64,000 nt of DNA from positions 188,501 to 252,500 of the forward strand of contig NC_090943.1 in the NCBI RefSeq assembly GCF_040807025.1. Reading direction: 5' to 3'. The translations under genes were made by a program, and so were the position numbers. Below, piece by piece: positions 1 to 64,000 of the stretch; positions within the stretch are counted from its first letter, which is position 1; the number at the start of each line of letters is the position of its first letter. This DNA comes from Struthio camelus (Eukaryota > Chordata > Aves > Struthioniformes > Struthionidae). Below the pieces are notes generated by a model, which saw only the letters and a program-made list of their open reading frames with translations, ran no database searches and was not told the origin of the DNA.

Positions 1-44
1 TGTCGGGCTTAGCTAGCACAAAGCCCTGGGGAGGAAGGTAGTAC

Positions 45-1540
45 CTGGAGCTGGGAAACACAAGTGATGCCAAGGAAATCAATGATGCAGCGCCCCAGCC
101 ACTCATCTGGGCGCACGCTAAGGATCTCATTGCGGCAGCTGTCCAAGTACTGATGGAGCTTAAGCAGCAGGCTGCGGGAAAGCAGGTAGCCAAAGCCACC
201 GTGGCAATAGCGGGCCTGCTCATCTCCCCCAATAAACTCCTCTGCTCGCCCCAGGTAGACATCTTGATTAATACTTAAGTGCGTCACCAGAGCCTTGATC
301 TGTTCAGCCTGGGCATAGGTATCATCCTGCATGATGTAGAACCAGTCATAGTCAGAACCAAAATGCTGGTGGATATAATGCATGGTCTCATACATCAGCC
401 AGATGGGACGCTCATCCCCATGGGCCACCAGCACCATGCCGTGGGGCACCTTGGCACTGCGCAACCCTGTGAAGTACAGCAGCCGTGGGAAATGGTGGGC
501 CACTGTCTTGTTCACTGCCACTGCCAATGTATTCAGGGTAGCTTTGGAGGTCAGCACTGCCACAAATAGTCTCTCATGGAATCCCAGTTCTGTCTGGATG
601 TAGCGAGTTCTGTAAAGGAAGGACATACCTATATCACAAACAGCTGGATGACAAAAAACAAAGGGACTGCTTTCCATGCTTATGGGAACTTCAGAGAAGT
701 CTTTGCTTGCCGGAGTTCACCAACAGTTAAAATAGCTAAACCTAGGTTTAGAGCCTTAAGAGTAGACTCGTTAGTAAAAATACCATTTCATAAAAATACT
801 TGTCTCCTCCAAGAAAACTACAACCTCATATCATCCACACAAGCTAGAAATGTAAGCAAATATAAGCCTTAAAAAAAAAAAGCTATAGTAAGTTATACAC
901 ATTCTTATTAATTGCACAGAATTTCATTAATCAATAGACTGATTAGAATGTGTCAAATCATTCTTCAAAACTTTGCTCTTAGACACAAGTAATAAAAGAA
1001 GGAATAAAAATTTCCAATCTTTTTTTTTGGGGGGGGGGGGAAGAGATCACTTGTTATATACTTTTATTGTGCCCCTTTATAGCAACAACCTTAGCCATCA
1101 CCCTGTTACTAAAAAGCAGTTGTAGCAGCATAAAATACTACCTCGGATATTTCAAAGGCCATTCCAGCGTGAACCTGTTCCCTTGCGCAGAGTCGCAGAA
1201 CCCCAAGTGCCATCTACACGTAACCATTTTCTATGGAGGAGGCTGGGCAAAGGAAAGACTTTTACCTGAGCACTTTCTTGTACGGCTTGTTGGGGTCCCT
1301 GTAGTAGGGAACGATCCTGGGCCTGAAGTCCTCGCGGTCCTGGCCCGGTGCCCCGCCCGCGGCCTCAGGCCGCGCTCCGCCGGCGGGCGGCCCGGCCCGG
1401 CCCGCCGCCCCGGGGCACGCGTCCTGGCCGCCGGCCTGGCTCCAGGAGGCGCGCAGCAGGCTCAGGCTGCAGCCCAGCGACAGGCCCAGGACGAGCGGCA
1501 GCGCGGGCCGCAGCGCGGCCAGCAGCGCGGCCAGGCGCAT
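45..1540 (-). CDS. CHPF2: Chondroitin polymerizing factor 2, first two coding exons (gene runs off the left edge)
   Basis: CHPF2 is a Golgi type II membrane protein that works with chondroitin synthases to extend chondroitin sulfate chains. Exon 1 (1266-1540) starts at an ATG and encodes a short cytosolic tail, then a hydrophobic signal anchor (about residues 5-30, LPLVLGLSLGCSLSLL), a Pro/Gly-rich stem, and the family motif IVPYYRDPNKPYKKVLR. Its donor is CTCAG|GTAA. Exon 2 (45-609) follows an AG acceptor in matching phase and encodes the first glycosyltransferase-like domain, with DYDWFYIMQDDTY, SINQDVYLGRAEEFIGG and RPDEWLGRC. It ends at CTCCAG|GTAC. About 280 residues are present; the family is near 770 aa, so the rest lies left of the window. 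Intron 1 (610-1265) shows only a T8/G12 homopolymer run near 1020-1041. The paralog CHPF is the alternative, but the N-terminus and synteny fit CHPF2 better. Confidence 0.93.
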
Positions 1541-2514
1541 GGCGGCTCCGGCGGGGCCCGGCGGGCGGCGAGGGCGGCTCCGGCCGCGGGCTCGCTACGG
1601 CCGGCACGGGTCGCCGGCGCCGCGGGCCATCGCGGGCGCCGGGCGCGTCAGGCGGCGCGGGGCGGGCGGCAGCGGGGCCCCTGCGGGGAAGCGAGCGGCG
1701 CCGCTCTCACCTGTGGGCAAGGCGGACCGCCCGCGCGCAGGCCGCGGCCGGCCCCGAGCTCCGTGCCGGGGGCGCGGGGGGAGACGGCAGCTCCCGCCCG
1801 GCCGCGCTCCCGCCGCTGCCACCTCAGCCGCCTCATCGCCACCGCGCGCGCGCTTCCGCTTCCCCTTTCAGCTCTATGGTGCCCTGGCCGCCGCCGCTCT
1901 ACCCGCGGGTGCCCGTCACCTCTATGATGCGGCGAGCCACCGCCCTCCGCGCGCTGGCTGGGGCGCGCCCAGTCCCCGCCCGCGGCACGGCGGGGGGCGT
2001 GCGTGTGCCGTGACGCGGCTCAAGCCGCGCCCCTCGCGCGCGCGCGGCGCGGTGCATGCCGGGACGTGCAGTGCCTCGGCCCCACGAGCCCGCGCCCGGC
2101 CGAGCCGACAGAGGGAGCTCGGACTCTGTTTCCCAGAGTGACGTCAGGGACCGGCGTGGGTGACGTTCCGTGCTGCTATTGGCTGCCGTTCCGGAGGGGG
2201 GTGGAGCGTGCGCACGCGGTAGCAGCTGTGCTGTTGCGACAGAAGGAAAGCGCGGAGCAGCCGGTGCGGGGCCGGGCCGGGCCGGGCCGGGGCGGATCGG
2301 ATCGGATCGGATCGGGCCGGGCCGGGGCGGGCGGCGCGGCGCGGCGCAGGCGGTCCGGCGGGCGGGCGGGCGGGCGGGCGGCCCTCGGCCGGGCTCGGGG
2401 CGCCGCGTGCTCCGGGCCGGGCGGCGCGTAGGGCTGCCGGAGCGTGGAACAACGGGCGGCGCGGCGCGGCGCGGCCTAACGGCACCTGTCGCCCCGCAGC
2501 CCCGCCGTCCCGCC
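1541..2514. promoter_or_regulatory. Divergent CpG-island promoter between CHPF2 and ABCF2
   Basis: The two start codons are 974 bp apart on opposite strands, and the gap is very CpG-dense. A perfect cAMP-response element TGACGTCA lies at 2139-2146, with a second TGACG at 2161 and an inverted CCAAT box (ATTGG) at 2178-2182. The sequence at 2054-2070 loosely resembles a ZNF143-type site. A short GGATC pentamer run (2293-2313) and GGGC runs (about 2358-2390) follow. A possible 3' splice site at 2498-2499, just before the ABCF2 start codon, would allow a non-coding first exon. The arrangement suggests co-regulation of the two genes, but transcription starts are inferred. Confidence 0.75.
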
Positions 2515-5500
2515 ATGCCCTCGGACCTGGCCAAGAAGAAGGCGGCCAAGAAGAAGGAGGCGGCCAAGGCGCGGCAGCGGCCCCGCCGGGCCACGGAGGA
2601 GAACGGCGATGCCGGGACGGAGCCGCAGGAGGCCCGGCCCCCGGAGGCCAATGGGACGTCGGTGCCAGGTGAGAGGCGGCCGCGCCGTGCTGGGCCCCGG
2701 CCCCGGCCCGCGGCAGCGCGCCCGGCGGAGGTCGGCACTGCTTGGCCCGGCGCGCTTGGCACGGTGTCCTTGCCTGGGGTCAGCTTGGCAGCCCGTGGGT
2801 TCTGGGCTTGGCGGTGCCCAGGCAGGGCCCGTTCACGGATAGCAATTGTGCACAGCTGGTTTTGCCCACAAATCAGTAACCTAGGACATTGGTCCGTCAT
2901 CAGATGAAATTACATGTGGGCATGGACTTGTGCTGAACCGGACTAGCTGCAGTGTCTCCCGTTAGGGCTACTCTCTCTCCTTGCAGTCAGTAGGACCCCA
3001 TAACAATTTGTGTGGTTGCTTTCCAGACAAAGCTGGGTGATGCAGGTATTTGCTGCACCCTCTCTTGAGGCTTGCAGATTAATGACAGGTAGTGCCTGTG
3101 GGGCCATTTCCCTCTCAAGCAGATACTGTCCTGATTTTCTGGCATTTGATGCCCTGACCTGGGTCTTTTCTGCTGCAGGAACCACTGTAGTGCCTGGGTT
3201 CTTCTCCTCAGCTCTTATTGTTGTAAATCTGATATTGCCATGATCCTCTGTTCAGCTGATTCTCTGGGACGTATCTGGTTTGCCAAGCCTAGGAGCCTGG
3301 ATAACTTAATGAAAGAGACTTTGTCAACAGAGAAATGTTGATCTCCCTAAAGGAAATAGGCAAGGTAAAGCTTGAAGAGAGAGAGTTTATTTTTTGTCCT
3401 TATTTTAGCCCTCCTGGTTACCCCCGAGCTGTTGGGTCCAAAAGTTCCTTTCTCGGGCAGCAAAGACTCCAGGCCTATCCACACTGTGTTTTTTTTTGTT
3501 TTTAAGAGGTGCTGAGCGCGCGGGACAGAGCCCCCAAGTCCCAGGCCCCCGAACCGCCGAGGCAGGACTCCCCTCCAGAGCTCCCGTCCTCGGCAGCCTC
3601 GGCGATCTCGGGGGGCCTGAGCGCGGCGCTGCTGGCTGCTGAGCGAGGCTGCGGGGTGGCGGCCTCGGAGCCGCGACAAGGAGCAGAGCTCGGCGGGGCC
3701 GCGAGCGGTGCCCTCCGGCCCCCCCCCGGCCCCGGCTCCCCCCCCCCCCGGCCCCGGCTCCCCCCCCCCCCGGCCCCGGCTCCCCCCCCCCCCGGCCCCG
3801 GCTCCCCCCCCCGGCCCCGGCCCGGCCCCGCCGCCCCGCCCCGCCGCGGCCCCTTCGCGCGGCCCAGCCAATCGCCACCCGCTCCCCCCCGCTCATTTGC
3901 ATGCCGCCCTCCCATTGGTAGAGCCTGGGACTCCGCGGGCCGGGCGGGGGCTGGGCCCGGGCCCGGGGCGCCGCCGTCGCCACGTGGGGCCTCGCCGCGG
4001 CTTGCGCCCGCCGCTGCGCCCCCCCCCCCCCCCCCGCCCCGGGCCCGAGCCTGGGCCCGAGCCGGCCTGGGGCCGGAGGGAGCGCTCCGCCTGCGGCGGC
4101 GGGGGCCTTGCTCAGGGATACCGCAAGCAAAGCAGGTGCCAGTGGTTCAGGTTGCTGAAGAGCAGAAGCGGTGAGCAGGCGCTGGGAGGAACTCGGCCCT
4201 GGGCCGCTGTTTAGCCTTGGCCTTGGCCGGCCTGCAGCGTTGGTTAGGCACTGTCGATGGGAGGCTGTTAAACCAATACGTGGATCAGAGGGCAGGTTAA
4301 ATGGGTCAGTAAATGCATATTCTTCATTGGCGGTTCCCTGTGAAAGAATTGCATGTCATGGATAAAATTTCTTTGCCTCTCTTGTCACTCATCTGGTTTG
4401 CTTGTTTACGCAACCGCTCTACTTGCACTGCAAATTCTTTTAAATGGGGTCCTATGTCAGCATGGTGTACAGGGTCTGCTCCTTTTTACCTGACGCATAC
4501 CTTCTGCTAAGATGATAGTGATTTTGCTGCATGACTGGTTTTTGCCAGGAATGTTAGGTTTTGACAGCCAGGCTGGTATCCCTCACTGACCTGAACCCTG
4601 ACAGCCTAAACACCAAGTCTCTGTTCTGAGAAGCTGGAGCTTTGTTAAAATCCCCAATGGCATTTCCTTCTTCAAATGGCAGGGTCTTCCCAAAGAGTGA
4701 AAATTAAACTGTAACTCAGGGCTTCAGACAGCATAAGATCAGCAAGTCAGAAAAGATCTACTTAAATTGTAGGAGGAGAGGAAGAGAGGGCCTGCATATA
4801 GACAGATATGCTTCTTGAGAATTGGTAGGGCCTCTTCTGGAGCTGCTTCTCTCCTCCTCTCTTCTTTCCTGTCACTTATTTTCTAGCTGAATTCTCTTTA
4901 TGCCACTGCTTTCCTTAAGAAGCTTGCAGGCAACGCTGCTTAGCTCCTCTCCCCATCCCAGTCCTTCCTGCAGAGAGAGTTAGTCCCATCATACTCTGAT
5001 AACAGGCTAACTGTTCTGGCAGCTCACTTAGTTCTAATGGTCAGGCTTTATTTATAGATTAGGTGAAAATTGCTGTTAGACCATATATATCCATCTGCTG
5101 AACTGAAAAAGTATATTAAAAACCTTTGGGCCTCCTTTTATGTTTCTGTAGAAATGGGAAAATGGTGTTTGTTTTTGAGGTCCTGGCCCTGTCAGAATAG
5201 GGGCTTGTGGCTTCCCTTACGACGGTAAATCAGCAACACTTTTGGTCTGTCTCTGCATATAGAAGTGGATGCTCTTACAAAGGAACTGGAGGACTTTGAA
5301 TTAAAGAAAGCTGCTGCCCGTGCTGTGACAGGAGTGCTGGCCTCCCATCCCAACAGCACCGATGTGCACATCATTAACCTCTCACTGACCTTCCACGGTC
5401 AGGAGCTGCTGAGCGATACAAAACTTGAGCTGAACTCCGGGAGGCGCTACGGCCTGATCGGACTCAATGGGATTGGTAAGCTGTGGGGCACGGTGACGTG

Positions 5501-8500
5501 GGCTTCTTGAAGCTCAGTGATGCTTTCTGTGGTGCTGAGAAGCTGGACAGGTGCTGGTGGTAAATGCTAGAAACCAGAGGAAAGGTTGTTAGACGGGCCT
5601 GGGACATGATGGCTGTCCTGCGCACCTCCCCACCCACAAAGAGGGATTGCTAGCAGGGGTGTGAAGGTACATTTTGGCTTTGAACAATGCATTTACGCTT
5701 GTTCCTGTGGAGAGTAGGGAGAGATGTCTGGCATCTGATACCTGTCTGCAGGCTTTTTTTTAGCAGTGTCAGTAAACCCAGTGCTGATGCTATGGTGAAA
5801 GAACTTGCAGAGTATGGAGGAGTAGAGAGCATGTGGTTTGGCCTGAATGGGAAAACAATTTCATCAGTCCCTGGAGCAGGTGACACTGTACATGGAGGGA
5901 TGCAGTATATGGGTGTAACTGAAGAAGAGCTAAAAAGAGGGACCAGCTGGTTTACCTTTCAGGGAAATACTTAAGTTCTGTAGTGGTGAGGCATTGCTTT
6001 CTTCTGCATTAGGAGTCTTTAGAGTCTGGGGTTATATATTCCTGGTAATAGATGTCAGACGTGGTTAGACAGCAGGGAGCGTACAACAGAGATAAAACCC
6101 TCTGAAGTAGGGCAAGGGCTGAACAGCAGTAGTTTTCAGAGAGCTTCTTCATGTCTCAGTCCTGTCCTTGGGATGGTGACCTTGAGCTGGGAGGGCAGCC
6201 TATTGCAGCGAGGCAGTAGGCTCTACTTCTTCTGATCTCTTTGCCAAGATACTCCCAAGGTTTTCTCAGTTGGAAGAGGGAGGGAATTGATGGGACCTGA
6301 CTGCATCTCATGCATTGCTCTGTTACTTTTGAATCTGATTGAATCCAGTGAAAAATTGTGGAGTGTCTGTCTGCACACAGGGAAATCCATGCTTTTGTCA
6401 GCTATTGGGAAACGAGAAGTCCCCATCCCAGAGCACATTGACATCTACCACCTGACCCGAGAGATGCCTCCCAGTGACAAGACCCCTCTACAATGTGTGA
6501 TGGAGGTGGATACGGAGAGGGCCATGTTAGAACGAGAAGCAGAGCGTCTGGCTCATGAAGATGGTAAAGCTTCTCAGAGTCCCTGTGGGCAAGGGACATT
6601 TCCTCCACTTTCCCTCCCTGCTGAAGAAAAGGCCTCATTTGGGTTCCTTGCCAGAGTTTTTACATGTTACAGTACCTCTTTCTCCCAGCTGGCCCTGTAC
6701 TAGTTGACGAGTCCTGTGGGATTCCACTTCTTCTTTAGATGAAATTATCCCGTGCAGCTTCTTAAAGAGTCTCTCAGACTCGGGAGTGGAGGGGGCTGAG
6801 TAGTTAAGCAGACAGACTGTGAGTTTTCCCAAGTGTAGGGAGCTGCAGTTGAGAGCCCATTATTGGTAGAAGTACTGACAGGCAGGCTCTCTTTCAGCGG
6901 AGTGTGAGAAGCTCATGGAGCTGTATGAACGTCTGGAGGAGCTGGATGCTGACAAGGCAGAAGCACGGGCCTCGCGTATCCTGCATGGCTTGGGGTTCAC
7001 TCCAGCCATGCAGAGGAAGAAGCTGAAGGACTTTAGTGGTGGCTGGCGAATGAGGGTGGCGCTTGCTAGGTGAGTGGTATACTGCCTGCTGCCTCCTGGG
7101 AGAAAGCCTCTCTGCTCCTGACTCTGTGCAGAGCCACTTGCAGAGTTGATTGCTTTCCGGGAACTCGGAGAAGAGCAGGGAGACTGAGTACCTGCATTTA
7201 CCCTACCCTGTCATCTCTTCTCTCCTTACAGAGCCCTGTTCATTCGGCCATTCATGCTGCTGCTAGACGAGCCCACAAACCACCTTGACTTGGATGCCTG
7301 TGTGTGGCTGGAGGAAGAGCTGAAAACGTAAGCGTGAAGGAGTTCTCTGGTTCCGTGGGTTGTGCTTTTCTGCAGGAACATCTGGTCAGCAAACAAGCAA
7401 GCGCTACAGGAGTAACTGTCTATAGTTCTGGTGGCTGCATAGCTTGTCGCAGTACCAGCGATATCTTACTGTGCTGGCTGCTACATGTTTCTGCAGAAAG
7501 GTTGGTGATGCAAGGATAACAAATTCAAGATAAGCCCCTGTCACTCCCTCAGTGAAGAAAGGAGAAATGCTGATTTGTACTCACTGGAGAAACTACTTTC
7601 TGAAAGCTGAGAGGGGCCCTGGCAGCCCAAGTAGCAGCCCTGCATGCCATACCAGCAGTGTGAACTTTCCAGACCTGGCTGCCTGCTCACCTTTCTGCAT
7701 ACTGTCCCTCAATTTTTGCAGAGCTAGAGTATGTGAGTCTGCCAGCTTCATCTTTTTCTAGTATGTCGGGGAGACATTTTAGTAAACAAAATTAAAGTAT
7801 TAAGGCTTAAGGCAAAAGGTTCAGGAATAGTTATGAAGCTTAGGTTATCTGGGTTGTGGGTCAGAAGTACCGGATGCAAAGCATGTGAGAAGGGCTTTTC
7901 ATTTGCAGAGGTTATTCCATCAGCTGAAACTTTTGCATGCTTATTTTCTAAATCACATGTTTTAGGAAAGTAATTCGAACCTCTCTCTTTTTGGAGAGGC
8001 ATTAAACAGTCAGTTTACGGATTTGGAGTGGAGCCATGCATGTTGTATCTAGGAGACGGTAGACTCTAGCAAGGTGAAAGTAAGCAGCACAGGTTGGAAC
8101 TTCTTCGAAGTGTGACACTAGCATGAGTTCCGTATCGGTAGCAGTAGTAATCCACTGCACAGGTAGCCAGCTCTTGACTCTTCATGAAGACTGGGACCCC
8201 TAAGCATGGTGAAGACTGTTGTGAGGCAATGAGGGATGTCCTTCGCTTATTGCAGCTGCGTGTAGCTGCTTTACTCCAGGCTTCTCGCGGCATCTCCAAG
8301 GCTGTTATCTTTGTTCTAAATTTGGCTGTAGACAAGACAGTTCTAGTAAGTGTCAATCCTTTGCCACTGTTAGGGCTGCCAAGCAAGAAGCCTTTCCCTG
8401 GCGTAGTCTCTAACAGCTTATGTGGTGCCACAGGTTCAAGCGGATCCTTGTGCTGATATCCCACTCCCAGGACTTCTTGAATGGTATCTGCACCAACATC

Positions 8501-11500
8501 ATCCATATGCACAACCGCAAACTGAAGTACTACACAGTGAGTGAATGGTGCACGGACAACCAGCAAAAACAGAGGAGCTGACCTCTGGGGCATGTCTGAT
8601 GTTTCCATGGTCTCTTTCCCTAGGGAAATTATGATCAGTATGTAAAGACCCGCTTGGAGCTAGAAGAAAATCAAATGAAGCGTTTCCACTGGGAGCAAGA
8701 TCAGATTGCCCACATGAAGGTATCTGCCTAGATGCATGAATATCTTTCTGATCATATATGTGAGCAACCCCGCGCTTCCTCAACCTTGTCATTGTGGCTT
8801 TCAGGCTAAGCTTGTGTTTTGTTGCAGAATTACATTGCACGATTTGGTCATGGTAGCGCCAAGCTGGCCAGGCAAGCCCAGAGCAAGGAGAAGACGCTGC
8901 AAAAAATGATGGCTTCTGGCCTAACGGAGAGAGTGGTGAATGATAAGGTAAGATCAGACATGATATTGCGTATAGAGATCAGAGTTGTAGACATGGGCTG
9001 GATAAGTAAAACGAGCTTTAGCTGACAGCAAGAATGGCTGACAAACCTGGGAGTAAGAATGGGATGCCCTTCGTAATGCCAGAAGGGTGATTGCAGTGAG
9101 GATGGTGTAAGGTTGAAGAGTGGAAAGAGGAGTCTTAATCCTTCCAGGGAAGCGAAGGGGATTTATCACACAAACAGGGCCATTTTGCAGACACAGAAGT
9201 GAATGTTTAAAGATTGGAAAGACTGGGGAAGATGTTCAGAGCGCTCCTCCTTGTATGAAGAGGATAAGCCCACATGTGCTTCAAGGGGAGAGAAATATGG
9301 TATCGTTAGCCAGTAAGCAGGCTTGCAAACAACTAATCAGAGTAAATCTGTTGAGTGAGTTGCTGGAGGGCCTCATAAATAATCAGTCTGGTGCCTTGGT
9401 CTACAGATGACTGTAGTGAGGCACAGTTATACTGGAATAACTGGGCTGTCTTGTGCTCCAGGGTGTCTAACAAGTGGATATTCTGTGTTAACAGACTTTG
9501 TCATTCTATTTCCCGCCGTGTGGGAAAATCCCCCCTCCTGTCATCATGGTACAGAATGTCAGCTTCAAATATACCAAGGATGGGGTGAGTATGGGGAGTG
9601 TGCAGCAATGCCTAACTCTTGCATGGGTTGTGTGGAGATGACTCCTGTCTCTTCCTTGTTTTGGGATGCGCGGCTTTTGACTAAGCTCTCTGATCAGGCC
9701 GCTGCCTATTGCTAGCAGATGAAACTTCTTGGCAGTGTTCATACTGAGTCTGCTGGGGACAGAGCTTTTCAGGTGCAGCATGGATGTTCTGTGTGGTAGT
9801 GGAAAGACATAATGTGTGTCATAATCTTTGTGGTTTGCAGCCATGGATCTATAATAACCTGGAGTTTGGGATTGACCTGGACACCCGTGTAGCTCTTGTT
9901 GGACCCAATGGAGCTGGAAAGTCAACACTGCTGAAACTGCTCACAGGAGAGGTATACTCCTTGCATCGTCTATCCCGTTCTGTACTTTTAGTCTCGGGGT
10001 GGTTGCCAGTGAAGCTGCACTAATTTGCCAAAGCATTCCAATCAGGCCTTAGAAATCTAAGGTCTTGCTGCAACACGGGGTTTTCTCTCTCGCATCAGCT
10101 GTTCAGACTGTGTCCTCTTGTGCTGGGGAAGAGATGGTTGAGATCTGTTTGTTTTTGCGTACCACAAAAGGAGAGATTTCATGGTGAAATGCTATTATCT
10201 TCCCCTTCTAGCTGCTGCCCACAGATGGGATGATTCGCAAGCACTCACATGTGAAGATCGGCAGATATCACCAGGTACTCCGTGCAGCAGACACCAGGCA
10301 CATGAAATACTGAGGAAAAAGCTGCCAGGAACGAGGAACCTTGCCCTTCCATTTCTACTTCTGCCTAAGCTTCTCCCACTGCTGTCATTCTGTTCCTGGA
10401 GTCAGGGGAAACAACCGTTCTATTGGCCGAATGGGCTCTAGTCAGTGTCCCTCCTCTGAAGAGGCTTGCTATGGTCCTTTCTGTTTAGCCTCTCACCTTT
10501 GATGGGAGAGATAGTATCTTGTGACTGGTGGTGAATAAGCTTGCTGTTCTGAAGCAGCACCCCGAAATGGAGACTTCCTTCCCTAATAGTTCAGCACAGT
10601 GAATTCACTGGGGGTGGGGTTGCCATCTCTTGTTTTCTGTGCTCAGCTGGTATCAGAGAGGTATAAGTGGGGAGGTGCTCTCAGTCCTGAGGTGGATGGC
10701 CTGCATAGCTTGAAGCTGACTTTTCTTCTCTGTCAGCACTTGCAAGAGCAGTTGGACTTAGACCTATCGCCCCTGGAGTACATGCTGAAATGCTATCCAG
10801 AGATCAAGGAGAAGGAGGAGATGAGAAAAATCATTGGCAGATACGGTCTGACAGGGAAGCAGCAGGTGAGCTTGAGCTGTTGGGGTTTGCTTTTTGCTCA
10901 TTAGGGAAGCATAGCTGCTGCATTTTCTGTTGCTCTACTGATGTCTGACAGTGTGACACAGTATGCAGCGCTGTGCACCACAGCTTCTAAATGCTTTCTT
11001 CATATCTGCATTTAAAACTGGAGAGAAAACAACTCATGCCTCATAGGAACTTTCCTTGTGTTGCACCAGTGTGTGGGCTGGAATGGGTGACCTCCTCAGA
11101 AGCTGGGTGAAGAGGACGAAGGATGTGGCATAGTGCTAGACCCGAGTCTCTTTCAATTATAACTCGAACTAATTTGCTTATCTCTATTTCCGAGATGAAT
11201 ACGAGATTCTTAACTGGGAGAGGGGACTACCTGGTTCAAACAAGAGGACAGGTTCTCCAGTGACGCTGTATGTCAAAACATGACATGCTCCTACGCATCA
11301 CGTGTTGACAGGGGTTGTCCTCACCACTGCAGTTCAGCCTTGATTTTTATACTGTCCTTCTCCATTGGTCACTCCAGAACTTGAAAGTAAATTTAGGCTT
11401 GTGTTAGGATGGAGTAATATTGTCCCTTGGAACGTCTTAATACAAGCTGGATCTTGTTACGGACACTCCTTCAGAAGCCCCTGGAATTCCCTTGTTCTGC

Positions 11501-12754
11501 TAGTGAAGGAAGTTTAACCTAGGTGAAAGCCTGATGCAGTTGCCCCTTGTGTCATGTAACTGCTGCAAACAGCTTGAGATCTGAATGTTTTGTGGTCAGC
11601 GCTGTAATCTAGGGACTGGTGCTATAAGTGTCCCTGCAGAGCTCTGAACAGTGTCTGTGTTTGTCAGGTGAGCCCCATTCGGAATCTCTCTGATGGGCAG
11701 AAGTGTCGTGTGTGCTTTGCGTGGCTGGCCTGGCAGAATCCTCACATGCTTTTCCTGGATGAGCCCACCAACCACTTGGACATAGAAACAATAGATGCTC
11801 TGGCAGATGCTATCAATGAATTTGAAGGAGGAATGATGCTCGTTAGCCATGACTTCAGGCTCATCCAGCAGGTAAGGAGGGTAGTGAATTTTAGCAAAGC
11901 ACCTTTCCAGCACCTTTTGAGCAGAGTCATTGAAAGAAGGTATTTTCAACTGATTGGCTCTGACAAAATGATGCATGAATGCAAAAGTCACTGGATATGG
12001 TTCCCTTGCCATGTTCATGCTGAGTGATTGTGTAGTCTGAAAAAACCTCAGGCATTTAAGAAAAGAAAAAAGCTAAGAATGAGTCAAGTAGAAAGCATGA
12101 CACACTGTGGAGGTCTTAATTAGATTTTTTTTTTTTAAATGGTACTGGATTAGTTCTACCAGAATTTTTTGTCACAGTCTGCAGAGGTGAGGGAAGTTGT
12201 TCCTCATTCCACATGCATGGAAATGTCAAATGCTAGTTTACCAACTGTGGCTTCTTCTGCAAGTTCAGATAGAATTTAATTTTTCTGTGCAGCATATCCA
12301 AGCAGTTCAGCTCAAGAACTACCTTTTCAATTCCCAATTTAGAAGGAAAGGATTTTTTTCTTAGTCCATGAATTAAAAGGAAATGCTGAGGGGTCAAGGA
12401 TTGCTAGTTCTAAAATCTTGAAGTACAAAATATTCAGAAAACACGGTGTAAGATATTTCACTACAGATATTTTTATTTGACAGTTTAATGTGTGAAAGTT
12501 ATTAAACTCTTTCCTACTCGCCTGTAGAGGGTAGATGTTAATTAATGTTATAACTTTGATAACACTATAAAATGCTGCACTGTAGACCTCTCCTCCCTGT
12601 CCTTGTGTGCTTCCAGGTTGCACAGGAGATCTGGGTCTGTGAGAAGCAGACAATCACAAAGTGGCAAGGCGACATCCTCGCCTACAAGGAACATCTCAAG
12701 TCAAAGCTGGTGGATGAGGATCCGCAGCTCACCAAAAAGACCCACAACGTGTGA
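2515..12754 (+). CDS. ABCF2: ATP-binding cassette subfamily F member 2, complete, 14 coding exons
   Basis: This is a soluble twin-cassette ATPase of the ABCF class (yeast Arb1 family, ribosome-associated), without membrane segments. Exons: 2515-2668, 5263-5475, 6381-6563, 6898-7069, 7232-7327, 8434-8536, 8624-8719, 8828-8947, 9495-9584, 9841-9951, 10212-10274, 10737-10865, 11668-11871, 12617-12754. All junctions are GT-AG with matching phases and give 623 residues, the length I recall for the human protein. A lysine-rich N-terminus ([18 protein letters not shown]) leads to cassette 1: Walker A GLNGIGKS near residue 118, signature FSGGWRMR near 228, Walker [12 protein letters not shown] near 250. 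A linker follows, then cassette 2: Walker [10 protein letters not shown] near 430, signature NLSDGQ near 518, Walker [12 protein letters not shown] near 545. Every catalytic motif is intact. Introns 2, 12 and 13 (0.8-0.9 kb) show nothing clear apart from an unexplained open stretch at 5690-5974. Intron 1 is described separately. Confidence 0.97.
3500..4150. promoter_or_regulatory. CpG island with octamer and CCAAT boxes inside ABCF2 intron 1
   Basis: A second CpG-rich block sits about 1 kb inside ABCF2 intron 1. It contains a CCAAT box (3868-3872), a perfect octamer ATTTGCAT (3895-3902) and an inverted CCAAT box (3914-3918), all within 51 bp, followed by GC-rich sequence with no TATA box. Octamer plus CCAAT is the layout of replication-type H2B promoters and of some POU-factor targets. 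Open frames on both strands here look like GC-rich chance frames. An internal alternative promoter or enhancer is inferred. Confidence 0.4.
3716..3830. repeat. C-rich minisatellite, about 22-bp unit, ABCF2 intron 1
   Basis: Four to five tandem copies of a unit made of a C tract followed by GGCCCCGGCT. Its long C runs could form G-quadruplex or i-motif structures. It directly precedes the octamer/CCAAT cluster. Confidence 0.85.
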
Positions 12755-12756
12755 GC
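12749..12756 (+). promoter_or_regulatory. Possible 5' splice site overlapping the ABCF2 stop codon
   Basis: The last codons read AAC GTG TGA GC. The string GTGAGC (from 12751) is a good intronic donor motif that overlaps the TGA stop. Used as a donor, it would let ABCF2 transcripts skip their own stop and splice to downstream exons. Human ABCF2 has a longer C-terminal isoform and a described ABCF2-H2BK1 readthrough locus, which fits. The exonic side (CGT) is weak, so use of this site is inferred. Confidence 0.35.
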
Positions 12757-13216
12757 TCTAGAGCAGTCGGTGAGGTGCTCTTCATGGAGACTGACAGTGG
12801 CCAATGTGACTCTCCCACCTGCCGACTGGAATGGGACTCTGCTGCTATCTCTGTGGCTGTGTTCTAGGATTGCTGCAATACTGCTTCCCCTTGACTTCCC
12901 TTGCGCCTCCATATCTGGACAGATCTCCTCTTCTCTCCTGATCTGGCTACGTTTGGGCAACCATTTCCGTATTTAGATGATGTCCCATCTAGAGCCAGGC
13001 CTTGGAATCTAGTGGCCTGGGGTCTTGGCAGTGGCAGTTAGGGTGTCTGGGTTGCAGTGATGCAGAAGTGGAGACCCCAGCTCAGCTTCTCCCACCTCTT
13101 CCCTCCCAGTTTCTGCTTCAGTTTAGATACTTCACTTCAAACTCCTCTGGCCTTGGTTTGTTTTTAACTATTATTTAACAGTGTAATTAGCAGATCTGCC
13201 TGAGAATCCATCAGTC

Positions 13217-13222
13217 AATAAA
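13217..13222 (+). terminator. ABCF2: Polyadenylation signal of ABCF2
   Basis: AATAAA lies 463 bp after the ABCF2 stop and is followed by GT-rich sequence. A second AATAAA at 13391-13396 could serve as a distal signal. Confidence 0.7.
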
Positions 13223-13239
13223 GAGGGAAGAACAGTCTC

Positions 13240-16200
13240 CTCTTGTTTTGCGAGCTATACTCGTTACTGGGGCATGGTGGGGCAAATCAGCCAGTGCTGA
13301 GCTTTTTGAGTAAGGATGCAGGGCTCTCTTTTGGGGTGAGTGTTCAGTTCTTCAGTACTGCAGTTCTCTTGTTGTGGGCAGAACTCGTGGAATAAATGAA
13401 GGAGTGAGAACTGAGCCCTGGGGGAATGGAGCAGTGAGCAGGATTCTTACACCTAGGGAGCCTCTGCTAATTCACAAAGAGCGACAAAGAGCGAACTCTA
13501 GTTTTTCTAGCTGGTGACAGAGGGAACCAAGCCACAATTGCAATCTTTTTTTTTTTTTTTTTAAACAGACACAGCTCTAAATGCTTCTGAGGATTCAAAG
13601 TTAAAAATAGAAAGTAGAGCTATATAAGTAGAGCTATTCCTTCACCTTGGATTATATGGGTCTAATATGAGACTATTAAGAATTTTTGGACTACTTGATC
13701 CTTGTTAGTTTAATTATTTTTGTTCTTAATATCAAATTTTTAGACAAGTTTGTGCTGAAACCTCACCTTGTGCCACAGAAGCTTGAAACTTGAATAATTT
13801 CTTGAACCAAATACATTTTTCATGCATTTTTGAACAATGAAAAGTTACTAAAAAAAAAAAAAGGTAGCAAAAGCAAAATACTTACAATCTCAGTTTATCA
13901 TTTTAATTACTTCCAACATATGAGAATGGCCACACTGGTCATGTGAAAAGTTCAAGTAGCACATGTTTATAGAAAAGTAGAAGGGCAGGACAAATACGTA
14001 GTTGTCCTTTCTTGGAGCGCTCTCTCAGGTGCCAGCTCTGACTTTTTGAGTAGAATACTTTCTCATTTTTTTCCAAAGGGACCATCCAAGTTGTGGACTG
14101 CTGTTAGAGAAGTACTGTGTATCATCCATGGGACAAATATCACAGCAGGAGCTACTTCCATGTTCCTGTTCAAAGCAGAAGTGGATGTTACTGCCTAAGG
14201 CGTTAGCCTCCTGCACTAGAGATGACAATTAGTATTCCAGGATTTGTAAAATGGAATGTGCATGCATGCATGCTTAAGCAGAATGTATTTCAGCCTTGAT
14301 TTAAACCTGATCTGTGGTGACAGTTTGTTAGACTGCACTGAAACAGTTATGGCAGGCATATGTCCTGGGTTACTGATTGCTGTGGGAAAGGCAGCCGCCA
14401 GCTGGAGCAGCGGTACCTCACACCGTCTCAGCTAGGGCTTGTCTGATCATACACAAAAGCTGAACTAGAGCTAGACAAACTGTCATGAGAATTGCTCCTT
14501 AGCTCCTAGGATGGTTAGCTCTGTGAAAGAGCTAGGTAGCTTGGAGCCTCTACACTGTTACTGTTGCTTGTAGTCTAAAAGGGAGCTACAGCCAAAAGTG
14601 ACAGATGCTGTGTTCAGTGCAGGGTTGTGGGCCTTTGTTGTGAGTCGACCCATATGCTGTGAAAATAGTGCAAGCATGAGTTAAGCCAAGCACCCAGCTT
14701 CCAGAATGAACAGCCTCCAGCTCCAGCTGTGTGTAAAAGTATGAATAAGATGGTAATTCCCCAAATCTGCAAATACAAATTTGACTATACTGTTCAGTGG
14801 GTGAGCCTCTGTCCTTGCTATATAACAACTGCCTGTGCTTAATGCTGAGTGCCCAATCACTGCTCCTTGTCCACCAAAGCACTAACTAAACATGTTGTCA
14901 GGAAAAAACATAACCCATGTGTGTATAACTGCCAATGCCAGGCACTGCTGCAGCGGAGAAATACCATTTATAACAGCTAACACCTCCTTCACCATTTGAG
15001 AGCCTCTGTGTGCTATGGCCAGCGGAAAAGGCAGAATAGTTCCAGGCACAAACCACTCCCTCTTTGGCTGGTGAACAGCCTCCCTGACCACAAACATCTC
15101 AGCTACTACAGCTCCATAAATCAGTGGGTGAGTGGAATGCACACCAGAGTGGGAAGCCCTGTGCTACACCTGATCAGTGCACAGACTCTTACAAAGCAGA
15201 AGTGGTGATGCTGCTGGTTCCTTCCTTCCAGTTTGAGTCATCCACCAACAGCTCCTGACACTGATAGACATCACTGAATAAGCCGCTCCTTTTCCCAGAA
15301 GAATAGTCCTTACTGCCTATCTTCTGTGCCCAAGCACGTTCACCCTTAGTAAACACACTGATGTGACCATTCCAGCCTGCTCCATGTGGTCACTAATGCT
15401 TCAGTTCTTGGGTGGAAGAAGTGGCCCCTCCACAACACTTGGACCCAGCTTTTCACTGTGATGTTCATTTGCTCTAGGGGTGGGCACTCAGATACCTCCC
15501 CAGGAGGACAGGCCTGGGATAAAGGTAAATTCAAAGAAATGCTGTTGGCTATAGAAGCACTGGCAGTGTGACCCACACAGTAGGTCTCCCACACTGAGTC
15601 CTTTGGAAGATGTGATTTGCTAATGATGGCCAGTGTGAGCAGCATAATCTGTGCCCCAAGCAGAGGGCAGCGTGCATGGCAGCACAGTGCTGCCAGTGTC
15701 CCATCTGCCAGATATGATGTATTACCCTTTCATGGGGTCTGTTGTGGTGCCTGCTGAGAGAAAGGCTCCCTTTTCTCTTGTATCTAGAGTAAAGGATAGA
15801 AAATGTTGCTATTTGGTTCACTTCTCTACTGGGTTGCTGCACAGTTTGTTTGTTTGGTTTTGGTTTTTTCCTGGCTGAGCTTAATTTCTGCATCATAATT
15901 ACCTTCCCTAGTGTGAGCACTGGTCTCCAAGACAGGTCAAACATGTACTCAGGGTGCCAGCCTCCCTTTCCTGCTGCCTCCCTCCTGTCCTTTCTCCGAA
16001 AGGAGCCTTGTTGTGTGAAGCAGGCAGGACTCCCCGCCCAGGTTAGCTGAGCGGGTGGGAGGAATACTGCCTGTCGGGGTGTTTACACTGCTTTCATTCA
16101 GTCACTAATGCTCCCCCTAGTTATTGATCCTCCATTGACTGCACTACCTGTTCCACAGAAGTGGTCCCACCCACTTCCTCCTGGAAGCAGTGCCTCCAGT

Positions 16201-16490
16201 GCTCTGGTTTCCATCCTTCCACCAAAGCAGGAGCCCTCCTTTCACTAAAACCCTGGATGGACCTGCCCTGGCAACAGCTCCTCTCTGGTGCTCCTGTCCT
16301 ATGTGAATGGGACACTACTGCCCTTACGCATGTCTTTGCCCTTACAACTCTTACAGCTCTTTCTCAGGGCTGAAAGTCTCATTGAATCAACTGCTTGGAA
16401 GCTCCTCCTGGTCAGTGCAAAGTGGAAGTGTCAGATCACAGATGTGTATCCCTCCCACTCTTAGGGGTCACACCTGTGGCCAGTGAGGGA
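13240..16490. other. ABCF2-H2BK1 intergenic stretch, no gene recognised
   Basis: About 3.2 kb of mostly AT-moderate sequence. The first part (13.54-13.87 kb) has T and A homopolymer runs. A GCATGCATGCATGC-type palindromic run occurs near 14263. Short open frames are not supported by splice context or any family match I know. I see no RNA gene. Confidence 0.6.
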
Positions 16491-16498
16491 CCTGCTGC

Positions 16499-16505
16499 TA
16501 TATAA
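16499..16505 (+). promoter_or_regulatory. H2BK1: TATA box of the H2B variant gene
   Basis: TATATAA lies 57 bp upstream of the H2B start codon, which predicts a very short 5' UTR as usual for histone genes. No octamer or CCAAT box is obvious in the 100 bp upstream, unlike canonical H2B promoters. Confidence 0.6.
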
Positions 16506-16562
16506 CTAGCCCCATGTCAGTTACTTGCTGCTCTGTTAGAGCTTGCTCTGGGAGAGGCTGGG

Positions 16563-17611
<1,049 letters not shown>

Positions 17612-17624
17612 CCGCCGCGGGCCC

Positions 17625-17630
17625 AATAAA
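17625..17630 (+). terminator. H2BK1: Polyadenylation signal of H2BK1
   Basis: AATAAA begins only 14 bp after the stop codon, so the 3' UTR is extremely short. No canonical histone 3' stem-loop is seen near it. Confidence 0.75.
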
Positions 17631-17639
17631 GCGACCCTG

Positions 17640-17930
17640 CCGCGCTGCCGCCGCCGCCTGCTCTGTCATGGCGCCGCCGGGGGAGGAGGGGCGGGGGGAG
17701 GGGTTCGCCGTCGCCATGGGGACGCGCGCGGTTGCCGTGGCGACGCGGCTGCCCGGCAGCTATGGCCGCCGGGGCGGGGAGCCCGGTGTCCTGGGCGGGG
17801 GCCGGGGCCGGGCGCAGGCCGGGGCCGCTGGAGGGGCGGGCGGGGGCTCCTCCGCCCAGCGCGGGGCGGGTCGGTGCCCCGGGGGCCTTGCCCGGTAGCC
17901 CCTTCCCGGCGGGATGGGCCTGGGTAAGGA
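17640..17930 (+). promoter_or_regulatory. CpG island with two RFX X-box motifs, probable promoter of the IQCA1L relic
   Basis: Directly after H2BK1 is a dense CpG island. It carries GTCGCCATGGGGAC (17710-17723) and GTTGCCGTGGCGAC (17731-17744), which match the palindromic RFX consensus GTTGCCATGGCAAC at 11 and 12 of 14 positions. Paired X-boxes are typical of promoters of motile-cilium genes, and IQCA1/DRC11-family genes encode axonemal proteins. An ATG at 17762 opens a Gly/Ala/Pro-rich frame to a fair donor (TGG|GTAAGG, exon end 17923); this could be a first exon, but I see no family match in it. Confidence 0.5.
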
Positions 17931-18930
17931 GCGAGAGGAAAGCCAGGTGCTGCTCCTCCGGGAGCCTGCTGGGTGTTTCCTCGGCGGTCAGTGTGAGAAC
18001 CGCCAGTCCGGCCTTGCGCGGGAAGGGGGACCACGTTCAGAAAGGGCAAGCGCGCTTTGCCTTTGGGACTTGGTGGGGGACGGGGATCCAACACGCGCTT
18101 GGGTGCCCTGGATTCTCGGCTGCAAGTCCTCGAGGGGGCTAGCAGCACCCCGGAGGGGGATGGAGCGCAAACCTGCCCTGGTCCCTCGATGGTCACATCT
18201 CATGTAAATTACAGGAGAACCTCGGTTTGGGGGGTGCGAGCTGGAAGCTCAGTACAAACACACAGCGCTGCTGCGGTGCCTAAATATTCTGCAGAGCTCT
18301 CCAGTACAGCCTTTTGCAGCTCAAATGAGTTATCTGCAGTTTTTGCCCCCTTAAAAAGGATAAGAACGAACCAACCACTAGACTTGGAAGCTGGTGGCTC
18401 TTCAGGGTCTTGACCTCATGATGAGCAAATGGGGAACTGTTATGTTAATCACACTTCAAAGGAGGAAAATAGAAAACTTTACTATTAAATGAGTTTAGAG
18501 GAGGAGGAAAAGTTAAGATTTTAAATTTTCTGAAAGTTTGTCAGGTGTTTATAGAATTGAGATCATTGATAAAGGGATATTTTGAACTGAAAATCAAATC
18601 TGATTCAGAGAAAGCAACGCTTAAGGTGTTAAAGGGTGGTGTAACAAAACAGTAACATAGATGTCGTGGAAAACGCTTGCTGGCTGTCAGCAAAAAATAT
18701 TAAAAGTATGGATAGTGGTAAGATAATGAATACAAATCCTTCATATAAGGAATAAAAACAACAAAGTCTTGCAATGATATAGAACAAGTAGTAAGTACAG
18801 AAATATCATCTATTTATAATTATTTTTACTATTTGAAAAGAAATTTTTTTGATTAATAATTAAAAAAAAAAGCTGCTTCCTGGTCCATTTATAGATAAGA
18901 GTGCGGTTTAAATAGCAGTTAGATGAGCCA
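17931..18930. other. Unassigned sequence between CpG island and CR1 relic
   Basis: The first half is GC-moderate and the second half AT-rich. No coding match, RNA gene or clear repeat is recognised. It would be intron or 5' region of the decayed IQCA1L gene. Confidence 0.5.
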
Positions 18931-19470
18931 GTCGCTTGAAGGTCAGTGTGCCTAGGTTACTTTTACCTGGGTTTCAAAAAAGTAGGCCAGGGAACTTTTT
19001 AGCCCACTGGCATTTATTAAAAATTATTGGAGTGGCAGAAGGCTTTCAATAAAACTAGGAAAGAATCATGTTCCACTGTGGGAAAGGAGAGTAGCGTGGG
19101 CAGATGTGGGCCAGTTAGCCTGGTGTTAATCCCAGGCACAATAATGTAAAAACAGCTCTAAGACTTATTTGATAAGAAATTAAAGGATTGGAGCATAACT
19201 AATTATAATTAAAGTGGTTTGTGGAGAGTAGATCTTATTTTATCACATCACAAGCTTCATTGATAATGCCATAGATTCTTTCTTTTTAATTTTCAGAAAG
19301 ATGCACTTTGTTTCTTGGCTTTAATTAGCTCTTTATGGCACTGATAGAACACCCAATTGAAGGCTGATATCTCTGAGCTACCTGGTTCTCAGCAAGTTGT
19401 TAAATAAAATCATCAATGGAAGTCGTCTTTCTGGTGGAGTCCTACAGCAGATGATACTCAGTCTGATCAG
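18930..19470 (+). mobile_element. Old CR1-type LINE fragment (reverse transcriptase region)
   Basis: The plus strand reads as a decayed CR1 reverse-transcriptase segment. Around 19108-19155 it resembles the CR1 'pigl-t-vpgKimek' region, 19150-19260 the following helix and fingers segment, and 19400-19450 the 'viNGs..s...v.sGVpQGs' region. It is full of stops and indels, has no intact ends and is clearly ancient. Identification is from memory of CR1 consensus structure. Confidence 0.6.
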
Positions 19471-21242
19471 TTAAAAAAGCAAAATCTCCTGTTGGCTGTC
19501 TGCAAATAAACTTAAAAAAATGCCAAGGAAGTCTTTCGTATTTGCATTGTAAATGGTGAAGTGTTCTGGTGGTCTGTGACCATCTATATTGGTTTGTTGG
19601 ACTGAGCGAACAGCTAGCTGCTGTTCGAAAACAACCAAGTACAACTAGGAGCAGAGACTGCAGGGCATGCTTGCAGAAAGCTAGGGTTATCCTAGGAAGT
19701 AGGATGGGCACCTCCACAGTTCTTCAAACTTCTTTTTTCAGTTTTCAGGTTCTCAATTAATTAAAAGATTCTGTTGTCTTTGAGGTTCCTATCGTTCTTC
19801 CTAAAATGGATACTTCCCTACCATGCTGGGTCTCTTTGCACAAGCCCGGGTATCCGCATGCTGCTGTACCAGCCAGATCAGAGACCAAATCCCCTGGTAT
19901 CAGTGGGACACAGTCTGCAGGAGATGGAGTTTTGCAAGCAGTTTATAAACAGAAGAAAAAATTCCCTTGTTTCCTCCTGGAGGAAAATCCTCCCCTCCGG
20001 CTATGGGAGGAGGAGACAGAGCAAAAAGGAGCTGGGCTGACTGGGAACACAACGAGGATTTTTTCCCTGGAACTTGTGGACCTTGTCTCTTTCCTTGCTT
20101 CCAGTGGCTTTGAAGAGGCAGCTTTGGCCAGCTGGGCTGGGACTGAGGGGCATCTGCTCTGCCTGGGACTGTCATGTTAATGACTATAGCCCTGTCCATT
20201 TTCGTCAGGCTCACAGGGAGTTTCCCACCCCCAGGTACTTCCTACAGGAGTGAGCCAAGACCCCCCTGAAGGGAGCATTTGCAGATTCTGTGCGAGATTC
20301 TCGCATGGATGGAGCCTACACAGCCCCAAGGGGTGAGTGCGAGTGTTGTGTCCAAGCTAGTGGTGGAGTGTGCGACCTCCTGGGCTGTGGTAGGTCAGCC
20401 TGGCTGCCCTTTTGATGAATGCAACACCCTGTCAATGAAAAGATGTGCAGGGCTGCCTCCAGGTTCCTACAAGGAGGTGCTGCTGCCTTAGAGTCTGTGG
20501 TGGAATGAAGGAAAGGAATGAGCTATGTTCTGGGTTGAGATGAGATGGATGTCCTTTGCCAGCCTGATGATGGGAGAGCGCAGTCCCAAGGTTTGTTCCA
20601 GTGGCAGCAGAAATGAGGGCAGAGGAGGGTGAGGAGGAACCAGAGCTGTGGCAGAGTCCAGCTGACAGTATGTGGGACAATACTGGACCTTGTAGGGCCT
20701 ATGAGGTGATGATGCGTCTCATGAGCTATGGAGCCATGACAGGTGCCTGTCTCTGAGTGAGCAGGGTGTCAGTCTGGCTCAGTGGTGCATGCCTGACAAG
20801 ATGTGCGATGCTCCTAGAAAGCAGAGCAGGCAGCACAGTACAGGAGGCGGCAGAACTGGGATGGGGCATGTGACCTTTTCTTCCAGCCCTGTTGCTACAG
20901 TGTGGGGCTGGCTGGGGGAGGAGGGGGGAAGATGAGAGGGAAGAGGGTGTATGGGGTGCTCTGTTTCCTTTTGACTGTAGGACAGCATTGGAGAGTGCTC
21001 TTTTCTTCCTAGTGTCCTATCTGCAAGCTAAAACTGGTCCTGGGCACAGGTGTCAGAGCAGCATCTCACCTGACAGGGCTGTACTCCTTTTTCCTTTCCC
21101 TCTAGCCCTTGTGGCCAGTCATGCTTCAGGAAGAGGCTGTGCAGCTGGTGCAGGTGGGAGAGCAGGTGTGTCAGGGCTGCCTGCGAGCCAAGTTCATGGG
21201 GGAGATCCAGCGTAACGAGCAGCATCAAAAGCAGGCCTGAGA

Positions 21243-21286
21243 TGCTATTTGCATCCAGAAGGTCTGCTATTTGCATCCAGAAGGTC
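21243..21286. repeat. Perfect 22-bp tandem duplication across an IQCA1L pseudo-exon donor
   Basis: The 22-bp unit, beginning TGCTATTTGCATCC, occurs twice in a row. It duplicates the exon end (ATCCAGAAG) and its poor GTC donor. Perfect identity of the copies suggests it arose recently relative to the other lesions. Confidence 0.9.
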
Positions 21287-24000
21287 GGTAGTTCTGCTAG
21301 GCCAAGCTACTCTATTGCTCCCTAGGTCACAGTGGCATGTCTGTGTGAACCCCTACCCAAGCTCTCCCACTTCCCCGGGCCCAGGATGCGCACTTAGGCT
21401 TTTTGTGCGATGACAAGCGCTCACGAATAGCTTGGAGCTGCAGTTCTGCCTCTGCCCTGGAGGTGGTTCTCTCTGACTACCAGATGTCAAACGCATTCTG
21501 ATCTGCAGCATGGATGAGAGCTTGGTGCTGCCCAGCTCCAAGTAGACTGCTTGGGGAGCAAGTAACTTCGCTGTATGGCACTGTGGCTCCCTCAGCAGTT
21601 GTAACTGGCCCATGTGGGTAAGATGCTGACAATCTGTGAGAGAGGAGCGGCTGTCTTCTGGGAGTGGCTGGTAGAGCATCTCACACTGGGGGAGCCCAAA
21701 AGGAGTAAGGCTTTAGTGGTGCAGGTACTTGATTGTCCAGTCCTGGAGTCTGAGGATCCCAATCCTGCTTCGTTACCCCCTTCCCCACCTCCCGAGGCTG
21801 AGAAGCAGCAAGCTGGTAATCGGCTCCATACCCCTCTTGCATCCCTCTGTATCCTTGCAGATCTGGAAGGGCAGCCTGTAGCGGAGCTGCACTGAGCTGA
21901 AGAGGCAGAAGGAAATGATCTTTCCTGGGATGGCGAGTTCTGCACAGATCCTGCCCAGGTTGTTTTTTCTGCATTTCCCATATGGGGGCAGGGCTGCCCA
22001 TCATTACACAGGTATCATGCCACTCATTTCCCACAGTACATCTGCATGGGGCTGTCCTGGTACGTCTGCACTGGGTGCCACAGACAGTCCCTCCCCTCTG
22101 AGGGACCACTTTGCATGCTTAGTCCTGATGGGAGCTTTCTGTGAGGACACAGCTCAGCTTCTTCCAGACTGGAAGAAGCTCCTGTGGCTCCATGCCCTGT
22201 TTGTGCAATGGCGCTCTAGTGGCTCAGGTGAGGTCTAAGCTCAGCGGAGTTGTCTCAGGAAGGAGGGGGTGGGCTGTGCCACCCATCAGGGATTCACAGG
22301 AAATTGGCCACTGTGAGAGTGACACGGAGGCACTCAGCTAACAGTAAAAAGCAAAACTGAACTTGAAAGAGCACCTGCATGGGGCCCAAAGCATCTTGGG
22401 ACTGCCTCTGTCTGTGAGGGTCTGTCATTTACCAGGTCTACCTGTGTCCTTGCAAGTGTGCCACTGAGTTTTTAATGCTGTATCTTTGCAGCGCTGTGGT
22501 GTTCCATGTCCCTGGCCCCACATCTATGTCCACCTGCTTTGTTCTTATTGAGCTATACATGTTCATGGACACGAACCGCTTTTGTGTTGGTCCATTCTTA
22601 AAGGCCAGAGAAAGAGCACTATAGTGTAGGAAACCGAATCAAGTGAAGTATTCATGAAAATATCCGGCATATGTGTATTCCTCACTTTCCTTTCTGCAAG
22701 ACAACAGTGACTTAAATGTCTTTGCTCTTTTTGTCTCATGGGGTGGGGGACCATGGGGCAGAGCACCTCTGGTCTATGATGAATGGTGCAGGTATAGAGA
22801 GGGAGCTTTTTAGGCAATGAAGGCTTGCACCAGTATGCAGACCTGTGTGCATCTCTCTTCCCATGTTGCTGGGTCCCTTTCTGCCAGGTGGCTGCTCTGG
22901 TGCATCATTAGACATTGTTCCAAATAGCACCGGCAGGAGTGGTTCAGCACTCAGAGGAAAACGAGCTGGTGATGGATAGCTCTGGTGATGCCAAAGTCAT
23001 TAAAATATGAACCCCTGATGAAGTGCAGCCAGTGTTCCAGTGCCTGCAGCAAGGGATAGAATGACTCTCGTCCTTTCTGTGCTCAGCTGCTGGAGGTGGG
23101 GTGTGGGGACAATGCTGGTCTTTGTCCCTTCCCTTTTCCAGTTTGGTCTGAAACAGGCTGTTGTCCCTAAATATTGGTGACTCTCTAACTCATGGTGGCC
23201 CAGAATCCCTATCTGGAGAATGTCAGTTGACAAACACCTTGCCGTCTGAGTGTTTGGTGTCCCTGATGCCGTTAGTGCTCTAACGGGACTGAGGGTCTGT
23301 GGCATCCTTGGAGCTATTTTCCATCTATGTCCTACCCAGCAAGGATCACCACAAGTATTTTTTCTTGTTTGTTCTTTCTCTTCATGCTCTGTTCACTTTG
23401 GAGTCCGCACTGTAGCCAGCAATGATGCTGCATCTCTCCTCTTCCCTGCTTGGTGTTATGGAGTGTGAGTAGGAGTGCTATTCATGAGTAATTATGTGAA
23501 AAAAATGAGCCTTATTTGGGATCCATAATATTCAGGGCCAGATAACAGTGGGTGTCAGAAAGCATCCTTGTTCTAATGCCCTCTTCCTGCTCTATTACCT
23601 ATTGCCAAAGATGGGGGCAGACTGGAAGTCCAGCTATCTGATAAGGCAGTTTGTGATGCTTGTATATGGAGCTGCCAGGCACTATTCAGAGCCCCAGTGA
23701 CTCGCCATGAGCCTGCACCTCCCTGCCCCTGAGGCTGTGAAGTTTGGGACAGGGCAGAGCACTTCTCTGTGGCCTGAGAACAGAAATGGAAGGAGAGGAT
23801 AAGGGTGCTCTCATGTAAACAATGCGTACAGGGATGGGCTCAGGAGAGATGCCTGGTGGTACCCTATGTGGTCTCTGAGTAGGGGAAAGGGAGGAGGGTA
23901 CTTCCCTGTGGCCCCATGCAGGGTGTCGGGTTGGAGAAGAGGATGACATGGGCAGAGTGGCCCCATGAGGAATGGCTGCTGCAGGCCACACGCCGTTTTC

Positions 24001-24180
24001 CCATTAGCGAGTGTTTAGTTCAGCGTTTTAAATAATTGTGTCCTCGGAATGATATTTAAAATCCATTTGGGAGGCAATGAGGCGGGAAAGTGCCTGTGCC
24101 ATTGTGATGACGCTGCGCAGGGCGCGCCACACATGCATATTACAAACTCGTTACAGACTCGTTTACACGCACGCTGCTTG
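24001..24180. other. Candidate conserved non-coding block within the IQCA1L relic
   Basis: A compact segment with AT-rich cores (TTTTAAATAATTG, GATATTTAAA), an E2F-like GGCGGGAAA, a TGACG and CpGs in an AT-rich setting (GTTACAGACTCGTTTACACG). It differs from the flanking decayed sequence. Non-coding conservation is inferred from composition only. Confidence 0.3.
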
Positions 24181-26759
24181 CTCCCCACACAACCTCTTTC
24201 TGATGGTTCTAATGTCTCTTCCCTGCCATGGCTGCTTCTGCTTGGCACTAGAGAGAAACTTACTTGATAAGGCAGGCCTGGTGTCATCTACAGCAAAAGA
24301 AGTGAGGAGCATGCCCAGGGCAGAGGAGTGCTGGGTTTGGAAATGGGGGCTTGGGGGCCATGCTTGCTGGTGGGGCTGTCTCTCTGGTGTCCTGTCCTTC
24401 ACCTGTGCTCCACGCTCAATACAGAGTGGTAGCTACTTTCTGACAAGCCCTTGCACTTACGTTCTTGCGGGCTCCAGACCCCACAGGCCCTGGGGCTCTC
24501 GGCTGCTGTGCTGTGGGCACAGATGGGGAAAGAGTTGCAGCATCTGTACCCAGGATGACTATGAAGCTGAGTACCAGCAGGCTCTGGTGAATGTCCATGA
24601 GAAGCTGCATGAGCTGGAGAGACTAGGCAGAAGGGAGCAGATGGAGCAGCAGCTTCAGCAGTGGTTCACTGAGTGCTGGTGAGTGGCTGAATGGGGTGAC
24701 CCTGCTGCTATCTCTGCCTCCCTGTTCCTCTCTGACTGCCACATGGACACCCTACAGCTGTCCACCTCACCTGTAGAACATCAAAACCCTACGCTGTGTT
24801 ACAAGACTCCCAGTATCACCTTGTCCTTGTACTGTTGGGGTCCTGGAGACATGAGCAATGTTCATTCTTCTCCCATTGTCCCCTCCCTCCTGATCATACT
24901 CAGCCACTTCTAGCCAAGGTCCTGGCTGTGATGTTGCATGGTGCCATTTTGTGACCAAAGTTAGTGGAGTGGGGATGAACTCCCCCCACCCTCCCCCAAC
25001 CAGGGCTCTGCAGCTGTACCCAAGGGCAAGCTGTGTTCTGCCATCCACAGAGAGCACAGTAACCTCACTGGCTGCTTCCGTGACTTTCCTGGTGAGGAAA
25101 TAGGTGGCTGTAGCATCCTTTTCTCTGAATAGACCTCTGAGCAGGTAAAAGCAAAGCTGGAGTAGGGACAGAGGCTGTTATATTAGAAGAGGAAGGGCAG
25201 GATATCAAACATGGGGCCTCTCTGGGGTTGAAGTGACAAATGGTCTCAGGAGGTGGGGTGAGCTTTCTCCCCACCCCACATGCTGCTTATTCTGAATTTC
25301 TAGGGTGCTGGAAACGCATATGTGGTGGGATGGTCTCAGGGTGGAGGGACTGGGTCTCACAGCCTGATGCTGAAGGGATGCTAGCTCTGATGTGATAGCA
25401 CCTGATGTGAGAAAGGTGAGAAGGCAGGGGAGAAAGAAAAGGGCATGAAATTGGTGAGATCTTGGCTGCCAAGAAGACCAGGAAAGGGGCTGGAGGAGAG
25501 ACAGAGATAAGGTTCAGGCCAGGGCTTGAGAAGAGCGTGAGGGAGAAGGCTGGGAAAGAAGGGGAGGGTGGTACAGTTGGGAGATGGCAGCAAGCAGAAA
25601 TAGGGGCTGCAGGACCTTCCCTTTCCTATGTGTTTTGGAGCTATGTCCTCTTCCCTGTCTTAGTTTATGAGAGTAAGTCACTGGGTCGAAGGTTTTTGCC
25701 CAGGAAGATGGTGAAGGTTTGATCTTGGCTTCACCCGAGTTCCTGCCAGCGATCAGTGAAGCATTCACAAAGTACTCAAGTAAGGGGGACTGCATACTGT
25801 GGTTGGGAGGGAACTGGAGCTGCTGTAACTGCAGCACAGAACAAGAAGCCAGAAAGTGACACTTAATGGTTGGTGGCTTGCAGGGTTTATGTGCACGTGT
25901 TTGCAGGCAGTTTAACATGATATATCCCCCTTACTGTTCCCTCCCTCTGCATGTATATGTGAGTAGGGAGGCTCCAGCTGAACCTTTGCCTTGCTCTCAG
26001 AGACTACGGTTGCCTGTGGTCAGGGCATTACACTATTTTCAGTACACAGGGCTTTGGGCAGTGGCTCTCCACTTGGCACTTCCTGTCTCACTGACCAGTT
26101 ACAGCTGTGGTGCAAGAGGCATAAACCCATCTTGGGCTGCCAGTCCCTTGCTTACTAGTGCCTTCCAGTGTGAAGGGAGGAAATCTGAAATGCAGGCATT
26201 TAGATTAGCACATGTACTGGATGCTTGGCTTCACTTACCGAGACCCTGAATGTTGTCTGATGCCCCCCTTAGCTGTCAGTGGAGGGCACCTGGCTGCTCT
26301 GTATGCCAAGCTTTATTCTTCATGTGCATCCTGGTTCAGCTGAACCAAGCCAGGCTGTCACATGTTTGTGTGTCAGCTGTCTGTGCAGTCACCCTGCCAG
26401 GGGATGGCTCAGAGGTGCTGTAGGGAACAGGAAGGGCTCTGCTGTTGAGAAGGCAGCACTTTTTCCCTAATGGTGGCAGTGGGCTGAAACACAAGAGGGA
26501 AAGGCTTGACATGAGGATGAATGAGGTGATAAGAGATGTGCTGAGATGTCCTCCTGAAGGATGTGATATGGATATAGAGGGGTCTTCAGGGTGGAAGTCC
26601 TGATGCCTGTAGGAGTGAGGACAAAAAGGAGCTAGAAGGGTCCATCTGGTGAAGTCCAGCTACCCCATCTTTGCAGCTCTTTGGGGGAATCAGGATGAAT
26701 CTAGCACTTTGGAACAGCAGTATGACCTGGAGCTGATCAAGGCACAGAAGAGGAAGGAG

Positions 26760-28044
26760 GTAGAAAAAGATTCACCTGCTTTTAGTCACAGGATAATGAT
26801 GTTAACGAGTGAAACAGCTTCTCTGTTCCGTAGGATAGTTGGTGCAGCCCAGGAGAGAAGCCAGGCAAGTCAACAGAAGGGTTTCTAATGCGATCTCTCT
26901 GTCCAGCAGAGAAGATGGCATGGTCCAGGAGAAAGGTGGTTCCGGCTGTGTGCTGCAGTCCAGGTGTGGTGCCATGGGATCCCTGCCATTAGCTCTCAGG
27001 CACTCCTGTTGCCTTTCCTGGGGTCTCTGCCAGATCTCTCCAGTGACCCCCAGCCCCATCAGTTGTAGGACGGGGTAGAGAATACCTCATTCCAACTGGT
27101 TCAAACTCCTGTGGCACCTGATGATTGGATGTTGCCACTGCTGGTACTCACAGCTTGCCCATCTGGAAGGTTCTTCACGTGTTGGCCGTGACACAGCGAT
27201 TAACAGGTTAGGATAGGGTAGGATAGTAATTTGAGGGTAAGCAAAGCTTAACCAGTCCCAACCCTATGTCAAACTGCCACAACATCCTAGCTAACGCAAT
27301 CCTCTCCATGTCCTACAGAGTGAGCAGTAATGACTGGGGCAGGGCAGGGTACTTCAGCAGCATCTTTCACCCCTCCAAATGTAACTCAGAAGAGTCAGAA
27401 GCCTGAAGACACTTGCTGAGCTCCTGGGGTTCTCACAGGAGACTGTCTTTTCTAGCCTCAGGAAACTTGTTTTATTTCATTCAAGCTGCTTTACCCAAGG
27501 TGTGCATGTCGCTTACTCTGCTGGACTGTGTGTAGGCAGCCAGTCTCAATGGCCTAGTGGAAATGCTAGGCTCCCAAGAGCTGGAGGTGTCCAAAGGGAA
27601 GGCATCTGTATGCAGTCCCTCACAATTTTCACTACTGCTTCTGCTGCAGGCCTCTACCTAGGTACCCTAACCTTAATTTTTTTTTTCCCTTCCCCCACTT
27701 CTGTTCTGTTTCTTCCTCAAGTGGAGGCACAGCGCAGTGCAGAGCAGAGACTTTGCAGAGCAAACTAGCAAGCGTATGAAGAAGGTTTCAGGGCTGCCTC
27801 TTGCCCCTCTCCTGTGCCCAGCCTGCCTTGGAGATCAGCTCCAGCAGCTGATGATAAACTGTTGCAGAGGGGGGAGGTGGCGGAGGAGAGCTGCCAAGTG
27901 GAACTATTTATACTGTCTGAGTCAGGCCTGTGCCTGAGTCCAGCCAGACACTGGAGTGCTGGAACCCAGAGGCAACCCACAAAGGACACAGCCTTGAACA
28001 AGAAGCTCTGGGCTGCAGCAGCTTGTTTACTGTAAGGTTCAGGC
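26760..28044. other. Gap between IQCA1L relic and ASB10 alternative exon
   Basis: No AAA-domain exons, Walker motifs or other coding match are recognised. A short T run lies near 27678-27686. Several short open frames lack support. Confidence 0.5.
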
Positions 28045-28387
28045 TTGCCCCATGTGTTCCCAGTGATGGACTGCACCTTTTCCTTCAGCTCCGCCACGCT
28101 GTGCTCACTGCAGCTGGACGAGGAACAGCTGGATCAGTGGAAGTACTCTCAGCGCCTAAGGCCAAGACACAGAGAGGGCAACCTAAACCCAGTGGGCCAG
28201 GGATGCCAGAACAGAGCCACTGGAGGTGGCCGCACAGAGCCACTGGAGTGCCGGGACCTGCTGGTCCAGAATGCACTCTTCACTGGGGACCTGGAGATGG
28301 TTCGAAAGTACTTCACGAAGGGTGCAGCTATCAATCTCATAATTGAGACCAAGGGTGATGAGCTGCGCTGGACTAGCAGGAAATTTG
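28045..28387 (+). CDS. ASB10: Alternative first coding exon of ASB10
   Basis: An open frame ends with NALFTGDLEMVRKYF and then IIETKGDELRWTSRKF, ending one base into a codon before donor G|GTGGGT. That phase equals the phase of the main first exon (31703-31913), so both can splice to 33141. The join would read KF-GLWSLTY, as in the ASB18-type N-terminus. The start codon is uncertain (ATG at 28045 or 28066), and an AG at 28086-28087 could instead be an acceptor for an upstream exon. Splicing here would give a 471-residue isoform. Human ASB10 also has isoforms differing in the N-terminus. The donor is acceptable but not strong. Confidence 0.55.
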
Positions 28388-31300
28388 GTGGGTATGCAGG
28401 GCTGGGACGTTGGTGGTTGGGAAGACCCCAGGGTGGGGATCAGGGATAGAGCAGAGGCATCTGGGAAAAGTGCTGGGAGGAAGCCCCAGTCATGGAGACA
28501 GGGTGGTGGAAGAGGGACATGAGGGAAAAGAAGTTTTTGGGAGAACAGAGCTGCAGAACAAACTACCAGGATTGTTGCAGGTCTACTGAGAAGTGATGAG
28601 AACAGGGTGTTTGGGAGGGGTCTCAGAGAGGAAGAACGTCAGGACTGACCTGACTGAGACTGCTGGGATGGATATGAAGTATGTGTGAGGTGGAGAGCGA
28701 GTGCTTTAGTGAGAAGGCATTGAGTGGCATAGGGATGCTTTTCCTGCCTTGTGCCTTGTTGGGTCTGTTCCAGTCCACTAAGAACTGGTCTGTGACATGC
28801 TCTGGGAATAGCAGAGAGGTCCTGGCAGTGCCCTTCAGCATTGTGGGCTGCTGCTTGGGAACCAAGCCACAGTCACTCCACGCACCTATTGCTGATGCTA
28901 TGGTGACATCCAGGTGTCAAGCAGAGCCATTGATATCCCTGTTTCAAACACTGACTTTGGCGGCTGTGGGGGAGTTGATATGGGAGAGTTAGCGGTGATC
29001 GCTAACTGCTAGCAGTGATGAGGGGCCTTTGCTCCAGAACAGAAGCATTCATTCCAGGCCTAGTTTTGCTTTTCCTTCATGAACGAGGTTTGCACCCTTC
29101 CAGCTATTTTATTCTGAGAGACAAGCTGGGCGAGGGGGGCAGGAATCTGATCTGCTAGAAAGATGACAGAAGCAAGCCTGTTCTGAGTGACGGGAGACAG
29201 AAGCCGGTCGCCCTTGGTACTTCCTCCCATCCATACACCTCACCGTACCTTCTGCCTAGGTATGTCTTGTCTGCACTACACATACCTCCGTGCTCTTTGG
29301 TCCCTTTTGATTAGGTTTTCATCAATGTCATCTATGAACTTTTCAGTCCTGGAGTAAGTGGCATGACTGATGTAGGCTGTGTCAAGGGGAGAGGTGTCCT
29401 TAGGAATGTGGAAGGCCACGTGTTCTTGCTGCTGCCTATCTGCTAGTAGTGTGTTGCAGGCAGGCGGGATTTAAGACGAGGAGTGTCAAGTGTGAAAGGG
29501 GAGCATTACTGGGAGTGTTTGTGCTACTCACTTTTTCCATAGATGATGCTGGAGGTGAAAGCCTCACTGTGCCAGAATAGCAGAGCTGCTGATGAAGGCT
29601 ACTTCCCAGAGGCGTAGGTTCCTTATAGTGTCCTAGCAGCAAGCTATGGAGGATATTGATAAAGCTTGAGCCTGACTGTTTTTTGGGGATCTGAGCTAAC
29701 GAGAGACAAACACATAGGGTAGGCTTGGAGATGCAAGTGCTTGATACCTTTGGGTGCTGAAAGCTATTTACTGAGTGCCAAGGTCTGTATACCCAAGGTT
29801 TTGAATTTTTATAGTCTACGTAGGGAAAAAAAGGCAAAAAGTTATTACTCTTTTTGTGTAACTAAGACCTCTTGTCAGAAAAATATTAATTGCACTTTTT
29901 AACTCTGAAGTGTTCCTGTCGTGTGCTGGGCTGACAGACCCTTGAACAGTAAGCCAGTCTGCTTGCAGAGATTTCTGCCCCAGAGACAGCAGAACAGCTT
30001 ATGTAAAACAACTTCGCCCAGAAATTGCTCTTATCACCAAACTAACAAGATATGAAAAACCTAACCAAACACCTCCGTCCATCAAGCACAGACCACAAAT
30101 GTACTGCAAGATTTATCAAGCAGGGATACAGAGCAAAAAAAAAAAAAAAAAAGCAAACCTACATGCTACCAAAGTCTTTGGTCCCTGACCTGTAGGGACT
30201 TTTTCCCAAAAACTATCCAGTGAGCAGCCCTAAAGGTAGATTCCAGTGACTTGGCCTTTCCTGAGGCCAGGAACTGATATTTTAATATCCCAACTGATAT
30301 TTGAAGGAGCCCAGAGGAGGTCTAAGTTGAACAGTGTTACTGACACTATCTCGCACAGCCCTTTGTCTCTCTGGCAATGCTCTTGTGAGCTAGGAACTCT
30401 GACTCCCGTTGGATACCTATTTATAGCTTTGGGGAAACTGAGAATCCCAGCAGGTGAGGCAGTCTGCAAAGGCTTCCCTCTTTTTAACCCCTTCTTGCAC
30501 TATGTTGTAGCTAGACTAGTTGGTAGTCAAATCTGCTCAGACAGAGGATGCTGGAGAATATGAGTAAAATATATAGCTTGGTCATTTATTTTTCCCTACT
30601 GAGAAGGGTAGAGTTCCTTATCTTATCCTCTTCTCTGGTCCCCCAGATAATCATTGTTTGGTGGTCTATTGGAGTCAGTTAACTTGGTTTATAGCTGCAT
30701 GATCTAAGTAGTTCCATGACGGGAGCTGTGAGCAAAGAGCCGGCTCTGCTTTACTGCTGTGCTGGATGATGCTAATGTTGTGTAACCAAAGCAGGGGCAG
30801 GATGGGCTTATACAGTGGAGCAGTGGGAAGTGGTCTCCCAGGGTGAAGGGACAGTGGTGAGGAACCCTAGTGGAGGGGACTGTCAAAGGAAGGGAAAAGG
30901 CAGTACTGAAACAGTGCAGGAGCTCTCTGCAAGACTGAATTTCAAGGAAAAGGAGGAGGGGTTTGAAAGGACAACTGTCTTCTATATTTTTACTTCACTT
31001 GTAATGGACCGTTTACCACCTTGTACCTATTCCTACCTATCCTTTGTCTTTAAGCTTTGATAAAAAGAACTCTCCTCTGATTTGTTTAAAAACCTGTCTA
31101 TTGCCATGGGCTTGGATGGAACCAGCAGATGGGGGGTTGCAGTGCTGGAGATAAGAAAGAAGGCAAGGGCTGGATAATGCACACTGTTGGGGTATGGAGG
31201 CAGCTGGGTCAGGCTGTTGTGGCCTGGGCAGCAACTGGGTGATTATAGTCTGTGTGTTAAATGGAGGCCAAAAGGCGAGATGGGTGCCTTAGAGTGGTTG

Positions 31301-31702
31301 GCTGTGGGACTACTTCCTTCTCTGGCTTCTCTGTGCTGCCCTGTCTCCTTCTCTACCCTCCAGGCTCCTCTCCTACCCTGCCTTGTATGGGGCCTTTCCC
31401 TTTACAGCCAGTTGCTGCAGAGGTGTTGCTGCCCAGGAGGAGTGTCCTTTTCTGCCTCAAGGGCAAACATTTGGTCACAAGGTTCCCCAGAATAGAAGAG
31501 CTGAGACCTGAGCTGTACCCAGCCTGGGCCAGCAGTGATGTGGCACATCCCTGCTCCCTGCAGAGTGCACCGGGGCACACAGAGGGCTCTTTGGTGCAGA
31601 GCATAGGGCACTGGTGGGGCTGCGCCCACAGGCTCAGAGCCTGGTCAAGGAGGCGGCTGCAGGTCCAAGCCCGGCTCCTACCTTGAGTCTGGGTACTGTA
31701 TC
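28388..31702. other. ASB10 intron between the two alternative first exons
   Basis: About 3.3 kb with no gene recognised. It includes a perfect 7-bp inverted repeat GTTAGCG/CGCTAAC at 28988-29006 and an A17-18 run near 30136-30153. Short frames on either strand lack support. Confidence 0.5.
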
Positions 31703-34700
31703 ATGGGCACAGCAGACAAGAATCAGGAGCCCATTTGCACACGGAAGGTGAATGGCCCTGCCCAGGCCTACTGGCAGGCCCTGCTGAGGGGGGATCAGGG
31801 GATTATAGCAGAGATCCTCAGCAACCCCCAGAATAATCTGAGTCCCAGCTCTGTGTTTGACATCAGCAACCTGGAAGAGTGGAAAAACTACCGTTTCAAC
31901 TTCCGCTGGCTGAGTATGCAGGGGGTGGTGGGGCAGGCAGCATGGCCCAGCTGGGCAGGGGCTCAGATCCTCTTGCTTATGCTGCAGGGCATCACTGCTG
32001 CTGGGTGGGGTGTGGTGGGCACTGTTTGGGGTGTGGAGTGGGGATAGGAGTGAGAGCACTGGAGAGTGGCTGGGTCACCTGTGCTGCTTGTGGGAGACTG
32101 TACCTACGTCTTGGAGTGCCAGCTGTGTCCTGGGGTACCTGGCTCTTCTAGCCTGGGAAGCTGCCTGGGCTTCCCTGCCAGACAAGGGAGAATCAAGCTT
32201 CAGGTTGTGCTGCTCCTGTGACCATGCCTGTAGCCTGGCTCTGTGTGCCTGTCCTGTCTGTGTGCATCCTGTGCTGTTCTCTTTGTGGGTTGTGCTGGGC
32301 AAGGGAATGTCACAGCTCTGCTCTGGGCCCTTGGAACAGCTCCGTTTGAATCTGGTCCTTCCAAACACAGTTTGTGCCACACTGCTTCTGGGAGAAAGAG
32401 ATGAGAGAGATGTTGAGCCTGTCATGCAATTGGGGACATAGTCCTCCAGCTCAGCCTGGAGGAGCTGCAAGAAGCATGATACAGGGACTGCAAGCGTGAT
32501 TTGGGCTGTAACAGCTGCAGGCTGTTTGTCAGCAGACCACACCAGCTCAGCAATGGTTCCAGCCAGGTCAGAGTCTTTGAGAGCTGGCAGGTTTCAGCTT
32601 CCTGCTCTGTCCTCGGCCCCAGATGCCCACCTCTGCCCAGGCTTGCTTATCCATGTCATGCTCAGGGCCTGAATATCCTATATGCGTGCCCTGGCAGCCT
32701 GCTCCCATATCTCCTTGTTTTACTGCCTGGTTCCTTGTATTTGTGGTCCTTCATGCATGGTGCTCTTCCCAGGCCACCTTGCTGCTTCCAGCCCTGCCTG
32801 TGCCCCTGGGTCCTTCATCTACTCTCCTCCTGCCAACAGAAGTCCCTGTGCTGCATGACTGAGCTACAGAGGAAAAGTCCGCTCCCCTGGAACAGCCTCT
32901 GCCCCAAGGCTCCCTGACAGTGTGACCACGTAGCCTAAAGGGACACCCTCTGACCTATGCCTTTTACAGGCCAGGCAAAGGGCAAGGGCCTTGTGGGGAA
33001 GTGGCTGGCAGGAAGAGGCAGCCCCTGTTTCTTGAGAGGGGAGGTATGGCAGGTACCATGGGGGAAAGGGCAGGTCTGGGCCCAGGGCTTTTGTGCGCTC
33101 TATCTGGACATGGATCCCTGACCCCTCTCTTTCCCTGCAGGGCTGTGGTCTCTGACCTATCAGCAGGAGCTCACCGCGCCACTGCACATCACGGCCAGCC
33201 GGGGCTATGCAGACTGCCTGCAGTTCCTGCTGCTCAGGGGTGCTGCTGTCAACTTTGCACCAGGGGGCAAGACTGCCCTGCATGAGGCTTGCACAGCAGC
33301 CAGTACAGACTGTGTGCGCCTGCTGCTCAGCTTTGGAGCTGACCCTGAAGCTGTTTCTGAGGATGGTTACAAGCCTCTGCATCTCTGCAAGAGCCCAGAC
33401 TCCATCCAGTGAGTTCTGTCTGGTGGGCCATGGTAGACCTCCTTCCCCCACAAGCCTTATCCTATGCAGGAGGGGTCCCTACTCATCTCTGCAGGCGGGA
33501 CAGCAGCAGTAGCTGCTGAATAGGGTGGCCGCATGGTGTTTTCCCAGAGCAGGTGCCACCACTGAAGTCCAACAGCTGCCTACAAGCTCAGTCCTCAGAG
33601 CCAATGCAGTTGAGCCTGGCGCTGCTGTCTTGCCATCTACCAGCAGTGCAGGGCCTATGGGTCGCACTGTGACGCTCAGGCCATGTGCTGTGCAGACAGG
33701 CCTCCGGGTGGGTGGGTGGGAGCTGACTCTGGGTGTGAGACACTTACTAAAGCTCTGTGGAAAGCTGGCTACAATTAGGGTAACAGCATGTCTGCTCACC
33801 AGCACTCCCAGCTTAAAGCCACTGCTCCAGGGCATGGGGAGTAGGGGTTTCTGGATTCTTGGGAGAAGTGAGAGCCGTGGATTGGCACAGCTGGGACGAG
33901 AAGGGTAGGGGGGTAGGTTGGACAGGAGTTAAGAGAGTCTGTCACTAAGTCATCTTGGGCCACATAGGTGTGTCCAGCAGCTGCTGCAGCATGGTGCCAG
34001 TGTGAACAGCCGGACAGAGGAGGAAGATGACACAGCACTGCATGTGGCAGCACGGCATGGCCTAACAGACCACGTCCAGCTGCTTCTGCGCTATGGGGCA
34101 GAGCTGGAGGCAAAGAATGAGGAGGGACAGACCCCACTGAATGCTGCCTGTGCTCAGCCCCACCAACCCCAGGACATGGAACGCTACTACAGGGTCTGCC
34201 AGCTTCTGGTGGAGAGTGGTGCTAACATCAATGCTGCAGACAGGGACCGCCAGCACCCGCTTCACTTGGCCTGCAAGAACACCAATCCTCAAGTAGTGGA
34301 ATTACTGCTGGCCCGGGGTGCAAACGTCAACATCATGAACTACAGCGGCAACACGGCACTGCACAATATCCTGCAAGCCACTGCCTACAAGCTGGAGCAC
34401 CAGCCAGAGCTTGTGGTCCGAGTCCTGCTCAACTACGGTGCCATCCGCATCTGGCCTGGCTCCCTCCTTAAGGTGCAGGACCCACAGCTTTGCCCAGAGC
34501 AGGGCAGGAATGGAAGGCAGTGGACCCTGAGGTCCCTGTGAGAGCAAGGATGTCACTACTGCCGCAGGGCTTGTCCTCTGCCAGCTTCCTAGCTCTCTGT
34601 CCTGTCTCTCTCTTCCCAGTAGTTGGGGGAGGGGAAGCCTTAGGGGATGCCCTGAAGCTCTCTCCTGGGGCGAGTTCTCCTGCTTCTGTTACCACTGTCT

Positions 34701-36414
34701 GTTCACTAGGCTGTGTGGACGGTCCCTACCCATAACGTCCCTAGTCATTTGGCCTAGAAAATATTAGCTCCTTTCCTCTCAGGTGGTCTGTTTCCTCTCT
34801 GGGACATGCCTTCCAACTCATGCTGTCTCTGCAAGACACCAGCAAACGAAGGGTTAATTGCTTGTCTTAATTCCTGAGCAGTGCAATAATTACCCAGCCC
34901 GGAGATCAGCAGATTGCTCTCCCCTTTGGGAAAATACAGGAAAATCAACAATTAACACTAATTAATCTCCTATTAACGCCAGATAATGAGGATCACTTGT
35001 ACAGCCGGAATAGGCTCTGACAGCTACTGCTGGCCTGGGCCATAGAGAGTGGGTGCCAAGAGCCAAGGGGGGAACCCACCTGGGTGCCGCTGTCTGGGGT
35101 GGGGTCTGCTCCGAAGACCACATTGGTGGCATAAAATGCACAGGCGCAGTGTGTCCCTTGCACCTACATGTGGTGTAAAACACAGGCATGGTACACACCA
35201 GAGATGCCTGTGTAGCACAAAACATGTGTGATATCTTCCTGGAGCTCTGTGTAGCACCTAACATGGGCACAGCGCTGCCTGGGCCCCGCATCGCATACAG
35301 CGCAGATACAAGATGTCTCTGCAGCCTCCCTTGGTGCAGGCACACTACATCCCTGAGATGCCTGTGCAGCACTCAACAGAAGCACTGTATGCTGTAGTCT
35401 CTCTGCACACAAAATAGGTGCCAGTCCTTGCCCCAAAAAAGCTCATGTTCTAACCAGACAAATATGAGGAAAGGGGCCTGGCGTGAAGCAGAGTACTGGT
35501 TGCTTACAAGCCATGTTTAGTGGTAAGACAGATGAAGGGGATCTGTATCCCAGCTACATACCTCAGTCCCTGCACCTGGGCAGAGGCTGTGGGGACCTGA
35601 CTGGGCTGAAGGCAACCATGCTGCACGTGTTGGGTGTTGGCTTGGTCTCCCTCTTTGCAGGATGCTCTGAGAGCTGGAGTGGTGCTCTGAATCTGCCCAC
35701 CATCAATGGGTTTGATCCCCCAGGACAGAATGAGGGAAGGGAAGTCATTCCCTGGATTTACTAAGGTCATTTTTGAATATATGCGGCTTTTTCAGTATGT
35801 GAAGATGGGGCCTGCAGGAGCTTGACCGCTTGCTGTGCCCATCTGCTCTCTCCCTGGCACAGGTGCTGCGGTACTGCCACACCTGCCCTCGTGTCATCGA
35901 GGCCCTGATGAACAGCTATGAGCATGTGCGTGTCTCTGAGGACTGGGTGGAGGCTGTTCCAGCTGAGGTCGTGCAGGTGAGGGATGCATGCTGCTGGCTG
36001 GAGAGGGTGCAGCCAGGCTACCCTGGGCAAGGTGCCGGGGGGGATAGGGCGAGGGGCCTTTGGGTAGGACTGGAGGCTTGCAGGGCAGAGGGGTGGTGCC
36101 GCTGGGGAGTAGTGGTGGATGTACTGCAATAATTAAGGCAAAAGGGGTAACTAGCTCTGGCTCTTTCTCTCTGCTTCCAGGATATCTATAGCTTTAGCTG
36201 GCTCTGATCCTCTCTTCTCTTCCTGTAGAAATACCCACGTTTTTACCAGTCGCTCTTCTCCCTGGAGCAAAGTCCTCGCTCCTTGCAGCACCTGGCTCGC
36301 TGCACGCTCAGGACCTTCCTGGAGGGCCGGTTGCTTCGAGTCCTGTCGCAGCTGCACCTGCCAAGTGCCTTGCACCGGTTCCTGCTGCTCGGCTTTGAGG
36401 ACGTTCTCTACTAA
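31703..36414 (+). CDS. ASB10: Ankyrin repeat and SOCS box protein 10, complete
   Basis: ASB proteins are substrate receptors of Cullin-5 E3 ubiquitin ligases: ankyrin repeats bind the target and the SOCS box binds Elongin B/C and Cul5. Exons 31703-31913, 33141-33408, 33968-34472, 35863-35976 and 36229-36414 join in phase at GT-AG sites to give 427 residues. Exon 1 carries the family motif SVFDISNLEEWKNYRFNFRW. Exons 2-4 encode about seven ankyrin repeats, for example APLHITASRGYADCLQFLL, TALHEACTAASTDCVRLLL, TALHVAARHGLTDHVQLLL, HPLHLACKNTNPQVVELLL and a degenerate TALHNIL. The last exon has KYPRFYQSLF, then the SOCS box (SLQHLARCTLRTFLEG, ending GFEDVLY). ASB18 is the closest alternative, but exon 1 and synteny next to GBX1 identify ASB10. 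Confidence 0.94.
34850..35005. promoter_or_regulatory. AT-rich, homeobox-site-rich block in ASB10 intron 3, candidate enhancer
   Basis: Within GC-moderate intron sequence lies a 150-bp block crowded with TAAT/ATTA cores: GGTTAATTGC, CTTAATTCC, CAATAATTACC, CAATTAACACTAATTAATC, CTATTAACG, ATAATGAGG. Such clusters are typical of conserved enhancers of developmental genes. The nearest developmental gene is GBX1, about 15 kb downstream. Function is inferred. Confidence 0.4.
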
Positions 36415-36855
36415 GGGATGGAGCTTGACTGTGTCTCTCTGTGCCTGCGTTCGGTCCCTGCCAGTGCAGCCTGTGCCAGCGCAACTAACCCCTTTCCCTA
36501 CCTCCTGCCCAGCCATGTTATCTTCCCCCCGCACCAATCCTGCCACCGTGTCCCTGTCCCTGTCAGCTAGCCCATGCCAGCTCTGCCTCATGCACCTATT
36601 TTGGAGCACTCTGTTTACCCATGCTAACTGGGGCAAACTCCAGATTCACTAAGAAAAACAAGAGGTGGGGATTAGGGCATTTTGTGGGACCAGCAGCAAG
36701 TATTCGCCATTGATTGCGGTGTTAGTTGCAGGATACCAATTTGCCCTATCCCAAATCTGCAACTCTAGCCTAAGCCGAGCCTCTGGTGCCGTGGGCGTTT
36801 GTTGGAATACTGCCTTTTATGAAGCCCTTTACAGTTTGTACCCAAGAGCGTTTGG

Positions 36856-36861
36856 AATAAA
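36856..36861 (+). terminator. ASB10: Polyadenylation signal of ASB10
   Basis: AATAAA lies 441 bp after the ASB10 stop codon and is followed by a GT-rich stretch. Confidence 0.7.
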
Positions 36862-36879
36862 ACCTGGTCTTCGTTTATG

Positions 36880-38860
36880 ACTATCAGAGTACAACTTCTG
36901 CCTTGCCTTGAAGGCTGTCCCTAGTAGGGCCCATGCATGTGACATGCCATGCATAGTGGCATGTAACAGGCACATGCACTCTCAGATGTATGCATTTGTC
37001 TGCCCTTCAGAGGGCACGGAGGAGCGTGTGGTGGGTGTGGGGCTGAGGCCTTCCAATCAAGCACTTCTTATGCAGGGACAATGCCTGGGGTTGCCTGGCC
37101 TTGCAGCTTGGGGCCAGAGAGCAGTGCTTGTGGCTATGCCGAGGACCTCCACGTGGACGAGTGGCATGGTCAGAGAACACGGCTCCCCTGGATGCAGGGC
37201 AGCCAGCGTCTGCCAGAGCACAGTGCAGGCTTACTCACTGCTGCCTGGGCTGCACCACACGCTGGGCAAGCTGAAGGGTAAGGTTTGCCTCTGCAATTTA
37301 GAGACAAAGTTATAAAGAGATTAAAGCATCAGCCACCCTTAAATGGCTTGCTGGAAGCTAACCCCATTCCCAGCTGCGGGTTCAGGCTCCGCTGCCTTCG
37401 CAGGCTGCTGCTCAGGGCTGAGGCTGCTGGCTGCTGACAGCTTTAGGCTTCACGGACTGACCCCGCACAGGTCACTGTCCACTGCAGTTCTGCTGGTGCA
37501 GCCACGGAGTGTGACGGGAAAAGCAGCAAATGTGCTCAGGGCTCTTATGGCCATTGGTGAAATGTCAAAGCAGGTCTAAAAAACACCTATTTTCCCCGAA
37601 GCAGAGGAGTTCATAAAGTGGCCTTGCACCTAGTGATGTGTGTCTGCTAATGAGAGACTTTCCTGCATGCTGAAGAGGAGCAGCAGTTGCTGTCTAAAGA
37701 AGGGCCCTGACATAATAATTCTTATACCCCTGTTTACTCTTTCTCTCAGACAATCCGTTGCAGTTCATCCATGAACTTGCATGGTAACACTCAGGAAACA
37801 ACACATTATAAACATTCTTTAGCTTTCTCTTTTCTTGGAGCGCATGACTTGCATCAGGAATGTGTTTTATGGCTTCTTGCTAGTGTTCATCCAATGTATT
37901 ACATACTGCACTTTCCTACATCGTTTCTGATAGATGTTATATTAATAGCCCAGAAAAGAAACTAACTCAGCACGTGGAATGTACCAGTGCTTTACTTTTG
38001 TGTCAGGACTCGGGATTTCTGTGGCAAGACCCTTACACCATTGAGGTTGTGCCTGGGCTAGAAGTTGGAGCAGAAGGATGGGGAACAGTTTGGCCCCATT
38101 TCAGAGCTCAGCCCAGGAACTTTGCTTTATTTCTTCAGTGACGCTGGCTGTATGACGTGGGAGATGGAGAAGGTAACCCTGCCATGTAAATTCTTAGCCT
38201 AAGGGTGAGGCCGTGTCATGGATGGCAGGGGCTGTGGTAGGGGGACGATGTTGGTGTTGGGCAAGTGTAGTCGTTTTGTTGATGTCAGCTTCCTGTGATG
38301 AAGCCTGATGGTCTGCAGCTCTGCCTTGGACAGAGCTCTTGGTTCGCAGTTGCTCACACTCCTTGTGCTTACTCTCAGTCCTGTTGCTATCAGCGTGCAA
38401 GGACTAGTGGCCTTTTGCTGCTTCTCAGCACCACAGGAGCGAGGTGCCTTTGGAGACTAGTGAGCAGGAAGGGCTGAGTGCCTTGGCACACAACAGCCCG
38501 AGGGTATTCCACTGTCAAACAGTTCTGGGAAACGCTGGCTTTTGGGGGCCACTACTTTGGGGCAGGGCAGATGGGGGCTGTTCAGAAGTGTTCTGGGTTT
38601 TGATGCCAGTCACGCAGTGGTGCAGGATGGGGGTCCACCCCACAATGGCTTGGCAAGACACCACTGCAACCTGGTCCATGGCTCGGCAGAAGGAGTACAG
38701 CGCAGGGTCCCTGTTGCTCTCAGATCGCTGTAGTCAGGGCTTGTGTTGCTTATGCAGTGCAAGGTGATGACTGTAGTGCATTAAAATCACACACAGACTT
38801 CAGTCATCTGGGACTGTTTCTACAGGTCTTAAGGTAGGTGTAAAGGCAGGGAGGGTATTC
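36880..38860. other. Intergenic sequence downstream of ASB10
   Basis: No gene recognised. The part at about 37700-37985 is AT-rich and free of CpG, and might be a non-coding conserved block or an old repeat; I cannot tell which. The remainder shows only unsupported short frames. Confidence 0.45.
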
Positions 38861-38864
38861 GAGT

Positions 38865-39085
38865 TAGAGTCTTCCAAGGGAACAACAAGCAAAAGAAAAC
38901 CTTTTTTTCACGCACACATAATTATACCCTAGGGGTCTTTGGTACAGGATGTTCTAAAGGCCAAAGACCTGCTAATGTTCAAAAAAAGAATCACAGAAGA
39001 TGGAGTCATTGGTGGCCATTAACCAGGATGGGCTGGAAGCTGCTGCTGGCTCAAGGAGCGCCTGTACTGCTGCTGGCTGGGAGAA
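38865..39085 (+). mobile_element. CR1 LINE 3'-end relic
   Basis: The segment around 38990-39035 (ATGGAGTCATTGGTGG, then CCATTAACCAGGATGGGCTG) matches the conserved 3' part of archosaur/turtle CR1 elements, where the text runs 'atcagtggctattagccaggatgggc'. It is preceded by A-rich sequence resembling the end of CR1 ORF2. It is diverged and has no intact tail. Confidence 0.5.
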
Positions 39086-39639
39086 GATACACTGGGGCAG
39101 CATTGCAATTTACTCCTCTTGGTCCCCCCCCCCCGGCCGCTCTTACACCTCAGTACCACGTTCGCCTTGAATCAGAAGCAGGAAGCCAGGATGATGTCAC
39201 CTCCTTCCAGTTCGCCATGCTTTTTGTGGCCTTTCAGAACGGTCTGTTTATGGGAGCAGGTCCTGTATTCGAACTCCCAAATTCTGTTCGCTTTTCTGTA
39301 GCATTAATGTTTAGCCAAATCACGTCTGTGACCAGGAGGAGGAGCAGAAAAAGGCAGGTCCCCTTTTGGTGGCAGCACAGACTTGGATTGCCTTAAGCTG
39401 GACGTACATCTCTGATGTGGGTGGATCTCCGGGGCTCCCCTCGCAGCTACCGGTCTGGCAGGCAGGGGATCCGGGAGTAAGCGGGAGGGCTGAGGTCAGA
39501 CAGACGCCGAGGGAAGGAACTGGTCGCTGGGCACAAGTCCTTATAGACTGGTTTTCATCTATATTCCTGCTGAAATTAAAAAGGAATAATTCTGTGGTGC
39601 ATAAGGCTACCGCTGAGTAGCCGTTTTCCACCAATGTGA

Positions 39640-39770
39640 GCCTAATAGGAAGAGGGAGTATCTTTCGCAGATTGATTAATTTACTTGGAAAAAAAGATCA
39701 CAAATCTTTTGGGTACTGAAGCTCTTCTTCAGATGGAAACAGTTTGAAAATTTCTAGCTAAGTATAGCTT
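39640..39770. repeat. Possible fragment of an old interspersed repeat
   Basis: The reverse strand reads CATCTGAAGAAGAGCTTCAG followed by a 'tacccaaaagat' stretch. This resembles a widespread reptile repeat with the text 'atccgaagaagtgggttttacccacgaaagctt'. The match is by eye over about 35 bp and the family is not assigned. Confidence 0.3.
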
Positions 39771-40199
39771 GAGAAAACAGGCTCTGAGTTTAACTCAGTT
39801 GTGCTAATCAATTAGCAGTTGATTTTTAGAAACATTTACAAGACAAAATTAAAACGGTTTGATGCTCCTGAGCACGTATTGGCAATAATAACAAGCTTTC
39901 TTACTTTTTCTCAGGCTTTCCAAAGGGAAATTTCTAATGCAGCACTGAATGCCCTTACTGGCACAGGAGTTGCCCCAGGGTGAGAGCTGCAGGCCCCACG
40001 TGGGGCATTAGCGCGGGGCTCGCGGGTCTGATGTGCTGGTACCGAGGCCGCAGCCCAGCGCCCAGACCACAAACTCAGCCACACGCAGGCGGCCCCCGAC
40101 CGCAACCGTATCCCAGGGTGCCCGAATTTACCAGTCATTTTGTGAACCCGTGGAAGAGTGAGCATTACCATATCCCTGGGGCAAGGAGATCATGACTTA

Positions 40200-41024
40200 G
40201 TTGCACATTGTGTTGATTGCCTCCTTTTATTTGTTTTTATGCTGTCACCTTCTAGTTTCATTTAGTGCCCTTTAATGCGTATACTCGAAGAGTCTGCAGG
40301 CAGCTCTAGTCTGTTCCTCCTCACCGTGTTATTGGTGATGTTGTAGATCACTCTCACTCCTTGCCTCGCTCAGGCTGCCGTTCTTGTCGACAGTGTCACT
40401 CCCGTATGGAAGCTGCTATAGTTATGTACAACTTATTCTTTACAGTGTGGATGGGAGATCTGCCCAAACTCCTTGATTACCATGGAGTCATATTTCATGA
40501 AATTTCATTTCACAAGATTATTTCACTAAGCTTGTAAGTTTTCCAAAAAATGATATCAAATTGTTTGAAATCACATCATTTACTTTAAAATGCTAGATGA
40601 CATTAATTTGGGTTCTAGCTTTTACTAACTCACCCAGAACATCCCTTGGCTGCTTGTCTATGATTGTTTTGGATCTATGTTGAACTAACTGCACTATAGT
40701 TTCTTGAGTATCCATGTGATCACATTTAAATACTAGTAAGACATTAGATTTTTTCCCCTCAGTTATCTTAAGTTCCCCAGTGTGCCATGATTTGTTAGAA
40801 AGAAAAAAAAAATCAATGGTTCAGTGAACTCATTAACCAATTAAATACTCTTAGACGCAAGTTATCTTTCTACAGATTATAAAAACTGTTGCTTTAAGTT
40901 TGTCTTTAGCATCTTCCTTAATTACTGGTGGAATAAAATGTGGTATTTCACTACCACTGTGAAATATGAATATTACCCATTGTTGTTTGAAACACAGAGC
41001 AAAAATATTTATTGAGGTCATCTG

Positions 41025-41025
<1 letters not shown>
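40200..41025. other. AT-rich stretch, possible old LINE relic, family unassigned
   Basis: AT-rich with homopolymer runs. The text near 40905-41015 (CTACCACTGTGAAATATGAA, then AATATTTATTGA) resembles antisense reverse-transcriptase remnants seen in ancient amniote LINEs. I cannot assign a family, and no gene is visible. Confidence 0.3.

Positions 41026-41060
<35 letters not shown>
41026..41060. repeat. (TG)n microsatellite
   Basis: Seventeen or so uninterrupted TG units. Confidence 0.95.
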
Positions 41061-41063
<3 letters not shown>

Positions 41064-41169
41064 CACGTGCATGGAAAGTGGTAGGTGCACACATAGAAAT
41101 GGGGGGGGCCGGTGCACAGATACTGCGCTTCTTTGGACTCTGCTGCTAGGGTATCCTGCTCCAGGGTCC

Positions 41170-41230
41170 GCATTTCAAAAATGTTGATAAATGGAGAGGG
41201 TTCAGAGAAAGCCACAAGAAGGAGTGGTGG
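41170..41230 (+). mobile_element. Short CR1 LINE relic
   Basis: The text AATGTTGATAAATGGAGAGG followed by GTTCAGAGAAAGCCACAAGA matches the well-known CR1 ORF2 end ('..gataaattggagagggttcagagaagagccac..'). It breaks off abruptly into GC-rich unrelated sequence. Confidence 0.55.
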
Positions 41231-42439
41231 GTTGCCAGCAACGGCCGGCAGCAGAGCTCGGAGTGGAGGGGGCCGTGCCGCTGGGCACCGTGCAGCCCCA
41301 CGCGCAGCCACGGCGCTTGCTCGTCGGTCCCGGACGCGTGGGGTCGGATGGGCTGGTGGCACCCTTCCGCGACCGCCGGGCTAACTGCGTCCAGCCACGT
41401 CGCCACACTGAGGTCCGTCACTGGCCCCATCAGAGGTTACCAGACTTTCCGAGGAGGGGTGAGGTGCAGGAAGTGCTGCAGAGCTTGTCCACCATCGCCA
41501 CAGCGTCCAACGAGCACACAAGGTACACCTAGAGCCAGGCTGGGAGTTGAAACTGGGCAAATACAGACTAGAAAAGGCACATTTTTAATAGCAAGGGTAA
41601 TTAATCTAGTAGTTAATTTCCTCTTAGAATAACTACATCCATCATGGTGGATGTAGATTTTCCGTCTCTGACATTTAAAAAAAAAAAATCACCAGAAAAT
41701 TTGTCTTAGCCCAGGCCAGAATCCATCCTGGGTGGTGCTTTGCCTGAGTCTCAGGGAGACCCGACTGCTTAATTACAGCTCTGCCATCCGTAGTCTTGTC
41801 ATCCTTCCACACGGCTCTATCGCTGGCCTCCATCACTGCTGGGACTGTGTTTGGCACCAGGGTAATTAAACAGTTTCACGTTTCCCTTAATGGTCCTGTT
41901 CACTGACACTTCATTGACATCCCTGGCTTCCTCTCCATTTCCTGCCCCACGATGGTCACCACGCTCCCACCTGAGAAGCCTATTTGGGATATTCAGACCC
42001 TCCGAGGCTCTTTGACTTGTGTCAAGAGGAGCTTCAAGCGTTTGCCCCAGACTGCAGCCCCAGGCTGAAGCAGCCCCTCCTGGAGTGCCCACAGAGCTCT
42101 TTGCTGGACTCCTTGTGTGGTTCCCATGGCTGCTTTGGCCCTGCAGCAGCGCTCCTGAGTGCCGGGTGCCGCTGGTGCTTTCTCATGAGGAGCATGGGTC
42201 CGTGTGCTTCCTGCACTTCTGCTGCCAGCCAGATGCCCTGCAGCGGGTCCTGGTGTCCTGAGGTGCATGTGCAAACTTCGGTGAGCAGCCGCTTGCCTGC
42301 ACATGCTCTCCGGGCCAGCAGCCTCCGCTCTGTTCCTCTGGCTCATCACCAGATGTCAGCAATGCCACTCACAGCTGCTCCTTCCCACCCGCCTTTCCTC
42401 GCCCAGCTCCCACCACGGGACACGGGCTTGGGCCAGACT

Positions 42440-42745
42440 CAGGCAGGTGCATGATAACAGCCTGTGACTTCTTAAATTCAGTCCTATGCCTCACTCTGAT
42501 ACCTGGAAAAATACTGCAGCAACTAACTAAACAATCTGTAAGTGCCTGGAAGATAATAAGGAGCTCAGTCAAGACGCAGAGTTGGTCAGCGAAGACTGCT
42601 TCTTTTTGCATCAGGATAAAAGGTCTGTGGAAAAGGGATAGAAGCAGCAGATGTCATGGGTCTTGAATTTTTTTAATTTCACACAGTCTCACATGATGTT
42701 CTCAAAATGAAGTTAAGGCAGGACAGTATAGAGTAAATTACTATT
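42440..42745 (+). mobile_element. CR1 LINE relic, reverse-transcriptase segment
   Basis: Reads as decayed CR1 ORF2: an AATACTGCAGCAACTAACTA stretch, then AACAATCTGTAAGTGCCTGG and AAGATAATAAGG, followed by text equivalent to 'aacaaatcatgtcaaaccaacct' and 'cacagtctcacatgatgttctc' (the D-TVSHDLL region). There are multiple stops and it is ancient. Confidence 0.65.
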
Positions 42746-42790
42746 AGGTGAGAGCATATCTAGTCAGAAAATCATATTCAGAGTTATTAA

Positions 42791-43348
42791 CAGTACTCGA
42801 ACTCCAGTGATACATGGAGGGGGTTACCTGGAGGCCTGTCCCACACGTCGCACTATGCTATAGTTGTTGAAGACTTGCTTGAAGGAACAGAGACCACGCT
42901 TATGTACTCTGCAGAAGACGCTGGGCTGCAGCCCCAGCCCCAGCCCCATCTCAGCCAGGACACATACCAGGTTCTTCCAGAGGCCCAGCAAAGCCCAGCT
43001 GCAAAAGCTAAGGTAAGGCCTCACCCACCAGAAGTGGTGCAAGCTGCAATCTGCAGGGATGTATTCTGAAGAAAGGAGAACTGAGTGATGACACAATAAT
43101 AGTCTCTAAACTTCAAAAAATTACCTGTAAAGAAGAAGAGAATACACTGTTCTTCACTTTCATGGTAAGTACTGAGGGCAGGGAGTCAAAGTGCAGGCAG
43201 GGACATGTCAGTTTGGCCCCAGCAAAAATTTTTCCTGTGACCTTGAAGGACAGTGGCTGTAAGGAATCCTTGCCCTCCCCAAGTTCTTCCCTGAGCAGCT
43301 GTCCCTCTGCAGTGGCCACCAGAAGCACTTCTGAAATCACTTCTTTAA
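42791..43348 (+). CDS. Unidentified exon-like segments, possible small gene
   Basis: I do not recognise a family. Segment 1 (open from 42791, ATG at 42902, to 43012) ends AAAGCTAAG|GTAAGG. Segment 2 (43057-43164) follows a CTGCAG acceptor, is open for 36 codons (GCILKKGELSDDTIIVSKLQ, then KITCKEEENTLFFTFM), and ends at a consensus donor ATG|GTAAGT. A third piece (43313-43348) follows a good polypyrimidine tract and reads WPPEALLKSLL then stop. All joins are phase 0. Against a real gene: the first intron would be only 44 bp and no protein match comes to mind. It lies between a CR1 relic and unannotated sequence, where human synteny has no gene. It could be chance. Confidence 0.22.
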
Positions 43349-44130
43349 ATTGTGTGACTTCTTTAAATTTCTGTGCAGTGTGAGACCATGGGTGGTCTCC
43401 ACTTACTCACCTGCAGCCTGCTTGAGGCCATCTGTGACTGAAGGAAGAGAGCCCTCTTCTTCACAATGCAGGGCCCAGGACTAGCAGGACTGCTTGTATA
43501 CACCAAGAGTCCACACCAGATTCCAGTGGTATAGAAATTAGGTCCACGTCATCTTGTGATAAGCCAATACCGTATTCCTGCCTGAAGACAGGCATACAGC
43601 ATTATTAGGGTACCAGCCCGTATTGTGGCTCGTGTGGCATAATACACTCTGCTCTGACTCCTGCATCCTTGACCAGAGAACATCACCTTTTTTCCAAGCT
43701 CTTAGCTCCTGGAGGATGGTCGTAGGTCATATGTTCATACAGTGACCCATAGCTGACAGATGTCATGTAGCCATCTGAATGAAAGCATCTGCAGTGCCAT
43801 GGCCCTATAACTGCTAGGGCAGAGCAGGGCACTCAGAAAGAGCTTCTTCTAGGCTGAAACTGCAAGAAGTGTCAGACCCAGCTCCTGGGAGGGGCTGTCT
43901 GTTCATGGACTAGCTATGCCTACATCATTTGAAGGCAACATGTACAACCACGTGCTCTTTGCAAATCCAACAACCTTCACTCACCAGCTATCAGAAAGTG
44001 TCCTTTCCTAACACCATGCAGGAGTGTGCACCTGTGTGATGGGTGTCCCTGGCAGGCGCTTGGGGGGTTCAGCCACTGTAGGTCCTGCCTGGGGTCCTTT
44101 GTGGCTGGGAAGAAAATCCCTCCTTGTCAG

Positions 44131-44273
44131 CCCGGGAAAATGAGCAGCTGGATCAGGGAGACCTCGTTGGGGGGCTGCTTCGGGCACTCTGCCAAAGCAC
44201 GGGGCTCACAGATGTCTCACGCACAAGAGAGGCCACAGCTACTGCTGACTTTGTGCAAGGCTTATCAAAAAAG
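44131..44273 (+). CDS. Unidentified exon-like segment
   Basis: Flanked by a good acceptor (TCCCTCCTTGTCAG) and a consensus donor (AAAAAG|GTAAGT). One frame is fully open and reads like soluble helical protein (RENEQLDQGDLVGGLLRALC, then QSTGLTDVSRTREATATADF). No family recognised and no partner exon of compatible phase placed with confidence. Confidence 0.22.
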
Positions 44274-44279
44274 GTAAGT

Positions 44280-47200
44280 ATGTGGTGTTGCTCTAGAAAG
44301 CTAGCGGTGACCTTAAGTCCTAAAATTGGCCACTCTGAGTTTTATTCTCTTCAAGTTATACTCCTTCCCTACTTCAGAAACCCTGGCTGGGGCCAGGTCC
44401 TAGGAAGCAGGCTTTTACTGATACTCTGAGGTCTTGCCAGTAGCAAAACTATGCGTCTGGGAATGCTCTCTCTAATATTAATGAGGAAAATAGTTTCTTA
44501 TTGTCCCATCTATGGTCCTAACACCAAACTCTGTTCCCCAGGCATGAGGGCAGCTTGGTAGCTGCTGCAGAGAGGTTTTGCGGTGGGAAGCTGGAGACGG
44601 GGAACTTGACAATAGGCTAAAGGCCTGTGGGACTGTATTTGCAGAGGCCAGATGGACCCACCCAGGTGCTCCTTGCATCTGGATTGCCTGCTAGGACGGG
44701 ACTTGCATATTAGCTATTACCCGCCACAGTAAGAGTGCCTACATAGCCTCCTGGCTTAAGCCAGGATTGTTTCATAGTGGACCACTTCATGGGTATAGTC
44801 CAAGACAGAATCTGTGCCCAATATGAGCCTAGCTTCTGTCAGCATGACAGTGTGGCCACAGCCAGCCCACCTGTCTAGACTTTCCAAACTTTGAGTAACT
44901 GATTTTGCAGCGTTACCCTTGGTTTTAATTTGTTTAGGAGTTATATTGCAGGAATACCTAGAGGCTGTGACCAGATTCAGCCCTGTTTTGCTAGTTTCTG
45001 AGTAGAAATTATAGGTGAAACTGGTAGAGGCATAAAGTTAAGGTTGCATGGCACTTTCCATTAGAAAGACCTGCTTTGCTAGTCAGTTTAACTTAACTGT
45101 TGCAGTTGTAGTTTACCATGCTGTGTATCTGCCTCAGAGAGAACTTTTCTCTTTGCAGTTACAGCCAACAATTAATTCAGATGAGCTGTAGGGTGAGATT
45201 AAGGAAAATAGCTGTCCCTCGGCCTCTCTTTCCTCAACAGGAAGCACCAGGAGTAGTCTCTAGAGTGCTCTCCTTGGAGTAGCAACTTACAGTGCAGGAA
45301 GGAGGGCTGCCCTGGATGCTTCTTGTTCTGCCCAGCAGACTGTGACTAACTTTTCCTAAATTACAAGACTCTGAGCATCCCATTTTGCATGTCCTGAGCA
45401 AAGATCTTTTACAGGCTGGTAGCTTTCTCCCAGGAAGCCTCTGCCTGTGCTGAGCAGTTTCAAGCCATGCTGGAGCCTCTGTGCTGACCAGACAGGTCAT
45501 GCACCGTCTTCAGCAAAGACACTGTGTCCAAAGGGCCAATGGCTGAGCAGGACGCTTGCCAGTGTCACCTACTGGCTGCAGAAATGCAGGCAAACAGGCA
45601 AACTGACTTTCCTACACTTACATGGCTGCAGGAAGGAACGCATGAGAAGAGAAGGAAGAAGCCTCAGTAGTGCTCATGCAAAAAAATGAGAGGAAAAGCA
45701 GTGGGAAACAAGGGCAGACTGGAGAAGGAGGGCCAACTCAGGCAGTGCATGCTGGAGGAGATGGGAGAGGCTGGTCTGTAACCGCTTAAGGGCACTGCCT
45801 GCAGAGACTGGGTTTGAATTCAGTATTCAAGCCCTGATGGAGTGAGATCCAGGGCCTAGTGCTGTGTCTGATCAACACAGAGCTGTGACCCAGAAACCCC
45901 AAAACTAAAGGGAGAAAGCAGATCTCCTGCTGGGACACATTTATCTCAAGTGTCTTATAACGTGTCCAGCAATGTCTGGAGAGGTCTCCATCAACAACTG
46001 AGAGCACAGGAGGACCAGGAGCGTCACAAAATGTACATGCAACGAATGCTTCTCATGTGCCTGGGATGTTGGACAGAGTATCTTCACGGACGTTAAGGGA
46101 ACTTATGAGACAACTGAGAAGTGGGGGAAGAAGGCAGCTAAAATGGAATAGGACAGCTCCCCACAGGGAGAGCGTGTGGGGAAGAAGAGATGTCCAGGGA
46201 GAGTACTGAACAGCAGAGGTCTGAGCCTCAAGTGGAAGCCATGGAAACTGCATTTGCAGTAGACAGTGAGAAACTGTGGAAGATTAGACATAAGATACAG
46301 AAATAGAGAAAGCCCCTGGAATCTAAGGGGTGCTAGGGTTACCACATGTAACCTGGACCCCCATGCCTCCAGTCGGGTTCAACCTGCAAGGGTGCTGGAG
46401 ATAACGCTTGGGAACTCTCACACTGCATCTTGTGTGATGTATGTACTAAATTACAATGTATGCTTTATTTTGCTGGCAAACCTCTTGTTTACATTCCTTC
46501 CACTTTTTCTCCTCTGGATCTTTGCTTTCAATCTGGTAAATGAACTTCTACTTTTCTTTGCTTCAAAGTCTCACAAGACAAAGTAAACCAGAGTGGAGTA
46601 CGTTGTCAGGGCTGGAGCATGCTCCCCCTCTCCTGGAGGTTTGGTTCTCTGGGCTCAAGGCCAACATACAATGCAGCTGTCCAACCAGGGGGGAGCCTCA
46701 GCAAGGGCCTGCCCATTTTTTGGCTAGGGAGCTGCTTTTAAGCTCAGGCTCTCCCCCTTTGTCCCTGCCTGAGCTACGCTGCAGGTGCACCCCTTACTGA
46801 TCTTGCACCGGATCTTATGCCCTGACATTGATCCTGACCCACTGAGTTGATTTTCTGGCTTAGACCTTCCTCACCACTAGGGCTTCCCAGGTGAACACTG
46901 GAGTATTGGTGACCCTGGTTACTGTCACCAGATCTGCTCTGCTCACCTCGTTTGAATCCTGTGGGACTGCACCCCCGTCGATGATGCCAGTGCCCTGCCT
47001 ATCTTGCTGCAGCCCTCTCCTCCCTGCTCCCCTTCCCAAACGGAGCAGCTTGTCCTTGCTGGTCCTGACACTAGTGAACTGAGAGTCAGTGTTTCAAGGG
47101 AGGCTGCAGGTAAAGCAAGTGTGTGAGCAGGTAAGTAGAATCTGCATCTTGAAATATGTGTAGAGGCTTGTGGGGTGCTAGCTGCGGGTTTGGAGAGCTC

Positions 47201-48700
47201 GGTATGGGAGTTTGCATCACTGGTTACATGAAGGACCTTCCCCTTTGGGCACAGGCAATCCTCCTTCCTTGTGTGAGCAGTAGTTCGTTCACAAGCTTTT
47301 TGGGTTTCCCCAGTAAGATCACAGAGTACAGCAATTCCCTGTTGCTCTCAGGTACCCTGCTAACTTACGTGATAGTGTGAGGTGGGGGTTGAAGGTTGCA
47401 TATGAAAGGTTCAGTGAACAAATGATCAGGTTGCAATTGCTCAGGAGTTAGGAAGTTGCTTGCATAACCTTAATTTGGATACTTTTGAGTATAGGTCTTT
47501 AAATCCAGTGACTTACACACAAATATGCTTTCATTTTCTCCATGGCTTAATGAAGTGCTTTGATAGCAGTGGAATGAACTCAGCTGTGCGGGTGAAGATG
47601 GTTCCAGTCTGAAGGATCCTTTCATGCAGAGACAATTGGTGGGTGAAACAGGAGAGATCGGCCAAGGACAAGTAAAGATGGGCGCTGACCTGCAGACCCT
47701 GAGTGTACCCCTTAGTGAGTCACAAACGATTCCTAAGGTGGGTTTAATCTAAATGCTAATCACTGCCAGCATCCTTCCCAGCCTGGAACCTGGGCTCTTG
47801 CCCCAGACAAGGGGCTGGATGGCCTGTGCCCTACAGGTGCGCAGTTCTCTTCCTGTGATGCAAGGGCCATCAGTCAGAGGGGAGGTGGGAGGGATTCTTC
47901 TTGTGGGACCTCAGTTTTATGATTATTTGAACCTGGGTGATTATTTTGACACTGATTTCTCCACATCTCATTTCCCTGGCTGGACGTAGGGCAGCTCTTG
48001 CCATGGAGGGATGTTTTCTTGGGACTGCAAGGATGTGCCATGGTGAAAGGCTTTGACGAGCCTTTGAGAGTTTTGGCGCTCTTGGCACAGCTGTACCCTT
48101 GGGGTTCAGATTGTGCCTGTTTGGTAGAGGAAAGCTGAGGCCCCCCTTTGACAGCCTGATAGGCACAGCCTGGAGATGGCAGTTTAGGTCCTTTCTGGGA
48201 AGAGCCTGCACCATCTTTGCTGTTGGCTCAGTGAGTTCTGGGTAGAGAGACAGTGTACGAGCATGGCAAGACCTCATCTACATGCTCCACACAGGCTTCA
48301 TGTGCTCAGCTACGTGGCTGGACCATCACGTCCCACATAAAACACATGATCCAAGGCTGCGGGAAGAAGGGTCCTTTTCTTCCTGCAGAAGGAATCCAGC
48401 TGCAGTAAAGTGGTGCCCCAGACCTGCCTGGGGACAGACTAGGTGAGAGGGGTGGTGGGGAAATCCATGTATTCACCGAGGTGTCAGTGCCACCAGGGAG
48501 CTAAGCTGGCAGAGGTACTGCACCCCTGGACAGAGTGTGTCTGCAGGCAGGAGCACCCAGTGCTTCTGAGAGAAAAAGGACTGCGCCTGGGTGCTGACAG
48601 GCTGCTGCGTGGTGTGCCGCTGCAGATGCAGTCTGGGTGAGTTTGGATGTGACTTAAACTCTGGCATTTCTCAGCTGCCGAGTGCTTGAGGTGGTTACTC
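44280..48700. other. Gene-poor stretch upstream of GBX1
   Basis: About 4.4 kb without a supported gene. It includes scattered splice-like motifs and short frames. A pyrimidine-rich stretch near 46600-46900 has the look of old repeat sequence, but I could not define ends or family. No RNA gene is recognised. Confidence 0.45.
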
Positions 48701-49740
48701 CGATGCTAATGCTTGTTTGAAGCAGGGCTTTTGGTTTGCTATGTGCCTGGTGACCACCCCCCCCGCAGACAGGAGCACGACACAGGTGCTAGGTGGGAGC
48801 ATGCTCCACTTCAGTGTGCCGACTCCCTGCAGGGCTCAGGCCATGCTTTCCAGGACAGACAGGGCAAGGCAGAGCTGTGGAGCTCTAGCTGCCGCGCAGG
48901 AGCCTCCAGCCTGCGCCGGTCTTGCTTGCTCTGCAGACGGAGTGAACGCGCGGAAGGCCCCGCTGGCAGCCCCTGGGTACATCTGTCTGACGTGCCGTGA
49001 GCGAGTGGGTGGGAGGGGCAGAGCCCAGGGGCTTTGTGCTGCTACAGACCAGCGCGGGCTGGTTTGCGAGTGCCCCAGCCCAAGGGCCCGTGCAGGCTGC
49101 GGCCGCCGGGGCGCCCCGGTGCCCCCCGCACCCGGGCTCCCCGCTCAGCCGGGGCTCCGCGCCGCCGGCCCGGCTCTGCCCCGACGGCCCGCCGAGCCGG
49201 GCGCCGGGACCCCCGCAGCGCACGGCCGCCCCGGGGCCGCGGGAGCAGCGGGGGGGGGGGAGCCTTGTTTGTCCCCTCGCCCCCCCGCTCCGGCCCCGGC
49301 CCCGGCCCCCGGTCCCGCCCCGGCTCTCGGGCGGAGCGCGGCTCCCGGTCCCGCCGAGCCCCCCGAAGGGGGCGGCCCAGGCCCTGGCGGCGGCCGGTCC
49401 TCCCGGCACAGCCCGGCGGCCCCGGAGCGGCGGGGCCCAACCCGGCTCCCACGGTCGCGGCGGTCGGTGCTGGCGACCACAAGTCCGTCGGGCCGCTCGG
49501 AGCCCGCCTGGCGCCGGGTCCCCGGGGCGCTCCCCGCCGGGCTCGGTGGTCCCAGCCCGGTCGCGCCGCTGGCACCGGTCACCGGTCACCGTCGCCGCGG
49601 GCAGTCGGGGCCCGGTCAGGAGCGTCGGGGCGGGCCGGGCCGGAGCGGTCGGGCCCATCCGCTGCTCCGTCCCCGGCCCGGGCACGGCGGCGCCCGAGGA
49701 GCGATGTACCGCGCGGCCCGGCCCGGCCCGGCGCAGCCCT

Positions 49741-49774
49741 GTCCTGTCCTGTCCCGTCCCGTCCCGTCCCGTCC
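49741..49774. repeat. (GTCCC/T)n pentamer repeat
   Basis: Seven tandem pentamers upstream of GBX1, the first two ending in T and the rest in C. Confidence 0.9.
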
Positions 49775-49805
49775 AGGCCCCACAAAAGCGCCCTTGTGCT
49801 GGCCC

Positions 49806-49848
49806 CGTAATTGCTAATCATCAATCACCATTAATAACAGCTGATGAG
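49806..49848. promoter_or_regulatory. AT-rich homeodomain/PBX-like site cluster upstream of GBX1
   Basis: A 43-bp AT-rich island in an otherwise GC-saturated region, about 430 bp before the GBX1 ATG. It contains GTAATTGC, CTAATCATCAATCA (overlapping homeodomain and PBX/MEIS-like cores), CCATTAATAA and an E-box CAGCTG. Survival of such sequence in a CpG island suggests selection. Possible autoregulation or HOX/TALE input is inferred. Confidence 0.45.
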
Positions 49849-50279
49849 GCGGGAGGGGGAGGCGCCTTCCCAGGGGCCGGCCGCGCCGCCGGGAGCGCGG
49901 AGCCCTGCCCCGCCGGAGCGGGCGCTGAAGGAGGAACTCGACCGTGATGTGCGGAAGATGGATGAGAGCAGAGGGCGACACCCCCGCCCGCCTCCCCTCC
50001 TCTCCCCTCCCAGCCCGGCCCGGCCCGGCCCGGCCCGGCCCCCCCGCGGCGGGGCGGGCGGGCGGGCGGCTCCGAGCGCGTCTCCACTCCGCCGCGCCGA
50101 GCCAGCGAGCGGGCGGGCGGCAGCTCTCGCCGGGCGCCGGAGCCCACGGCAGGCGGCGGCGGGCCGGGGCCGGGGCCGGGGCCGCGGCGGCGGCGGCGGC
50201 CGCGGCGGCGCGGCGAGTTGGCGGCGGCCCGAGCTCGCCGGAAAGTTGGTGCCGGTTAAGCCGGCGGCGCCCACTCGCC

Positions 50280-53200
50280 ATGCAGAGACCCAGCGGCCAG
50301 GGGACCGCCTTCTCCATCGACTCGCTCATCGGGACGCCGCCGCCGCGCTCCGGGCACCTGCTCTACACCGGCTACCCCATGTTCATGCCGTACCGGCCGC
50401 TGGTGCTGCCGCAGGCGCTGTCCCACGCGCCCCTGCAGTCGGGGCTGCCGCCGCTGGCGCCGCTGGCCTCCTTCGCCGGCCGCCTCACCAACACCTTCTG
50501 CGCCAGCCTGGGCCAGGCCGTGCCCTCCATGGTGGCCCTCACCACGGCGCTGCCCAGCTTCTCCGAGCCCCCCGACGGCTTCTACCCGCCGCAGGAGCTG
50601 CCCCCGCCGCGCGCCAACCCCGACGCCGGCTGCCGGCGGGGCACCGAGGGTCTGGAGGCGGAGGACCTGCCCCCGGGGCGCGACAAGGGGCCGCCCGAGC
50701 CTCCGCTGCACTTCCCGGACCCCTTTCCCGGCCTGGCAGGTAAGGACGGCGCGGGGCCAGCCCCGGCCGGCGGGGCGCAACTCCCCGCAGCGAGCGCCGG
50801 CCCGTCTCGGTCGGGGGCCCCGCAGCCCCGAGGGCTCCCGCGGCGGGTAGCGCCGTCCGCTCGGCCCCGTCCGGGCTCGGCCGGCGGGGGCTGCGGGCAG
50901 GCGGCGCCGCGGGCCGCGCAGCTCCCCGGGCAGGAGGCGGGAGCCGGTGCGGTGGGGCCGGGGACGCGGCGGGGCCGGGGACGCGGCGGGCAGGGCAGGG
51001 CAGGGCGGCGGGGCCGCGCCGGCGGCCGGGGGGACCCGCCGCGGCTGCACTCCTGGGCTGTCCCGTCGGGCCGAGCCGGGCCGGGGGGACCGGGCCGGTT
51101 CCCCTCGGTTCCGGACCGTCTCTGCCGCTCAGCAGCGCCCGCAACTTTCGCCGGCGCGGGACAAACTCCGCCCGCCGCGTCCGGCCCGGGAGAGCCGCGA
51201 AGCCGCCGGTCGCGGCCGCTCGTCCCGGCGGGGGCCGGGCCCGGGGCGGCGGCGGTGCCCGGAGCCCGGAGCCGGGGCCCGGCCCGGCGGCACGGAGCTC
51301 TCCGAGGTCCTGGCACCCGGGCCGGGACGAGCGAGCGCCGAGGGAGCGGCCGCCGCGGGTCCGCGGGACCCCGCGCAGCCTCGACCCCGGCCGCGGCGGG
51401 TCCCGGTCCCGGTCCCGGTCGGTGCGCGCTGTCCCCGGCAGGATGCCGCTTCGCGGCGGCCAGCGGGGCAGGGAGCCCGGGGCGCCGGCGGGACCAGCCG
51501 GGCCCTCGCTCGCCCGTAGCCGGGTCCGGCTCCCGCTCCGGCTCCGGGCCCGCTCCCCTGCCGGCGGCGTCGCGCTGCGGCCGCGGTGAGCGGGGCTCCG
51601 AGCCCGGGCGGGGGGCGGGGGGCGCGGGGCAGCTCCCGTGTCCCTGCGCGGCCCCGCCCCCCCCCCCCCCCCCCGGCTCGGTCCGCCCGGGGCAGTGAGA
51701 GCCGCGGGGACCCGGCCGCTGTTCCCGGCCCGACGGCGCGGGCAGGCGGCGGCTCCGCTCCAGGGTCTGCGCTCGGTGCCGGTCGGGGGCTGCTCCCGCC
51801 GCCGGGGCGGAGCCGTCGCCTTTGTGAGCCGCGGCCGCTCCCCGAGTGTGCGGGCATCAGCCCCGGTGACCTGTTGCTCTTTATTTCTCAGCCCGCTCCA
51901 GCCGCTGAGACAGCGGGCTTGGGGCTCTTTTCTGCGGGGAGACCGGTACGAACCGACCGCTCTGACACAGCCTGTCCGGAGCGCTGCCTCCTGTAGTCAC
52001 CCCGAGACCCACCTTTCTCACGGGCTTCCTGGCACGGGTCTGTGCTGAGAAGTCCCTGCTGCTTCTTGTAGAGCTTGGTTGTTTGTTCTCCGATTTCCCT
52101 TTAGCCTTTCCACACACTTCCTCCACCAGCCAGCCTGGCTCTTTTCCCTGTACTGCCTGGTCTTTCCTCAGCAGGCTGTTGCCTCTGCTCAAATGCCCCT
52201 TGAACCTAGTCTCTTAGCAGGACAACTGGGGCTTTTGCCTCTCCACTACTTTTGTGGGTTACCAAGGCTTCAGCGCTCCTGTGGTGCTCCCAGGCCTCTG
52301 TGCTGAGTCAAAAGCTTCAGGCAGACTCAGTTCTGCTATGACAGTCTCCTCAGGGACAGAACTGCCCTGGCCCAAACTTGCTGGCCCCACGGTTGGTTCA
52401 CACCGCTTCTCCCTAGCTGACAGGGCAATGGACTGTGCTGTGCTTGATCTCCCTCCATGGCTGGGAGCTAAGCCCAACATGTTCTCACCTCCTGTGGGAC
52501 TTGGATGAACTGTTCTGGGAAGCGGTCATTTCTGATGTTGAGAAATATCATCTCTAGAGCTTGCCCTGTCGTGACTGGTTCATATGATGGAAAAAATTTG
52601 TTCTGCTACCACTGCTCACTCTCTATTGCCTATTAGCTGTCTCTGAGCACTGTGCTCGCTCTGGAGCCTGCGGTGCATTAATGATGCTTGCACTCCAGCA
52701 CAGGCATGTGCCCATATGAACCTGACTGCATGGGCTGCTCTGCCCCAGTCCAAGAGGATTTGTCAGGCCAAATGAGCCCACCTTCTGCTTTACCTAACAC
52801 TTCCCCTGACTGTACCTGCCAAGGCTCTTGGAGATGGACATTAGGGTTTGTTTTACCCAGCATCCTCATTTTCGCCTGATGTGGTTTCTGTGGGCTTGCT
52901 CCACAATCAAGGAAGTTGGAGAAAGAGGATTCATGCCAAAAGGAGACATCTAAAACTATCTATAATGCTGTTTGACCTAGTGTCCCATCTGTGACACTGA
53001 CTCAAAGCAGATGTCCAGGGAAGAGTACAAGCCTATGCAAAGCTTCCTAAAATGACAACACTTTCCCAGCATCCAGCAACCTGCACCTCAGGGGCTTTTT
53101 GAGCTAGACATTATTTCTGTATATATAGTAACCTTTGGTGGATTCCTGTTCTGTGACGTTATCCGCTCTCTGGAGTCCACCAGAAAGGAGAGAGAAACTC

Positions 53201-56200
53201 AGTACCAGCCACATCCTGGGGCAAGGTGTTCCACAGATCTCTTATCTGTAGAAGAATCACGTGGAGAAGAATGGCCACTAAAATGTTTCAAACCTGCTTC
53301 TAGCTGTTGACACACTTCTTGAGAGAGGAAAGACATGCAGGGAAACTAGCGGTAAGATGCAGAAAAGCCTGGAGGCTGGTTTGTTTCTACAACTACAACA
53401 GTGTGTGATATCTGGGATAAAGGCACCTCCCTTCTCCTGAGACCTGAGTTTGTTCCTGAGCTGCAGAGGTGCCCACTGAGCCCCAGACAGCGGCCCCCAG
53501 ACCCTTTCTTGCATTGACATATTAACTCCACATTCAGTCAAGCGGAGGGCACAGAAGTACTATGTTGCTCCCCGTGAACATGTTAAAGAACGTGTGTGTT
53601 TATCAGCGCTGGGCTGTGCTGGATTATTCTTGATCTGGGTTCTGCTGATCCTACTCTACCTTGACTTGAATAACTTTGTCACCTATTGCACTCACCCATC
53701 TCTGCTCACCATGTTACCATTTCTGTAATGAGATCACCAAACGCTAGGCCTCTGTGAAGAGCAAAGAGATGGGTCAATCCTAGTCTTTACCCATTGCCTT
53801 CTGGAATTTCAAAATACTTTACTTCATGACAAATACTCCATTTCCTGTCAAAGATCTTTGAAAGCTTTGATAAACCCTTCCACCAAACAGGTGGGTTCCC
53901 CTGCTGCCATTACTTCCTTGACGAAGAAATACTAGGAGACTAACAGACTAAGGTACCAATTTTCCTTGTAAAAAAGCTCTGTTTTAGACTCTGTCATCAG
54001 CTTCCTTCCAAACCCTCTCCTTTTTGTAAGCTACAAATTGGATGCAAGTTAACCTGCCAGAGACTATTTAAAATTTGGGGTCTGGTTAAGACAAGCGTAT
54101 CCAGAGACAGCGTCTGTTTCATGAGGTGACGTGTTACCTCATGAAGGTAGCTCAGCCTCCTTCCAGTCTCCTGAGGGCATGGACTAGGCCTACAAGAGCA
54201 AACTGCCGGGTCAGTGCTGTTTGACTGTGTGGCTGCTGGGATGCCCTTTGCTGTCGCTAGGGAAGTGCAGACTCAGGGCATCCCATGAGCAATCTTGGTG
54301 AAGACACTGATGTCTTCATAAGAGCTCTTCTATCCTGTCAAGGCCTTATGCTCCCTGGACAGAGGTGGTACACAGAAATGAAAGTTCTCCTGCTCTTGGA
54401 CAGAGTTAGTGCTTGCATGAGACCACAGGCAGCCAAAGTGTTCCCTGGTGCCTGTTGCTACTTCCTCAGCCTGACACATTCTGTGTCTTTGCTGCACCTC
54501 CTGGGTGTACGGGAGATCTCTCCCTCCTCTCAGGCCTCTTTCCAGGGCTCACACAAAGAAAGGTGTACTGCCTATTCTTCTGCAGCAGAATGGTGGAGGT
54601 GTTTCTTCCTGCTGCAGGAAACAGGAGGAGCAGGGGCATAATTCCATATCTCGGAAGTCACCTACCCACTCTCCAGAAGCCGCAGACCTGCTGCAGGACC
54701 AGCAAGGGATGGAGAGCTCCATGACTTAGATGACCAGACTCTCAAGAACAACTCCTGGGCTTAACCAGTTTCTTGCAGTTGCTGCTTGTGTGTTTTCAGC
54801 CCTGCATCCTCAGTCACCTGAGAGCTATCTTGCTTTCCCCTCTGAGCCTGGGTGAGCTGACTGGAGCTGCAGTGGCCCAGGGCACAATTCTCAGTCACTG
54901 GACACTGCTTAGAGGTTGGAGAGCTGCTGTTGCTCCTTCTATATGTAGGATTGTACTGAAGCTGGCGGTGTTTCAGGACCAGCTCCTTCCAGCAGTGGTT
55001 CCTGTCTGTGGATCAGACCTGGAGAATTTGGTGATGTCTTCTGGCCTCAGCATGATGGAACAGCTATTTCATCAGCTTGTGGGTAGTAGAGGGTCCTCTT
55101 CTTCCTTAATCCCTGGCTGTGGCCTAGAGCTTCTTCTTGCTTTTTCTCCTGTGAGACCTCTGTTGGATTCCCTTCTGCCAAGAAAGTGACTGGATTCCAG
55201 GCCTCCATCCTCCCAGCTGTTTCCCTCCCAGTTCTTCCGTGGAAGTTTAACCATTTAGAGACCAATTTGGGATACAAGAGGCTGGCAAGTTGAAGATTCA
55301 TTCCTCTATCCCCTATTGGTAGCCTTGCAGGCAACAGAGCAGCAGTGTCTCCTGTCTGGGTGGCCTGGGCTGAGGTCCTATCTGTTGGGTGATGTTGGCA
55401 GCCTCTAGCCTGCCCAGCCAGTTTGCCTGTTTGTGCAGACTGGTGCAGGAAGCTAAGCCTTGAGCATCAGCTGCTTGAGCACATTGCTTCTAGGCTGCAC
55501 AGCTCTGCTGTAGTGCAGCCTGGGGCTAGGGAGGGAGAGCCGGCTGGCAGCAGGACACCCCATATCTTGTAGAGCCCTGCAAAGAGGGTTTGCTGGACTG
55601 GCTATGAGTCAGGCTGCTATTTCCAGGAAAGTCCTTCAGTGCCTCTTGGCTGGATGGGCAGCTGTAGATGGTCTAATGCAGTGGGATGGGTCAGAAGGAA
55701 GGCTGAGCTGAGAAGCAAGCTCTCAGGAAGTGGAGGTCTGGATGAGCCCTGGACGGACTGTGTGGTGCTCTACTGGGATAGGGCAGTGATGCTGCTGCGG
55801 GTTGGCTGCAGGATGGGGATGGTGGCAGGTGCTGGGGTGGTTCATACCCTGGGGTGTATGTGGATGTGCTGGGTTAGTGGGTGCTGCACTGCAGAGCTGG
55901 CCAGGCCGCAGGCAGCGGGAGGCAGACCGTGCTGGGTCTGGGAGAGCAGCCTGCCCTGTGCTGCCAGCGCTTCTTGCAGCCAGTGCCCGTGGTGGTGCTG
56001 GGAAGCTGCTTGTCCTGCGGGAGTCAATGTGGCCGGGCAGTGCGGGAGGTCTGGGGCTGCGGGGAGACCCCGAGGGTGGGGATCCAGTGGGGTTCGGCTG
56101 CTGCCTTGGCCCAGCCTGACCCGGCCACGCCGGCTCCACGGCACGGGAACCCCACGGGCGGTCGGGGGTGCGGGGGGACTGGGCCAGGGCTCCGCGGCGC

Positions 56201-57011
56201 GGGGACCCCACGGGCGGTCGGGGGTGCGGGGGGACTGGGCCAGGGCTCCGCGGCGCGGGGACCCCACGGGCGGTCGGGGGTGCGGGGGACGTGGCCGGGG
56301 CTCCGCCGGCTCTGCAGCACGGGGACCCCACGGACAGTCGGGGGGGCTGGGCCAGGGCTCTGCGGCGTGGGGACCCCACGGGTGGGTGAGGGAGGCGGCC
56401 AGGGCTCCGCCGGCTCCGCGGCGCGGGGAGCCCACCGGCGGGGGGGGCACGGGGGCCGCGCCGGTGGGCGCTGACGCTGGTGCCCCGCAGACGGGAAGGC
56501 GTACAGCTCGGACGAGGAGAAGCTGGAAGTGAAGTCGGCGGCGACTCCGTGCAGCGAGCGGGAGGAGGAGAGCTCGGCGGGCGACAGCGAGGACGAGCCC
56601 TTCCTGGACGGGGCGGCCGGCGGCGCCCTGGGCGCCAAGGGCAAGGGCAAGGGCGGCCCGGCGGCCGAGCAGGCCCCACCGGGCTCCGGGGCCGGCAAGA
56701 GCCGGCGGCGGCGCACGGCCTTCACGAGCGAGCAGCTGCTGGAGCTGGAGAAGGAGTTTCACTGCAAGAAGTACCTGAGCCTGACGGAGCGCTCCCAGAT
56801 CGCGCACGCCCTGAAGCTCAGCGAGGTGCAGGTGAAGATCTGGTTCCAGAACCGCCGCGCCAAGTGGAAACGCATCAAGGCGGGCAACGTGAGCAACCGG
56901 TCGGGCGAGCCCGTCCGCAACCCCAAGATCGTGGTGCCCATCCCGGTGCACGTCAACCGCTTCGCCGTGCGCAGCCAGCACCAGCAGATCGAGCAGGGCG
57001 CCCGGCCCTGA
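50280..57011 (+). CDS. GBX1: Gastrulation brain homeobox 1, complete, two exons
   Basis: A nuclear homeodomain transcription factor of the forebrain, hindbrain and spinal cord. Exon 1 (50280-50739) and exon 2 (56491-57011) join G|AC at GT-AG sites to give 326 residues, somewhat shorter than I recall for mammals. An Eh1-type repressor motif FSIDSLIG lies at residues 11-18 (Groucho binding by family knowledge), followed by the GBX-specific [21 protein letters not shown] Pro-rich region and an acidic stretch ([13 protein letters not shown]) follow. The homeodomain (about 225-284) runs from [20 protein letters not shown] to [15 protein letters not shown], and the tail ends [22 protein letters not shown]2 is excluded by synteny and by the N-terminus. 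The 5.75-kb intron holds the end of the CpG island, an old repeat and a minisatellite, listed separately. Confidence 0.95.
52950..53330. repeat. Old interspersed repeat relic in the GBX1 intron
   Basis: The stretch has text equivalent to a widespread sauropsid repeat: CCAGGGAAGAGTACAAGCC, CAGCCACATCCTGGGGCAAG followed by GTGTTCCACAG, and TTTCAAACCTGC followed by TTCTAGCTG (compare 'acatcctgtggcaatgagttccacag' and 'ttaaacctgcctcctg'). It is diverged. I know the pattern but cannot name the family with certainty. Confidence 0.4.
56141..56445. repeat. 56-bp GC-rich minisatellite next to the GBX1 exon 2 acceptor
   Basis: Successive ACCCCACGG cores start at 56149, 56205, 56261, 56325 and 56373, with a degenerate sixth near 56429. 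Spacings are 56, 56, 64, 48 and 56 bp. The first two copies are almost identical. The array ends about 45 bp before exon 2. Every frame through it lacks stops, which creates long spurious open frames on both strands. Confidence 0.9.
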
Positions 57012-57292
57012 GCGCCGTCGGGGCGCACGGACCCAGGGGGCGGGAGGGTCGCCGGCCGGGGGCGGCCAGCGGCAGCGGGAAGGGGCCGGCGCGGCGGAGG
57101 GGGCGGCCGGGCCCCCGCGGCGGCCGCTCTCACCCCTCTGTACATGTCCCTTATTTATTCCGTGTAAAGTCTGTACATACGGCAACGTGTCCGTCTGTCC
57201 GTGCCACGGGGAGCGCGGGCCGCCGGCAGCCCCGGGCCGGGCCGAGCCGGGCGCCTGGGCCCCGCTGCCCGCCCGTGTATAGCTGTGATTTC

Positions 57293-57298
57293 AATAAA
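57293..57298 (+). terminator. GBX1: Polyadenylation signal of GBX1
   Basis: AATAAA lies 281 bp after the stop, in an AT-rich pocket (TTCAATAAATTATTTTC) of an otherwise GC-rich 3' UTR. Confidence 0.75.
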
Positions 57299-57319
57299 TT
57301 ATTTTCTATGGAGCGAGGC

Positions 57320-60300
57320 GAGGTTCCTCCTGGTGCCGCCCGGCCGCGCTGCAGGGTCGGGGCGGCCGCAGCCCAGCAGCGCCCTGCAGCCCCCGGCCCG
57401 GCCCGGCCCGCAGCGGCGGCAGGAACCCGGGATCGGCAGCCCCTCGCCGGTGCCGGTGCCGGCGGGCCCAGGCAACCCTGCGGGGAGCAGCGACGGCCCC
57501 ACGGGCTGCACCGGTGCCAGCCCGGTGCCGGCGCTGAGGGACGGGAGGGGCCGGGGCCGGGAGCCCCCCCGCGGCCGCCGCTGCCGGGAGCCCCGGTAGG
57601 GCCGCCCCGAGCCCCCGCCGCCCCGGAGCCTCTGCCGGCATCAGCCTGCACCCCCGGCACCTCCCAGCCCCGGGACAGCCGGTGTCCCCTGTCTTCCGGG
57701 CCCCACAAAGGTCTGATCCCCACCGTGGCAGCTGGGCGCTGCTCTCCCTCCGCAAGCCCTACACTTCCCTCTGGCCTTCTGCCAGCTAGAGGGTGAGGAG
57801 ATGGCGCTGCCCTCGGCCCCTGCCCACCCCAGCACGATGCCTGCCCCTACGCTCCTGTGCCCAGCTCAGTGCTCACTCAGCCCCACATGCCACCAGCGCC
57901 TATGAAGCCCGGCCTGAAGCTTGTAATGCCCTCCAGCTCTTTGGGACCACTTTGCCTGCTGGACGAGACCCACCCTGAAGCCTTTCCTCTTCCCTCCCCC
58001 TCAAGCAGCCCTCCAACCCATTCCTGCATAGGGAATGGTTGGGGCTGCCTGCAGCTCGGGCTCCTTGTTGTCACTCCACCTTGGGGCACTGCCGGCTGCC
58101 AGGGCTCACCACCCCACAGCTGAACGGAGAAGAAGGTAAGCATCTTGCCCTGTCTTGGAAACCTCAGGTGCTTCACTGACGTGACAACACCAGCGCCAGC
58201 AGCTGCTTCTCTTGCCATGGTGCTGCTGTGGCTCCTGCAGTAGTGAGTAGGGATGGCCAGGCATGGGCACTGTGTCTCCTGCCCCAAGCTGGGGCAGCTT
58301 GCTGGGTCTGGCAGGTGTTAACAGGCTCTCTAATGAGGGGCCATCACATGTTGGTCAGAATAGTTTTTCTCATGAGGCCTATTGCATGATGTGCTGCTTC
58401 TGAAGCCAAGGAACATCTCAGATGGCTTTGCCCAACCCCAGAGCATGATGAGGCTCGATTCTTGCACTGGCACAACTGCATGCAGTCGTAGGTCAGCCTG
58501 GGTCAGCAGAGCTGAGGACCATGTCATTATTCCACTGCTAATTGGGTGTCCAGCCATGAAAGCCTCTGTTGCTGATTTGGGGAACCTCATCTAGCCCAGC
58601 CCATGGGGACAGTAAGCTGATGCATCTGTGCAGCCCTGAGGTTCCCAGACAGGGGAAAGGCTCTCTCCCTGGGTGTGGGACATATTGCTGCTGGGACACC
58701 AATTGCTCTTAGATTCCACATGGAGTTTAGGCCAAATAGGGTCCAGTTAGTGTTTGGCATCCTTCCCTGGGAGACACAGCTCCCGAAGAGTGGGAGAAAC
58801 CCCTAGCAGCCAGAGCTGATTTCACCTTCCTGGGTGCAGGCCCTCTCTGACACCACAGCAAGGGCTTGCCCATCTCACGCTGCTTGGGGGAGGGCTCACC
58901 CCCTCCCTGTGGCCCTTCCCTCTTTGGCAAGCTTGTCCTCTTAATCTGGAGCGTGGCCCTGTGCTCAGCCCACACAGCTGAATCCTCGTGCAGAGCCCGT
59001 AACCCCAGAGCACTGGCGGGTGGCTCTCCTGCCCCACAGCTGCTGGCCCTGGCTGGCCTGCGTGGACAGCAGGGACAGCTGCAGCTTGGAGAGGAGCAAC
59101 GCTTGGGGCAAGGCCACACTCCGAGATGCCCAGGTGCTGCCTGTCTCCAGGGACATGTGTGCTGCAGGACCTGAGACAGTTTACAGGATCCTTCCGTGAC
59201 CAGGTTTCATCAGCGCCTGCTCGGGCAGCAGAGCAGGGCTGTCCTGCAGCCACAGCCAAGCAGAGTCTGTGTCACCCAGCTGGAAAGGAGGGCACATCCC
59301 TGGGATCTACCTGGCTTGGTGTCGCTCACCACAGCCCCAAAATGGGCTTAGACTGCTCACGTGCCAACATCTGGCATTTGCACTGGATCAAGGTGGGTAA
59401 ATGTCCTCTGGCAGCCGGCCTCCCGCTGCGGGGCCCTTGGGGAACTGGCAGGTCCCTCGAATGTGCAGCGTCGGAGCTGCCTGCACCTGAGGACCACAGT
59501 GCAGGTATTGCCTTCTTCTTCCTTCCTGGGTCTGGGTTTGTCTGAGGCAGAAGACGTTATTACCCCATGCGGCTGCCTGGGGAGGGATGAAATGCCATCT
59601 GTGGCACTTGCAACAGCTCCTGCATGAATGAGCTGCTGCTGGCGCCACTGGGCCAGCCGGGGGGTGGCAGGACAGAGCAGTTGTGCAGTGATGAGCCGTG
59701 CTCTGTCACTACAGCTGTGCCCACACGAGGCGTCTGTGCCTCTGTCACTGCGGGTGCTTAGCCCAGCACAGCTCAGCGCTGCAAGAATAAGCACTGTGCT
59801 CTGAAAAATGTCCACAGCCCCAGGGCTGGGGCCAGTGTCACTGAAAGGAGTTACATTTTGTTTTAGGGTTCAAAATCCCCTTATTCCCATCTGGCAATTC
59901 TGGTCAAATGCTGTGGCTTGATGCATCCTGCACCAGAGACAGCATCAGATTATCACGTTACTGGCCCCTGTCCCCTGGGCTGCGCACACCATCCTGAGCG
60001 CTGGCTGCCAAGCACCCCCACCGCAGCTGCACACTTGTTCACATGCTGCCTGTAGACTGGATTTGAGAACTGGCGCTTTCAGCTTCTTAACAAATTTTTT
60101 TTGGAGATGTATCAGTCCCAGAGCAAGTACACAATGAAACACTACAAACAGTTGTGTTAATATAACTGAAGGTGCAGCAGGGAGGTGTGGGGCAAGAAAC
60201 AGCTCAGTCAGGTGTTGCTGGAGGTGGCAGACTCTGTGCTGCCACCAGAAGGGTTGGGGAGAGCTGCTGAGTAGCATCGTGCCCCATGCACAGCGCAGAG

Positions 60301-60630
60301 CAGAGCTCCCCTGCGCCCTTGTGCAGTGCAGCGAGTTTGACACCCCCCTGCGCCACACAGGGCAAAGACCTGCAGCATGCCAGTGAATGCAGTGTGGCAC
60401 CTCCTGCACTGCACGAAGTGGCCCCAGCACCTCCCAGCACTGCAGGGGGAGAGGGTGCAGCATCCCCAGGAGCTGGGGCTGCAGAGTCAGTCACATGGGT
60501 GGGTGGGAGAAGAGAGCAACAGCCAGAAACTGGCAGCAAAGGCAGAGCCTGGAGCGACAGAGCCATGCAGCCAGGAAGGGAACTCTGGGCGTCCTATTTA
60601 TGTGTAGATATACATGCACATATACAGCTT
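57320..60630. other. Intergenic sequence downstream of GBX1
   Basis: GC-rich at first, then ordinary. No coding match. Human synteny places the 3' end of AGAP3 here on the minus strand, but no ArfGAP or ankyrin-repeat coding sequence of AGAP3 is visible. Confidence 0.5.
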
Positions 60631-60631
60631 T

Positions 60632-60633
<2 letters not shown>

Positions 60634-60670
<37 letters not shown>

Positions 60671-60692
60671 GCACGCACGCACGCACGCACAC
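60634..60692. repeat. (CA)n followed by (CGCA)n microsatellite
   Basis: About 16 AC units followed by six GCAC units. Alternating purine-pyrimidine sequence is prone to Z-DNA. Confidence 0.95.
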
Positions 60693-60830
60693 AAAAATCT
60701 CTAAACATACATACAGTTAGTTTCCTTGTTTACAAGGAAATTCCCGCTACCCAGACCTGTCCTGCTCATTTATCTGGAAACCGATTCCTTACAGAACAAG
60801 AAAGGAGTAGTGCTTGCATCCCACAGGGTA

Positions 60831-60836
60831 TTTATT
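60831..60836 (-). terminator. Possible minus-strand polyadenylation signal (AGAP3 3' end?)
   Basis: The plus strand reads TTTATT, so the minus strand carries AATAAA in the context GTCAATAAATACC. By synteny a minus-strand AGAP3 could end here. There is no coding support in the window, so this is a guess. Confidence 0.2.
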
Positions 60837-61100
60837 GACTCAGTGGTCTCCTTTCTGGACAATTTTTCAATGCAACAAAGCTGATTCATAGCAATCTCTA
60901 GCAGTGGGCTTGTATGCAGATATGATGCGCCACGATGTGCTGGTGGTGCTGCTGCTCTGTTCATTAACTGTCCTCTCCAGGACTGGCTGGTCTGCTGGTG
61001 GCTCACACAGAAGTTCTCCAGAACTTCATTTCAGAGCCACTGTGCAGCAGTAGCTGTGACGGGCCTCTGACCCCAGTAAGGGGCAGGCTGGGGCAGGGCA

Positions 61101-61545
61101 GGGGAATGCGGCTCTGTGCAGTGCTGTGTTGCACTGTGCAGTGCAGTGCTGTGTTACACTGCACTGGGCTGCACTGTGCAGTGATGCACTTCACTGGGCT
61201 GCGCTGCACTGGGCTGCGCTGGACTGTGCAGTGCTGTGCTGTGCTCTGCTACACTGGGCTGTGCAGTGCTGTGCAGTGCTGCATTGTGCTATGTTGTGCT
61301 GTGCTGCAGTGTGCAGTGTTGTGCTGTGCTGTGCCGCACTCCGCGGTGCAGTGCTGCTCTGCTCTGTGCTGCTCTGCGCTGTGCTGTACTGTACTGCACT
61401 GCTTTCTGCGCTGTGCTGTGCTGCTCTGCACTGCTCTACACTGCTGCTCTGCTCTACACTGTGTTGCTCTGCTCTGGGCTGTGCTGTGCTGCTCTGCACT
61501 GTTCTGCTCTATGCTGTGCTGCTCTGCTCTGCGCTGTGCTGCCCC
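61101..61545. repeat. CTG/CAG-rich pentamer-based tandem array
   Basis: About 445 bp built from degenerate CTGTG, CTGCA, CTGGG and CTCTG pentamers, often pairing into 10-bp units. All three plus frames are nearly free of stops and give Cys/Ala/Leu-rich chance peptides; the minus strand gives Gln/Ala/Ser-rich ones. Confidence 0.9.
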
Positions 61546-61862
61546 ACGGGGGGATCGCTGCTGCTGCGTGCTCTCTCTCAGAGCGGCTCAGCAGGAGTGT
61601 CCGGGCACGGCTGGTACTGAGTGCCGAGCAGGCGCCCAGCCTGCAGCAGTCTGCACAGCCCTGCGCACTGCACCGCGGAGCGCGGCTCCCACCACCGTGG
61701 GTGGGCTGCAGTGCCAGCGCCGGGGCGGGGGGGGGGGGCAGTGCGGCCTGTGCGCCTCCAGCAGGGGCTGAGCACCCTGCCCGCTGCCCAGGCGCCTGGG
61801 AAGGGTCGTGAGCCCCCAACTGCCCTGGATCCTTCGCTGCAGCCCGTGGACTTACAGGCAGA

Positions 61863-62165
61863 GCCACCCACTCCTGCACCCACTCCTGCACCCACACACC
61901 AACCCCTCTCCTGACCCCCCCCGCACACCCACCCACCCACCCACTTCTGACCCCCCCCACCCTGCACCCCCACACCCACCCACTCCTGACCCCATCCTGC
62001 ACCCACACACCCACCCACTCATGACCCCCTCACCCTGCACCCACACACCCACCCACTCCTGACCCCACTCTGCACCCACAAACACACCCGCTCCTGACCC
62101 CCCCATCCTGCACCCACACACCCACCCACTCCTGATCCCCCATCCTGCACCCACACACCCACTCG
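61863..62165. repeat. C-rich minisatellite, about 37-bp unit
   Basis: About eight copies of a unit containing CACTCCTGACCCC and CCTGCACCCACACACCCAC, with spacings of roughly 35-39 bp. Confidence 0.9.
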
Positions 62166-62592
62166 TGTCTCTGCCCACGTTGGCGTCTCTCCCGTATCCA
62201 CTCTCCCAGGGCTTCAGCCCCTGCCTTCGCTCTAGCCCCAGCGTCCGCCCTCTCCCCGGCTTCGCTTCCTCCCCGTTTGCTCCGGCAGCGCCGTCCTGGC
62301 TGCCCCCCCCCGGATGCGGCCGGGCTCCTCCACAGCCTCTACTCCCTGGAGCCGCCGGCCCTCGCAGCCAACACACCCGTGGGGCTCTGCTGAGCCCTGA
62401 GCCGGGGACGCCGCAGCCGGGATCGCCCCACGCAGCGGCGCAGCGGCAGGGAGGGAGGGCGACGGTCCGCAGCGCCAGACGGGCGGCGAGAGCTGCCCTG
62501 GGCTGCCAGCCCCACGCCGCGGCGGGACGAGCAGGATGCACAGGGCCTGCGCACCCCGAGGAGGATCTGCTGGGCTGGGAGGGCGCCCGAGG

Positions 62593-63740
62593 GGCTGGGA
62601 CGTGCATACGGGGCTGAGCGTGTGCACACATGTGTGGCTGGGATGTGCACACGGGCCCGAGCCTATGCAGCCACGTAGGGCTGGGACGTGCACACGGGGC
62701 TGAGCATGTGCACACACGTGTGGCTGGGATGTGCACACGGGGCTGAGCCTGTGCATCCACGTAGGGCTGGGATGTGCACATGGGGCTGAGCGTGTGCACA
62801 CACGTGTGGCTGGGATGTGCACATGGGGCCAAGTCTGTGCATGCATGTGGGGCCAGGACTTGCACAGGGGGCTGAGCGTGTGCGCACACCTGGGGGCTGC
62901 GATGGCCACACAGGGTTGAGCGTGTGCACGAACATGCAGTAGGGACATGCACATGGGGCTGAGCCCGTGTACGCGTGGGCTGAGGACATGAACATAGTGG
63001 TGCGTGTGTGCACGAATGTGCAGCAGGGACACGCACACAGAGCTGAGCATGTGCATGCATGTGTGGCTGGGATGTGCACATGGGGCTAAGCCTGTGCACG
63101 CACGTGCTGCTGCAATGTGCACACGGGGCTGAGCTTGCACATGGACGTGTGGCCGACACGTGCACAAGGGGCTGAGCGTGTGCATGCACTTGGGGCCAGA
63201 ATGTGCACATGGGGCTGAGCGTGTGTGTGCATGGTGGGCCACAACGTGCACATGGGGCTGAGCGTGTGCATGCATGTATGGCTGGGTTGTGCACACAGGG
63301 CTGAGTGTGTGCATGCACATGGGGCTGGGATGTGCATTAGGGGGCTGCGTGTGTGCAGGCATGTGGGGCCGGGACATGCATACAAGGCTGAGCGTGTGCA
63401 CGCACGTGGGGCTGGGACGTGCACAAGGGGCTGAAGGTGTGCATGCATGTGGGGCCGGGATGTGCACAGAGTGCTGAGCGTGTGCCCGCATGTGGGGCTG
63501 GGATGTGTACGTGAGGCTGAGCGCGCGCAGGCATGTGGGGCTGGGATGTGCACAGGGTGCTGAGTGTGTGCACACATGTGGGGCTGGGATGTGTACGTGA
63601 GGCTGAGCGCGTGTACGCACGCGCGGCAGGGATTCGCACAGGGGGCTGAGCGTGTGCACGCATGCTGGGCCGCAATGTGCATGCAGGGCTGAGCTTGTGC
63701 ACGGGGGGGCCATGACAGACATGCAGGCCTGAGGCTGCGA
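62593..63740. repeat. 43-bp minisatellite, about 27 copies
   Basis: GGCTGGGA cores start at 62593, 62636, 62679, 62722 and 62765, exactly 43 bp apart, and the pattern continues to about 63740. The unit is roughly GGCTGGGATGTGCACACGGG followed by GCTGAGCGTGTGCACACATGTGT. Copies differ mainly at CpG/TpG positions. The unit has no stop codon in several frames, so open frames up to 578 codons on the minus strand are artefacts of the array. TGTGCACACA cores are Z-DNA-prone and partly palindromic. Confidence 0.95.
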
Positions 63741-64000
63741 TGTGCACGCAGGGTTGCAACGCCCGGACCCGCTGCGGGAGCACTGTGCAGGACGGGCCGG
63801 CCCTGCGGGCAGCAGCACCCCGCTCGCCTGGAGACGCCGTCCGGCAGCGGATGGAGCACGGCTGCGCCCCAGACGGCACGGCGCATCTGCTGCTCTGCAG
63901 CGGGGCCAGCGCCGCCCCCGTCCCAGGGTCTCCACAAGCGCCGCGGACCGCGCAGGCACTGGCCCCACGGCTGGTGCAGCGTGGGGCCGGGCCGACAGCC
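63741..64000. other. GC-rich sequence at the right edge
   Basis: CpG-rich sequence after the 43-bp array, resembling the non-repeat block at 62166-62590. No coding match is recognised. Confidence 0.4.

Follow-up and report, generated by a model that had tools for sequence, protein, structure and literature searches.

Background

The ostrich is a palaeognath bird. Among the gene losses described in birds, that of STK33 is close to the case reported here: STK33 is a unitary pseudogene in the 28 neognaths studied and was kept in palaeognaths (ostrich, emu and tinamou), as given in the accessible part of PMC4509753. WDR93 and CFAP46 were lost in several bird lineages through disrupting changes and segmental deletions (PMC10445033, accessible part). 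The gene considered in this work is IQCA1L. Human IQCA1L is testis-specific (PMC8594701), and its similarity to IQCA1 was given as 50-60 % (PMC7436996). In sperm, the level of the IQCA1L protein tracks progressive motility in the horse, and static and slow sperm in the donkey (PMC11311092).

When a 64-kb window of the ostrich genome (the whole stretch of DNA that was analysed) was examined, seven exon relics of the DRC11 family were observed in the interval that separates ABCF2 from ASB10, all on the + strand and in order. Judged from the sequence, they very probably represent a unitary pseudogene of IQCA1L. The event is an ordinary, already known kind of gene loss, of which the relic is a fresh instance. 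As described for STK33, the relic would be a unitary pseudogene in a bird, marked by indels, stops and exon loss and lacking a copy elsewhere, and a possible link to sperm is common to both, as STK33 may act in spermatogenesis (PMC4509753, accessible part). However, the STK33 loss concerns neognaths whereas the putative IQCA1L loss is found in a palaeognath, and the STK33 study, in its accessible part, used 28 neognath genomes and transcript data, compared with a single genome for the IQCA1L relic. IQCA1L would also resemble WDR93 and CFAP46 as a motile-cilium gene lost in birds. According to the accessible part of PMC10445033, those two genes encode parts of the central-apparatus C1d, whereas IQCA1L is the second copy of a part of the nexin-dynein regulatory complex, with the paralog kept. 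The ostrich's own IQCA1 belongs to the same family as the relic and shares its exon phases and the sizes of exons 4, 6 and 8, but it gives an open model with the AAA half and is about 39 % identical to the relic over the common part.

No earlier report of IQCA1L loss in birds was found in the literature searched (titles and abstract openings, with few subscription papers), and the main text of two avian missing-gene papers does not name IQCA, DRC11, ASB10 or ABCF2. The relic would be one documented case, from a palaeognath bird, of a testis-specific ciliary paralog being lost, and its lesions can be looked for in other bird genomes. A loss found throughout birds would amount to a natural knock-out, from which a single DRC11 would be seen to suffice for bird sperm.

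Results and discussion

Locus and neighbouring genes

The window (C2:188501-252500) was searched on both strands and contains no N, and the genome searches covered the assembly of 1.45 Gb (262 contigs). Two globins were rebuilt from this assembly. Its beta globin agrees at 146 of 146 residues with PDB chain 3a59_B, which is also present in entry 3fs4. For alpha-A, the top single-copy match is the 3a59/3fs4 chain (305.6 bits versus 277.6 bits for the one after it), ranked below six double-length constructs. Both entries are taken to be ostrich proteins, which makes ostrich the very probable source of the assembly. ABCF2 (2515-12751) and a GBX homeodomain (56694-56888) were matched with approximate queries, and ASB10 (31730-36411) with an approximate human query. 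All three are on the + strand, in agreement with the intact synteny claimed in the earlier note. ABCF2 is presumably the gene on the other side of IQCA1L in human gene order. The relic, also on the + strand, is flanked by ABCF2 and ASB10 and therefore occupies the position of an IQCA1L orthologue; human IQCA1L is the closest gene beside ASB10 (PMC8594701, accessible part). The tRNA and Rfam scans gave no match.

Reconstruction of IQCA1 as a template

Two IQCA1 chains from the PDB were used as templates, namely 8j07_11 (IQCA1/DRC11), which we take to be the human chain, and 9fqr_Ok. IQCA1 was rebuilt from 120 kb of contig C6 (266 N) as a spliced model that was barred from stops and frameshifts. 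The resulting open model of IQCA1 (DRC11) lies at C6:3951779-4050509 and consists of 18 coding exons and one 2-nt artefact segment. Relative to human IQCA1, the model spans residues 2-817 at 61 % identity. Because these residues are covered without a stop or frameshift, IQCA1 looks intact in ostrich at the sequence level.

The 18 exons of this IQCA1 were then used as queries against both strands of the whole window, with frameshifts permitted. The best scores elsewhere were taken from the + strand outside 20001-27000 or from anywhere on the - strand. Significance was estimated with dinucleotide shuffles of the proper interval of each exon.

Exon relics

For exons 2, 3, 4, 5, 6, 8 and 9, the top-scoring matches follow one another in order on the + strand from 20218 to 26771, and the relics span 20209-26780. 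Their scores were 42.6, 74.9, 51.3, 86.2, 72.2, 28.8 and 83.3, respectively, compared with 32.6, 34.2, 40.6, 29.8, 33.9, 28.5 and 39.9 for the best places elsewhere in the window. No shuffle reached the score of exon 2 (0/60), exon 3 (0/200), exon 4 (0/100), exon 5 (0/100), exon 6 (0/200) or exon 9 (0/60), and the score of exon 8 was reached by 9/200. The best places of the other eleven exon queries were scattered across the window and out of order. When a spliced alignment was made for 17001-34000 with lenient penalties, a score of 548 was obtained versus 250-297 in 7 control stretches; the small extra 'exons' in this alignment are noise and only the total was compared with the controls. When the pieces of exons 5 and 6 were searched against the PDB with phmmer, IQCA1/DRC11 chains were hit at 1e-9 and 2.4e-9. 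A third chain, of DRC11 type, followed at 1e-4, and two further rows were at chance level (E > 1).

The relic of exon 2 (20209..20332) corresponds to IQCA1 residues 113-152 and has 124 nt, compared with 117 nt in the ostrich IQCA1 and 120 nt for the human residues. It ends with an IQCA1-like reading (ILCEILA) followed by a GTGAGT donor. Exon 3 (21106..21261; residues 153-216) ends with the start of the IQ motif (IQK) and is shorter than its IQCA1 counterpart (156 nt versus 189 nt). The IQ motif continues in exon 4 (21861..21932; residues 217-240), which has exactly the 72 nt of the ostrich IQCA1 exon. Exon 5 (24478..24678; residues 241-308) has 201 nt versus 206 nt and keeps its phase-2 donor, and exon 6 (25060..25144; residues 309-337) has the same 85 nt as in IQCA1, with an acceptor at 25058-25059. 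Exon 8 (25704..25779; residues 379-403) is also of the IQCA1 length (76 nt); it is preceded by AG, followed by GT and runs from phase 0 to 1. This candidate exon is weak by score alone and is backed by its exact length, phase and place. In exon 9 (26677..26780; residues 404-439), the match to IQCA1 extends to about 26765; the donor position of the ostrich IQCA1 is lost and an alternative GT is present at 26760. All of these relics are on the + strand. The donor phases of exons 2-6 and 8 (0, 0, 0, 2, 0 and 1) are kept as in the ostrich IQCA1, with a GC donor in exon 4.

The six pieces that the earlier note had described were thus recovered by the IQCA1 exon queries with their order, strand and phases, in a search of both strands of the whole window. 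They were not the full set, as the note had missed the seventh (exon 8). The relic shares with the DRC11/IQCA1 family both the homology in the N-terminal and IQ regions and the exon borders and phases.

Exons 1, 7 and 10-19

For exon 1, nothing above chance was found in 12752-20208, where 14/60 shuffles reach the best score. A position at 19914-20103 was given by a loose spliced fit only, is absent among the best local places and was rejected. A possible exon 7 is a stretch rich in lysine that ends at 25450; its score of 27.6 is reached by 2/200 shuffles.

The nine queries for exons 10-19, which include the AAA half, gave nothing convincing in 26760-31729 and nothing in order anywhere in the window. 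For seven of the nine, the best score in 26760-31729 was reached by 10-32 of 60 shuffles. A candidate for exon 11 (30136-30189) is a poly-lysine reading of an A-rich run and was taken as low complexity (1/60 shuffles), and a candidate for exon 16 (2/60 shuffles) is an isolated match and was not accepted. The check for AAA exons in the locus, whose presence would speak against a loss, therefore agrees with the earlier note. The note had reported that no AAA half is visible in the 1.3 kb left before ASB10; the absence holds, but the remaining distance may be nearer 5 kb, as the match to ASB10 begins at 31730. The C-terminal AAA-ATPase domain that belongs to the DRC11/IQCA1 family was not found at the relic locus, and for this reason the locus would be the relic of a family member and not a working member.

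Disabling lesions

Four stops were found in the relic exons: TGA at 20251-20253 in exon 2, TGA at 21238-21240 in exon 3, TAG at 21879-21881 in exon 4 (inside the IQ motif) and TAG at 25130-25132 in exon 6. In addition, there are two frameshifts. The one in exon 2 lies before 20285 and amounts to a net +4 relative to the human exon (+1 modulo 3). In exon 5, one extra base near 24553 puts the first 25 and the last 41 codons in different frames. Five of the seven relic exons are affected by these lesions, while exon 8, which has no stop, and most of exon 9 are free of them. A perfect 22-bp tandem duplication (21243..21286, + strand) covers the end of exon 3 and its donor. The exon 4 donor is GC and not GT, as could also occur naturally in a GC-AG intron, and the shortness of exon 3 may be ancestral.

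The stops in exons 2, 3, 4 and 6 had all been listed in the earlier note, whereas the exon 2 and exon 5 frameshifts, the GC donor and the 22-bp duplication had been missed. The fifth stop of that list, at the 24678/25051 junction, was not retained. It needs an acceptor at 25051, while the acceptor before 25060, 9 nt downstream, reads TG|T (Cys) at the junction and gives an exon 6 of 85 nt as in IQCA1, without a gap and with a better fit to IQCA1. On these grounds it was taken to define the putative start of exon 6 and the junction stop, which is not secure, was left uncounted, although the acceptor at 25051 may have been the one used.

Search for other copies in the genome

When the whole genome was searched with 8j07_11, 24 places were obtained. 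Thirteen are in the IQCA1 locus (C6 3.955-4.051 Mb), one is in the window (26658-26771; E 3.3), nine are elsewhere and match the query within its AAA part, and one is at chance level. The best PDB matches of the six strongest of the nine AAA places were fidgetin-like 1 (three places), CDC48, the outer mitochondrial translocase and katanin, and no DRC11 chain was among the 60 best PDB matches listed for each. The whole assembly was also searched with a 125-residue query made of the 3' part of relic exon 5 and of relic exons 6, 8 and 9. This gave seven places, of which four are in the window, one is exon 5 of IQCA1 (E 0.6) and two are at chance level. A second IQCA1L or other DRC11 paralog was not found in the 1.45-Gb assembly by either search, with the six strongest of the nine AAA places identified.

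The locus therefore combines two features of a unitary pseudogene, namely several lesions at the original site and no functional copy found elsewhere. The earlier note had proposed such a pseudogene of IQCA1L, and its proposal is supported by the four stops and two frameshifts over five exons, the unfound AAA half, the intact synteny and the lack of another copy.

Relationship to IQCA1 and alternative explanations

A rival reading takes the relic as an incomplete copy of IQCA1, made in this lineage and never functional, and hence not as a unitary pseudogene. The detection of exons only from 2 to 9 speaks for such a duplicate, but the identities point elsewhere. When aligned by hand, the relic is identical to human IQCA1 at 101/256 residues (39.5 %) and to the ostrich IQCA1 at 99/254 residues (39.0 %), while the two IQCA1 proteins share 155/277 residues (56 %) over the same exons. 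Had the duplication taken place after birds and mammals split, the relic should resemble the ostrich IQCA1 more than the human one; its equal distance from both proteins therefore points to an old paralog and not to a recent duplicate. Furthermore, blastn of 19001-28080 against the IQCA1 locus found nothing better than E 0.02, and the relic sits exactly at the IQCA1L position. We consider a duplicate of this kind extremely unlikely. The assignment of the relic to IQCA1L is accordingly a proposal drawn from synteny and old DRC11 paralogy, in a comparison with IQCA1 proteins only.

The locus could also be a living gene, truncated or reorganised, in which splicing avoids the stops and yields a short DRC11-like protein that lacks the AAA domain. 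Exon 8 is indeed open, as is most of exon 9, and several of the splice sites and phases have survived, but with lesions in five of seven exons and the AAA half not found, a gene of this type is very unlikely. Moreover, exon 5 runs from phase 0 to 2 and exon 6 from phase 2 to 0, and skipping either one alone breaks the frame. Nothing was found in favour of errors in the assembly that disguise a working gene, and this reading is hardly credible: the window, although known from a single assembly, is free of N, and four stops, two shifts and nine unmatched exon queries are too many for a few base errors.

Proposed decay and age of the probable pseudogene

With the unitary pseudogene of IQCA1L as the preferred reading, the parent would have been a DRC11-type protein of the nexin-dynein regulatory complex, in which a coiled region at the N-terminus, an IQ motif and an AAA domain at the C-terminus were present. 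Such a protein can no longer be made from the relic because of the stops in exons 2, 3, 4 and 6, the frameshifts in exons 2 and 5, and the lack of a detectable exon 1 or AAA half. The need for the testis paralog may have relaxed while IQCA1 remained; one disabling change would have come first and neutral decay would have followed. The AAA half was presumably lost by deletion, as suggested by its absence. We infer that the DRC11 role in ostrich is now filled by IQCA1 alone and that the loss of IQCA1L was tolerated because of its overlap with IQCA1.

The stop count, four in 249 kept codons, translates under neutrality into a K of about 0.10 substitutions per site after constraint had ceased (Poisson 95 % 0.027-0.254). 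At bird substitution rates of 1-2 per billion years, this is some 50-100 million years, but the range is very wide and the loss can only be called probably old.

CpG island and the region before ASB10

An isolated CpG island (17501-18000) with a GC content of 0.77 and a CpG observed/expected ratio of 0.85 was observed 2.2 kb upstream of relic exon 2. No IQCA1 exon was found within the island. It is possibly the old promoter of IQCA1L or an active orphan promoter. In human, an enhancer in the 3' end of the neighbouring gene is believed to drive the ASB10 promoter (the ASB10-IQCA1L pair; PMC8594701, accessible part). A wider scenario can be drawn in which IQCA1L was lost at or near the bird root, DRC11 became single-copy in bird sperm and cilia, and the locus was kept as the CpG island and relic introns still control the muscle gene ASB10. 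We regard this scenario as speculative and rather unlikely.

An open reading frame was also observed at 28036-28449. Its start codon, at about 28066, lies close to the start of ASB10 that the earlier note had apparently assumed. As the match of the human ASB10 query begins only at 31730, this frame may be an alternative first exon of ASB10 or may be non-coding.
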